Part shown: piece by piece, positions 1 to 64,000 of the stretch
Layout of the letters: every line of letters begins with the position of its first letter
How positions within the stretch are numbered: position 1 is the first letter of the stretch
Assembly (NCBI RefSeq): GCF_963576545.1
Contig: NC_083646.1
Location: forward strand, 20,470,663-20,534,662
DNA length: 64,000 nucleotides
Source of the DNA: Limanda limanda
Taxonomy: Eukaryota > Chordata > Actinopteri > Pleuronectiformes > Pleuronectidae
Reading direction: 5' to 3'
Notes under the pieces: model-generated
Databases searched by the model: none
What the model saw: only the letters and a program-made list of their open reading frames with translations
What the model was told of the DNA's origin: nothing
Translations under genes and position numbers: made by a program

Positions 1-48
1 CTGATAGTTGAAAATATTATTTAGATTTTCTTTATCCACAGTGTTAGT

Positions 49-240
49 ATGGCTCATCACAGTCATTCCAGATTTACAGCTGAACAGGTAAGAGCTGCTA
101 AATGAAGAACAGGATGAAGATGAAGCAATTCTTAATCCTGATTCTGAGTCTGACATCTCTGATGCTGATGACCTAGGCTATGTGCCACAGGGTCAAGCTG
201 GAGTTGTGGGCGTGAATAGAATTCAAGCTCTCCTAGATAT
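49..240 (+). pseudogene. Possible piggyBac-like transposase N-terminus, broken
   Basis: An ATG at 49 opens a short reading frame that hits a stop after about 18 codons. One frame shift later an acidic stretch continues to about 240, rich in Glu, Asp and Ser and ending near a Gly-Tyr-Val-Pro motif. Acidic, Ser/Asp-rich N-termini are common in fish piggyBac-derived transposases, which is the only reason for the label. No catalytic domain is present because a minisatellite takes over at 241. It could equally be another transposase leader or a chance frame. Confidence 0.28.
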
Positions 241-556
241 GTTTTCATGCCGCTTTATATGGCAGAAAAGTTGTCCGTTTTCATGCCGCTTTTTAACGGC
301 AGAAAAGTTGTCCGTTTTCATGCCGCTTTTTAACGGCAGAAAACTTGTCCGTTTTCATGCCTCTTTTTAACGGCAGAAAACTTGTCCGTTTTCATGCCGC
401 TTTTTGACGGCAGAAAAGTTGTCCGTTTTCATGCCGCTTTTTTAACTTCAGAAAAGTTGTCTGTTTTCATGCCGCTTTTTAACTGCAGAAAAGTTGTCAG
501 TTTTCATGCCGTTTTTTGTCCGAAGATGTGGCGCTTTTTAACGGCAGAAAAGTTGT
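241..556. repeat. 37-bp minisatellite, about 8 units
   Basis: The string GTTTTCATGCC recurs at 241, 277, 314, 351, 388, 425, 463 and 500, giving a period of 36-38 bp. Each unit also contains GGCAGAAAA and TTGTCC. The last units decay around 510-556. Two short reading frames run through the array, but they only reflect the repeat and are not proposed as genes. There are no unique spacers, so this is a tandem repeat and not a CRISPR array. Confidence 0.9.
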
Positions 557-885
557 CCGAAGATGTGGGTTAAGAAAAATAAACGCTGCCACCACCCAGT
601 CACAGGAGGACATCAGACAGGAGGGCCAAGTGAAGAGGAAGAGGTGCAAGATCTTCCCAGCTGCCTTCCGTAGTGAGGCTCCGTAGCCACACCTTAACGG
701 CCGGTCCGTGAAAATATTGTCTGACATCCAACCTTGTCTTCTTGTCTGCAAGTGTTCATTTTTCACTAAAGAAAGTAGCGCGAGTAACAAACTCATTTAA
801 ATTTCATTAATTGTAACTGCGATACTTGATTTAAAAAAATACTTTGTTACATGCTTGTTACCGCCAAAAGTAGTGGAAGTAGTGG
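557..885. other. Unassigned AT-rich stretch
   Basis: This segment follows the minisatellite and shows no recognisable coding motif or repeat family. The minus-strand frame at 497-796 overlaps the minisatellite and has no protein-like motifs. Confidence 0.5.
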
Positions 886-953
886 AAGTGTTGGGAGTAA
901 TGCGTTACTTTGTTCAACAGTTACTTTGTAACGCGTTACTCCCAACACTTCTC
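886..953. repeat. Small inverted-repeat MITE remnant
   Basis: AGTGTTGGGAGTAATGCG near 886 is mirrored by CGCGTTACTCCCAACACT ending near 951, with a short centre rich in TTACTTTGT. The GTAACGCGTTAC-type core is typical of a hAT-like miniature repeat common in vertebrate genomes (family knowledge). Only the fused ends are present. Confidence 0.6.
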
Positions 954-1007
954 GTACCTAACTACATTTTGGAACTTTTGACCTCATACGTGCCCGGTCG
1001 TAACCCT

Positions 1008-1205
1008 GAGGTCCTCAGTGAAGACCCTGCTCACCATCCCACAGACCAGGCTGAGGACCAGAGGAGACTGGGCCTTTTCTGTTAGGGATCCCACTCTGTG
1101 GAAGAATCTCCCTGAGAAGATGTGTCTGATAAACTCCTTATTCTCTGTTAAATCTCTACTAAAGACAAAGACAAGACATTTACAAAACAGAACAGCTGAA
1201 ATAAC
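1008..1205 (+). mobile_element. LINE reverse-transcriptase C-terminal remnant (L2/CR1-like)
   Basis: The plus-strand frame from 1018 encodes the typical C-terminal tail of a fish non-LTR reverse transcriptase: LLTIPQTRLRTRGDWAFSVR, then LWKNLPEKM and a Ser-Leu-Leu-Lys-Thr motif. Upstream domains are absent. The downstream half is repeated at 39,360-39,450 in the left flank of the second gprc6a gene. This LINE piece therefore lies inside, and near the left border of, the segmental duplication. The two copies kept different internal pieces of the LINE. Confidence 0.7.
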
Positions 1206-1246
1206 TGGAACAGTGAGAACAGGCCAGTTAACAGTATGGAATGACA

Positions 1247-1332
1247 AGAGTGTGTGCGTGCATGTGTGGTTGTGGTTGTGTGTTTGTGCGTGTGTGTGTT
1301 TGTGCGTGTGTGTTTGTGTGTGTGTGTTTTAT
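1247..1332. repeat. (TG)n microsatellite
   Basis: The tract is rich in TG dinucleotides with occasional GC and TT interruptions. A homologous, shorter tract lies at 39,507-39,562 in the duplicated flank. Confidence 0.9.
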
Positions 1333-1344
1333 ATAGAGATTGAA

Positions 1345-1710
1345 TTCTGTAATTTGAGTAATCATTGGGTAATGTGGGACAACTAAACTTCAGTATGTCT
1401 ACTTCCTTTTCTAAAGAAAACTTGTCAATGGGACTTTTACGATAAGTTATCATGGATATCATGCAACTGAAATCACATGACTTTATTGGTTAATGTCACA
1501 GAAAGGGGAGGGACAAGTGATTCAGAAAAGATTAATGTAAAGGATATAGATGTCTTTAAATTGATAATGTTCCCAATTCTTATCATATTTGTGATGTATT
1601 CAAGCAATAAAATAAGCAAAATAAGTTTAAAATATGTTTTGGTTTGTTTGTTTTTTTTTCAAACAATTGTAGTTGTCCCACTTGCATGCTTTAGGTAATC
1701 TGGGACAGTC
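1345..1710. repeat. MITE-like repeat with GGTAATNTGGGAC ends
   Basis: The segment begins with GGTAATGTGGGACAACTA and ends with a mirrored TAGTTGTCCCAC followed by GGTAATCTGGGAC. Related copies lie at 39,576-39,975 (same orientation, in the duplicated flank) and 24,900-25,170 (inverted, inside intron 5 of gprc6a copy A). A terminus-like piece lies at 46,865-46,915. No coding capacity is seen, and the superfamily is not determined. Confidence 0.6.
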
Positions 1711-1939
1711 ACTTACGTTCTTTAAATAATGAAATGGGCATTGAGGGATTTCATGAAGTAAAAAATTAAAAGCACAGAGGTGTTGTCAGACAGGAGTTGA
1801 TGGTAAATACAGTTTTTCTGAGATAATTATATCAGAAAACTTTTATTTTTATTTGATCTTTTCTCATTTTTTTATTCTTCAACAGTCAGTGCTCTAGTGT
1901 CGGTGATCTTCAAACTGCTTTAACAATTGTTTTCATTGT

Positions 1940-2351
1940 TGTTACGACCCTGACTAGGGGTAAAACAGTCGCAACATGATCCAAGAGTTCCCCCAGCCTT
2001 CCACTCTCCCAAGAAACCAGCCACAAACAATTATCAGCCGTTAGTGTTTATTAAAAACACCTTCTCCTTCAGGGTGGGCTAGTAGCCAAAACAATAAACA
2101 GAAAACTACCCTAAGGCGAAACAACCTAAACTTCCCTACTCAAAATAAAGGAAAACAAAAGACAGGTTACTGACCTAATTCCTCAAGTAAGCAAAACAGG
2201 AGAAAACATGGATCAAACAAAAAGGCTACCCACCCCTACCATGAACAGGCTGGTACAAAAAAAAGAACAGTTTGATAAAGTGCTGCACAAGCTGAGTGCA
2301 GCTGGACGTCCGGCTGGCAGTGGCAAGGAGAGAGACAGAGAGACATACACC

Positions 2352-2394
<43 letters not shown>

Positions 2395-2428
2395 GGAGAG
2401 GGAGCCACACAACCTCAGGGTTGTAACA
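1940..2428 (-). repeat. 3' LTR of the Gmr1-like element
   Basis: This 489-bp repeat matches 6,242-6,716 with few differences. The main one is the length of the (GA)n tract at 2,350-2,400, which is longer here. The high similarity suggests a young insertion. In element orientation this is the downstream LTR. Confidence 0.85.
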
Positions 2429-2440
2429 CCTCCCCCCTTA
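2429..2440 (-). other. Polypurine tract
   Basis: On the minus strand the bases immediately upstream of the downstream LTR read TAAGGGGGGAGG, a purine run in the position expected for the plus-strand primer of an LTR retrotransposon. This fixes the element's orientation as minus. Confidence 0.75.
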
Positions 2441-2468
2441 AGATCGAACATTTCTCTCCCAACGAAAA

Positions 2469-2840
2469 ATGTTCGATTTCACAGGTCAAAAGAACGCGAA
2501 AGGCGTGGCGTCTGCTTCTTACACAGAAGATCTGACTTGTTCCATTTGTCTGTCATTCTTCACTGATCCTGTAGTGCTCCTGTGTGGCCACTCTTTCTGC
2601 AGAGAATGTATTAATCATTCTCTGAGTTTACAGCGCCAGTGTCCACAGTGTCGAGCTGATATTCCAGAAAAGGAGAAATGTCTTCCAACCAATCACAGTT
2701 TGAAAAGTCTTGTTGAAAAAGAAGTCGACAAGCAGGAGAGAGGATGGAAATGTCAAAGAGGTTGATGACTGGTTGTGCCATGAACATGAAGAAAGGCTGA
2801 AGCTGTTCTGCGTCACTGATCAGAAGTTAGTTTGTTGAAT
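2469..2840 (+). pseudogene. TRIM-family RING plus partial B-box fragment
   Basis: The frame from 2,469 encodes a C3HC4 RING finger: CSICLSFFTDPVVLLCGHSF, then CRECI and CPQC, about residues 20-60. This arrangement is typical of fish TRIM ubiquitin ligases. After about 98 residues the frame stops. In another frame a B-box-2-like piece continues (CHEHEERLKLFCVTDQKLVC) and then stops near 2,838. There is no coiled coil and no SPRY domain. The fragment lies antisense inside the retrotransposon, between RNase H remnants and the polypurine tract. It looks like captured or inserted host sequence, now frameshifted. Confidence 0.75.
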
Positions 2841-3784
2841 TTCTTAGAGAAGAAACAGACCGGGTGATCCACATCATTAACATCCTCCTGCAGCAGCCCC
2901 GCCCCAGCCCCGTGACCACTGGCATCAACCTCAAGTTTGAAGGGTAGTAGAAAGTCTGGGGAAGAAAGAACAGGTGCGCTACAGAGAAGAGCCTTAGCAG
3001 ATTCAAGAGCTTCCTGACACGAAGTAGTCCACACATAAGGTTTAGAGGGACTGGACAGGGTAGTGAGGGGAGCAACAATATCAGAAAAGTTTCTGCAGAA
3101 TCCACGATAGTACCCACACATCCCTAAAAAACGTTGAAGTTCCCGCCTGGTCTTGGGCAGTGGGAAATCTACAATTGCCTGCAGGCCAGACCCACTAAAT
3201 GGTAACAAAACCAGAACCTTATCCCCAGACTGGAACTTTCTCGACACAGATTTCTGGTTGTCTCTGCTTTTCATCTTGGACTGAACAGAAGCTGTAGACA
3301 AACTATTAACTAAGGTACAGTCACTCTGTTGGGCCTTAATCAGTTCTACTTTGTCCACGGACAAAGACAAATCTGGAACCGTCCACATGTGGTCATACGT
3401 GTTTTCCAATGTTGTTTTTGTTGTTGGGGCCTCACCCAAAACAGAACTATCTACCACAACATTATCATGTACCATGAAAGTATCCGAAAGATGTACCACA
3501 TCACCTAGCTTACGAGCCGTGGCACGCGTAACGGCGCACGCAGGGAAAATGGAGGGTGAGTCACATGTAACCACAGTGGGGTTTTCAACAACTTCGGGGG
3601 AGGGGAACACTTTAACCGATGCAACATCATTCCCGAGAATTAAGTAAACCCCCTGTATTGGAAACTGGGATCGCAACCCAACTCGCACAAGGCCAGACAC
3701 AATAGGAGAGGATAGTTGCATAGTATGAAGCGGCACACGTAAAACACTCATTTTAACACCCCAAATCCGTATATCTGTGCCCAA
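2813..3784 (-). pseudogene. Gypsy pol fragment: linker, integrase tail, RT thumb/RNase H
   Basis: This 323-codon frame first carries a protease-linker region. A segment with KFQSGDKVLVLLP then appears, which is the usual C-terminal motif of fish Gypsy integrases. It is followed directly by the RT-RNase H junction (RRELQRFLGMCGYYRGFCRN, then LEVDASGHGAGAGLLQED and FFSKKF). The integrase core and most of RT, including its catalytic motif, are missing. Integrase before RT/RNase H is the order known for Gmr1-like elements, so internal deletion explains the frame better than scrambling. Confidence 0.75.
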
Positions 3785-4500
3785 TATGTTTGCTTCGAAA
3801 AAGGTAACACACCAGCCCGGATGAGAGAATGTTTCGCACCGGTATCTCGTAATATTTTAATGGGCACAGGGCTATCTCCATCCTCGGGTATAGACACATA
3901 ACAATCTGAGACGAACGGTTTAAAATCAGCATCCATTTCATCCTTCTGTCCTATCTGAGCTACTCCAGGCACTGTTTGAATCAGCCTGATAGCGGAGGGA
4001 CTGTCTGACCTCTTAATCTGATCTTTCTTTCTCAACCGCGGACAATCAGCAATAAAATGTCCACTTTCATGGCAGTAGAAACAAGCACGCTTATCACGGA
4101 AAACTGGTGACTGGAGCCTGGGACTCAGGGGTGATTTTTGTCTTTCCCCTACAACTTCCCCATCATGGGACATATATGAGGAAAACACATTCTTATGGGT
4201 TAGGGCAAATTCATCAGCCAGCACTGCTGCTTGTGATAAGGTCGCAACCTTTTGTTCATTTAAGTACATCACAATATTCTCAGGCAAACATCTCTTAAAC
4301 TCCTCCAGAAGTATAAGTTCACGCAAAGCAACAAAATCCTTGGTTTCAGAAGCCTGACACCATTTATTAAATAATGTGCCCTTCTCATGTGCAAATTCAC
4401 CATACGTTTGGTTGGCAGTTTTTCTAGAGTTCCTAAATTTTTGGCGATAAGCCTCAGGAACTAATTCATAGGCCCGAAGAACAGTAGATTTAACCACCTA
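3748..4500 (-). pseudogene. Gag C-terminal half and protease start, Gmr1-like
   Basis: The minus-strand frame encodes a SCAN-like capsid C-terminal segment (LRAYELVPEAYRQKF through a Leu-rich stretch), a CCHC zinc knuckle (CFYCHESGHFIADC) and an aspartic-protease-like start (DTGAKHSLI). A TAG at about 4,498-4,500 separates it in frame from upstream gag, and a MITE splits gag just beyond. The mammalian SCAN domain is thought to derive from Gmr1-like capsids (established knowledge). Confidence 0.8.
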
Positions 4501-4526
4501 ATAATCCCCGCTCTGGTCTAGAGTAA

Positions 4527-5520
4527 AGGCCAATTTATGCTTGAGCGTATTTTGTAAAACGGATAGATAAGACCGCCCTATCCGTCGTGAAACGCCCTCT
4601 CCGAGCGCTTCGGACAGCTTTTCGTACACCTCTGATTTTTCGAACTGTCCGTGTTGTGTCGGAGAGCCCGCGGACAGCTCTTGGCTGTGATTGGTCCGCG
4701 AACGACATCATTTCCGTATGTGGTCATTTCCGTACGACGTCATTTCTGTTCGAGGTCATTTCCGGAACTGTAACTTCCTGATTCACAAGAAACACATACA
4801 CAACTACGATTCTACGATTAATGTGACGTGTGTGTTAAGCCAGCGGAGTTGTCCGGCTGACGGTGGCTCGTTCGAGCACTGACGACATGTGTGCACGGTC
4901 ACAGACGGTTAGAACGAGCTTTCAAAACGGCGCTAGCAGGCTAGGCTAGCGGGCTAGCCACCATGCTAACTGCGGTGGTAACAGTGCATAACCCCGCCGT
5001 CACGACTTTAATTCCACTTCTATCATGACACTGTTTCCATAATACCGCCAGGTTAGAAGCAAACACTTGGTAGAAGTTAGTGTCGGGAGTCCCTGCTGAC
5101 TGTGTGGAAGCTGGGGGGAAGCTAGCTGGGAGGGGAGCTAGCTCCGTGTAGCTGCTAGCTCCGTCTAGCTTCAAGCTACAAGCTGTGGAATCAGCAACAC
5201 AGTTCGGAAACAAGACCGGGGAACCGCTGCGCTAAGAAACGATAACATCAGCATCTTGACCCGCTGGGTGACACTTTATTTGGTTCTGTTAGTTGCCATG
5301 GTTCAGTGTGTGGGAGACAGAGATAAACAGACACACGTGGACTTCTTCTTCCCAAAATTGGGGTAGGCCTCTCTGAGCTCGTCTTCCGTTGCGCCACCTA
5401 TGGGTTTGGCGGTGAATTTTATTCGACGTATAGTGGTCGGAGAAGTAAAAATCAAAAAGACTCTTCGTCTCCCACTGAGCCCTCTCCGAGAAACGGATAC
5501 GTAGAAGTATATAAGAGCCT
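4527..5520. mobile_element. TAA-flanked MITE (PIF/Harbinger-like), copy I
   Basis: This 994-bp non-coding element is flanked by TAA at 4,524-4,526 and 5,521-5,523. Its ends, AGGCCAATTTATGCTT and (reverse complement) AGGCTCTTATATACTTC, are imperfect inverted repeats. A second copy in opposite orientation lies at 33,162-38,025, also flanked by TAA. A TWA 3-bp duplication is the PIF/Harbinger signature (family knowledge). The interior is rich in GCTAGC. It splits the gag frame of the host retrotransposon, so it is younger. Confidence 0.75.
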
Positions 5521-5523
5521 TAA

Positions 5524-6121
5524 GACTATTACAGACCTCCTGCGCTTTGCCTACTAATTTGCATTGTAACAATATTGGCCAAACATTTTTAGGCCATCTT
5601 AATGCAGACGCAATACGTTCAAATGCACAAAAGTATGAATCAACTTCTGTTTCCCTAAACGGAGGAACAACTGCTACATGTCTGCCGACATCAAAGCTAT
5701 CCTGATGGAAGAGGGTAGGTGATGAAACCTGAATGTGGGTGGCAGACGCTAATGGGGGTTCCTGCTCCAACTCTAGAGCTCGCACTCGTAGGTGCATTGT
5801 GTCACGCTCCATCTCCTTAATACGGAGCACCAAGTTGAGTTCCTCGGCCTTCATGTCACTCTTAATCAAGGGATCCATGTCGGGGGCGGACCGTGGCATT
5901 GCCTTGGCCTCCGCATCTTCCCCAGTATCCACCTGACGTTCTGGAAACACCCCCTTTTCCCCTAATTCTTTAACCAAAATTTGTTTTAAATCAACTTTTT
6001 TTGCATTTAAAGGTACTTTAACCCCGAAAAAATCTGCCTCAATCAATAAATCAGCTTTGTTACATTTATCTAGCTTTTTAATCGAGGGATCCGTGACAAA
6101 ATCGTCTAATTGAAAATCCAT
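5524..6121 (-). pseudogene. Gag N-terminal half of the Gmr1-like element
   Basis: The frame starts at 6,121 (MDFQLDDFVTDPSIKKLDKC), about 100 bases after the primer-binding site. It runs for about 200 residues of retroelement gag: a Lys/Asp-rich leader, a coiled Glu/Leu region and a conserved capsid segment. It reads on into the MITE at 5,520, where the frame becomes MITE sequence and ends at 5,303. The downstream half of gag resumes below 4,523. Confidence 0.75.
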
Positions 6122-6218
6122 TCTTTTAACATAAACAACAAGCCGGCAACACGTTTGTGGAACATATATTATCTGCCAACAAACAACAACAAAAGAAAAA
6201 CAAATGTCCCCATAAGAA

Positions 6219-6236
6219 GAAACGGACGAGCTCCCA
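6219..6236 (-). other. tRNA primer-binding site, Pro-like
   Basis: On the minus strand, a few bases after the upstream LTR end, the sequence reads TTGGGAGCTCGTCCG. This resembles the complement of the tRNA-Pro 3' end used by many LTR elements, with about one change in the first fifteen bases. Position and orientation agree with the polypurine tract. Confidence 0.6.
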
Positions 6237-6241
6237 ATTCA

Positions 6242-6716
6242 TTTTACGACCCTGCCTAGGTGTAAAACAGTCGCAACATGATCCAAGACTTCCCCCCCCC
6301 CCTCCTTCCACTCTCCCAAGAAACCAGCCACAAACAATTATCAGCCCGTTAGTGTTTATTAAAAACACCTTCTCCTTCAGGGTGGGCTAGTAGCCAAAAC
6401 AATAAACAGAAAACTACCCTAAGGCGAAACAACCTAAACTTCCCTACTCAAAATAAAGGAAAACAAAAGACAGGTTACTGACCTAACTCCTCAAGTAAGC
6501 AAAACAGGAGAAAACATGGATCAAACAAAAAGGCTACCCACCCCTACCATGAACAGGCTGGTACAAAAAAAAGAACACTTTGATAAAGTGCTGCACAAGA
6601 TGAGTGCAGCTGGACGTCCGGCTGGCAGTGGCAAGGAGAGAGACAGAGAGACATACACCCCGAGAGAGAGAGAGGGAGAGAGGGAGAGGGAGCCACACAA
6701 CCTCAGGGTTGTAACA
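6242..6716 (-). repeat. 5' LTR of the Gmr1-like element
   Basis: This 475-bp copy matches 1,940-2,428. It differs by a shorter (GA)n tract, a longer C run near 6,293 and changed terminal bases. In element orientation it would carry the promoter. The target duplication lies immediately after it (6,717-6,720). Confidence 0.85.
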
Positions 6717-6862
6717 TTGTTTACTTAAAAATGTTCATTGTTAACTTGTGAAGCACCTTGAAACTGTGTTTTGAAAGGTGCTATATAAAATATAAATTCT
6801 TCCAAGTACTACTTCTTCTAAGTAAACTTTTAACTGTTCATCACCCTCAACAGTAATTGTAA
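6717..6862. repeat. Duplicated flank with LINE-2-like 3' tail
   Basis: TTGTTTACTT here continues the flank interrupted by the retrotransposon and matches the second copy near 40,122. A segment around 6,745-6,800 (GTGAAGCACCTTGAAACTG, then AAAGGTGCTATATAAA) resembles the 3' tail shared by vertebrate LINE-2 elements and some SINEs. It is absent from the second copy, so it is an extra small insertion. Confidence 0.5.
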
Positions 6863-7000
6863 CTAGGGCTACGTTGTAGCACTTGCGGGCCCGAGCACCT
6901 GCACGTTGAAGCCTGTTGCGGTCGGGGGAGAGAGCGGTCGATGACCAAGCGCACGTGTCCGTGTTGGATGCGTTTTCCTCTCTGTGGCAAGGATAAAAGC

Positions 7001-7480
7001 TTCACTTCCTGTAGCCACCAGGGGGCGCTGTGATTTAAAGTCATGATTTCTGTGTATATGTCATCAGGCTGGGACTCTAGTCTTACATATCTAGTTTGGA
7101 CTCAATTGGACAATAAACGCTTCACTTCATGTAGCCACCAGGGGACGCTGTGATTTAAAGTCATGATTTCTGTGTAGATGTCATCAGGCTGGGACTCCAG
7201 TCTTACATGTCTAGTTTGGACTCAATTGGACAATAAACACTTCACTTCCTGTAGCCACCAGGGGGCGCTGTGATTTAAAGTCATGATTTCTGTGTAGATG
7301 TCATCAGGCCGGGACTCTAGTCTTACATGTCTAGTTTGGACTCAATTGGACAATAAACATTTCACTTCCTGTAGCCACCAGGGGGCGCTGTGATTTTAAG
7401 TCATGATTTCTGTGTAGATGTCATCAGGCCGGGACTCTAGTCTTACATGTCTAGTTTGCACTCGATTGGACAATATATGT
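7001..7480 (+). repeat. 120-bp tandem array, 4 units (nest copy 1)
   Basis: Units begin with TTCACTTCCTGTAGCCACCA at 7,001, 7,121, 7,241 and 7,361, a period of exactly 120 bp. Each holds an ETS-like ACTTCCTGT followed by the CTCF-like CCACCAGGGGGCGCTG. Unit 2 has one change in the motif (GGGGACGC). Confidence 0.95.
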
Positions 7481-9029
7481 CCGAGCTAAGAACCTCGTGT
7501 TTTGATGGCGTTTAATCAAACTTCAACGCCACGGTCACACGGCCTTAAAACCATATGAAGATCTCCGGGGGGGGGCTGTCGATACACACATGTAGTTTGA
7601 GTGAGATAGAACCATGAACACGGAAGTTACAGCATTTGGTGTTTCACGGCGAGTTGATGAACTTTGACGCCACGCCACGGTCACACGGTGTGACGAACGA
7701 TAAATCCCTAAATCAATTTTTATCTCCATCTTGTTGTGATGACACTCATCTGAATTTAAAGTTGAACTGATAAAAGCCCTGGGACAAGTACATCAAAGTA
7801 AAAATGGTGAATATGGCCAAAATGGCCACTAAATCCAAAATGGCGGACTTCCTGTTTGGTTTAACCTATCGATCCAAGAGACTTATTTGTTTGTAATGGA
7901 AAGACACATGCCCTAATACATTTTTGTACAAGTCGGCCAATCGTAGCGCCGGGGCTGCTCTTTAGGGGGCGCTAGTCAGTTTTTTTGCCACGCCCATTTC
8001 TTAAAACCATATGAATATCTTCGGGGGGGGATGTTAACACACACATGTAGTTTGAGTGAGATGGAACCATGAACATGGAAGTTACAGCAATTTCGTGTTT
8101 CACGGCGAGCTGATGAACTTTGATGCCACGCCATTAATACTGTGTTTGACGAAAAGTCACAGTAATCTTATATCTTCATTATCAATGTCTTGAGACCTAT
8201 TTGATAGAGTTTGACATGGTTGAGGTCAGTGGATGAGGAGAAATACATCCAAGTGTAAGACATGCAAAAAAAAAGACATTTCCTGTTTTCACCAGGGGGC
8301 GCTGTGATATTAAGTCATGATTTCAGTGCAGATGTCATTAGGCCGGGACTCTTGTCTTATGTGTATAGTTTGGATTTGATTGGATCATGTATGTGCGAGA
8401 TACAGAAGCTCGTGTTTTGATGGCGTTTAATCAAACTTTGACGCCACGCCACGGTCACACGGTGAGACGAAAAATCAATCCCTAAATCATTTTTTATCTC
8501 CATCTTGTTGTGATATCACTCATCTAAATTTAAATTTGATTTGATGAAAGCCCTGGGACAAGTACGTCAAAGCAAAAATGGCCAAAATGGTCAAAATGGC
8601 CACTAAATCCAAAATGGCGGGCTTCCTGTTGCGTTTTTCATATTGCCCCTTGAGACTTTTTTTCATGATTTGTCACGAAACACCTCTTGCCCAATTTTGG
8701 TGAAAATCGGTTATGTGGAAACTTAGGGGCTGGGTTCCAGGGGGCGCTGTTGAGCCATTTTGCCACGCCCATTTCAAAATACTCCAGAATACGTAAATTT
8801 TCACCACTTACTAATTTACTGCAAAGTTTCATAACTTTTTGAGCATGTTAAAGCCCTCAAAAAGCCCATCCTTTTGCCGGAAAAATAATAACTAGGGCTA
8901 CGTTGTAGCACTTGCGGGCCCGAGCACCTGCACGTTGAAGCCTGTTGCGGTCGGGGGAGAGAGCGGACGATGACCAAGTGCTCGTCTCCGCGTTGGATGA
9001 GTTTTCCTCTCTATGGCAAGGATAAAAGC

Positions 9030-9510
9030 TTCACTTCCTGTAGCCACCAGGGGGCGCTGTGATTTAAAGTCATGATTTCTGTGTAGATGTCATCAGGCTG
9101 GGACTCTAGTCTTACATGTCTAGTTTGGACTCAATTGGACAATAAACGCTTCACTTCCTGTAGCCACCAGGGGGCGCTGTTATTTAAAGTCATGATTTCT
9201 GTGTAGATGTCATCAGGCTGGGACTCTAGTCTTACATGTCTAGTTTGGACTCAATTGGACAATAAACGCTTCACTTCCTGTAGCCACCAGGGGGCGCTGT
9301 GATTTAAAGTCATGATTTCTGTGTAGATGTCATCAGGCTGGGACTCTAGTCTTACATGTCTAGTTTGGACTCAATTGGACAATAAACACTTCACTTCCTG
9401 TAGCCACCAGGGGGCGCTGTGATTTAAAGTCATGATTTCTGTGTAGATGTCATCAGGCCGGGACTCTAGTCTTACATGTCTAGTTTGGACTCGATTGGAC
9501 AATATATGTC
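9030..9510 (+). repeat. 120-bp tandem array, 4 units (nest copy 2)
   Basis: Units start at 9,030, 9,150, 9,270 and 9,390 with a 120-bp period. All four carry an unchanged CCACCAGGGGGCGCTG. The units are nearly identical to each other and to those of copy 1. Confidence 0.95.
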
Positions 9511-11102
9511 CGAGCTAAGAACCTCGTGTTTTGATGGCGTTTAATCAAACTTCGACGCCACGGTCACACGGCCTTAAAACCATATGAAGATCTTCGGGGG
9601 GGGGGGCTGTTGATACACACATGTAGTTTGAGTGAGATAGAAAAATGAACACGGAAGTTACAGCATTTGGTGTTTCACGGCGAGTTGATGAACTTTGACG
9701 CCACGCCACGGTCACGCGGTGTGACGAACGATAAATCCCTAAATCAATTTTTATCTCCATCTTGTTGTGATGACACTCATCTGAATTTAAAGTTGAACTG
9801 ATAAAAGCCCTGGGACAAGTACATCAAAGTAAAAATGGTGAATATGGCCAAAATGGCCACTAAATCCAAAATGGCGGACTTCCTGTTTGGTTTAACCTAT
9901 CGATCCAAGAGACTTATTTGTTTGTAATGGAAAGACACATGCCCTAATAAATTTTTGTACAAGTCGGCCAATCGTAGCGCCGGGGCTGCCCTTTAGGGGG
10001 CGCTAGTCAATTTTTTTACTACGCCCATTTCTTAAAACCATATGAATGTCTTCAAGGGGGGGATGTTAATACACACATGTAGTTTGAGGGAGATGGACCC
10101 ATGAACACGGAAGTTACAGCAATTTCGTGTTTCACGGCGAGCTGATGAACTTTGATGCCGCGCCATTACTATGGCGTTTGACGAAAAGTCACAGTATTCT
10201 TATATCTTCATTATCAATGTCTTGAGACCCATTTGATACAGTTTGACATGGTTGAGGTCAGTGGATGAGGAGGAACACATCCAAGTGTAAGACATGCAAA
10301 AAAAAAGACATTTCCTGTTTTCACCAGGGGGCGCTGTGATATTAAGTCATGATTTCAGTGCAGATGTCTTCAGGTCGTGACTCTTGTCTTATGTGTGTAG
10401 TTTGGAATCGATTGGAACAAATATGTCTGAGATACAGAACCTCGTGTTTTGATGGCGTTTAATCAAACTTTGACGCCACGCCACGGTCACACGGTGAGAC
10501 GAAAAATCAATCCCTAAATCATTTTTTATCTCCATCTTGTTGTGATATCACTCATCTAAATTTAAATTTGATTTGATGAAAGCCCTGGGACAAGTACGTC
10601 AAAGCAAAAATGGCCAAAATGGCCACTAAATCCAAAATGGCGGCCATCCTGTTGCGTTTTTTATAATGCACTGAGAGACTTTTTTGTGCATCTGGTCATG
10701 ATACACCACCTCCTTCATTTCCGGTAGGATCGGTGAAAGCCAACTGAGGGGGCTTTCCGTAGGTGGCGCTGTTGAGCCATTTTGCCACGCCCATTTCAAA
10801 TTAATCCAGAATACAATTACTTTTTTGGGCTTTTTACTTCCTGCAAACTTTGGTCGGAATTTGAGCATGTCTAGGCCCTTAAAAAGACCAAAAAGGGAAA
10901 TAATAAGAAAAATCCTTACAATTTCAATAGGGCCTCTCACCATTTGGTGCTCGGGCCCTAAAAACTAGGGCTACGTTGTAGCACTTGCGGGCCCGAGCAC
11001 CTGCACGTTGAAGCCTGTTGCAGTCGGGGGAGAGAGCGGTCGATCACCAAGCGCACGTCTCCACGTTGGATGCGTTTTCCTCTCTGTGGCAAGGATAAAA
11101 GC

Positions 11103-11935
11103 TTCACTTCCTGTAGCCACCAGGGGGCGCTGTGATTTTAAGTCATGATTTCTGTGTAGATGTCATCAGGTCGCGACTCTTGTCTTATGTTTGGACTCAA
11201 TTAGACAATAAACGCTTCACTTCCTGTAGCCACCAAGGGGCGCTGTGATTTTAAGTCATGATTTCTGTGTAGATGTCATCAGGTCGCGACTCTTGTCCTA
11301 TGTGTCGAGTTTGGACTCAATTGGACAATAAACGCTTCGCTTCCTGTAGCCACCAGGGGGCTCTGTGATTTAAAGTCATGATTTCTGTGTAGATGTCATC
11401 AGGCCGGGACTCTTGTCTTACATGTCTAGTTTGGACTCAATTGGACAATAAACGCTTCACTTCCTGTAGCCACCAGGGGGCGCTGTGATTTAAAGTCATG
11501 ATTTCTGTGTAGATGTCATCAGGCTGGGACTCTAGTCTTACATGTCTAGTTTGGACTCAATTGGACAATAAACGCTTCACTTCATGTAGCCACCAGGGGG
11601 CGCTGTGATTTAAAGTCATGATTTCTGTGTAGATGTCATCAGGCTGGGACTCTAGTCTTACATGTCTAGTTTGGACTCAATTGGACAATAAAGGCTTCAC
11701 TTCCTGTAGCCACCAGGGGGCGCTGTGATTTAAAGTCATGATTTCTGTGTAGATGTCATCAGGCTGGGACTCTAGTCTTACATGTCTAGTTTGGACTCAA
11801 TTGGACAATAAACGCTTCACTTCCTGTTGCCACCAGGGGGCGCTGTGATTTAAAGTCATGATTTCTGTGTAGATGTCATCAGGCCGGGACTCTAGTCTTA
11901 CATGTCTAGTTTGGACTCAATTGGACAATATATGT
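11103..11935 (+). repeat. 120-bp tandem array, 7 units (nest copy 3)
   Basis: Units start at 11,103, 11,216, 11,336, 11,456, 11,576, 11,696 and 11,816. The first unit is 113 bp because of a small deletion. Units 2 and 3 have single-base changes in the CTCF-like motif (CCAAGGGGCG and GGGGGCTCTG). The same deletion and the same two changes recur at 15,286-16,110, so the two arrays are copies of each other. Confidence 0.95.
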
Positions 11936-13496
11936 CCGAGTAAGGAACCTCGTGTTTTGATGGCGTTTAATCAAACTTCGACGCCACGGTCACACGGCCT
12001 TAAAACCATATGAAGATCTTCAGGGGGGGGGGCTGTTGATACACACATGTAGTTTGAGTGAGATAGAACCATGAACACTGAAGTTACAGCATTTCGTGTT
12101 TAACGGCGAGTTGATGAACTTTGACGCCACGCCACGGTCACACGGTGTGACGAAAAAACAATCCCTAAATCATTTTTTATCTCCATCTTGTTGTGATGAC
12201 ACTCATCTGAATTTAAAGATGAACTGATGAAAGCCCTGGGACAAGTATGTCAAAGTAAAAATGTGGAATATGGTCAAAATGGCCACTAAATCCAAAATGG
12301 CGGACTTCCTGTTTGGTCTAACATATCGATCCAAGAGACTTATTTGTTTGTTATGAAAAGACACATGCCATAATCAATTTTTGTACATGTCAACCAATCG
12401 TAGTGCCGGGGCTGCCCTTTAGGGGGCGCTAGTCAGTTTTTTTGCCACGCCCATTTCTTAAAACCATATGAATATCTTAAGGGGGGGGATGTTAACACAG
12501 ACGTGTAGTTTGAGTGAGATGGAACCATGAACACGGAAGTTACAGCAATTTCGTGTGTCATGGCGAGTTGATGAACTTTGATGCCACGCCATTAGTATGG
12601 CGTTTGACGAAAAGTCACAGTAATCTTATATCTTCATTATCAATGTCTTGAGACCCATTTGATACAGTTTGACATGGTTGAGGTCAGTGGATGAGGAGAA
12701 ATACATCCAAGTGTAAGACATGCAAAAAAACATACATTTCCTGATGCCACCAGGGGGCGCTGTGATATTAAGTCATGATTTCAGTGCAGATGTCATCAGG
12801 CCGGGTCTCTTGTCTTATGTGTCTAGTTTGGACTCGATTGGATCGTGTTTGTCCGAGATACAGAACCTCGTGTTTTGATGGCGTTTAATCAAACTTTGAT
12901 GCCACACCAAGGTCACACGGTGTGGCGAAAAGTTGATTTTTTAAGTCAACTTTTTTCTCCATCTTGTTGTGATGACACTCATCTGAATTTGAAGTTGATC
13001 TGATGAAAGCCCTGGGACAAGTACATTAAAGTAAAAATCGCCAAAATGGCCAAAATGGCCACTAAATCCAAAATGGCGGGCTTCCTGTTGCGTTTTTCAT
13101 AATGCCCTTTGTGACTTTTTTTCATGATTAGTCACGATACACCTCTTGCCCGATTTTGGTGAAAATCGGTTATGTGGAAACCTAGGGGCTGGGTTCCAGG
13201 GGGCGCTGTTGAGCCATTTTGCCACGCCCATTTCCAAATACACCAGAATACGTAAATTTTCACCACTCTCTAATTTTCTGCAAAGTTTGGTAAGAAGTTC
13301 AGCATGTTAAAGCCCTCAAAAAGCCAATTCACTTTAGTCACAATAATAATAATAATAACTAGGGCTACGTTGTAGCACTTGCGGGCCCGAGCACCTGCAC
13401 GTTGAAGTCTGTTGCGGTCGGGGGAGAGAGCGATCGATGACCAAGCGCACGTCTCCGCTTTGGATGCGTTTTCCTCTCTGCGGCAAGGATAAATGC

Positions 13497-13736
13497 TTCA
13501 CTTCCTGTAGACACCAGGGGGCGCTGTGATTTAAAGTCATGATTTCTGTGTAGATGTCATCAGGCCGGGACTCTAGTCTTACATGTATAGTTTGGACTCA
13601 ATTGGACAATAAAGGCGTCATTTCCTGTAGCCACCAGGGGGCGCTGTGATTTAAAGTCATGATTTCTGTGTAGATGTCATCAGGCTGGGACTCTAGTCTT
13701 ACATGTCTAGTTTGGACTTGATTGGACAATATATGT
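13497..13736 (+). repeat. 120-bp tandem array, 2 units (nest copy 4)
   Basis: Units start at 13,497 and 13,617. The first has ACACCAGGGGGCGCTG and the second the unchanged motif. Confidence 0.9.
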
Positions 13737-15285
13737 CAGAGATACAGAACCTCGTGTTTTGATGGCGTTTAATCAAACTTCGACGCCACGGTCACACGGC
13801 CTTACAACCATATGAATATCTTCGGGGGGGCTGTTGATACACACATGTAATTTGAGTGAGATAGAACCTTGAACACTGAAGTAACTGCATTTTGTGTTTC
13901 ACGGCGAGTTGATGAACTTTGACGCCACGCCACGGTCACACGGTTTGACGAAGGATAAATCCCTAAATCAGATTTTATCTCCATGTTGTTGTGATGACAC
14001 TCATCTGAATTTGAAGTTGAACTGATGAAAGCCCTGGGACAAGTACATCAAAGTAAAAATGGTGAATATGGTCAAAATGGCCACTAAATTCAAAATGGCG
14101 GACTTCCTGTTTGATCTAACATATCGATCCAAGAGACTTATTTGTTTGTAATGAAAAGACACATGTCCCCATAGATTTTTGTACATGTCGGCCAATCGTA
14201 GTGCCGGGGCTGCCCTTTAGGGGGCGCTAGTCCGTTTTTTTGCCACGCCCGTTTCTTAAAACCATATGAATATCTTCAGGGGGGGGATGTTAACACACAC
14301 ATGTAGTTTGAGTGAGATGGAACCATGAACACTGAAGTTACAGCAATTTCGTGTTTCACGGCGAGCTGATGAACTTTGATGCCACGCCATTAATACTGTG
14401 TTTGACGAAAAGTCACAGTAATCTTATATCTTCATTATCAATGTCTTGAGACCCATTTGGTACAGTTTGACATGGTTGAGGTCAGTGGATGAGGAGAAAT
14501 ACATCCAAGTGTAAGACATGCAAAAAAAAAGACATTTCCTGTTGCCACCAGGGAGCGCTGTGATATTAAGTCATGATTTCAGTGTAGATATCATCAGTCC
14601 GGGACCCTTGTCTTATGTGTGTAGTTTGGAATTGATTGGTCCAAATATGTCTGAGATACAGAACCTCGTGTTTTAATGGCGTTTAATCAAACTTTGACGC
14701 CAAGCCACGGTCACACGTTGTGACGAAAAGTTGATTTTTTAAGTCAACTTTTTTTTCCATCTTGTTGTGATGACACTCATCTGAATTTGAAGTTGATCTG
14801 ATGAAAGCCCTGGGACAAGTACATTAAAGTAAAAATCGCCAAAATGGCCAAAATGGCCACTAAATCCAAAATGGCGGGCTTCCTGTTGCGTTTTTCATAA
14901 TGCCCTTTGTGACTTTTTTTCATGATTAGTCACGATACACCTCTTGCCCGATTTTGGTGAAAATCGGTTATGTGGAAACCTAGGGGCTGGGTTCCAGGGG
15001 GCGCTGTTGAGCCATTTTGCCACGCCCATTTCCAAATACACCAGAATACGTAAATTTTCACCACTCTCTAATTATCTGCAAAGTTTGGTAAGAAGTTCAG
15101 CATGTTAAAGCCCTCAAAAAGCCAATTCACTTTAGTCACAATAATAACTAGGGCTACGTTGTAGCACTTGCGGGCCCGAGCACCTGCACGTTGAAGCCTG
15201 TTGCAGTCGGGGGAGAGAGCGGTCGATGACCAAGCGCACGTCTCCGCGTTGGATGCGTTTTCCTCTCTGTGGCAAGGATAAAAGC

Positions 15286-16110
15286 TTCACTTCCTGTAGC
15301 CACCAGGGGGCGCTGTGATTTTAAGTCATGATTTCTGTGTAGATGTCATCAGGTCGCGACTCTTGTCTTATGTTTGGACTCAATTAGACAATAAACGCTT
15401 CACTTCCTGTAGCCACCAAGGGGCGCTGTGATTTTAAGTCATGATTTCTGTGTAGATGTCATCAGGCCGGGACTCTTGTCTTACATGTCTAGTTTGGACT
15501 CAATTGGACAATAAACGCTTCGCTTCCTGTAGCCACCAGGGGGCTCTGTGATTTAAAGTCATGATTTCTGTGTAGATGTCATCAGGCCGGGACTCTTGTC
15601 TTACATGTCTAGTTTGGACTCAATTGGACAATAAACGCTTCACTTCCTGTAGCCACCAGGGGGCGCTGTGATTTAAAGTCATGATTTCTGTGTAGATGTC
15701 ATCAGGCTTGGACTCTAGTCTTACATGTCTAGTTTGGACTCAATTGGACAATAAACGCTTCACTTCGTGTAGCCACCAGGGGGCGCTGTGATTTAAAGTC
15801 ATGATTTCTGTGTAGAAGTCATCAGGCTGGAACTCTAGTCTTACATGTCTAGTTTGGACTCAATTGGACAATAAACGCTTCACTTCCTGTAGCCACCAGG
15901 GGGCGCTGTGATTTAAAGTCATGATTTCTGTGTAGATGTCATCAGGCTGGGACTGTAGTCTTACATGTCTAGTTTGGACTCAATTGGAAAATAAACGCTT
16001 CACTTCCTGTAGCCACCAGGGGGCGCTGTGATTTAAAGTCATGATTTCTGTGTAGATGTCATCAGGCTGGGAATCTTGTTTTATGTGTCTAGTTTGGATT
16101 TGACCAGACC
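15286..16110 (+). repeat. 120-bp tandem array, 7 units (nest copy 5)
   Basis: Units start at 15,286, 15,399, 15,519, 15,639, 15,759, 15,879 and 15,999. The layout and unit-specific variants match the array at 11,103-11,935. After the seventh unit the sequence switches to a more diverged version of the element body, similar to 18,650-19,300. Confidence 0.95.
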
Positions 16111-19100
16111 AAATATGTCTGAGATACAGAAACACGTGTGTTGATGGCGTTTCATCAAACTTTGACGCCACGCCATGGTCAGAGGCTCTGACGAAAAAAT
16201 AAAATTTTGATAACTTTGAATCTCCATCTTGTTGTGATTAGACTCATATAAATTTTAAGTTGATCTGAGGAAAGCTCTACGACAAGTATATCAAAGTAAA
16301 TATGCAGAATATGGCCAAAATGGCCACCAAATCCAAAATGGCCGGCTTCCTGTTTACTCTAGCATATCTATCCAAGAGACTTATTTCTTTGTCATGAAAA
16401 GACACATGTCCCCGTCGATTTTCGTAGCTGTAGGCCAATCGTAGTGCCGGGGCTACCCTTTAGGGGGCGCTAGTCAGTTATATTGCCACGCCCATTCCTT
16501 AAACCCGTCTGACAGCTTTCAGGGGGGGGCTGTTGACACACACATGTAGTTTGAGGGAGATTGAACCTTGAACACCGAAGTTATAGCAATTTCGTGTGTC
16601 ATGGCGAATTGATGAACTTTGATGCCACGCCATTAATATGGCGTTTGACGAAAAGTCACAGAAATCTTATATCTTCATTATCAATGTCTTGAGACCCATT
16701 TGACATAGTTTCACATGGTTGTGCAAAGGGGATGAGGAGAAATACTTCCAAGTGTGAGACGTACCAAAAACAAGACATTTCCTGCTGCCACCAGGGGGCG
16801 CTGTGATTTTAAGTCACTATTTCTGTGTTGTTGTCTTCGGGTTGTGACTCTTGTCTTATGTGTCTAGTTTGGACTTGATTGGACCAAATATGTCCAAGAT
16901 ACAGACGCCCGTGTTTTGATGGCGTTTCATCAAACTTTGACGCCACGCCACGGTCACAGGCTCTGACGAAAAGTTGATTTTTTTGATAACTTTAGTAGTC
17001 CATATTGTTGTGATGACACTCGTCTAAATTTTAAGGTGATCCGATGAAAGCTCTATGACAAGTATATCAAAGTAAAAACGTGAAATATGGCCAAAATGGC
17101 CACTAAATCCAAAATGGCGGACTTCCTGTTACGATTTTCATAATGCACTGAGAGGCTTTTTTGTGCGTCAGGTCATGATACACAACCTCCTATTTTTTCG
17201 TGAGGATCGGTGAAAGTTAACTGAGGGGGCTTTCCGTAGGTGGCGCTGTTGAGCCATTTTGCCACGCCTATTTCAAATTACTCCAGAATGCAATTACTTT
17301 TTTGGGCTTTGTACTTCCTGCAAAGTTTCAAAACTATTCAACTATGTCTAGGCCCTTAAAAAGGCAGAAAAGGGAAATAATAATAACTAGGGCTACGTTG
17401 TAGCACTAACGGGCCCGAGCACACGCGCGTTCCAAGTCTGTCACGGTCGGGGAAGACACAGCGTTCAATGACCAAGCTCTCATCTCCGTGTTGCATGCGT
17501 TTTTTGAACTGTGGCAAGGATAAACGCTTCACTTCCTGTAGCCAGCAGGTGGTGCTGTGATTTAAAGTCATGGTGTCTCTGCAGATGTCTTCAGGTCGCG
17601 ACTCTTGTCTTACATGTCTAGTTTGGACTTGATTGAACCAAATATGCCTGAGATACAGAAGCTCGTGTTTCGATGGCGTGTAATCAAACTCTGTCGCCAG
17701 GCCACGGTCACACACTGTAACGTACATGTTAAATATACTATTTTTACCCTCAATCATGTACTAAAGTTATCTATCAACATTAATTGTCAAACATATGTAA
17801 GTGTAGCTGAGTTTCCAACACATTAAAACTGTTTGAAGGAACTCCTATGACCTGTGAAAGACAATGTGGTCCTTGGTCAATTCATGGTCTTATACTGCCA
17901 TCTTGTGTCTAAACATTGCCAGTACAGCTTATTTGACTCAAATATGAGTCAATGTGTTTCCTTCAGACTTTGTTGAACGCCACGATCACACGGTGTGATA
18001 AAAAAATTATCTTTTGATAACTTTACATTTGCAGATTGTTGTGATGACACTCATCTAAATTTGAAGTTGATCCGATGAAAGCTCTACGACAAGTACATCA
18101 AAGTAAAAACGTGGAATATCGCCAAAATGGCGACTAAATCCAAAATGGCGGACTTCCTGTTGCTTTTTTCATAATGCTCCTTGAGGCTTTTTTGTATGAT
18201 TAGTCACGATACACCTTTTCCCCGATTTTGGTGAAGATCGGCCATGGGGAAACCTAGGGGCTGCGTTCCAGGTGGCGCTGTTGAGCCATTTTGCCACACC
18301 CATTTCCAAATACTCCAGAATATGTAATTTTCCACCACATTCTAATTTACTGAAAAGTTTAGCAACTTTTTGAGCATGGGAAAGCCCTCAAAAAGCCAAT
18401 TCATTTGGATGAATAATAATAATAATAACTAGGGCTACGTTGTAGCACTAACGGGCCCGAGCACACGCGCGTTCCAAGTCTGTTGCGGTCGGGGAAGAGA
18501 GAACGTTGGATGAGCAAGTGCTCGTCTCCGCGTTGCATGCGTTCGGCACTGCGGCAAGGATAAACGCTTCACTTCCTGTAGCCACCAGGGGGCACTGTGA
18601 TTTTAAGTCACGATTTCTGTGTAGATGTCTTCAGGTCGGGAATCTTGTCTTATGTGTCTAGTTTGGATTTGATCAGACCAAATATGTCTGAGATACAGAA
18701 ACTCGTGTGTTGATGGCGTTTCATCAAACTTTGACGCCACGCCATGGTCAGAGGCTCTGACGAAAAAATAAAATTTTGATAACTTTGAATCTCCATCTTG
18801 TTGTGATTACACTCATATAAATTTTAAGTTGATCTGAGGAAAGCTCTACGACAAGTATATCAAAGTAAATATGCAGAATATGGCCAAAATGGCCACCAAA
18901 TCCAAAATGGCCGGCTTCCTGTTTACTCTAGCATATCTATTCAAGAGACTTATTTCTTTGTCATGAAAAGACACATGTCCCCGTCGATTTTCATAGCTGT
19001 AGGCCAATCGTAGTGCCGGGGCTACCCTTTAGGGGGCGCTAGTCAGTTATATTGCCACGCCCATTCCTTAAACCCGTCTGTGAGCTTTCAGGGGGGAGCT

Positions 19101-19965
19101 GTTGACACACACATGTAGTTTGAGGGAGATTGAACCTTGAACACCGAAGTTATAGCAATTTCGTGTGTCATGGCGAGTTGGTGAACTTTGATGCCACGCC
19201 ATTAATATGGCGTTTGACGAAAAGTCACAGTAATCTAATATCTTAATTATCAATGTCTTGAGACCCATTCGCCACAGTTTGACATGGTTGCGCAAAGTGG
19301 ATGAGGAGAAATACTTCCAAGTGTAAGACATACAAAAAACAAGACATTTCCTGCTGCCACCAGGGGGCGCTGTGATTTTTAGTCACGATTTCTGTGTTGT
19401 TGTCTTCAGGTCGTGATTCTTGTGTTATGTGTCTAGTTTGGACTTGATTGGACCAAATGTGTCCGAGATACAGACGCCCGTGTTTTGATGGCGTTTCATC
19501 AAACTTTGACGCCACGCCACGGTCACAGGCGCTGACGAAAAGTTGATTTTTTTGATAACTTTAGTATTCCATATTGTTTTGATGAGACTCGTCTAAATTT
19601 TAAGTTGATCCGATGAAAGCTCTACGACAAGTACATCAAAGTAAAAACGTGGAATATCGCCAAAATGGCGACTAAATCCAAAATGGCGGACTTCCTGTTG
19701 CTTTTTTCATAACGCACTGAGAGACTTTTTTGTGCGTCTGGTCACGATACACAACTGGGTATTTTTTTTGTGAGGATCGGTGAATGCTAAATGAGGGGCT
19801 TATCCGTAGGTGGCGCTATTGAGCTATTTTGCCACGCCTATTTCCAAATCCTACAGAATATGGCCATTTTCACACATTTCTAATTTAATGCAAAGTTTAG
19901 AAACTTTTTGAGCATGGGAAAGCCCTCAAAAAGCCAATTTAAGTTGGCGGAGAATAATAATAATA

Positions 19966-20291
19966 ATCATTTCAATTTCAATAGGGCCTCCCACCGGAGG
20001 TGCTCGGGCCCTAATAAGAATAATCCTTACAATTTCAATAGGGCCTCTCACCATTCGGTGCTCGGGCCCTAATAATCATTACAATTTCAATAGGGCCTCT
20101 CACCATTCGGTGCTCGGGCCCTAATAATAATAATCATTACAATTTCAATAGGGCCTCTCACCATTCGGTGCTCGGGCCCTAATAATCCTTACAATTTCAA
20201 TAGGGCCTCTCACCATTCGGTGCTCGGGCCCTAATAAGAAAAATCCTTTCAATTTCAATAGGGCCTCTCACCATTCGGTGCTCGGGCCCTA
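19966..20291 (+). repeat. Stack of six right termini of the nested element
   Basis: The terminal segment (TTTCAATAGGGCCTC, a variable middle, then GGTGCTCGGGCCCTA) recurs six times at about 55-60 bp spacing, separated by AATAAT or AATAAGAA. These are the outer right ends left after successive insertions into AAT runs. The first has a variant centre (CACCGGAGG) and belongs to the innermost copy. Confidence 0.9.
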
Positions 20292-20657
20292 ATGATGGAT
20301 TAATTTGTCTAGTTGAAGCTCCTCTAACGTGGGGGTTTAATCTTTTTCTGTGGTATATGATAAATAAACGGATGCATTTAGTTTATTGCACAACACAACA
20401 TTTGAAAATGTGCTGTGGGCTGCGACATGCGTAGGCACAAGAGCAGATATGAGTAAGCTGCAGAACAATGACTCCCTCACTGTCAGTCATGAAGTGGGCA
20501 GGGCTGCAGGACAGAATGTGAGAAGACATAAGTGTGAATGAGGAAGCAAGAGAGAGTTTTCTTTTAGCCTTGGGAAGATGCTTAAAAAGGAGAGTCTCAC
20601 TCTGCCAGAGGTGAAAAACCAGCGACATCTCAGACAGCAAACACAGAGGATAGTGAT
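20292..20657 (+). promoter_or_regulatory. Upstream and 5' UTR region of gprc6a copy A
   Basis: From about 20,376 to the start codon the sequence is nearly identical to 40,175-40,457 upstream of copy B. The 80 bp nearer the nested array are specific to copy A. No TATA box is assigned. The nested transposon block ends about 366 bp from the ATG, so copy A has lost the more distal ancestral upstream sequence that copy B keeps. Confidence 0.55.
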
Positions 20658-23600
20658 ATGGCCTGGGCTGTTCCTATAATCTACTTCCATGTCACAGTTT
20701 TCCTTATTATTATGGATACAGGACATGCCACTGAAAATTATACCAGGAGGATGGAAGCTACAGCTGCAGGTGATATCGTCATCGCAGGACTCTTTCCCAT
20801 TCATGAGGATGTAGAAGAAAAAAAAACCTCTTTCACACTACAACCACCACAGCCATGTATCAGGTGAGATCATCCAGATTAATGAAATCAATTATCCAAA
20901 CGTTTGTTTCTCAAAGATGTTATCAGAGACTTGAAGTAGAAACAGGATATTTTCAAACGTGCAATAATAAATATGTGTAACAATCATGAACTCAAAGTGA
21001 TCCTCCAAATGTATTCAAAGTGTAAAAGTACTAAAGTTGTCAATGTGTATATTTAAATATTGATAATAATATTGATAGCACTTAAATGTGAATTATTATC
21101 AGAAACAGCAACACATTTACAATATACTGTACCAAACTTTGGGGTCAGGGTTAAATTAATATTTTTGTTAATTAACTATTTGCATAGTACTTGCGAGTTG
21201 TTGCTCTCATATAAATGTGGTGGAATAAAAAGTTATATTTCCCTCTAAAAAGTCGTGTAAAAAAAGAAAGAAGAACATGTATTATGAGATGGTAATACTC
21301 AGCTGAAGTAAGGCAACAAATTCATATTAGGAAACGTACAACGATTTTGTCACTGATACTTCAAGATGTGATTTTGTTCACAGAGTCGAGTCAACTTTTC
21401 CTTCTTATTGTGTGGATTAGACTCATTTGATGAAGAACACACCCTGCAGAGAATGGGCGTTGGATAATTCAATGTGTGTCTCATATGAAGAGATTTCAAG
21501 TAAAAGAAATAGATTTTTTAGTTTTAGAATAATTTTATTTGTCACACAGTTATTTGTACTCTGTCTTCTTGTCCCTCACAGTCTCGATTCTATCACATAC
21601 ATCCTGTATTTATTATTGGAATAACAAATGTATTGTTCTCACAGGTTTGACGAAAGAAGCCTGATTTTGGCTCTGGCTATGATCAATGCTATCGAGGTCA
21701 TGAATAAGTCGCCTCTGCTCAAGGCTGTGAACCTCACTCTGGGTTACCTAATCGTGGACTCTTGCGCTGATCCCAGCACATCTCTGAGAGTCACAGGAGA
21801 CTTCATGCAGCGGGACAACTGCTACACAGAGAGCAACACCTCTACCAGTGGACAGCCAGTCATGGCTGTTATAGGTGCCTCTTACTCTGAAGTATCCATT
21901 GCCATCGCCAGGCAACTGACCCTCCAGATGATTCCTCAAGTAAGCTGCTGACCATCTGTGGCAACACTGACACACATAGCTGTGACTGTTATAGAAAGCA
22001 GCAGAACAGGTTTTCAGTGGTAGCTGATGAACATCAGCAGCCGAACCTTTTATGATCAAAGTGAGGAGCCACAGATAAACCGGCATCCTCTGTTGACGGA
22101 GATCTTGAAACTTCTCTATAAACCAGACCATATAATTTCAATTCAGTCTCCACATGGACCTCCTCTTTCGTGGTCCCCATGTGTCCTCCGTAAGATGCAG
22201 CCCCTGAATTGAGAAACATATGCATCTTAACCTGTTTGCTGGGAAAGTTACAAGTGAAGCAGTTTTGTGCGTTACCAAACAAAACTATGACCAAACTAAA
22301 AAGTTTGAAACTTACACATAGGAACAGTCGCAAAGACTTTATTAGAGGTTGTTTACTCAGATCTACTCAAGATCTGAGTAGATACATATTACAATAGATA
22401 ACATATCATTTCTCTGACGCTTTTATCCAAAGTGACTTCCAATAAGTGCATGCATTTAAACCTGAGGTCACATCTTTAAAAATGATATCATCTGTTTTTT
22501 TCTCCAGATCAGTTATTCATCAACTGCTGTCATTCTGAGTGATAAGAGCCGCTTCCCTTCGTTTTTGAGGACTGTTCCTAATGATGAACATCAGACAGCT
22601 GCCATGGTCAGACTTCTCCACACCTACGGCTGGAACTGGGTGGGAGTAGTTACCACAGATGGAGATTATGGCCGATCAGCTCTGGAAAGCTTTGTGTCCC
22701 AGGCCTCTGAAAAGGGGATCTGTGTGGCTTTCAAATCGATTCTACCTCAATCTGTGACCAGTCATGATGCCTACTCTGAAATCCGGGCCGCTGCCACAAC
22801 CATCCTCAGCAATCCCAAGGTGCAGGTCATTGTGTCATTTGCCAAGTCGACTCACATGAGGTATCTTTTCCAGGAGCTGAAGCATAAGGCACTGAGAACA
22901 GGACAAAGCATAGAGTCAATGAGAAGAGTTTGGGTGGCCAGTGACAGCTGGTCCTCCAGCAACTCTGTGAAAGTAAACGCGACTCTGAGGGACATAGGAC
23001 ATGTTGTGGGCTTCACCTTCAAGAGTGGAGACAAGTCATCAATTGAGGACTACCTGAGCAGGCTGGAGGCAGCTGGCCATGAATTTACAAGGAATAACCC
23101 CTTCATGAAGGAGTTCTATTTGCAGCTAAATGCCAGTAAAGGTTTTGAAGACACTAAGCTTATTTCAGAAGCTGTGAAAAATCTCAGGAAACACACTCAT
23201 GCCGCCACTATCCTTAGTGTTGAGATGGCTGTCAGCGCCATTACTCAGACTGTGGCTTCTGTCTGCAGGAGCAGAGACTGCAAAACACCAGGCACGATGC
23301 AACCCTGGGAGGTAATTACACACATATGTGTGTGTGTGTGTGCTCTTGTTTTGCATTACAGGGTCCACGTGGGTTAATTTTAGTCGCAGAATGAGGGTTT
23401 AGATCTGTAGGCATGAAGGATTTGGGGTAAAATAAAATACCTATAACAGCTAAGGATTTATTTTTGGCTGCGGAGACAGATCCTTGCCTCACTAAAAACG
23501 ATATCTAGATAAACTAACCAGAATTCCAGGGTTGAGACTATTTACAACCTGTTCCTCCAATGAATTTTACTGAAGGCTGAATGCAAATGTATGCATTCAA

Positions 23601-26600
23601 GGTGTCCAGAAGGTGTATAGAAAACAAGGCTGTGGAGGAACCCAGAGGTCTCTGGCTCCGGTGCTTTTCACCAACTTGGCAAGAGGCCTGAGTTGAGCTG
23701 AAGTGCAACAAGTGAGCAGCAGACCCCACAGCCAAAGGGAAAAGAGATGGACTCTGCACAGGGATATTTATCATTGTCACATCATTTTAATATTTTCCAA
23801 GGTACTGAGCTGATAATGAAATGTCTTCTATCCTGTAGCTGCTGAAACCTCTGTTATTCCAAGAGTTTGAACTTAGAGGAAAAACATATACGTTTGACAG
23901 CAGCGGTGACATCAACCTGGGCTACGAACTGAAAATGTGGTGCTCAGAAGGAGGAAATAATCATTTCACTGAGGTTGTGGCTGAATACCACCCATCCACC
24001 AACGACTTCACTTACACCAATGTGAGCACCAAGCACCTCCAGGACTTTCAGGTAGGCCCTAATCCTGCTGCTCTTAGGAACATTACACACGCACAGACAC
24101 ACGTGCAATACTGCAAAATGTGTTTACTGAAAACATGCAGACCATTAAAGCTGAAAACACTAATTCAAATTCTACTTTTTGTATATATGTATATACAAAA
24201 AGTAGAATTCAGGAAAAATCTAATAGATTTGTTACAAGAAATATAATACGAAATACGAAAATGAGAAGAATGACATGAGGGGTGTTGAATGTATCTCTCT
24301 GATTTCTGCAGTACATCATCTCCAAGTGCTCCAACAGCTGCGTCCCTGGAGAGTTCAAAAAAACAGCTGAAGGTCAACACACTTGTTGTTATGAGTGCAT
24401 CAACTGTACTGCAAACTACTACTCGAATAAAACAGGTACGTCACCCCTGAACACATTGTATTCACTGGACACATTCACTGCATGTGCACAGTAAATAAAA
24501 GCTGTCATTTAGGGGTGTGTACGGTGTGCTTATAAATACATAAACCCAGGTGTTATCACATCCAAGGAGCAAAGAGGAAGGATGTCAATAATATTAATGA
24601 TTAACTTTATTTATATATCACTTGCTTCAATAGCAAATCAAGAAATGTAAATGAAAACTTATACACATAAAAGCAGTAATATGACAATAAAAATGAACAA
24701 GTAAAATAAAATGTATAATGAAAATGAAAAAAAAGCACCGTAAAACCTAACATCACATGAAAGCAAGTCTATAACATTGGGTTTTAAGATGTGTAGTTTT
24801 TCAGTTTATCAACAATCTAGTGTGGCATTAGAATGTAACTGCATCTACCTTCTTCTGCCTTTGTCTTCAGAGTAAAAGCACATTCCCTGCTTAATTTACA
24901 ACAGATTAATATTCTTAACATTAATCTTGTCAGAATCCGATTTCATTGAGCTTGTCATGCAATTACAAGGGGGAGCCTCGGATTAAAACTGGCCCTGCCC
25001 CTTTCTATTACCCCGCATGAAGTCACATGATCTCAGTAACATGATGTCCATGGTAACCTATGATAAAAGTCCTGTTGACTAGATTTTGTTTCAGGAACAG
25101 GAAATGAACAGACTGAAGCTTAGGTGTCCCACATTACCCAATGTCCCAGATTACCTGAATTCACCCTATTTGCAGACACACATTGCAGTATAAACAGAAC
25201 ATTAGTGTGTCCGGTTTCTGTATCCGTACTGGAGTGTATCCAGTACGTCCCTGTGTCAATGATCTTGTGTCAGCATCATACTGCATGACAACAAACCATG
25301 GAACAAGATGTCAGTTTAGTCCCCTAGCCATTAGAGAGTGTAGTGACCTGCAGAGCAGAGACTTTCAGGAAGCAGGAACCAGGAACCAGGATTGCTGGAC
25401 TTTATTTACACCCAGTTTCCTCTGGTTCTAATGCAAGTGCCCTGAATAGACAAATCTCTCAACATAATCAGTTTTTTAATTAAGTAACCACAATGGAAAA
25501 GTTCTGTTCCTAATTTTTCAACAAGCATACCAGTTCACAACAATATACTTAAAAAAAACCTTAATTAATTAAGTAAAACCTTGTCCCTTACAGAAATACC
25601 AAGAACCACAAAGTGTGAGCTGGTGTTACACTTGTTATTGTAGAAACTGATGTTCCTTCCCAGTCACGCTTCATGTGACGACAATTAACTGCCAACAACT
25701 TGATAAAGATCTGAATGCCTGGGAACTTCCTGCTCAGCAGTAGAAGTGATGTAAACTGATAAACATCTTTTAAAATAAACTAAGCACTTCTCACTTACCT
25801 GGTTATGCTTATCGTGCTTATGTTTACCCAGAGCCAAGTTAGCTTAATCACCAGGATGGGTGTGGGATTCTGTTGAGTCAGATAGGATCTTTTATTGTTT
25901 TAATCCGCACCTGTGCTTGTAATCCTCCATCCCTGCAGATATGGATCAGTGTCTGAGCTGTAACATAAGCAGAGAGTGGTCGGCAGAGGGCAGCTCCAGC
26001 TGCACCCCCAAAGTCGTGCTCTTCTTCTCCTGGCAGGACAGATTTGCTGTGGCGCTCCTCACCTTTTCTGCCCTGGGCATCCTCCTGGCTGTGATGGTGT
26101 CAGCTCTGTTTTTACATCAGCGTGACACTCCTGTAGTGAAGGCTGCCGGAGGGCCACTGAGCCAGGTCATCCTATTCTCTCTGGTCATCAGTTACATCAG
26201 CGCCGTGCTGTTTGTCGGTCGGCCCAACAGTTTCCAGTGTAAGGCTCGACAGGTGCTCTTCGGTATCAGCTTCACTCTGTGCGTCTCCTGCATCCTGGTC
26301 AAGACCCTGCAGATCCTGCTGGCCTTCCAGTTCAACCCTGCACTGCAGGTGGTTCTGCGGAGGCTTTTCAAGCCTTACGTCATGGCCAGCTTCTGTGTGG
26401 CCTTGCAGGTGATTGCTTGTATCTGCTGGCTAGTCCTCAAGAGCCCATCTCTCCAAATCGTCATGCAACCAACCACTTTGCTGGAGAAGTGTCACGAGGG
26501 CTCATATTTGGCCTTCGGGGTGATGTTGGGCTACATAGCTTTCCTAGCGTTGGTGTGTTTCATCTGTGCCTTCAAAGGCCGCAAACTTCCACAGTTCTAC

Positions 26601-27041
26601 AATGAGGCAAAGTTCATCACCTTCAGTATGCTGCTCTACCTGATCTCCTGGATGCTCTTTGTTCCTGTCTACGTTTCCACCTCAGGAGTTTACCTTTCGG
26701 CTGTGGAGATGGTGGTCATTCTCATTTCCAACTACGGCATCCTCAGCTGTCATTTCTTACCAAAGTGCTACGTTATTATTTTCAAAAAGGAACAAAACAC
26801 CACGACTGCTTTCAGGAACAATGTGTATCAATATTCAAGCAAAACCTCTGAATCTATCTCTGTATCTGGGAGTTCAGTGTCAGAGAAACAGTCTATTGGT
26901 CAGGACTTCATCTGTGCTCTGCCACCCTCTCTACCTGCAACTGGTTACCTTGAATATGGAGTAGTGACAACGGGAACGAGCAGCACAAGTTTACACAGAG
27001 GTCCAGCAACACAACACTTCCTTAGAAGAAGCAGCATATAA
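20658..27041 (+). CDS. gprc6a: GPRC6A-like class C GPCR, copy A
   Basis: Six exons with consensus splice sites: 20658-20863, 21645-21939, 22508-23311, 23839-24051, 24312-24435 and 25939-27041. They join without frame errors into 914 codons, close to the roughly 926 of mammalian GPRC6A. A hydrophobic signal peptide (about residues 1-24) is followed by the Venus-flytrap amino-acid-binding domain (to about residue 500). The cysteine-rich linker (CCYECINC) and a seven-helix domain starting near residue 585 follow. FPSFLRTVPND, RDCKTP...QPWE and the QHTCCYEC linker fit GPRC6A better than V2R/OlfC or T1R families. GPRC6A senses basic L-amino acids at the plasma membrane; its goldfish ortholog is an olfactory amino-acid receptor (established). 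The ATG is supported by the signal peptide and by conservation with copy B. Confidence 0.92.
22395..22475 (-). repeat. SINE tail remnant in gprc6a copy A intron 2
   Basis: CTGACGCTTTTATCCAAAG followed by TGACTTCCAATAAGTG is the inverted tail sequence of a widespread fish tRNA-derived SINE group. The same remnant sits at the equivalent place in copy B (42,095-42,165), so it predates the duplication. Confidence 0.6.
24168..24209. repeat. Hairpin-forming palindrome in intron 4
   Basis: AATTCTACTTTTTGTATATA is followed within a few bases by its reverse complement, giving an 18-bp stem with a short TA-rich centre. Copy B holds a shorter version near 43,611-43,642. Confidence 0.8.
24900..25170 (-). 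repeat. Inverted copy of the GGTAATNTGGGAC repeat in intron 5
   Basis: Read on the minus strand, this stretch aligns through most of its length with 39,576-39,830 and 1,370-1,560. Shared strings include GGTAATGTGGGACA, GACTTTTAT and AGGCTCCCCCTTG. Copy B intron 5 has no counterpart, so it inserted in copy A after duplication or was lost from B. Confidence 0.65.
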
Positions 27042-27984
27042 CTGTCATTATTTAAAGTGGGTTGTGAGGAGGGACGCAGCTATTTGACTTTTACATTTGT
27101 CTGTCCCGATAATGAAACTGAGGCCTGGCCTTTGGGTAGGGGCCAATAAACATTAAAGATGTTTAATTAATCCTGTATACGTAATTGTGTGAGAGACACT
27201 GGAGCAGTCTTCATGTGTAATGCAACATCAGGCGTGGCTTGAACATTGCTTTCCTAACTTTGTAAAACAAAATGTAGGGTGAAATCTGTTTTTCACATCA
27301 GACCAACAAATTATACCTTTCTGTAAAGCTTAATATGTTTTCTAACCACATCAGAATAAATCACGGAGATATCATACTCAGAGGAGACATTGGACACATA
27401 GTGTTAAAAAATAAAATTCTGCCGGAATTTGATCATGTGGGAGGGGTCACTTTGTAATGGGACACTTATATCAGGCTTTTGTCACCATGCGTTATGCTTG
27501 TCAAGCTCAATATGATCTATTTTAAAAAGCAATATTAAAAAAATGGAAAACAAAATAAGAAAATGTATATTTTTATAACATGTAAACATTTTCATAAAGA
27601 ACCCTAGCCTAAAAAAGGCATTATAACATGTATTTAAAGCGTTCTATTTAAGGTGTATCACATTTTTATAAAATCAATCAAAATTTAATCAACAGCAAGT
27701 AACAATAAAGGATTATTTTTCAGTAATTTGTCATTCAATTTGGGCGACTCAGGGAACAGACAGTCCTGGCAGGTGAGAGACTCATCATCATCGATCATCC
27801 CATTGTCTTCTCCACATTTTTGGTGAAACCAGTGGCTGCAGAACACAGGACGGACTCTTTTTGGATCCTCACTGTTCTGACTGATAATGGTCTAGTTTGT
27901 TAACCAGACAATCAGTTTAAACAGACAGGGACAAACTGTATTTACTATTAACTCCAGTCTGACAACTGCTAAAATTACGCTACA
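27042..27984 (+). other. 3' UTR and downstream flank of gprc6a copy A
   Basis: AATAAA at 27,145-27,150 lies about 105 bp after the stop and is conserved in copy B. The flank is homologous to 45,993-46,790 up to about 27,910, where the foldback element and its surroundings begin. No other gene is seen. Confidence 0.7.
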
Positions 27985-30085
27985 CCTCTATGGGGTGCCG
28001 TTTGTCAAGCAGCTCACGCTGAAAATAACAGCAACATTTTGTCACATTTAGCTTCAAACCATGTTTAAAAAACTGGTGTGAATTTTTCACTTTTTTGCAC
28101 ATTTACAACAATATTTGTCAACTTAGAGATATTTTAAATATTTAAATCCAAATGTTAAATGTTACACTTAAATGTTAAATGTTAAATCTAAATGCTAAAT
28201 CTAAATGTTAAATTTAAATCTAAATGTTTAATCTAAATCTAAATGTTAAATTTAAATCTAAATGTTAAATCGTAATGTTAAATTTAAATCTAATTGTTAA
28301 ATTTAAATCTAAATGTTAAATCTGAATCTAAATCTAAATGTTAAATCTAAATGTTAAATCTAAATGTTAAATCTAAATCTAAATGTTAAATCTAAATTTA
28401 AATCTAAATGTTTAATTTAAATGTTAAATTTAAATCTAAATTTTAAATTTAAATCTAAATGTTAAATCTAAATCTAAATGTTAAATCTAAATGTTTCGGG
28501 TGAAACTAAATATTTAGCTAATATGCAAATTCAAATGCCGGTTACAGGAAGTAGTAACAAAATAAAAGCTCGAGGAAGTCTTAGCGAAGTCCTGTGTGTG
28601 TCTGTGTCTGCTTCTGCCTCACGTCCCTCTGTCCCCCGCTCACTTTACACTTTAACAATAAACACCAGCGCTGATCACAAGTTATTAGGACACCTACAGG
28701 ACTGATGTTATGATCTCATACTATCTCATAATAATGAGATACTGACTGCAGGGTCTGTCATGGGAGACTGTGTGTGTGGGCTGTGTGCGTTTGTGTGTGT
28801 GTGTGTGTTGGGAGGTGTATGCTTGTCTCTGTTCCTCTTCACTAAAACTGATAATCACATGTATTTTTTAGTTATTATCCGATGATGACCGATCATGACT
28901 TCGGATCGCTCCGTCACTTTAAAGCTGTCAGTCCTGACTGCGCGTCACGTTTTGCTCGTGTTGTGTGGAGCGGGGGACTACGTGCACACGGTGTTTAAAC
29001 ATGTGTTTCATGAGCTCAAACAAACACAAAGTAAACATCAGTCCTGTACGTGTCCTAATAACTTGTGATCAGCGCTGGTGTTTATTGTTAAAGTGTAAAG
29101 CGAGCGCGGGACAGAGGGAAGTGAGGCGGAAGCAGACACAGACACACACAGGGCGACTGGACTTTTAATGAGCGTCTGTTCTGATGCTGGAGCAGCGCTG
29201 GTTATAATGATTCAGCGGCAGCACATCGCTAAGACAATGAACGGAGCAGAAAACATGGATCGATCCTGTTATGTCTCTGTATCGATGCACAGTCGCCAAC
29301 TTCCGCGAGTAGGGCGACTGTCCCCGCAGCCGCTCAGCCTCGACTTCCCTGCTCTGTGGCGCCCCGCCCACAACCCGTAACTCATAATAATGACTTAATA
29401 TGTCATAATATGAGATACCCGGATGTACATTGTCCTAAACTTTCTCGGGATCTCGCAAAAGTCATTTTGCTGTCCTCATTTTCCCACGTGTCCCCTGGGG
29501 GGCTCCGTAATAAACACACTCTGACTTCCTCGAGCTTTTATTTTGTTACTACTTCCTGTAACCGGCATTTGAATTTGCATATTAGCTAAATATTTAGTTT
29601 CACCCGAAACATTTAGATTTAACATTTAGATTTAGATTTAACATTTAGATTTAAATTTAACATTTAGATTTAAATTAACATTTAGATTAAACATTTAGAT
29701 TTAAATTTAGATTTAACATTTAGATTAAGATTCAGATTTAACATTTAGATTTAAATTTAACAATTAGATTTAAATTTAGCATTTAGATTTAAATTTAACA
29801 TTTAGATTTAACATTTAGATTTAAATTTAACATTTAGATTTAAATTTAAAATTTAGATTTAGCATTTAGATTTAACATTTAAGTGTTACATTTAACATTT
29901 GGATTTAAATATTTAAAATATCTCCAAGTTGACAAACATTGTTGTAAATGTTCAAAAAAGTGACTCTCAAAAATTCACACCAGTTTTTTAAACATGGTTT
30001 GAAGCTAAATGTGACAAAATGTTGCTGTTATTTTCAGCGTGAGCTGCTTGACAAACGGCACCCCATACACCTCTACACCGACTTT
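27985..30085. mobile_element. 2.1-kb foldback element with long inverted repeats
   Basis: The left arm (27,985 onward: GGGGTGCCGTTTGTCAAGC, then CACATTTAGCTTC) is mirrored by the right arm ending near 30,070 with very high identity. Inside each arm is an array of AAATGTTAAATCTAAAT-type units (about 28,140-28,490 and 29,612-29,910). Further inward a second pair is mirrored, 28,495-28,580 with 29,522-29,612. A third pair mirrors 28,600-28,712 with 29,036-29,160. The centre (about 28,715-29,030 and 29,165-29,520) is unpaired and partly GC-rich. No transposase is visible. The flank of copy B (about 46,790-46,910) lacks it. Confidence 0.8.
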
Positions 30086-30088
30086 ATC

Positions 30089-30515
30089 ATGTTTGATAAA
30101 GTGGGTCAACTACAAAATGTTTGAAAAAAAGGAAACTTAAAAAACAGTTTTGACAATGCATATTTTGTTGCTTGAATGCATCACAAACATAATTTCATAA
30201 CTTTCAGGAACATTGTCTTATTTATATCCTTAACATGAACCATGGTCTGAAGTTCTATTCAATACGACTTAAGTAAATAAATAGAGTTCATACATAATAC
30301 TTAACTGTCAATATTTTTTCCAGTTAAAGGCTCATCATGTTAATTTGGGGCTCTAAACAGGTCATTTGTAACTCACCATCTCGATATCTACTTTATGACT
30401 GCTTCTGCTAGTAATGCTAAACTGGTGACTTGGTCAATGTAGTGGTGGAATAAAACAGACTGTGGTTGACAACAAAGGACGGAGAATGTGAATAACAAAG
30501 ACTTTTGCTTTTTTT
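30089..30515 (+). repeat. Right end of the segmental duplication, copy A
   Basis: CATGTTTGATAAAGTGGGTC and the following about 400 bp match 46,915-47,215 downstream of gprc6a copy B. Similarity fades after about 30,510, which marks the right limit of the duplicated unit. Confidence 0.75.
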
Positions 30516-31423
30516 TTTCAACCAATCTTTTCCCCACAAATTTAAATGTATTTAAATACACATTACCATGCATCCAACATGTTGTGAGGCTGATATGACC
30601 TTCTGCCTGACAATCTCCATCTGTCCAAGGTTAGATCAGTTGTGTGCTACCCATCAGCGTCAGACATCTCACTAATGTGGGAGTATGTGTGCCATCCACA
30701 GATGGCTTGAGGATTCAGTGTCCCTTCTACATGTATGTTTAAAATAAAAATATGAATCTGTGAATTATTTGAATAGCTTAGTGTTGTATGCAAGATGTGT
30801 GTTTATGAATGGCAGTGGCACGGCCACCCTGTACCTTGCACATGTGTTAATTAAAAACATGAATATATGAACCTGTGTAATATTTGAATAGCTTAGTATT
30901 GAATGCATAATAACAGGGTAGCTATGTGTTGTGCAATAATGGTTAGGAGTGATACCATAAGATGGTGTGCCTTTTGGCATTCAATAAATGTTATCAAAAT
31001 AAAATATAAAACATTAATATTTAAAATATTAATATTAAATCATAACTTTAGTTTGTTTAAAGTTCTCTCGGGGCACCACCCTTCACAGAAGGGAAATGAT
31101 TGCCAATTTATTGATTAAGATCAGTCTCATTTAGATCTAGTTCAATTAGAAATCTCAATATTTACTATTAAAGATTATATAATGAGCCGTGAAGGTTTAT
31201 AGAGTTCTTGACAGTGTAGAGGTTGGCAAAATTCACTTATGCAACATTAATGAAGGAACATTTTTAAAAGAAAACATTTATTATGAACATAATAAAGTAT
31301 AAAAACACAAATTACTAACAAAATGTGCTGACTAACAAAGATGTGTGTGTGTGTGAGAGTGAATGAGGGGCTCTCAAAATGGTGGTTAACAAAGAAAGTC
31401 ACACCTTCCTGTGGGCTTTTAAA
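30516..31423. other. AT-rich intergenic DNA with a piece of gprc6a-B intron 5
   Basis: No gene is seen. Two diverged copies of a piece containing AATATTTGAATAGCTTAGT lie at about 30,745-30,800 and 30,850-30,905. The segment 31,200-31,325 (TTCTTGACAGTGTAGAGGTT onward) matches 44,487-44,605 inside intron 5 of copy B. It is either a dispersed repeat or a rearranged fragment. Confidence 0.5.
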
Positions 31424-33110
31424 ATACAAAGCTCTCTTGAAAACATGGGTCTATCCCTAGATCATGTTTCTGCATTCAGTGCTGACAACGCAAATGTCAA
31501 TTATGGCAGCCACAACTCGGTCTTTACAAAATTGAGAGAGGCCAACAGTTAGATCCTTCGTGGCAACTGCCATGCACATATTGTCCATAACACAGTGAAA
31601 AAGGCCCTGGACACGCTCTCAGTGGATGTGGAAAATATTGTCCTCAAGATGTATAGTTTATTTTCCAACTCTGCCAAAAGGAGAGAGTCCCTAAAGGAGT
31701 TTTGTGAATTCCGTGATGTTAAATTCCATGAAATCCTGCGCCATGTGGTGACAAGATGGCTGTCACTGAACCCTGAAATCACCCGCCTGCTGCAGAACTG
31801 GGTCCCGCTGAAGTCATATCTCATCAGCTTGGTCGAAGAATGTCCAAAGCGCCTGAAAGATTTGCTGAGGTTGACAGGAGATGCTGCTGGAGTTGAGGAA
31901 GAGGCAGACATTGTCGGAGTTTACCTCCTCTTCTGTAATAATGTCCTGTCCTTGTTTGAAGAGGTGGTGAAAAAGCTGGAGAACAATGTAACCATGTCTG
32001 TTGACCTCTTCTCCATCATGGACTCTTTCCGGAGAAGACTAATTCAGAGAAGAGATGATGGGTTCTATGGGTACGTAAGTCATCTTATGCTGATGTTGCC
32101 AGGCAGGAATTCACAGCCTTCTTAAACCATGCCATCGGTTATATCGAGAAGTGGTTTGACTTCTCAGAGGAAAACTGGCTCTTCCACCTGCAGCCCCTCT
32201 CTCTGGCATCTGGGAAGATCTCCTTTGATGACATGGAGAACATAACCGACCGGCTTTGCCTGGTTGGCAGGTAAGAATGAAGACCATGTGTTAATATTAG
32301 TGATGGTTATAAACAAATACAATTGATAGATAATATATACAAATAAATACATAAACTTAGTTTACAGTATACACACATATGCATCTTTTATACAACATCT
32401 TACACATTCAAACAGTTCATATACTTGATAGATAGATGGATAAATAAATAAAGAATAATAAATAAATTAAACTATATAGGTCAGGGGTGCCCACACTATA
32501 GGCTTGTGAGCTACTCTTGAAATGACCAGCTCAACAAGATCTCGTCCAGTGTGAACCCGGCGTGACGAGCAGTCCGCCGCGGTTGACGTTCGCAACATTG
32601 TCCAGAACGGGGGGCGTGGCGGCGGCAGGGGCGAGTAAGTGCGCCGGAGCATCCACGTGACTGCCTCCTGTCCAGTTGTGCGATCGACCCACACTGCCTT
32701 CGCGATCGACGTATTGGGCACCCCTGATATAGGTAGTTAAAATAGTATACAAAATTATGAATATATACAATTAGATTTTTTCCCATTATTTACCACTGTA
32801 AATGACAACTTTCCATCTCTTCTGGAAGGCTGAACATCTCCATGAATGATCTGTATGAAGAAGGTGTCACTGCAAACCGTCTTCTGGAGCACCTCACTCA
32901 GGAGAAGGAAACCTGGCAGTCTAAAGGAACAGCAGAGAGGTGGATGGAGGTTCTTCAGGCAGCTGACCTTCCCAACATCCAAGCTGCTGTATCCTTTTTC
33001 CTCAGCATCCCATCTTCCACTGGGTTTGTGGAAAGGATATTCTCTTTTATGAAGAACAAATGGACTGATGTGCGGAACAAATGTTCCACTGAATTAATTA
33101 AAGGTGAGCC
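31424..33110 (+). pseudogene. hAT transposase, truncated copy 1
   Basis: Plus-strand frames at 31,595-32,125 and 32,842-33,107 match the middle and C-terminal parts of the transposase in copy 2. They include FSADNANVNYG in the catalytic region and the hAT dimerisation segment (SFFLSIPSS through ERIFSFMKNKW). The N-terminal zinc finger and both terminal inverted repeats are missing. A premature TAG near 31,550, a frameshift near 32,070 and a MITE in the intron (32,273 to about 32,828) break it. It lies in opposite orientation to copy 2, about 600 bp away. Confidence 0.85.
32482..32726. mobile_element. 245-bp hAT-type MITE with 8-bp target duplication
   Basis: The ends are CAGGGGTGCCCA and its exact inverse TGGGCACCCCTG. 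They are flanked by ATATAGGT at 32,474-32,481 and 32,727-32,734. The equivalent intron of hAT copy 2 (near 35,185) carries the unfilled site with a single copy. An 8-bp duplication is the hAT signature. The interior is GC-rich with no coding capacity. Confidence 0.92.
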
Positions 33111-33990
33111 ATTCAGACATTGAGGCACAACAATAGTTTTCTGGTTAAATGTTCAGCTTAAAGGCTCCATTATGCTTCTACGTATCCGGTTCTCGGAGAG
33201 GGTTGCACGGAGAGCGGAGAGTCTTTTTGATTTTTACATCTCCGACGACTGTACGTTGAAAACAATTCACCACCAAACCCATAGGTGGCGCAACGGAAGA
33301 CGAGCTCAGAGAAGCCTACCCCATTTGGGAAGAAGAAGTCCTCGTGTGTCTGTTTACCTCTGTTAGCTAGCCTCCCACACACTGAACCATGGCAACTAAC
33401 AGAACTAAATAAAGTGACACCCAGCGGTTCAAAATGCTGATCTTATCGTTTCTTAGCGCAGCGGTTCCCAGGTCTTGTTTCCAAACTCTGTTGCTAATTC
33501 CACAGCTTAAAGTTCCGTGTAGCTTGAAGCTAGACGGAGCTAGCTTCAAGCTAGCTCCCCTCCCAGATTCCACACACAGTCAGCAGGGACTCCCGGCACT
33601 AACTACTACCCAGTGTTTGCTTCTAACCTGGCGGTATTATAGAAACAGTGTCATGATAGAAGTGGAATTAAAGTCGTGACTGCGGGTTTTTGCACTGTTA
33701 CCACCGCAGTTAGCATGGTGGCTAAGGTTGCCAACTCTCCGAAAAATAAATAAGGGACACCTCATTGGCAGGGTCGGCCGACTCCATTGCCTTCACCCTT
33801 CCTTGCGTGGTGAATTTTTATAACCCCTTTTTTTGTGAGTGAAACGATTTTTTTTACTATTTGACCCTGAATTGAATTAGATGCATATTTTTGAGTGACA
33901 TGAACACATGGACAACAAATTATTATCCAGCAATTCACTTTAATAATAAACAAAATCAACTGAATAAAATAAGAATCTTTCTTAAACAGA

Positions 33991-34612
33991 AACCTGTCTT
34001 GCTTAACATAATACTGTATACATTAATATAAAACAATAGATAGAAAGCAGAACATCCATCCTGAAATAGTGCATATTTATAGTGCAATAACAAAAGTGCA
34101 AACAGAACGTCTGTAGAAACATTTTAAACATATTTGTGCCTCAAAAACCTGTCTTGCTCAACATAAAACTATATACATTAATATAAAACAATAGATAGAA
34201 AGCAGAACATCTATCCTGAAATAGTGCATATTTTTAGTGCAATAACAAAAGTGCAAACAGAACGTCTGTAGAAACATTTTAAACATATTTGTGCCTCAAA
34301 AACCTGTCATGCTTAACATAAAACTATATACATTAATATAAAACAATAGATAGAAAGCAGAACATCCATCCTGAAATAGTGCATATTTTTAGTGCAATAA
34401 CAAAAGTGCAAACAGAACGTCTGTAGAAACATTTTAAACATATTTGTGCTTCAAAAACCTGTCATGCTTAACATAAAACTATATACATTAATATAAAACA
34501 ATAGATAGAAAGCAGAACATCCATCCTGAAATAGTGCATATTTTTAGTGCAATAACAAAAGTGCAAACAGAACGTCTGTAGAAACATTTTAAACATATTT
34601 GTGCCTCAAAGA
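33991..34612. repeat. 155-bp tandem repeat, 4 units, inside the hAT element
   Basis: AACCTGTCNTGCTNAACATA recurs at 33,991, 34,146, 34,301 and 34,456, a 155-bp period, with 1-3% divergence between units. It lies between the transposase stop and the 3' terminal repeat. The role is unknown. Confidence 0.95.
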
Positions 34613-34692
34613 CCATGACAGTAGGCTACAGTTGGAGTAAAAAAGAAAAGTTATGAACTCAACAGCTCAGTGCCACATTATGTGGAGATAGC

Positions 34693-37192
34693 CTACTTTT
34701 TCCACTTGTACTTCTTCTGAGATCTTGCTGCAGTAAGGAGTTGTTTGTCTTTGAGTGCAGCAGAGTAAAACTCTGAGCAAGACAGATCATAATTGAGGAG
34801 GACAATTAGCTCACCTTTAATTAATTCAGTGGAACATTTGTTCCGCACATCAGTCCATTTGTTCTTCATAAAAGAGAAAATCCTCTCCACAAACCAAGTG
34901 GAAGATGGGATGCTGAGGAAAAAGGATACAACAGCTTGGATGTTGGGAAGGTCAGCTGCCTGAAGAACCTCCATCCACCTCTCTGCTGTCCTTTAGACTG
35001 CCAGGTTTCCTTCTCCTGAGTGAGGTGCTCCAGAAGACGGTTTGCAGTAACACCTTCTTCATAAAGATCATCCATGGAGATGTTCAGCCTACGAGAAGAG
35101 ATGAAAAGTTGTCATTTACAGTGGTAAATAATGGGAAAAAATCTAATTGTATATATTCATAATTTTGTATAGTACTTTAACTACCTATATAGTTTAATTA
35201 ATTTATTATTCTTTACTTATTTATCCATCTATCTATCAAGTATATGAACTGTTTGAATTTGTAAGATGTTGTATAAAAGATGCATGTGTGTATACTGTAA
35301 ACTAAGTTTATATATTTATTTGTATATATTATCTATCAATTGTATGTGTTTATAACCATCAATAATATTAAAACATGGTCACTACGCAATTGTTTCATTC
35401 TTACCTGCCAACCAGGCAAAGCCGGTCTGTTATGTTCTCCATGTCATCAAAGGAGATCTTCCCAGATGCTAGAGAGAGGGGCTGCAGGTGGAAGAGCCAG
35501 TTTTCCTCTGAGAAGTCAAACCACTTCTCGATATAACTGATGGCATGGTTTAAGAAAGCTGTGAATTCCTGCCTGGCAACATCAGCATCAGATGGTGAGA
35601 GATGCTGGAGCTTTTTTTTGGTTAGGTACCCATAGAACCAACCCATCATCTCTTCTCTGAATTAGTCTTCTCCGGAAAGAGTCCATGATGGAGAAGAGGT
35701 CAACAGACGTGGTTACATTCTTCTCCAGCTTTTTCACCACCTCTTCAAACAGGACATTATTACAGAAGAGGAGGTAAACTTCGACAATGTCTGCCTCTTC
35801 CTCAACTCCAGCAGCATCTTCTGTCAACCTCAGCAAATCTTTCAGGCGCTTTGGACATGCTTCACCCAAGCTGATGAGATAAGACTTCAGCCAGACCCAG
35901 TTCTGCAGCAGGCGGGTGATTGCAGGGTTGAGTGACAGCCATCCTGTCACCACATGGCGCAGGATTTCATGGAATTCAACATCACAGAATTCACAAAACT
36001 CCTTTAGGGACTCTCTCCTTTTGGCAGAGTTGGAAAAGAAACTATATATCTTGAGGACAATATTTTCCACATCCACTGAGAGCGTGTCCAGGGCCTTATT
36101 CACTGTGTTATGGACAATATGTGCATGGCAGTTGCCATGAAGGATCTCACTGTTGGCCTCTCTCAATTTTGTAAAGACCGAGTTGTGGCTGCCATAATTG
36201 ACATTTGCGTTGTCAGCACTGAATGCAGAAACATGATCTAGGGATAGACCCATGTTTTCAAGAGAGCTTTGTATTTTTGTCAGTATTCCCTGTGCAGACT
36301 CATCTGGATTTTCAAAGAAATCTATCACCTTGTTGACAACCCCATCCTCTGGCGTGAAAAACTGCACGGCCAAGGGAAACATCTTCCGATTTCCCTTATT
36401 CGAGGCATCGGTGTGAAGAGAGAATGGAAGTGGATTTCCTCCATTTTTCAATTGTTTGATCACCTCCTCTACTGCCTATGAGACAGGACGTCTGTGACTA
36501 TTGCCTCAGCTTTTGTCCTCCCACAGGACATCTTCTTGGCAATGCTGGAGTCATTCAGTGTTCTGAGAGTCAGCTTCATAGCACATTCAGCTGAGTTATA
36601 GCTTAAACCATGCTTCACAGTGTGGTAGGTATGGGCTACCTCTGCAGCAGTCACCTGTAAATTAGAAAAAAGAAGAAATGTTACTGTATATATGTATAGT
36701 TTGTGTAGTATATCAACTGCCTCTACAGTACAAATGATGCATGTTATATCTATCTCTATCGGTTTGAAGTTGTAAGAAATGTGTAAGGTTGTGTGTGTAT
36801 TCATAATTTATACACACACATATATACATATATATATATCGTACTTAATATAATAATATTATAATATCTTTGTCCATACAATGCTGACATCCATTGCACT
36901 TACTACTTTCCCATATTAAAAAAAATAATCGTTCTTTACATACCATATCTGCCTCTGGCGTTGCCTGGTGGACAACAAATTGGTCTAGGGTTCCCCTAGT
37001 TTTGTTGTCCCTTATGCTTCGCATGTGCCCACCACTGGAAGCATGTTGCTTGAGGTCAGTCAGCCCACCATGGGCTACAGAAAAAGTTTGACGACACACC
37101 GTGAAGTGCGCTTTATAGATGTTTTTGCGCACATTTTCTCCCCAGGTGTTAGCTTTCTCCCATTCCTCCCGGTATTTTTGCATCCTTTTCAT
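34693..37192 (-). pseudogene. hAT transposase, copy 2, mildly damaged
   Basis: Exon 1 (from 37,192 to about 36,953) carries a BED-like finger in which one expected Cys is Phe (AHFTVC, then His-rich GGHM). The next exon (about 36,656 to 36,470) runs into a frameshift near 36,475. The long frame 36,463-35,588 then holds catalytic-region motifs SLHTDASNKGN, FSADNANVNYG and GNCHAHIVHNTV. Another frame break occurs near 35,640, and the 3' exon 35,092-34,693 has the hAT dimerisation domain with a break near 34,990. Splice-like junctions separate the pieces. The gene is probably inactive as it stands. Confidence 0.85.
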
Positions 37193-38025
37193 TTTTTTTT
37201 CTCGGAGGAGTACGAGTTGAATGGCTGCTTGAAGCTGGTAGAGCAGTGTCGGCGCCTGAGTCAGTGTCAGTCAAGCTGGTTTGTTTTCTTCCACTGTCTT
37301 CTGCGCGCGCAACAGTACCTCCTCGGCCAATGGGATGAGCGTATTCTGTGTCATCGTACACGTGTGTGAACAGGCTGTCAGCTCATTGGTCCCAGAGCAG
37401 GACATGGCCCGGGAACACGTTTACCGTAAAATTTCATATAAAGCGCATTGTTGTTAATTTTCCAGTGGCATTTTACTGACCATTTTTTAAATCTCACAGT
37501 ATTATGGGACAAAGTGCGTCCCGTTTCAGCTCAATACGGGACGGGTGCTTTTGTTTCTAAATACGGGACTATTCCGTTTTTCAAGGGATGGTTGGCAACC
37601 CTAATGGTGGCTAGCCCGCTAGCCTAGCCTGCTAGCGCCGTTTTGAAAGCTCGTTATAACCGTATGTGACCGTGCACACATGCCGTCAGTGCTCTAACGA
37701 GCCACCGTCAGACGGACAACTCCGCTGGCTTAACACACACGTCACATTAATCGTAGAATCGTAGTTGTGTTTGGGTTTATTGTCAAGCAGGAAGTTTGAG
37801 GACCGGAAATGTGAAATCCGGAAATGACATCGTAGGGAAATGATGTCGTTCGCGGACCAATCACAGCCAAGAGCTGTCCGTGGGGTCTACGAAATGAAGA
37901 CGGACAGTTAGAAAAATCAGAGGTGTACGAAAAGCTCTCCGAGGCGCTCGGAGAGGGCGTTCCACGACGGATAGGGCGGTCTTATCTATCCGTTTTAGAA
38001 AAGACGGACAAGCATAAATTGGCCT

Positions 38026-39292
38026 TAAGTCTAGAAGGCCCTACAAGTCATGATCTGATGAACATGAATCAGAATAAGTTCAGGTATTGCACATCTTTAG
38101 CATACCACCCAAAAATCCACTAGAATGCATGAAATAACAACTACTTAAACCAAAATTTCCTGGGGGTGGAACTTCAGCTATGTCTTTGCTTCACAGAATG
38201 TAACCAATGTTGTCCATCTCCAGTAGGCCGCCCCTATCAACGACTTTGGGCCCCACAAACCAGCAGAATGCAGGGCACAACATGGGTCAAACGCCAAATT
38301 AATTCCAATTCCCTGATATTTAAGCCAGCAACATGTGTGGCTGCGTGCGCGGCAAAATTTTGGTCACCCCCGACAAAATCTCACTCCAAGGTTTTTTGAA
38401 AAGTTGGCAGCTCTGCTTCAACACTGACTCCAGGTACAGACATCTTTTTATAACTTACAAACAATCAAAGTAAAGTATTGCACATAATACATAATGTATT
38501 AAATAATATATGCAATACTAATAATGTGGAAGAACTCCATTCATTACATTCATTGTCTTGGTAGTGCGCAGTTTAATCCAAAACCATATTCAAAATCAGT
38601 AGTTGAATATCCACAGAAAATAAGGATACAAGCTTTGTTCATAAGAAACACTTCCTCTACAATAATGCCATACTTTTATGTTTCCTATCATTTTATTAGG
38701 TACGGACGAGCCTGAAGGACACAGCTGTGCTGACCGTGTTCTGTCTCTTATGGCAAAGAAGAAAAATAAAACACTGGGTTCTTATCTAAAGTGTATCATA
38801 TCAGAAAGCAAAAGATAAACATTGTTCTAATAAGTGTTCATTTGAATATATAATATATAATGAATATATTAACTCTATTTTCTATGACACTTAGCAATGA
38901 CTCTAAACAGTTGCAGGCCGTCTTTAGTTAAGGGAGGATAACACAAAGTGTTGTGCAGATGAAGCTGGTGCATGTCACCTCATGTTGATAATAATAAATT
39001 AATAAATTATGCAAGTTATTTGAGCTATGTGTCTGTCTAATCTTTTTACTTTGTTGCAATCATTTTACTTTAATGCTGTATTGTAGGCAACATCTTTGTG
39101 TCGGGCTGAGCGCTAAAGCATGTGAAATGTATTTGAAATAGAATTTCTGCTCCCTGCTGGCACTCAAAATGCAGCCCATAGTATATCTTACTGGTCTATA
39201 TAGGCCTACTGCTTATAATAATCAGCTACCTCTATTTTTGTGACGGTGACATGACATCATACAAAATTGCCCCACCAGAAATTTAAGGCTAA
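38026..39292. other. Gene-free intergenic DNA
   Basis: The stretch is AT-rich. Around 38,040-38,400 it resembles dispersed-repeat sequence (CATGAATCAGAATAAGTTC and a Gly/Pro-coding C-rich patch), but no family is assigned. Nothing supports a gene. Confidence 0.5.
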
Positions 39293-39455
39293 AATCGCCA
39301 CTGCAGCTAATCCAAAACACAGCAGCCAGACTCCTCATCAATTCAGAAGAGAGCATGCTACTAGTCTCCCTGAGAAGATGTGTCTTTTAAACTCATTATT
39401 ATCTGTTAAATCTCTACTAAAGACAAAGACAAGACATTAACAAAACAGAACAGCT
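39293..39455 (+). mobile_element. LINE RT remnant, second copy
   Basis: CTAATCCAAAACACAGCAGC encodes the Leu-Ile-Gln-Asn-Thr-Ala-Ala motif common in fish LINE reverse transcriptases. It is joined by deletion to the CCTGAGAAGATGTGTCT tail shared with 1,107-1,130. It marks the left side of the duplicated unit that carries gprc6a copy B. Confidence 0.65.
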
Positions 39456-39575
39456 GGAATAACTGGAACAGTGAGAACAGGCCAGTTAACAGAACGGAAT
39501 GACAAGAATGTGTGCGTGCATGTGTGCATGTGTTTGTGTGTTTGTGCGTGTGTGTGTGTGTTTTATATAGAGTGA

Positions 39576-39975
39576 ATTCTGGTAATCTGAGACATTGGGT
39601 AATGTGGGACAACTAAACTTCAGTATGTCTACTTCCTTTTCTTACGAAAGCTAGTCAACGGGACTTTTACGATAAGTTAGCATGGATCTCATGCAATTGA
39701 AATCACATGACTTTATTGGTTAATGTCACACAAAGGGGCGGGGCAAGTGTCAATCAGAAGCTCCCCCTTGGAATTGATTGACAATGTCAATGACTTAGGA
39801 TTCAAAAAAAGATTAATGTTAAGGATATAGATATGTCTTTAATTTGACAATGTTCCCAATTCTTATCAAATTTGTGATGTATTCAGGCAACAAAATAAGC
39901 AAAATAAGTCGTTTAAAATGTGTTTTAAACGACTTAGTTGTCCCACACAACAATTGTAGTTGTCCCACTTGCATG
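39576..39975. repeat. MITE-like GGTAATNTGGGAC repeat, flank of copy B
   Basis: It is homologous to 1,360-1,710. It contains a 32-bp palindrome at 39,905-39,936 (TAAGTCGTTTAAAA mirrored around TGTG) that is not present in the first copy. Confidence 0.6.
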
Positions 39976-40139
39976 CTTTGGTTAATTTGTCTGAGATAAT
40001 TATATCAGAAAACATTTATTTTTATTTGATCTGGTTTTTACTCTTTTCAAATTTTTTTATTCTTCAAAAGTCAGTGTTGAAGTGTCGGTGCTCTTCAAAC
40101 TGCTTTTACAATTGTTTTCATTGTTTACTTAAAGTACTT

Positions 40140-40457
40140 AAAGTACTTAAACTTTTAACTGTTCGTTAACTGTTAGTTTTTTGCACACAACACACAACAT
40201 TTGAAAATGTGCTGTGGGCTGCGAAATGCGTAGGCACAAGAGCAGATATGAGTAAAGCTGCAGAGCAATGACTCCCTCACTGTCAGTCATGAAGTGGGCA
40301 GGGCTGCAGGGGAGAATGTGAGAAGAGAAAAGTGTGAATGAGGAAGCAAGAGAGAGTTTTCTTTTAGCCTTGGGAAGACGCTTAAAAAGAAGAGTATCAC
40401 TCTGCCAGAGGTGAAAAACCAGCGACAGCTCAGACAGCAAACACAGAGGATAGTGAT
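40140..40457 (+). promoter_or_regulatory. Upstream and 5' UTR region of gprc6a copy B
   Basis: This region keeps the ancestral continuity from the LINE/MITE flank to exon 1 without the retrotransposon and nested array found before copy A. It shares about 280 bp of near-identical sequence with copy A directly before the ATG. No core promoter element is assigned. Confidence 0.5.
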
Positions 40458-43022
40458 ATGGCCTGGGCTGTTACTATAATCTACTTCCATGTCACAGTTT
40501 TCCTTATTATTATGGATACAGGACATGCCACTGAAAGTTATACCAGGAGGATGGAAGCTACAGCTGCAGGTGATATCGTCATCGCAGGACTCTTTCCCAT
40601 TCATGAGGACATGGAAGAAAAAAAAAACTCTTTCACACTACAACCACCACAGCCATGTATAAGGTGAGATCATCCAGATTAATGAAATCAATTATCCAAA
40701 CATTTGTTTCTCAAAGATGTTATCAGAGACTTGAAGTAGTAACAGCATATTTCCAAATGTGCCTTAACAAATATATGTAACAATCATGAACTCAAAGTGA
40801 TCCTCCAAATGTATTCAAAGTGTAAAAGTACTAAAGTTGTCAATGTGTATATTTAAATATTGATAATAATATTGATAGCACTTAAATGTGAATTATTATC
40901 AGAAACAGCAACACAGTTCCAACAGTACTGTACCAAACTTTGGGGTCAGGGTTAAATTAATATTTTTGTTAATTAACTATTTGCATAGTACTTGCGAGCT
41001 GTTGCTCTCATATAAATGTGGTAGAATAAAAAGTAATATTTCCCTCTGAAAAGTCGTGAAAAAATAGATAGAAGAACATGTATTATGAGATGGTAATACT
41101 CAACTGAAGTACGGCAACAAATTCATATTAGGAAACGTACAACGATTTTCTGACTGGGCGTTGGATAATTCAACCTGTGTCTCATATGCAGAGATTTCAA
41201 GTAAAAGAAATAGATTTTTAGTTTTAGAATAATTTTATTTGTCACACAGTTATTTGTTCTCTGTCTTCTTGTTCCTCACAGTCTCGATTCTATCACATAC
41301 ATCCTGTATTTACTATTGGAATAACAAATGTATTGTTCTCACAGGCTTTACGAAAGAAGCCTGATTTTGGCTCTGGCTATGATCAATGCTATCGAGGTCA
41401 TGAATAAGTCGCCTCTGCTCAAGGCTGTGAACCTCACTCTGGGTTACCTAATCGTGGACTCTTGCGCTGATCCCAGCACAGCTCTGAGAGTCACAGGAGA
41501 CTTCATGCAGCGGGACAACTGCTACACAGAGAGCAACACCTCTACCTGTGGACAGCCAGTCATGGCTGTTATAGGTGCCGCTTTCTCTGAAATATCCATT
41601 GCCATCGCCAGGCAACTGACACTCCAGATGATTCCTCAAGTAAGCTGCTGACTCTCTGTGGCAACACTGACACACATAGCGGTGACTGTTATAGAAAGCA
41701 GCAGAACAGGTTTTCAGTGGTAGCTGATGAACATCAGCAGCCTAACCTTTTATGATCAAAGTGAGGAGCCACAGATAAAGCTGCATCCTCTGTTGACGGA
41801 GATCTTGAAACTCCTCTATAAACCAGACCATATAATTTCAATTCAGTCTCCACATGGACCTCCTCTTTCGTGGTCCCCATGTGTCCTCCGTAAGATGCAG
41901 CCCCTGAATTGAGACACATATGCATCTTAACCTGTTTGCTGGGAAAGTTGCAGGTGAAGCAGTTTTGTGCGTTACCAAACAAAACTATGACCAAACTAAA
42001 AAGTTTGAAACTTACACATAGGAACAATCGCAAAGACTTTATGAGAGGTTGTAGGTTGCAACTCAAGATCTGAGTAGATACATATTACATTACATTACTT
42101 ATCATTTATCTGACGCTTTTATCCAAAGTGACTTCCAATAAGTGTATGCATTCAACCCTGAGGTCACATCTTTAAAAATTATATCATCTGTTTTTTTCTC
42201 CAGATCAGCTATTCATCAACTGCTGTCATTCTGAGTGATAAGAGCCGCTTCCCTTCGTTTTTGAGGACTGTTCCTAATGATAAACATCAGACAGCTGCCA
42301 TGGTCAGACTTCTCCACACCTACGGCTGGAACTGGGTGGGAATAGTTACCGCAGATGGAGATTATGGCCGATCAGCTCTGGATAGCTTTGTGTCCCAGGC
42401 CTCTGCAAAGGGGATCTGTGTGGCTTTCAAATCGATTCTACCTCAGTCTGTGACCAGTCATGATGTCTACTCTGAAATTCGAGCCACTGCCACAACCATC
42501 CTCAACAATCCCAAGGTGCAGGTCATTGTGTCATTTGCCAAGTCGACTCACATGAGGTATCTTTTCCAGGAGCTGAAGCATAAGGCACTGAGAGCAGGAC
42601 AAAGCATAGAGTCAATGAGAAGAGTTTGGGTGGCCAGTGACAGCTGGTCCTCCAGCAACCCTGTGAGAGTAAACGCGACTCTGAGGGACATAGGACACGT
42701 TGTGGGCTTCACCTTCAAGAGTGGAGACAAGTCATCAATTGAGGACTACCTGAGCAGGCTGGAGGCAGCTGGCCATGAATTTATAAGGAATAACCCCTTC
42801 ATGAAGGAGCTCTATTTGCGGCTAAATGCCAGTAAAGGTTTTGAAGACACTAAGCTTATTTCAGAAGCTGTGAAAAATCTCAGGAAACACACTCATGCCG
42901 CCACTATCCTTAGTGTTGAGATGGCTGTCAGCGCCATTACTCAGACTGTGGCTTCTGTTTGCAGGAGCAGAGACTGCAAAACACCAGGCACGATGCAACC
43001 CTGGGAGGTAATTACACACATA

Positions 43023-43055
<33 letters not shown>

Positions 43056-45992
43056 GTAAAAACAAGGCTGTGGAGGTACCCAGAGGTCTCTGGCTCTGGT
43101 GGTCTTCACCAACTTGGCAAGAGGCCTGAGTTGAGCTGAAGTGCAACAAGTGAGCAGCAGACCCCACAGCCAAAGGGAAAAGAGATGGACTCTGCACAGG
43201 GATATTTATCATTGTCATAGTGCGTTTAAGACTTTTCCAAGGTACTGGGATGATAATGAAATGTCTTCTATCCTGTAGCTGCTGAAACCTCTGTTATTCC
43301 AAGAGTTTGAACTTAGAGGAAAAACCTATAAGTTTGACAGCAGCGGTGACATCAGCCTGGGCTACGACCTGAAAATGTGGTGCTCAGATGGAGGAAATAA
43401 TCATTTCACTGAAGTTGTGGCTGAATACCACCCATCCACCAACGACTTCACTTACACCAATGTAAGCACCAAGCACCTCCAGGACTTTCAGGTAGGCCCT
43501 AATCCTGCTGCTCTTAGGAACGTTACACACGCACAGACACACGTGCAATACAGCAAAATGTGTTTACTGAAAACATGCAGACCAATAAAGCTGAAAACAC
43601 CATTTCAAATTCCACTTTTTGTATATACAAAAAGTAGAATTCAGGAAAAATCAAATAGATTTGTTACAAGAAATGTAATACAAAATAAGAAAAGAACAAT
43701 GACATGAAGTGTTGAATGTAATCTCTCTGATTTCTGCAGTACATCATCTCCAAGTGCTCCAACAGCTGCGTCCCTGGAGAGTTCAAAAAAACAGCTGAAG
43801 GTCAACACACCTGTTGTTATGAGTGCATCAACTGTACTGAGAACTACTACTCGAATAAAACAGGTACGTCACCCCTGCACACATTGGATTCACTGGACAC
43901 ATTCACTGCATGTGCACAGTAAATAAAAGCTGTCATCTACGGGTGTGTGTGCTTACAAATACAGAAACCCAGGTGTTATCACATCCAAGGAGCAAAGAGG
44001 GAGGACATCAATAATAATAATAATTAACTTTATTTATACATCACTTTTTAAAAGAAAGATTTTAAAAAGTACTTTAATAGCAAAGCAAGAAAAGTTAATG
44101 AAAACTTGACCACATAAAAGCGATAATATGACAATTAAAATAAATGAACATGTAAAATAAAAGGTGTCGCGAAAACGATTAAAAAAACAGTTAAAACCCA
44201 ACATCACATGAAAGCAGTCTATAAAATTGGGTATTGAGATGTGTAGTTTATCAGTAATTTATCAGTTTATCAATAATCTAGTGTTGCCTTAGAATGTAAC
44301 TGCATCTACCTTCTTCTGCCTTTTTCTTCAGAGTAAAAGCACAGCTTTTGTTTAGTTTAAGCAATGCTTAATTACCAAGCTTTGGTAATCAAGCATTGCT
44401 TCAACTAAAACTCTCATTAACAATTAAATGAATAACCATAACCAAAATGACCATATAGATAGTTAGCTAAGTTGAAGGATATAGAGTTCTTGACAGTGTA
44501 GAGGTTGGCAAAATGTACTTTTGCAACATTAATGAAAAAACATTTGTGAAAGAAAAACATTTATTATGAAGATAATAAAGTATATAAACACAAATTACTA
44601 ACAGTGTACTTAATATGTAAAGATAATATATATATATATGCTTCGCAGTAACAGTCAGGTACAAGCTCTGTTACATATGGCCGGTGGCCCGCTATGTCTT
44701 AATTCAAGGGCACTTAACAATAACAGGATATTTCGCAGCTTGACCAGTTAACATTGAATATCAGATATTCAAATGTTAAACGAAATTCTTAAAATTTCAA
44801 CAAAGATGCTTATGCTAGGATCTTAGAGTCAGAAAGGATCTTTTTTTGTTTTAATCCGCACCTGTGCTTGTAATCCTCCATCCCTGCAGATATGGATCAG
44901 TGTCTGAGCTGTAACATAAGCAGAGAGTGGTCGGCAGAGGGCAGCTCCAGCTGCACCCCCAAAGTCGTGCTCTTCTTCTCCTGGCAGGACAGATTTGCTG
45001 TGGCGCTCCTCACCTTTTCTGCCCTGGGCATCCTCCTGGCTGTGATGGTGTCAGCTCTGTTTTTACATCAGCGCGACACTCCTGTAGTGAAGGCTGCCGG
45101 AGGGCCACTGAGCCAGGTCATCCTATTCTCTCTGGTCATCAGTTACATCAGCGCCGTGCTGTTTGTCGGTCGGCCCAACAGTTTCCAGTGTAAGGCTCGA
45201 CAGGTGCTCTTCGGTATCAGCTTCACTCTGTGCGTCTCCTGCATCCTGGTCAAGACCCTGCAGATCCTGCTGGCCTTCCAGTTCAACCCTGCACTGCAGG
45301 TGGTTCTGCGGAGGCTCTTCAAGCCTTACGTCATGGCCAGCTTCTGTGTGGCCTTGCAGGTGATTGCTTGTATCTGCTGGCTAGTCCTCAAGAGCCCATC
45401 TCTCCAAATCGTCATGCAACCAACCACTTTGCTGGAGAAGTGTCACGAGGGCTCATATTTGGCCTTCGGGGTGATGTTGGGCTACATAGCTTTCCTAGCG
45501 TTGGTGTGTTTCATCTGTGCCTTCAAAGGCCGCAAACTTCCACAGTTCTACAATGAGGCAAAGTTCATCACCTTCAGTATGCTGCTCTACCTGATCTCCT
45601 GGATGCTCTTTGTTCCTGTCTACGTTTCCACCTCAGGAGTTTACCTTTCGGCTGTGGAGATGGTGGTCATTCTCATTTCCAACTACGGCATCCTCAGCTG
45701 TCATTTCTTACCAAAGTGCTACATTATCATTTTCAAGAAGGAACAAAACACCACGACTGCTTTCAGGAACAATGTGTATCAATATTCAAGCAAAACCTCT
45801 GAATCTATCTCTGTATCTGGGAGTTCAGTGTCAGAGAAACAGTCTATTGGTCAGGATTTCATCTGTGCTCTGCCACCCTCTCTACCTGCAACTGGTTACC
45901 TTGAATATGGAGTAGTGACAACGGGAACGAGCAGCACAAGTTTACACAGAGGTCCAGCAACACAACACTCCTTCAGAAGAAGCAGCATATAA
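40458..45992 (+). CDS. gprc6a: GPRC6A-like class C GPCR, copy B
   Basis: Six exons at 40458-40663, 41345-41639, 42204-43007, 43279-43491, 43740-43863 and 44890-45992 have exactly the same lengths as in copy A and join into 914 codons. Domains and motifs are those of copy A: signal peptide, flytrap, cysteine-rich linker and seven helices, ending in an SFRRSSI tail. By eye, exon 6 differs from copy A at about 9 of 1,103 bases (3 residues). Exon 3 differs at about 21 of 804 bases (about 14 residues), so change is concentrated in the ligand-binding domain. Both copies appear functional. Differences may alter amino-acid preference (inference). Confidence 0.92.
44350..44411. repeat. 62-bp near-perfect palindrome in intron 5 of copy B
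   Basis: GCAATGCTTAATTACCAAGC is followed at once by its inverse (TTTGGTAATCAAGCATTGC), flanked by mirrored GTTTAGTTT and AACTAAAAC. The stem is about 29 bp with a few mismatches. It is absent from copy A at the equivalent place. Confidence 0.85.
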
Positions 45993-47215
45993 CTGTCATT
46001 ATTTAAAGTGGGTTGTGAGGAGGGACGCAGCTATTTGACTTTTACATTTTTATGTCCCGATAGTGAAACTGATACCTGGCCTTTGGGTAGGGGCCAATAA
46101 ACATTAAAGATGTTTAATAAATCCCCTGTATACGTAATTGTGTGAGAGACACTGGAGCAGTCTTCATGTGTAATGCAACATCAGGCGTGGCTTGAACATT
46201 GCTTTCATGAGACATTTGACATTTTGTCATGAGACCAACAAATTATACCTTTCTGTAAAGCTTAAGATGTTTTCCAACCACATCAGAATAAATCATGGAG
46301 ATATCATACTCAGAGGAGACATGGGACACATAGTGTTAAAAAATAAAATTCTGCCTGAATTTGATCATGTGGGAGGGGTCACTTTGTAATGGGACACTTA
46401 TATCAGGCTTTTGTCACCATGCTTTATGCTTGTCAAGCTCAATATGACCTATTTTAAACATGTAAACACAATTTTCATAAAGAACCCTAGCCTAAGTAAA
46501 GAAATTATAACATGTATTTAAAGCATTCTATTAAAGGTGTATCACATTTTTATAAAATCAATCAAAATTCAATCAACAGCAAGTAACAATAAGAAATTAT
46601 TTTTCAGTAATTTGTCATTCCATTTGGGCGACTCAGGGAACAGACAGTCCTGGCAGGTGAGAGACTCATCATCATCGATCACCCCATTGTCTTCTCCACA
46701 TGTTGCAGAACACAGGACGGACTCTTTTTGGATCAACACTGTTTTAAAGAGCTTTCTGATAATGGTCTAGTTTGCTAACCAGACAATCACTGCAGAGGTT
46801 ACGTAACACCCCTGTAGTTTATCTTTTTTTTTAACCCTTAATGCACATTTCTCCTTTTAGAAAATTAAGTGACTGTCTCAGATTACCCAAAGCATGCTGT
46901 CCCACATTAAAAAAACATGTTTGATAAAGTGGGTCAACTACAAAATGTTTGAATGCATCACAAACATAATTTTATAACAATAAGGAACATAGGTAAATAA
47001 TAATCATAATTCTTAAGTGTCAGTATTTTTTCCAGTTAAAGGCTCATCATGTTAATTTGGGGCTCTAAACAGGTCATTTGTAACTCACCATCTCGGTATC
47101 TTATTTATTAATGCTTCTGCTACAAGGTAATGCTAAACTGGTGACTTGGTCAATGCAGTGGTGCAATAAAACAGACAGTGTTTCACAACGAAGGACGGAG
47201 AATGTGAATAAAACA
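45993..47215 (+). other. 3' UTR and right flank of the duplicated unit, copy B
   Basis: AATAAA at 46,096-46,101 is conserved with copy A. The flank parallels 27,042-27,910 and, after the point where copy A has the foldback element, 30,089-30,510. No additional gene is seen. Confidence 0.7.
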
Positions 47216-49735
47216 GACCGGCCCAGAGGACATAACTTGTTTTTCTGCTTTTTAATTTTTGTGCTGCTTCAGGTCGGACTGGCCAAAGCTCAACAGTTCC
47301 CTTAAATTAAATTAGGCCACACCCATTTGCAGATAGTCATAAGCTCCCATCAGACATCCACTGAACTACTGAGATCTTCCGGCCATTCTCTGGATGGGCT
47401 GTATGTGTGAACCACAAGTGAGTGGGGGTGTTGATGATGTTTCCAACACACAACGCAATCAAATGTATATGTTACGTCCTGCCTCGGTCTGCTGCCCCCC
47501 CCCCCTCACCTGAACACTCCAGAGATTGTGTCTGTGTGTATACCGCGGAGAATCTTCTGCTGCGACGTTTATGTGGGCAAACTCTGTTGAGAAAATACAG
47601 ACCCAATTCTTTGGACATGTCTGAAAACGAATATTGGTCCCCTAAATCTGGCTGTCTTTTTTGTTTTGTTTTTTAAAAAATCAAGATCTATGCATTACTC
47701 CCTGGGAAATCAAAGTCAAACAATTTAGTGAAAGACATAAATATAAAATATATATAAATAAAAAATATATAATATATGGTAGAAGTGTGTGCGTGTGTGT
47801 ATATATACACATATATATGTTTTTCAATCAAATTTTTGAACCATCAATAAGATGATAAGCTTTAAATGGCCACTGAAATGGTCCTTCGCTGAAATCCTGA
47901 GAGGATTTAACCACAATGACCAGCATTAACCGTGTCCGTGGGATGGGTGATAAACTCTCACTCAGGTGTTTTCTGTGATGAGGTTGTGCGCATTTTTCAG
48001 TAATGAGGAAGAACTAACAACTGTCCAGTCACATAGTCAAGACAAACCCATCAACGTGTCCTGGGGCAAGATACTGAAATCAAATTGCCCCCGATGGCTG
48101 TGCTGTCAGTGAGTGAATGGATGATTGATAGATAAGCGCTAGAAGCACCATCTGATTGTGTGGATGATGGGCATATGCGACTCATTGTGTGTTCACAAAT
48201 GTTTTGAGTGGATACCAAGACTACAAAAGCACATTATAATGCAGCCATTAACATTGCATGAGTGCCTAACATTTTTGCATAATTTTTAAGTGTTGGCTCT
48301 GGCAAAAATATTTCAGATTTTGGGGTTGTGATTTGTTGGATATGTGTTGAACGTTGGTGGGGCATTAACCTTTTGTAAGGAAAACGCCTGAATAAAATGT
48401 AGTACTTATTTGACTGAGAACTATTTACACTATTAATCACTTAACCAAGTATAAGCAATTCAAGATAAGCCAACCTGAGGGCAAGAAGCCGTTATAGGCA
48501 GCCAGAGGTGAGGGCGACAGCTCAGCAGGACGCTCTGCAGCCAAACAGGTTCCTCCACATTGTATGAATATGAGTAAGCTGCTTGACTGAGAGTGGCTGA
48601 AAAGCTTAAATTCTTAAGACAACACTTTAAATGTCTCAGATATCGAGTGGTAGGATTTTCACACAAAGAACAGAGTGCACAAGCTGCACTTTGAAAGCTG
48701 CTCAAATTCTGCATTTGGACACATACACACTGTCTTGTTGGATACTTCAGCACACAGTAAATGTGAGTTTGTTAGCAAAATGCAAAATCACGAGTTCATA
48801 CAATTTAACTTGAAGAAAATGAAATCAACTAAAACAAGAACAGCTGGAGGAAAAAAGGTGAAATTAAATACTTAAATACATGTTGCAGGCTCCAGAGAAA
48901 CTGGATTGAATGCTGTGTGATCCAGTCATTTGAGCGTGTTTGATGAGAACCCAAATTATAAGGGGGGGCTGTGGATGAGCGCTAGAAGAGTCTTCCTCCA
49001 ACCAGAAGGTCGTGGTTTGAATCCCAGCCCCGTGCCAAGTGTCCTTGGGCAAGAAGCTGAGCCCAAAATGGGTCCTCATAGATGTCGGATGCATTTATTG
49101 GAAATCGCTTTGGATAAAAGCTAAATGACATGTTATGTTTTTAAAGGACAGAAGTGAAAAGGATTTCTTTGTATTAACGTGATACCGTCACACACAGTGA
49201 AAGTCCTCATGCCAGTTTGTAGAGGCTGTGTATGGACAGGTGTTCTGGATGATTATAGTCCCCTAACAGAGGCAAAAAGCACAGCTCTGTTATTTACACA
49301 AACCAGATTATTATCATGGCTGTGTCTGAGTTTTATTTCAAACTGCTGTAAAAGCTCTTCGTCCTCTTATTATCTTTTTCATCTGTTTATATGTTTGTGA
49401 AAATTAATTAATCCGTCACCATAATTATGTGATGCTGGCAGAGACAAAACAAAGACACCATTTACTTAACTGCTACAGAAAATCAAAAGGACATTGAAAG
49501 TATTGCACAGAATGACGTGATCGGTCCTGATGGGAAGGTGGAAGGCTTCAGGTGCTGCTCGTCATCAGGTTTCACAGTAAAAAAAATCCCCTGCTCCGAA
49601 CTCATCCCTGTGGTTGTGCAACATCCAAGACAATAAGAAAAAAATAACAGGGGGAAAATGTGACAACATAACATATCAGATTTCACAGCGAACTTCTTCT
49701 CAACATCCTTGTTCTTGAAATGATGGTAAATGGCC
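47216..49735. other. Gene-poor DNA with SINE remnants
   Basis: No supported gene was found, although FAM162B lies between GPRC6A and KPNA5 in human. A SINE remnant lies near 48,035-48,235 (CAACGTGTCCTGGGGCAAG, GATGGCTGTGCTGTCAGTG). A C run lies at 47,496-47,508 and TA-rich stretches near 47,740-47,825. Confidence 0.5.
48968..49136 (+). mobile_element. tRNA-derived SINE
   Basis: A box-A-like GTGGATGAGCGC is followed by a box-B-like GGTTTGAATCC near 49,014. The conserved fish SINE body (GTGTCCTTGGGCAAGAAGC) and the tail CTTTGGATAAAAGCTAAATG complete the element. The RNA polymerase III promoter is partly decayed. Confidence 0.7.
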
Positions 49736-49737
49736 TG

Positions 49738-50112
49738 TGTTCACTGTATATAGTTTCTGGTCTTGATGGTTATTGTGTAACCCTAAATGAGAATGGTCCT
49801 TTGATATCCTGGAAAACCAAAAAGCCGCCAACTGCTTCCCTCTCAACTTGCGAGGCAGAGGATATAGCTTTAGCTGCAACAGCACAAGGGTGTATGTACC
49901 CAGTACAACTGATAGAAGTCATTGATGGATGTAAATACACACCACCTAAGGTTTACGAGGATAAATAGCACAATAGCTCTGGCGAGATGCGAGCATGTTG
50001 ACATAAAATATCATTTTGAAAGGTCAACTGTGAAGAAGTTTAAGATTTTCTTTGAATATTGTCCAACAGATCAGACGGTGGCAGACGTGATGACAAAACC
50101 TGCAAGTTGTTA
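49738..50112 (+). mobile_element. Ty1/Copia RNase H fragment
   Basis: Two overlapping frames (to 49,968, then from about 49,950 to 50,113) encode the C-terminal RNase H region of a Copia polyprotein. Motifs are ISWKTKKPPTASLSTCEAE, ALAATAQG, CEHVDIKYHF and a C-terminal VADVMTKP. A frameshift near 49,960 and the absence of other domains show it is a dead fragment. Copia elements are sparse in fish, so the fragment is notable. Confidence 0.85.
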
Positions 50113-53100
50113 AAGTTTGAAAACTTTTTGTTTGGAATTCAGGCAAGTATGTAAAATATGCATGAGCCTAATGTTGTTGTTTGTCTATAAGAGAACAATG
50201 TGAGAGCAAGTGGGGGACTTCACTTACGTATGTAAAAAATGCTCTCAATTGTAAATACTTAGCTTCAGTTTATGTGGAAGCAGCTGTGATGACAGCAAAT
50301 AAGAGATGCTTTAAATGGCTCGCGATCTGTGTGTGCAAGATCAATAAAGTTTCCTGGTCTGGCACTGGATGTGCACTTCAGCATGCGGAGTGTGGAAGAC
50401 CGGAATCAAACTGTTGACCTTCTGCTCTACCCCTGTGTTTTTGAGAAACGGTAAGTAGGGTTGCGATACCTGGACAGGTGAAAGACACAGGATCTCTCCT
50501 GGAGAGCATTGTTTAGTGACTGCAGGGAAAGTACCAGCCAAGGAGATCAACAGAAACTGGAAACTCTGGCGCAGCTGTGAGGAATGTAACCTGTTCTGAG
50601 GAAAAAGCACCACATTGTAATAAGATATGATTGAGCTGACATTCCACAGACTTGTCATCCATTCTAGCCCACACTTAAGAAAATAGTGACGTTTAAGAAT
50701 GAACAGCCTGACAGGTATTTCATTGTTTCATTTGACACATGACGTGATGAGCTCAAACCTCCTAAAATACTTCAACAACTTCCGTGGTTAAAGGTTACTT
50801 ATTAGTCAATCAGGCTCATGATTATATTTAGACATTGAAAATCCACTCTCCCATAAGTTTAGTTCAGGTGTTTAGTTTCCCTTTTAAAATCCTAAATCAA
50901 ATATATTTCTAATAACTTGGGCACTGACTGACCAGTATTGCTGATGTGTTTTCTGGCCTGGGGAAGACAAATGTGTTGTCGACAAGAGAAATAAGTGTTT
51001 TGCTCACCATTAGGCCTCTGATTAATTTGAGTGTAGCTACATTAGTGCTATTGAGTTTGCTGCGTGGTGGATTTGGGAGTGGACCGGTTGTAGAGTGCCT
51101 ATATCTGCAGCCTGGCGACGTTACAGGTGCTGGTGTCATTTGTTTTGTAGTCGAGTGTTTCTCTCCCATCTGCTACATTGCTACTCTTAAGGAGCTATAC
51201 CGAGTCCATTACGCTCTCAACTTGCAACCCTAGCTTGCTCCCCCTCTGCCCAGAGCGTGGTAATAACAGATGCCCATCAACAAGAACCGGCAGTTAATGA
51301 TTTATCTAAACTTTGGGTTATAAACAATGTATATTAACTAACCTACTCACTAGTAAAAACTGGAAAAAAGCTATCTATAGTTGTCAAATTAATGTAGGAG
51401 TAAAAAACATGTCCCTCTGAATGGTGGGAGAGTAAATGTACTCAACAGCAGTCAGCTCTATTAACCAGTTAAAACAAGCATGAGAATTAAAATACAAATT
51501 AGAACTTTGATGCCAGTGTGTAAGGTTTGCAGCCAACAGATCAGTTTATTAATTCTTGTTACACAATGTAAGCGTGTGTCACCCCACAGGCATCACGAGA
51601 GATACCAGGATCACTGTCACACCTCCGTCATCCAGTCGGTGTTAGGAAGCACAGACTGTGGCTGCATACAGCAGGTCACTCCTACACGAGCTGCTGGACT
51701 TCTAACACATTTCTACTGAGAGCCACAACGACACAGCAAATTCAGGGGGAAAACAAAGACACTACGAAAAACTAAAAAAAAAATTATACAATTATACAAA
51801 CCAGAAATATTAGAAAACTATACACAATTCAATGTGCTTGATGTAATTTCTGCATTACAAACATTTTCCATTTCACATAAATATAGATTCCTTTCATGTT
51901 TGGTTCTCCACCAATTATTGTTTTTGTACTTAAATGCATGTGATAAAAAAAAAATGGTCAAATCATAGTTCAGGGGTGGAGCCAAAAGTAGGAACAAAAA
52001 CACTGCGCTTCCATCTTTAGACTAACCACGAAACGAGAACACGGAAAAATAAAGATTTAAGTATAACAGCCTAGAAGGAAAAAAAACAACCTCAAAACTA
52101 AAAAACTGTCTGGGTCATTGAAAAGGAAAAGTAGTGATTCAGGATGAGTGGTGTGTGAACACAGTGACTGAATTCACTAATAATGCATTACAAGACAGAA
52201 AACATAACCACTCATCACACCTTCCTGTTGCCACTTAAATACTTTTACACTTTCTTACATGTATATATAATATACAAAACCTCCCTAATCAGTTGACGAA
52301 TCCCATCACAAGAAGGAAATGATTGCAGCCAGAAAGAAAACAAGATAAACCATGATGCTTATTCAGAGAGACAAACAGAAAACAGATCTCATTTAAGTCA
52401 CAGGGCTGTTGCACAGACTGCATCGTATAACTGACAGGACCTGGCCTGCTCTCATACTGCTTTCTGAAATAAAGACCACTCAAAGAAAGCAGCAAAAACA
52501 AAAGCAGTCGCAGCCAGCACTGTCACAGTCTCACTCAACACTGTCACAGTCTCACTCGGAACAGTAGGGCAGTGACGTGATCCAGGAAGCCGCTGCCTTC
52601 AGAAGAGACTCAGGGGCTCCCTCACTGCTCTCAGAAGACAAATAAATAAAAAAACCTCGAGTCTCCAGTTGTTTTCACGGGAGAGGACAAAGAATCCAGA
52701 GAGCACATGCAGCCGCTTCAGACTTACAGAAGTATGGAAAGACCAGGATGTACAGTAATACTGTATTTACGGCCAATGCCTGCCCACAGCCTGCTGACAG
52801 GTCAGCCACTACACACTGAATCTTTCAAGATTGGAAATAAGCCATAATAGCCTCCCCACTTCTTTCATTTTCTTTCTCTCCGAAGACTAAAGAGGTAGTT
52901 TCACATTCAAAAAAGGGATATGGATGCTGATTTGGAGACAGTAGATTCTAATTGAAACATAAATATTAACTTCATTTAGAATGATAAAGAAAATATATCA
53001 GGAAGTCAAAGGAATATCATATTGTAGCGCTAAAACAGAGAATTCTTCTTAAAGTGAATTGGCTTTCCATGGCATCGGCCTTTCATCAAGGGAGAGGAAA

Positions 53101-53347
53101 CCAGCAGAGCTGACCCTTCCATTCAGGCTCCCACAGTCTCAAACGGAATCAAGGACCCAAATGAGCTGTCACTTTCTATCTCCTTATCCACAGATCTCTG
53201 CGTCTCTACAGAGTATGCATTGTTGTGAAGCCACAGAATAGGCCATGTGGGGAGGAGCTGGTGGAGCTGGCCCAGCAGAGATGAGATCCCAGGAGAGTCT
53301 GCCGGCCAGCAGGCCGAGGCTCAGAGACCAGGATGAAGGAGGTCGGG
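50113..53347. other. Intergenic DNA, including probable kpna5 3' UTR
   Basis: No coding gene is supported. The part next to kpna5 (below 53,348) should include its 3' UTR. A minus-strand AATAAA lies at 51,545-51,550, but the true end is unknown. Short frames at 50,946-51,233 show no recognisable motifs. Confidence 0.45.
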
Positions 53348-56300
53348 TTAAAGCTGGAAACCCTCCATGGGCCCTTCCTGTTGCTGGAAGACAAACTGGC
53401 CTTGACTCTGGTCCACCTGTGGAACCAGGCTGGCATCCTCCTCCTCCACGCCAAAGTAGTGCTCAATCAGGTCAAAGGCCTTCTGGTAGATCTCCTGATT
53501 CTCATGGCTCTGCAGGAACTCGATCTTGTCTAGGCCTGCAGAGGGGCATCAACACATACACAGATTTAAGAGTTTAAGTTTTAAAAGGTGTTTTCTTCAG
53601 GAAACATTCCGCGTCTGTGTTTACAAAAAGCAGGATTAAAAGGCAGATTAAACTAAACATGCACGTCTGCTATATGAAAGAATACTTCTAATGGTAAATG
53701 CAGGTGTGGATGTGAAGTGGATAGTTTGAATGACACAGAAGACACGATAGAGCTGTGTGTAGATCCCACAGCTGTTTGTCACTTTAGAGGGCACTCTTCT
53801 AGCCATTTAAAGTAAGCTTACTTAAATACTATTTCAGCTGCTTCCTTCATGAAAGGTATGTAGTCAAGCTGATCAGTAAAAGCCTGATGAGACCTTTTCA
53901 GAAAAAAAGACACTTAAGCCTACAGAGATGAGTGGAGTGTCGGAACCAGACGGGGACACTGAGGCGGCCACAGGAGAGGAGACTTATGTTCCAAATCAAC
54001 AGAGCAAACTACAGTACTATGCAGCAAAGAGCCAGTCAGGTTGCATTTCTCTGTCTGAACCAGTTCAATCCCGAGAGAAATCTAACCGAACCCAATGGTA
54101 GGTTTTTCAGTTTTTTCAGAACCCAACTCAAGGCTGATAGTTGATATAAGCTGCCCAGAGTTTGTGTTACCCTGTCTGTGACACGTATGGTAATTGCTTG
54201 TTTTACCCTGATTGTGTGTGCAGTGTTATTTAATTTAAAAAAAAATAAAATAATAAAGTGGTGGTTAGCTCAGTCAATGTGACAAAACCTGACCATTTGT
54301 TACAATTCTGGGATGTAACATGTGTGATGTGCTGGAGAGTTGTACCATAAGCCTCCTCAATGAGAGCACAATAAGGGTTGATGCCTGTTCCGTTCTGTTT
54401 GGCCTCCTGTTCTCCCAGTCTGAGGATGTTCTCAAGGCCGTTGAGAGACACCTGCACGATCTTGGAATCCATCACAGTCAGCAGGTCACACATGGGTTTA
54501 ATGGCATTCAGAGACACCAGATACCTGTTCACACAGGGACAAATGTTATAAGTTCAAGTACTCTGTTTCTGCTGAAATTATCCATTTTATTTTATTATCA
54601 TCTTTATAAAACTTCTGTAAAAATGTGTCTTTTTGATTTGAAATCATGGCCAACTGACAGAAAAGCTAAAGCAGATAATCAAATCTTGAATTGTTTCTGT
54701 ACTGGTCTTGTTCAGAGTCCTATAGAAGCCGTGAATTAGTCCGGTAAACACACCGTATCTGTGCAGGAGTGCCCCCGGAGGTGGCGTTAGTAATGGCCCA
54801 CGCTGCCTCCTTCCTTGTGCGGAACTCGGCCTTCTGAAGAATTTCAATGAGTACCGGGAAGATGTTGGCATCAATCACATTCTGCAATGAAGATTTATAT
54901 TGTCAGCTGCACTTAAGGGCCACCTTTCTTCAGGCATGAAACACTAAACCCAAGTAAGGCGGCACTTACCTGAATCTGAGCCCTGTTTCCTGCTGTGATG
55001 TTAGACACAGTCCAGCACGCCTCCTTCTTGATGGACTCCTTGGGACTGCTGAGGAGGTGCAGTAAACACGGCAGTGCTGAACAGTTCAAGATTACCTGAG
55101 AAAACAAACATGGAAACAGACAGCAGATTGTAATTTTTCTATCATTAATATCTATATCATCATACTGTGTTTGATCACTGGTAAACTAGCCAGAAAAGAA
55201 ATTAAGTGGGGGAATCAGGAGCTGAGCTTGTACCTGAGTCTGGATGTCATCTCCTGTTACAATATTGCCCACCGCACGTAAAGCAGGAGAAACCACCTTA
55301 TAGTCGCTGTGCCTGTAAAACAGTGTGGAGATTGTGAATGACCTTTTAAAATGTGACATTTTCTATACTTAAACATGGAAAAACTGAGTATTATTTTAAA
55401 GATGATCAGGTTATACTTGTAGTCTGCATTAATTTGTTCAGAAAAGTGCAGACATCAGTTCAGTTTATCAGCTTTTAAACAACAGAGGACATCCACGGAA
55501 ACCAAAAACTCAAGACCATTTCACTGAGGTGGCTATTTCCCATGCATGTGGCCACTGTGGCTTTGTGGGTTGTGCAATTTTGTTCTCGTCAGATTTGTTG
55601 TATAGATTCGGGGGGTGATGCTACTCAACTAATGAAATCTGTGAATTCCGGTGAGAATTCTAACTTTTGGTGAGTGATATAGAGATGAGAGACAGCGATA
55701 ATTGAGACTGGACAGACTCTTGCATGTTCATTCTTCTGACACGTCTGTTCCAAGGTGACGACGGTTAAATGAAGCAATGTGAAACAACAACACAACATTC
55801 CAGCCAAAACATAAAACCGGGGCAGGATGTATAACTGTCATTTTCTTACATGAGCAGCTCCACCAGTCTGCGGCACACCCCGGAGTCTATGACCGTCTGG
55901 ATCTTCTCATTGGGGCCGTCAGAAAGGTAGGACAGAGCCCAGCAAGCGTCAGCCAGCACATCTGGATCACTGCTGAACAGAAGCCTGGACAACACACTGA
56001 GAGAAGGAGATACCTGACACACAAGAGACAAGGACAACAGAGACATATGGACAGTTTAATAAAACCGCTGGATGATCACGAATTAATGCTGAAAGCAGAA
56101 ATACTGAGGTACAGTATTCCAATTTAGTCCTGACAAGAGGACTCACCTTGGCAAAGTCCGGTGGAGGGTTCTTCCCCCGGCAAAGGTTGGACAGAGCCCA
56201 CACTGCATTGCGGGTTGTTGTGAGACGGTTGGATTTGGCAAGTAGCCTGGACACAACAAAACAGGATCCAATTGTAATATAATGTTGAAATGTAATGATT

Positions 56301-58624
56301 GACACATTCAATGAGAGAGAGGAAGGACACTCACTGCTGTAGAGACGGCAGGATCCCACAGTTCAGCACATAGTCTCTGCACTCAGCATTATCTCCTGCT
56401 ATGTTCCCCAGTGCCCATACGGCCTGAAACAAAAACACACAGTCAACATAGTCCAACAGACGATATTCGCTTTTGAAACAATATTGTTCGATGTCTATAA
56501 TAACATATTATCTTGTGGCCTCTCACCTGTTCCTGGACATCCTCATACTCAGAGTTGAGCAGCTCAATGAAAATAGGAACAGCTCCGGTTTCAATCACCA
56601 CCTTGGTGTGAAGGAAGGTACCTGAGGCAATGTTGGTCAGTGCCCAGGCTGCCTCAAACTGTTAGAAACAAACAACACACATGGCACTTTAGTCAGTCTA
56701 AAATAACCACACAGGCAATCATTTACACCATGATTAAATACATGAGGCTCAAATAATAAAAAAACATAATATAACCTATTAAGTAATAGTCTTTACAATG
56801 CTCAAGTATAATTTCAAAGAAATGAATAACAGAAAATTCATTATTATTTGTATGGTACCAAATCACAACATTACATATTACACATTCAAGGCACTTCATA
56901 TAGTAGCTTGTACCAGTCTATATTTCACTGGTATAAATTATCCATATCTCAAGAGACAAAACTCTAATTCTGGACACTGCTCACATTGCACTGCGTTCGG
57001 AAACGCATCAATTCCAAAACCATAGCTCTCATGTGTAACCTCAATGGTTTCAACATCAGAGGCTGTGTAGCTCTCACCTGCAGTGTGCAGTTTTCACTCC
57101 TCTTCAGGAATTCCACAAAGCGATTCACAACACCGGGAGTGGAAATGACCTCATCTATGGGTGGGTTAGGCTCTGTGCAGGAGAACAGATCAGAACTCAT
57201 CCCTTCTTCAATGTGACCGATCAAGAGAATGAAAGTGGTTTAAATCAACACGTATGCATGAAGAGATTAGAAGCCAGTTCACATGCACTTCTGAATGAGT
57301 GTACATTCAAGTCGTAACGTGACACCAACGCAATTAAGTTCTTCCACTTGCGACACAGTTGATCACCCAAAATATATCCATTCAGCAAAAAATATCAGGA
57401 TTTGAATTTGTATGTTTTTACTCAAATTGTAATACGTGTGTGTGTTTGTTCCTTACAGTTGAAACTATTTTGTTTAATCTCTTTTGTTTTCATCAGTGAA
57501 AGAGTGGAACAACAAGTAGACACTAATAACGCTGGGAGAGATTATGACTTAAACTACAGGTCAAATTATTTACTGTGTAGAAATACGGCACAAACCTTTT
57601 GAGAGTAATTTTCTGAATTTCTGAGTAGCAATGAGCTGCTGGTCTGGGTCTTCAGAAAAGATCATCTGAATCATGTCTGGAGTTATTATCCCATCCTGCA
57701 AAAAAGATACATATTCAAAATCATCCTCGTGTTCAAATCACTAGTAGCCAAGCACCGTTATAGATGCAAATGAAACCCACACAAGTTGAGAGAAAGAACT
57801 CAACAGCAAACTAATACTTACACCGGCGACAGGTACTGTGGAGCTGACGTCTGGATCCTGAATTGGACATTCCAGCATCGATTCTTCACTTGTAGGTACA
57901 GATACATTTCTCCTCTTGAACAGCTGTGGGAAGAGTCAAAGTCACATGATTAGCTTGCTGGTAGGGGGATAGCAGCCTAGTCATGGATCCCAGTTATGAA
58001 ACAAGGAGTGCAGGTGTTCGATTTAAGCCATTTTAGGGGACTCTATCAGAACAACCTGTTTGAATATGTCAATTTCGAGAACAAAGATTTCTAAACTGGG
58101 TGTATTAAGCTGGAGTGAAACTTTTAAAAAACTGCTCTTGATGTAAATATAAAGTGTTTAAAAATGAAGGGCCCATTCTAGGGTAAAGAAAACAACAATT
58201 CATACAATTGAGAGCAGTGGTTCCCAGACTTTTTACAGTCCGTACCCCTTCAGACATTCAATCTCCAGCTACGTACCCCCCCCCCCCCGTTTTTTACCAC
58301 AGTTATGGTAAAATCGGTTAATCCCGACATCCCTATTTGACACTGCTGCATACACAGGATCCAAACGTGCACTTGTAGACGCTCACAGAGATGGTGCAGC
58401 CGGGACTATAACTTTGCATTTGTCATTGTGAGGTTAAAAGAAGAAGCCTTAACCTAGAAAGGTTTTTAATGAAGTGCTTCACAGTATGTGTTTACCTGCT
58501 CCTCTCTTTTTTGCTTGCGCAGCTGGATACCTTCCTCCTCTCTTCTCCGACGCATCTCCTGAGGATTCAAGGCTTTGTTCTTGTAGCTCTTCATCCTGAA
58601 GCCGTCTTTCCCTTCAGCCGCCAT
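53348..58624 (-). CDS. kpna5: Importin subunit alpha, KPNA5-type
   Basis: Thirteen coding exons with consensus junctions, in transcription order: 58624-58496, 57923-57822, 57695-57596, 57172-57078, 56658-56527, 56423-56335, 56246-56147, 56013-55850, 55312-55234, 55095-54970, 54881-54754, 54524-54346 and 53535-53348. They sum to 1,611 bases, 536 residues plus stop, the usual length. The N-terminus holds the importin-beta-binding domain ([20 protein letters not shown]). Ten armadillo repeats follow with NLS-binding Trp/Asn positions (WALTN, WALGN, WALSN, WAITN), then the C-terminal segment [14 protein letters not shown] and GFQL. The protein carries classical NLS cargo into the nucleus with importin beta. 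KPNA1/5/6 are close paralogs; the KPNA5 assignment rests on neighbouring gprc6a and zup1. Confidence 0.93.
58206..58330. repeat. hAT-like MITE end in kpna5 intron 1
   Basis: CAGTGGTTCCCAGACTTTTT, then GTACCCCTTCAG and a long C run, resembles the terminal sequence of a common vertebrate hAT MITE. Only one end is recognised. It lies upstream of exon 2 in the minus-strand intron sequence between exons 2 and 3. Confidence 0.5.
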
Positions 58625-59699
58625 GGTGCCTGAGGAGTAAGGGTGGACAAGCAGTTAGCATCTCGGTGCATTCACTCAGGAAATGATGAGGATGTAAGAC
58701 AATCAGACAGCATTTTGGGAGGTATTGAAAATTACATTGTAGGTCAATCATTTGGTACAAATACAGAAAAACGTCCAGAGGCAGGTTGTTCCAGATACTA
58801 GATACTTTCAGTCTGCAGTTTTTTCGGGGGGCCACAATCTCTACAAAATGCATTGAAAATAGATCCAATACAAACAGCAATACATATATACATTGATATA
58901 TATATATATATGAGTTACAGTGTGGTTTCTATAATATCTGGTGGCTGGGGTGTGTTGATGAGACTGTGTCGAGACCTGGAGAAGAAAAACACAAAATGCA
59001 CATCACAAGGTGCACGTTTTTTTTGTTACAGTCGTCCAAACTAGACAATTATTGTGCTTTAATGACAACTGAAGGCTACGACATGTTCACTTTCATGTTT
59101 GGAAGGGGAGGGTGAGGTGAACTCAGCTGCAACATGTATACTGAACCTCACACAGTGTGGGATGGTACACTGATAAAGATCAATACAAGAGCCATTTCTC
59201 TCTGACGTGTGGTAAGGGACATAGGGCCAGTGAGATTTGGAATAAGGCAAACCAATAGTGTGAAATAGTAAGATTTCTATAATACACAGACCTCTATACA
59301 GTTAAACGCAGTTTTTTTTCCCTCTAGGTTCTGATACACGTTTGTGACGCATTTACCATAAAATATTAAGAAAATAAACTGTCTAGTATACCAACACATA
59401 TACCAGATAAAGTCAAATCACGAGCTGAGATGGTCCAACCAGACTGAAGGTGATCGATAACTATGATGGATCTGATTGGTGGCGTAGTTTGTATTTCTCA
59501 TCTATGGGGTGGTCCTCTCCCTCATCATGCTGATCATGCCCAGGTACCACATGCCAGTTTCCACACAATGATGACTTTAAGATTCAGGACAGACTCCCAG
59601 TCATCGCACATAGGCAACTGGACCTCAGCACTGTGTGGTTTAACACCATAAGCTGTGCAGGTGTTGGCCAATACATGTCCGCTCAGGTTCAAGTGGTCT

Positions 59700-60060
59700 T
59701 AGTCCATTTTAGTGGCCGGAAGACAGATCCGGATCGAACACAGTGAGGGACAGTGACATGTCAGGGGCTGCTCCGGTGTAGGCCGAGTGAAGCGGCGTTA
59801 ACCAGCCCGGAGGAGGAGGTCATGTCCAGTTCCAGCTCACCGGACATGCTCACGATCGATACGGACTCGAGCTGTCCCCAGACCGGTGGTGATCGCCGTC
59901 CGGAAGCACTTCACTCTACTGACAGCGCTGCGGGCAACTTCGCTACATGTGTTTGGACTGTTCCCGGCCAGTTACTGAACTAGCTCCACGGCTAGCTCCT
60001 CAGCTGGTGCCCGCGTTGTATCCACATCTCTGCGGGGACGAGTTCCCCTGACAGCCACGC
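59700..60060. other. GC-rich part of kpna5 intron 1, with an open frame
   Basis: This CpG-rich stretch contains a plus-strand frame (59,753-59,983, 76 codons, with MSSSSSPDMLTIDTD). It has no recognised homolog and no supported splice partner. It may be part of the CpG island at the divergent kpna5/zup1 promoter, or an unrecognised first exon. Confidence 0.35.
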
Positions 60061-60118
60061 CAGCCTCCACAGCACACCACCACAACACCGAGTCTCACCC
60101 ACCGCAGAGAGAATGTAC

Positions 60119-60250
60119 CTGTGAACACGTTCAGCTGCTCGATCCCTTCAACCTCCTCTGCTCTCCCTCCGCGTCCAGGAGCAAAATGGCGTCCCGCTAA
60201 AAACTCTCCCAGCAAACCCCTCGCGTCAACAACAGCCGACGTCACTTCCG
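60119..60250 (-). promoter_or_regulatory. kpna5: kpna5 5' UTR exon and promoter
   Basis: On the minus strand a GTACATT donor at 60,118 ends a non-coding exon. Its partner acceptor (CTCCTCAG) lies at 58,630, five bases before the ATG. The upstream exon holds a YY1-like site (AAAATGGCG, plus strand 60,183-60,191) in a GC-rich setting typical of housekeeping promoters. The transcription start is estimated, not proven. Confidence 0.6.
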
Positions 60251-60679
60251 CCAGCTGCGTGAGGTCAGCCTGGGTGATTTCGTTGAGTGTTTCTCACACA
60301 AATGTCGTTTAAAATCCACCCACCCTTTTCTGTATATTAAAACGACATGACATCTGTGACTTATTGATCTTTCCCCGAGTATTTATGCACCTTAATTCCA
60401 GATTGAGAACTTGTGTGTTCCTTTTTTTGTCTTTATTTTTCTTTTGTGTGTTTTGTATCGAGTTTTCTCTATTTTCCTGTTGTTGCCAACCGCTCAGTAT
60501 TTTTGGGATATTTCGTTATAAGTCATCATGGTTGTGATATGCCTTGTTGTCTGTAATATGTTTGAATTGGGAAGCTACAGCTACACACATATATTCTATT
60601 TGAAAAACGAAATGATCGGGGACACAATACGACACTTGGTTATCCGTCTCTGTTGGCAGCTCACAGAATTTATTTTGAA

Positions 60680-60758
60680 AGGTTTGGCCGGAAGTGTGAC
60701 AGTGTTGTGGCGCCGGCTCATCGCGCAGGTTTCGCTGCAGAACAGACAGAACAGCACC
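60680..60758 (+). promoter_or_regulatory. zup1: zup1 promoter and probable 5' UTR exon
   Basis: CCGGAAGTG at 60,688-60,696 is a consensus ETS site. The GTGAGT donor at 60,759 fits a non-coding first exon that would splice to the acceptor at 61,919-61,920 before the ATG. The site lies about 450 bp from the kpna5 5' exon, head to head, so a shared divergent promoter is likely. Confidence 0.55.
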
Positions 60759-61929
60759 GTGAGTACGTTTCCATCATGTTCAGACCGTGTAGACACAAGT
60801 GAGATAAACACGTGTTCGGTCCAGAGCCCATCGCTGCTGGGTAACACCGACTGTCCACCTCACACGCCACAGTCCAATCAAAAGGAGGCTAATTTACGGA
60901 TAGCTTTGCGAAAGGCGACGTTACACACCTTTTAACATTAGCAGACTTCGGAATAAATAGTGGTCTTTATTTCGGCTTACTCGCGGAGTAACGGGCAGCA
61001 CTCCTCATCGACAAAAGTTAACTATTTAGAAACGTGTGATTCAAGTAAGAGACACTAAACCCACTTTACCCATGTGCTACATTCATCGGTAAACAAGGGA
61101 AATGTGGCTCCTCCATCATTATGATCGGTGTTGTAGTTAACTGGTGCTATTAGTTTACATTTCTATCGATTTGAACACATTCCAGAGTCGCAGATTCGTC
61201 ATATCCTTTAAAACGGTAAACAATGTAAGAACCCTAAAAACACGCACGTTTAGTTCTTTGCGCCATGCATTTTTATTTTAGGCAATATGAATGAACAAAG
61301 ATTAAGCAATGACAAGATAAACAAAAAACCCTGCCACCGCTGTTTGTGTCCTCTGGTACTTGAAGGTGGTGTGAAGTTCATGTAAGGTTTTCTTCGGCAA
61401 AACCTTCAATATATACGTCAATGTATCACAGGTAAAACAAATTATGAATCTGCAACTGACAACATCTTGAACAAAGATAGTAGAAAAGTCAACAAAGGTC
61501 CCCAGTTTAACTTGAACTCCGGCAACTACTGATTAAAGAGTCTAAAGTTGTTTTGGGCAAAACCACAATCCAGAGTTCTAGTGTCCAGTGTACAATGGCT
61601 TGAGCTTGTTCAGCATGCTGACTCCAGTTTCAACCACACTTTACACAAAACAGACAGTAGGAGTCACTCCTGGCAAGGACAACTCGCATCACCGGCTTCC
61701 TGTGTTTCTCTGTGGGACCAGAAAATGAGTTGCTATTCCCCAAACTCAAATTCACCAGTGCTTTATGCTCTCTGAAATTATACTACAATACAAACTACAA
61801 TACAACTACAATCCAAAGTCTTCTTAACAAAGTGCACCTTTTATACATGCTTCTGTTTCTACTGTGAGGTTTTCACAATAAGCCATTTTGTGGGAAAGTG
61901 AAACCAGCTTGTGTCTTTAGGCTGCAGCC

Positions 61930-62649
61930 ATGCTGACCTGTGACATCTGCGGTGAAGAGGTATTGCTGGAAGAGGACATGAAGACTCACCTTCTTCTCAG
62001 CCATCTGGAGAATGAACTGCACTGCCCTCTCTGCTCTTTGTCTGGAGTGTCATATGATGAACTCAATTTCCACATCAGCAATGCACATCCAGAGAGGCAG
62101 CACACAGCCCAGGGTGCGGCTCACCTCATATCCCCTTCAGGATCTTTCACTGCAACAAACACTGGTGGAACTGAGAGAGAGAAGCCTCAGACCTCTCAGG
62201 CCTGCTCGGCCAGAGACAGCTGGGATGACGTTGGAGACGTGTCACCCACCGGTGCCACTGGTGTCACCACTGACTTGATGAAACCTAAACAGAACAATAC
62301 GCTTGAAAGTGGGCATTCGTCTTCTGGAGAAACTGAATCTACCAAATTGAGGTTGAAAACTGGAAGCCCTGAAACCAGAGAGGCGTCTGTCAGGCATTTT
62401 AATGAGGACAGTAATGGACCTAAATCACAACAGCACAACAAAGCCAAACAGAAGCGTCTGTCTCTTAAAAGAAGAGGTGATTAAAGTTTTTCAGACTTAT
62501 TTGCACATTAGAGTCGGCATTGACATGAATTGCCCTGCTTGTTACAGAGGAGCTGTTTACGTGCCCCATGTGTGCACTGGTCTGCAGCAGCTCTGTCATC
62601 CTGCAGGAACATGTAGAGCTGCACCTGCAGGAACAGCCCTCAGCCGCAG
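61930..62649 (+). CDS. zup1: ZUP1 (ZUFSP) N-terminal part, runs off the window
   Basis: The first coding exon, 61,930-62,476 (acceptor TTTAG at 61,920), starts MLTCDICGEEVLLEEDMKTH. It contains two C2H2 fingers: CDICG...H-x4-H, and CPLCSLSGVSYDELNFH. The second exon, 62,548-62,649 (acceptor TTACAG, donor GGTAAC), adds a third finger, CPMCALVCSSSVILQEHVEL. The frame is kept across the junction. Human ZUP1 has the same start, finger order and spacing. ZUP1 is a Lys63-specific deubiquitinase acting in genome maintenance, with a C-terminal UFM1-protease-like domain; that domain lies beyond the window or in unrecognised downstream exons. The Ser/Thr-rich linker (about residues 55-180) is poorly conserved. 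Confidence 0.88.
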
Positions 62650-63814
62650 GTAACTTTCTTCCTCTAAGATTGGCATCTCTGCGGCCCTGTACAGAATGTA
62701 CAGTTCCGTCCTTTTCACCGGTTGTAATCAGCACCCAGCCAATCAGTAGCATCTCTTCAAAATTCTCAGGCAAAACAAACAAGCTCGACAAATACCAGCG
62801 CGGTTCGCTTAGTTAGATCAGACAGAAGAGTTCATTGTTTGATTAAGTGCCTTAAGCCAGATATGTTCATGCTGTATCTTTATTCTGGCTTCTGTTTGTT
62901 TAGGATCAGCACTGTAGGCCTGTTAATCAGTCAGCAGTCTCTCTCAAGAATGTTTTTTGTAAGCTCAGATGTCATTGTTTATTTATTTTCATTGCACTGG
63001 TTAGTATACAGCAACAAAACGATGTGTCATGTTGTGTCCTCTTTGCAGAAGAAGACACAACATGATTCTGTAGTCATTGGTTCACTGGTTTTCTGTATGT
63101 GACACAGACTCTAGTGGCAGGGTCTGTCTGTCTGTCCACCTCTTTGATCCAGTGTGAACTACCATTATAACTATTGGATACTGTGTTTCTTACTTTGGAT
63201 GGACCCCCATTGCGTTCAAAACCTTTTCTGATCATCTGACTTTTTTCCTGCTGTGCCATCATCAGGTCTAAATTTTCATGTTTCTAATTCCCCCGTTTAT
63301 GATTAAATAGCCACATAACTAATGACATTACCTTCCCTCTCAGCGTTTGACTGTGTTTACTGCTGATTAACAAATGTGAGCGTACAAGAATTCTAAATTA
63401 AGATGGTGACACATAGTGACACAAACAGCAGGGAGCATCTGATGGAATGATCGCCATGCTGACAGGGAGTTAGTGTGCAAAGGTAAGATAGGAAGTCCTT
63501 GATTAGTCCCACAAAACAAATCTGCAGTGTTACAGCAGCAAAAGTCAGAAAGACATCAGCCACTAATAAGTAACATGCGATACTTAAGTGTAAGGAGTGT
63601 AAATAAATACAAATTGAAAGAACATATGAATATAATTAAATTTAGTACAGTGTAAAGACAGGAAGAAATATATGCAGCTTGAGGATATTTACAGTGAATG
63701 ATTTGCACATGAACGGTTTGTATTGCAAAGACAGATGAATGTAGCAACGTTGAGACTTTAAAATGTTTAAAATGTTAAAGATACAGTCCAATGGTGGTGA
63801 ATGTAGTTTTTACT
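62650..63814 (+). other. zup1 intron, no exon recognised
   Basis: The sequence after the second zup1 coding exon is AT-rich and shows no segment resembling the C78 peptidase domain. Short frames here carry no motifs. Confidence 0.5.
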
Positions 63815-64000
63815 GGGAGCAAGCTGGTTGTATAGTCTCACTGCTGCAGGAAGGAACACGCTGCTATACCTCTCCTTCAGACAGGTACTGTATCAGTCTG
63901 TCGCTGAAGGAGTTACTCAGGGCTGTGAGGTAGAGTCATTTGACCTGTCTCTGCCATTATCACATTATATGTCTGGTGGACTGTTCCTCTCAGATTATCA
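63815..64000. repeat. Dispersed-repeat-like segment at the right edge
   Basis: CTGCTGCAGGAAGGAACACG, then TCTCCTTCAGACAGG and CAGTCTGTCGCTGAAGGAG resembles a sequence found repeatedly in fish genomes, probably of LINE or transposon origin. The family is not assigned, and the segment is cut by the window end. Confidence 0.35.

Follow-up and report, generated by a model that had tools for sequence, protein, structure and literature searches.

Organization of the locus

The 64-kb window, that is, the whole stretch of DNA analysed, contains two copies of a class C receptor gene whose closest solved structures are calcium-sensing receptors, and upstream of the first copy lie an LTR retrotransposon and a nest of seven elements that resemble HINEs.

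1940..6716, minus strand: LTR retrotransposon of the left flank, ends and duplication read from alignment
6863..20292, minus strand (HINE 5′ to 3′, probably): nest of seven HINE-like non-coding elements, delimited by their ends
20378..27914, plus strand: class C receptor gene copy beside the nest (ANF_receptor, 7tm_3)
40173..46789, plus strand: further copy of this receptor region, with neither the nest nor an LTR element upstream (7tm_3 exon, alignment)

With its end at 20292, the nest lies about 2.2 kb ahead of the first receptor-domain open reading frame found (22466), in keeping with a first-pass annotation that had placed a cluster of CTCF-like sites next to a gene. The LTRs of the retrotransposon are 93% alike over a 493-column alignment, the element is flanked by a 4-bp duplication (TTGT), and a paralogous empty site is found near 40120; for the outermost insertion of the nest, the paralogous site is also altered. 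The second receptor copy, which lacks the nest, is a built-in comparison within one genome.

Structure and class of the elements

All seven elements have the same orientation, and their CTCF-like motifs read on the plus strand. Seven left ends, identical in all copies over 20 nt, and seven opposite ends are present, while neither end recurs elsewhere in the window within the mismatches allowed. No coding sequence was found in the elements.

6863..8891, minus strand: element 1, outermost, interrupted (ends)
8892..10961, minus strand: element 2, complete with both termini (ends)
10965..13358, minus strand: element 3, interrupted (ends)
13359..15147, minus strand: element 4, interrupted (ends)
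15148..17386, minus strand: element 5, chimera by alignment to elements 3 and 7
17387..18428, minus strand: element 6, of a diverged subfamily, with a single head unit (site 17539, p = 5.1e-8)
18429..20014, minus strand: element 7, innermost, diverged subfamily; head unit site 18579, second-module site 19354
20015..20292, minus strand: tail made up of five more element termini at intervals of 52 or 58 bp
20231..20292, minus strand: HINE-like 5′ terminus with TTA, subTIR GGGCCCGAGCACC, nested inverted repeat, then T-rich/TTATTA tract
8892..8928, minus strand: HINE-like 3′ terminus with subTIR GGTGCTCGGGCCC, then palindrome GCTAC-AAC-GTAGC

HINEs are described as having subterminal inverted repeats of 12–15 bp located 2–4 nt from one end (PMC4067079), and all seven termini likewise have GGGCCCGAGCACC at a distance of 3 nt from the 5′ end on the minus strand, with an inverted copy at the opposite end that is exact in five elements and extends over 12 nt in the other two. 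The GGGCCC here is comparable to the palindromic subterminal inverted repeats reported for mite HINEs, where, in contrast to the 24 nt observed here, the 3′ subTIR lies about 38–60 bp from the 3′ end, a distance that may vary by family (PMC4067079). The same account places a palindrome of 5–10 bp about 8–35 bp from the 3′ end of mite HINEs; GCTAC-AAC-GTAGC, as read from the sequence, is the same in all seven elements and 5 nt from the end as drawn, and the minimum-energy fold of a longer stretch (−9.5 kcal/mol) pairs otherwise. At the 5′ subTIR, the nested inverted repeat (20241–20292) folds at −18.6 kcal/mol and adjoins an ATT/TAA tract; an inverted repeat nested in one end and an adjacent microsatellite are also described for DINE-1 and Cg_HINE. 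Further features shared with DINE-1-like elements such as the mite HINE-Mo and oyster Cg_HINE are the non-coding nature and the central tandem repeats, which in the described HINEs are of unrelated sequence; insertion there is into T-rich targets with TT and without target site duplication (PMC4067079, PMC7492417). Unlike in those accounts, the central repeat here carries a near-optimal CTCF site and the copies sit in one another's TAA tract.

Helitron2 is defined by terminal inverted repeats that are asymmetrical, together with a palindrome at each end (PMC4067079), an arrangement also seen here, the repeats lying at distances of 3 nt and 24 nt from the ends; no coding sequence was found here, and as the comparison is with the description, a HINE and a Helitron2 derivative are not separable. 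By structure, the element very probably belongs to the Helentron/Helitron2 group and is probably a HINE proper, the latter assignment being lowered because the Helitron2 features fit as well. No autonomous partner of the element was found in the window. A canonical Helitron (5′ TC, 3′ CTRR, palindrome about 11 bp from the 3′ end, A/T insertion) was considered and set aside, as a 5′ TC is lacking on either strand. On the plus strand the right end, CTAA, fits the Helitron CTRR, with a stem-loop directly inside. The nest would thus represent seven HINE-like, non-autonomous rolling-circle copies moved by an enzyme encoded elsewhere.

CTCF-like sites in tandem units and in a second module

The central repeat of the element holds the CTCF-like site, and 32 units could be aligned, with 24 in arrays, two as single head units and six in a second, non-tandem module.

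6993..7475, plus strand: element 1 array of four 120-bp units; sites 7012, 7132, 7252, 7372
8286..8304, plus strand: element 1 second-module CTCF-like site, non-tandem, p = 1.4e-7
9022..9504, plus strand: element 2 array, 4 units; sites 9041, 9161, 9281, 9401
10318, plus strand: element 2 second-module site, matrix match
11095..11930, plus strand: element 3 array, 7 units; sites 11114–11827
12744, plus strand: element 3 second-module site, matrix match
13489..13731, plus strand: element 4 array, 2 units; sites 13508, 13628
14542, plus strand: element 4 second-module site, matrix match
15278..16098, plus strand: element 5 array, 7 units; sites 15297–16010
16785, plus strand: element 5 second-module site, matrix match

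Elements 1 to 7 have 4, 4, 7, 2, 7, 1 and 1 units, respectively, so that the head-to-tail repeat of 120 bp comprises two to seven units in five copies and is single in two. The second module adds one site in six of the seven copies, and none is found among the matrix matches for element 6; the sites per copy accordingly number two to eight, and one in copy 6. That the repeat carries the site in tandem or single units and in the second module is near certain. The annotation had assigned a site to every 120-bp unit, and the 120-bp arrays are indeed real, although not all sites lie in tandem units, 8 of the 32 aligned units being single heads or second-module units; its view that the sites multiplied by tandem repetition within a transposon and then by several copies lying inside one another agrees with the structure found. 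A half-motif, GGGGGCGCT or GGTGGCGCT, recurs in other element modules in poor CTCF contexts and may accordingly serve the element in some other way.

In a search of the 64-kb window allowing up to two mismatches, CCACCAGGGGGCGCTG was found in 31 copies between 7015 and 19372, all on the plus strand (21 exact, ten with one mismatch, none with two), which bears out the about thirty exact or one-change sites in one direction over some 12 kb that had been noted; in 100 dinucleotide shuffles the mean was 0.00 and the largest count 0. All matrix scores are based on a reconstructed version of the CTCF matrix JASPAR MA0139.1. At p < 1e-5 it matches 42 times in the 64 kb, with 39 matches in 6860–20300, 38 on the plus strand and one on the minus strand, and three elsewhere. 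At p < 1e-6, 32 sites remain within the nest (6863–20292), all on the plus strand, with none on its minus strand and none outside it across the window, and at p < 1e-7 the counts are 27 in the nest against 0 outside. Column-permuted matrices (n = 200) gave a mean of 1.9 matches and a maximum of 12, 100 first-order Markov simulations of the nest a mean of 0.4 and a maximum of 4 at p < 1e-5, and the window reversed without complementing no CTCF match at p < 1e-5. For TAGCCACCAGGGGGCGCTG, the common form of the site, the score is 26.65 out of a maximum of 28.72 (p = 1.1e-10), and 16 of its 19 positions carry the commonest matrix base. The motif had been called close to the CTCF consensus, and with these near-ideal matches and 32 sites passing p < 1e-6 on this matrix, the scores lie above threshold.

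Origin of the nest and of the shared orientation

The order of the ends is most likely explained by nested insertion, best read as new copies having entered older ones, at the TAA tract immediately internal to the older copy's end. Six of the seven left ends come directly after TAA, five of them after a AATAATAA tract; the seventh, that of element 3, is separated from the last TAA of element 2 by AAA. Among the six inner copies, five sit directly in TAA (TTA) tracts and element 3 comes after element 2. The tandem termini are six with that of element 7, and the five others equal the number of other interrupted elements (1, 3, 4, 5 and 6); by nesting order, the other terminus of element 1 would be the last one, ending at 20292. 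As a TAA tract presents TT on one strand only, insertion would be limited to a single orientation, and the 32 strong sites would have become co-oriented without selection; the shared direction is hence not evidence of selection for a boundary. Copies 6 and 7, the diverged ones, occupy the innermost positions, which is unexpected if older subfamilies inserted first.

Element 5 is, as judged from alignment, a recombinant. Its head and first units resemble element 3 (98% for the head) and its body resembles element 7 (92%, against 79% for element 3); by eye, the switch falls within the last unit, at about 16070. When elements 3 and 5 are compared, units 1, 2 and 3 have 0, 2 and 0 differences of 85 nt, whereas units 4–7 are uninformative; in elements 1 and 2, the arrays have no unit-for-unit match. 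Descent from a common array is thus partly shown for elements 3 and 5, at least for the beginning of their seven units, and is clear for units 1–3 only. Arrays may travel by transposition or by exchange as in element 5.

Unequal exchange or rolling-circle read-through, in place of independent nested insertions, appears rather unlikely to be the main source of the six-termini tail and the seven successive heads. The spacing of the tail termini alternates (58, 52, 58, 52 and 58 bp) and a 110-bp period gives 94% matches versus 87% for 58 bp, which hints at duplication of pairs, yet the two alternating kinds of terminus expected from pair duplication are not recognizable by eye. Recombinant element 5, the innermost position of the diverged copies and the tandem occurrence of Helitrons whose inner copies lack the 3′ end, as given in the introduction of PMC7492417, would fit such a process; conversely, heads without an adjoining terminus and tandem termini pair off, six and six (element 7 included), and for the complete element 2 simple insertion suffices.

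Conservation and CpG content of the motif

The motif has 0.84 changes per column versus 1.02 for its surroundings in the 120-bp unit, an excess of conservation that is not significant, since 56 of 102 nineteen-column windows are equally or better conserved; for the 16-bp core the value is 0.69, equalled or bettered by 29 of 105 windows. The only CpG of the site is at the C12 position, where methylation is associated with lower CTCF occupancy in vivo (PMC9264634), and silenced copies may therefore be unoccupied. A comparison of elements 5 and 7 gives CpG transitions about threefold more frequent than those at GpC (0.208 vs 0.063), as expected if those copies were methylated. The CpG observed/expected ratio is 0.74 in the nest versus 0.46 in the rest of the window, and elements 1–4 have only a slight excess of CpG transitions (0.19 vs 0.14 for GpC and CpC and 0.07 for GpG), so heavy lasting methylation is not evident in those four. 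Of the 32 units, 28 retain the motif CpG, which is identical in 77% of pairwise comparisons versus 23% for other CpG columns, although the units are related and these counts not independent. Parsimony assigns 3 changes to the motif CpG columns and 8, 1, 3, 4, 5 and 7 to the other six columns (CpG in at least two units).

Possible CTCF binding and boundary function

The sites can be expected with high confidence to bind CTCF in vitro, while for binding in vivo in some tissue the chances seem even; at least some units would be occupied where unmethylated and open. The orientation of CTCF sets the side from which cohesin is stopped, in line with what is described for Dxz4 (PMC5899087), and the cluster would halt cohesin arriving from the right, the receptor-gene side. 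It would in this way resemble the CTCF bank of mouse Dxz4, on a smaller scale and assembled by transposons. As a whole, the explanation combining a HINE-like nest, a site-bearing repeat, oriented insertion, CTCF binding and a cohesin block may be right or wrong with roughly equal probability. The co-oriented tandem motifs of a Dxz4-like bank are present (38 of the 39 nest matches at p < 1e-5). The annotation had suggested that the cluster could act as a loop anchor or boundary between the left flank and the receptor pair; a measurable boundary at the nest is predicted to be unlikely.

The CTCF match could, with a probability somewhat below even, be a coincidence in a satellite-like HINE repeat whose copies are methylated, unoccupied heterochromatin without an architectural role. 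The motif's lack of significant excess conservation, the unrelated central tandem repeats described for HINEs (PMC4067079, PMC7492417), the threefold CpG transitions between elements 5 and 7 and the half-motifs in poor contexts elsewhere agree with this, whereas 39 matches against a simulated 0.4, the commonest base at most positions, the CpG ratio of the nest and the slight CpG-transition excess among elements 1–4 argue against it; as the copies are not independent, the match excess bears more on how strong the ancestral site was than on its number. Binding might instead serve the element and not the host, for instance by keeping copies open and unmethylated in the germline and so mobile, with tandem amplification selected at the level of the element. 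This seems unlikely: the intact motif CpG and its high pairwise identity are suggestive, and human SVA carries CTCF/BORIS sites in a tandem region said to be required for transposition (PMC5007689), but the units share descent, parsimony does not set the motif CpG apart, and copies 6 and 7 are present despite their single units. It is highly improbable that the nest is a functional boundary maintained to regulate the receptor pair, even though it lies close to the first receptor-domain frame with sites co-oriented toward the genes and clustered CTCF sites are described as setting boundary strength (PMC10703910); conservation is not significant, the second receptor copy lacks a nest, and target choice is the simpler cause of co-orientation.

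Comparison with known systems

Spread of CTCF sites by transposons and tandem CTCF arrays are already known, and in a limited literature search the HINE-like vehicle appears new. The hominid SVA is likewise a mobile element with an internal tandem array of CTCF-type sites, a VNTR which PMC5007689 describes as bound by CTCF in vitro and BORIS in cells; it is, in contrast, a retrotransposon with weak matches (p about 1e-5 by that study's own method), while the present sites, known from sequence, reach p about 1e-10 in an apparent DNA transposon. The DXZ4/Dxz4 macrosatellite also has many CTCF motifs of one orientation in tandem repeats, but there binding and directional contacts are shown at a single locus (PMC5899087), whereas here the copies are mobile and nested with 120-bp spacing. 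Among fish transposons supplying CTCF-bound sites, zebrafish SINE3-1a and HATN9_DR are enriched for CTCF footprints; they belong to different families, and tandem multiplication is not described in the available part of PMC9341505. Mammalian SINE B2 and other CTCF-bound elements similarly spread sites by transposition, and an internal tandem array is not mentioned in the text available of PMC7786948.

The CTCF sites known to be spread by transposons are mostly single and often located in retroelements. A DNA transposon delivering two to eight near-optimal sites per copy (one in copy 6) would, if the explanation proposed above is true, rewire genome folding far more strongly. Rightward of the nest, the sole reverse-oriented match within the window, at 39145, is weak (p = 4.3e-6); that it would be the only convergent partner there speaks against the explanation. 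If targeting of TAA tracts fixes the insertion strand, CTCF clusters of one orientation could arise with no need for selection, which would affect the reading of clusters elsewhere. It is quite improbable that HINE-type rolling-circle elements broadcast oriented CTCF arrays genome-wide, with satellite-like amplification inside the element setting the number of sites delivered and self-insertion into TAA tracts imposing one orientation, that boundaries could thus be built copy by copy via target choice alone, and that the nest gave one receptor twin a new insulated domain absent from the other.

CTCF-like sites of the nest

The nest at 6863-20292 consists of seven non-coding transposon copies, elements 1-7 from left to right with 1 outermost and 7 innermost, and it carries an array of strong CTCF-like sites that all but once point the same way. 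The motif CCACCAGGGGGCGCTG occurs 31 times in the window, from 7015 to 19372 and on the plus strand only (21 exact copies and ten with one change), and never in 100 dinucleotide shuffles, which agrees with the first-pass annotation of about thirty co-oriented near-consensus motifs. Matrix scoring, which that annotation had proposed as a check, was run with a hand-entered copy of JASPAR MA0139.1 (CTCF, vertebrates) and gave 42 matches in the window at p<1e-5, 39 of them within 6860-20300 (38 plus, one minus) and three elsewhere; at p<1e-6, 32 matches remained, every one on the plus strand and inside the nest, with none in the rest of the window. As controls, column-permuted matrices averaged 1.9 matches with a maximum of 12 in 200 trials, the reversed window gave none with the CTCF matrix, and 100 Markov-model simulations of the nest averaged 0.4 matches and never exceeded 4. 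The common 19-mer TAGCCACCAGGGGGCGCTG scores 26.65 of 28.72 and has the commonest base of the matrix at 16 of 19 positions. As the sites arose by copying, how many there are is less telling than how strong their ancestor was. By sequence, intrinsic CTCF binding is very likely.

A site in each 120-bp central repeat unit, as originally proposed, is found in elements 1-7, but does not cover all of them, as six of the seven elements carry one further site in a second, non-tandem module. The lone minus-strand match of the nest (17893-17911, p 1.4e-6) lies within element 6, in a stretch at about 17714-17962 that has no BLAST match from elements 2 or 7 and is possibly a foreign insert. The half-motif GGGGGCGCT or GGTGGCGCT also recurs on the same strand in other modules of the element, where its flanks differ; the CpG is intact in all 13 pattern matches, but only six of them pass p<1e-5 when scored for CTCF.

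Half-motif GGGGGCGCT/GGTGGCGCT in the nest, first bases, by pattern search
7961, 9992, 12418, 14216, 16459, 19028, plus strand, half-motif
8735, 13194, 14992, 18266, plus strand, half-motif
10757, 17234, 19804, plus strand, half-motif

Probable nested insertion and shared orientation

The left end CTAGGGCTACGTTGTAGCAC (20 nt) is identical in all seven copies, at 6863, 8892, 10965, 13359, 15148, 17387 and 18429, and the opposite end GGTGCTCGGGCCCTAA is likewise found seven times, at 10946 and then in tandem at 19999, 20057, 20109, 20167, 20219 and 20277. The only other matches in the window, allowing up to four mismatches for CTAGGGCTACGTTGTAGCAC and three for GGTGCTCGGGCCCTAA, are inverted copies of GGTGCTCGGGCCCTAA in each element's own head. 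Taken in order the ends form balanced brackets, 1( 2( )2 3( 4( 5( 6( 7( )7 )6 )5 )4 )3 )1, from which we infer the pairing of the tail termini with individual elements. TAA directly precedes six of the seven heads, five of these six following a AATAATAA tract, and the head of element 3 comes after AAA, which itself follows the terminal TAA of element 2. The best reading is nested insertion into the TAA tracts of older copies, in which new copies would have entered about 50 bp inside the older copy's end. Room should be left for some of the tail termini having arisen by duplication, as their spacing alternates between 58 and 52 with a 110-bp period, but their sequences show no such alternation by eye. 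The diverged copies 6 and 7 hold the innermost places, which would be unexpected had the older subfamilies been first to insert. The proposal that the sites multiplied by tandem repeat and then by nesting is supported by the arrays of the 120-bp unit within seven copies whose ends stand in bracket order.

The shared orientation may have a simple origin. HINE-type elements (non-autonomous Helentrons) are described as favouring TT targets (PMC4067079, PMC7492417), and TT is present on only one strand of a TAA tract, so every nested insertion would be forced one way. On this reading co-orientation would simply follow from target choice and would not point to selection for a boundary.

Multiplication and probable exchange of the arrays

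Elements 1-7 contain 4, 4, 7, 2, 7, 1 and 1 units, respectively. In elements 3 and 5, which have seven units each, units 1, 2 and 3 differ at 0, 2 and 0 of 85 positions, and the variants they have in common therefore indicate one array start inherited by descent. Units 4-7 of the same pair do not discriminate, and the four-unit arrays of elements 1 and 2 have no unit-for-unit correspondence; the idea that arrays in general travel intact was accordingly dropped. Element 5 itself joins an element-3-like head and array (head 98% identical to element 3) to an element-7-like body (92% identity with element 7, against 79% with element 3), with the switch, placed by eye, at about 16070 inside the last unit. 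Given the common array start and the chimeric element 5, arrays probably moved by exchange as well as by transposition.

The carrier family

On the minus strand the element starts TTA-GGGCCCGAGCACC, in which an inverted repeat is nested (-18.6 kcal/mol), continues with an ATT tract and the central tandem repeats, and finishes with GGTGCTCGGGCCC, the palindrome GCTAC-AAC-GTAGC, then CCTAG and a T-rich flank. This anatomy matches the descriptions of HINE and DINE-1-like elements, although the distances described for their second end are longer (PMC4067079, PMC7492417). Helitron2, a related rolling-circle type described as having asymmetrical inverted repeats and palindromes at both ends, also fits (PMC4067079), and Helentron proteins are reported from many fish (PMC4067079). 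A canonical Helitron was rejected for the missing 5' TC end, although the right end CTAA would suit CTRR on the plus strand, and a terminal-inverted-repeat (DDE) transposon is an unlikely alternative given the unequal distances of the inverted repeats from the ends, 3 nt and 24 nt.

Exact patterns of the element ends and repeat had no matches in viral contigs or in bacterial and archaeal genome contigs, collections that contain no fish chromosomes and are thus uninformative on the spread of the family. Rfam gave no family at gathering score across the window, and of two stop-to-stop ORFs of at least 110 aa in the nest, the one run against Pfam had no match.

CTCF sites have been described in transposons of mammals (PMC7786948) and zebrafish (PMC9341505). 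The present arrangement resembles SVA, with CTCF-type sites within the tandem region of a mobile element (PMC5007689), and Dxz4, a co-oriented CTCF bank (PMC5899087); at the Firre locus CTCF is reported to be recruited by local repeats that lack a canonical motif (PMC4820808). Among the literature matches listed, no title or abstract opening mentioned CTCF sites in a Helentron or HINE, and the CTCF passages of one of two papers pairing CTCF with Helitron describe no Helitron carrying such sites.

Conservation and methylation of the sites

Parsimony over a tree that includes all 32 units shows no significant conservation of the motif, either as a 19-column window (56 of 102 windows equal or better) or as its 16-bp core (29 of 105). 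Its CpG survives in 28 of the 32 units and changed three times, compared with 8, 1, 3, 4, 5 and 7 changes in the six other columns with CpG in two or more units. Because the units share descent and these counts do not single out the motif, CpG protection is suggestive at most.

The CpG observed/expected ratio is 0.74 in the nest, compared with 0.46 elsewhere in the window. In a symmetric count, used because one limited to CpG-majority columns hides decay, CpG transitions show a slight excess among copies 1-4 (0.19 vs 0.14 for GpC) and one of about threefold over GpC between copies 5 and 7 (0.208 vs 0.063), so the evidence for past methylation is mixed. The sole CpG of the site lies at the C12 position, where methylation is reported to be associated with lower CTCF occupancy in vivo, an effect that the same authors call currently unsupported by in vitro data (PMC9264634).

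Genomic setting and predicted function

To the right of the nest lies a class C receptor gene with ANF_receptor and 7tm_3 domains; among solved structures, calcium-sensing receptors come closest to it. About 2.2 kb separate the nest from the first receptor-domain ORF found, which begins at 22466; a gene next to the array was noted at first pass. Were CTCF to bind there, the array would be predicted to form a one-sided barrier whose contacts extend rightward to the receptor genes, following the orientation rule described for Dxz4 (PMC5899087). With sites 120 bp apart, no nucleosome would fit between two that are bound. The only reverse-oriented match right of the nest in the window is a weak one at 39145.

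The receptor gene is present in tandem copies (20378-27914 and 40173-46789, pieces 89-96% alike) as part of a larger duplication that pairs 1107-1940 and 20378-27914 with 39365-40125 and 40173-46789 (pieces 79-96% alike). The mobile-element load upstream differs between the two copies, and the second lacks the nest. As the sequence around the nest site is altered there, its absence may reflect either insertion after the region was duplicated or later loss from the second copy. The duplicate offers a within-genome comparison of a receptor flank with and without the CTCF-like nest.

Retrotransposon left of the nest
1940-6716, minus strand, LTR retrotransposon, LTRs 93% alike, 4-bp TTGT duplication

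This element carries fragments of SCAN (gag-like) and RNase H domains on the minus strand, and most likely inserted after the duplication of the region, as the second copy has an empty site with a single TTGT at about 40120.

Several other repeats are present in the window. A large inverted repeat (31421-33109 and 34809-36277, pieces 89-97% alike) contains ORFs at 31553-32122 and 35591-36475 that had no match in Pfam, and between its arms, at 33990-34614, lie four copies of a 155-bp tandem repeat. An inverted pair at 27989-28709 and 29034-30067 includes AT-rich tandem arrays of the ATTTAAATCTAAATGTTAA type, with pieces 87-96% alike, and at 241-517 there are 7.5 copies of a 37-bp tandem repeat (92% matches) whose unit has a short palindrome.
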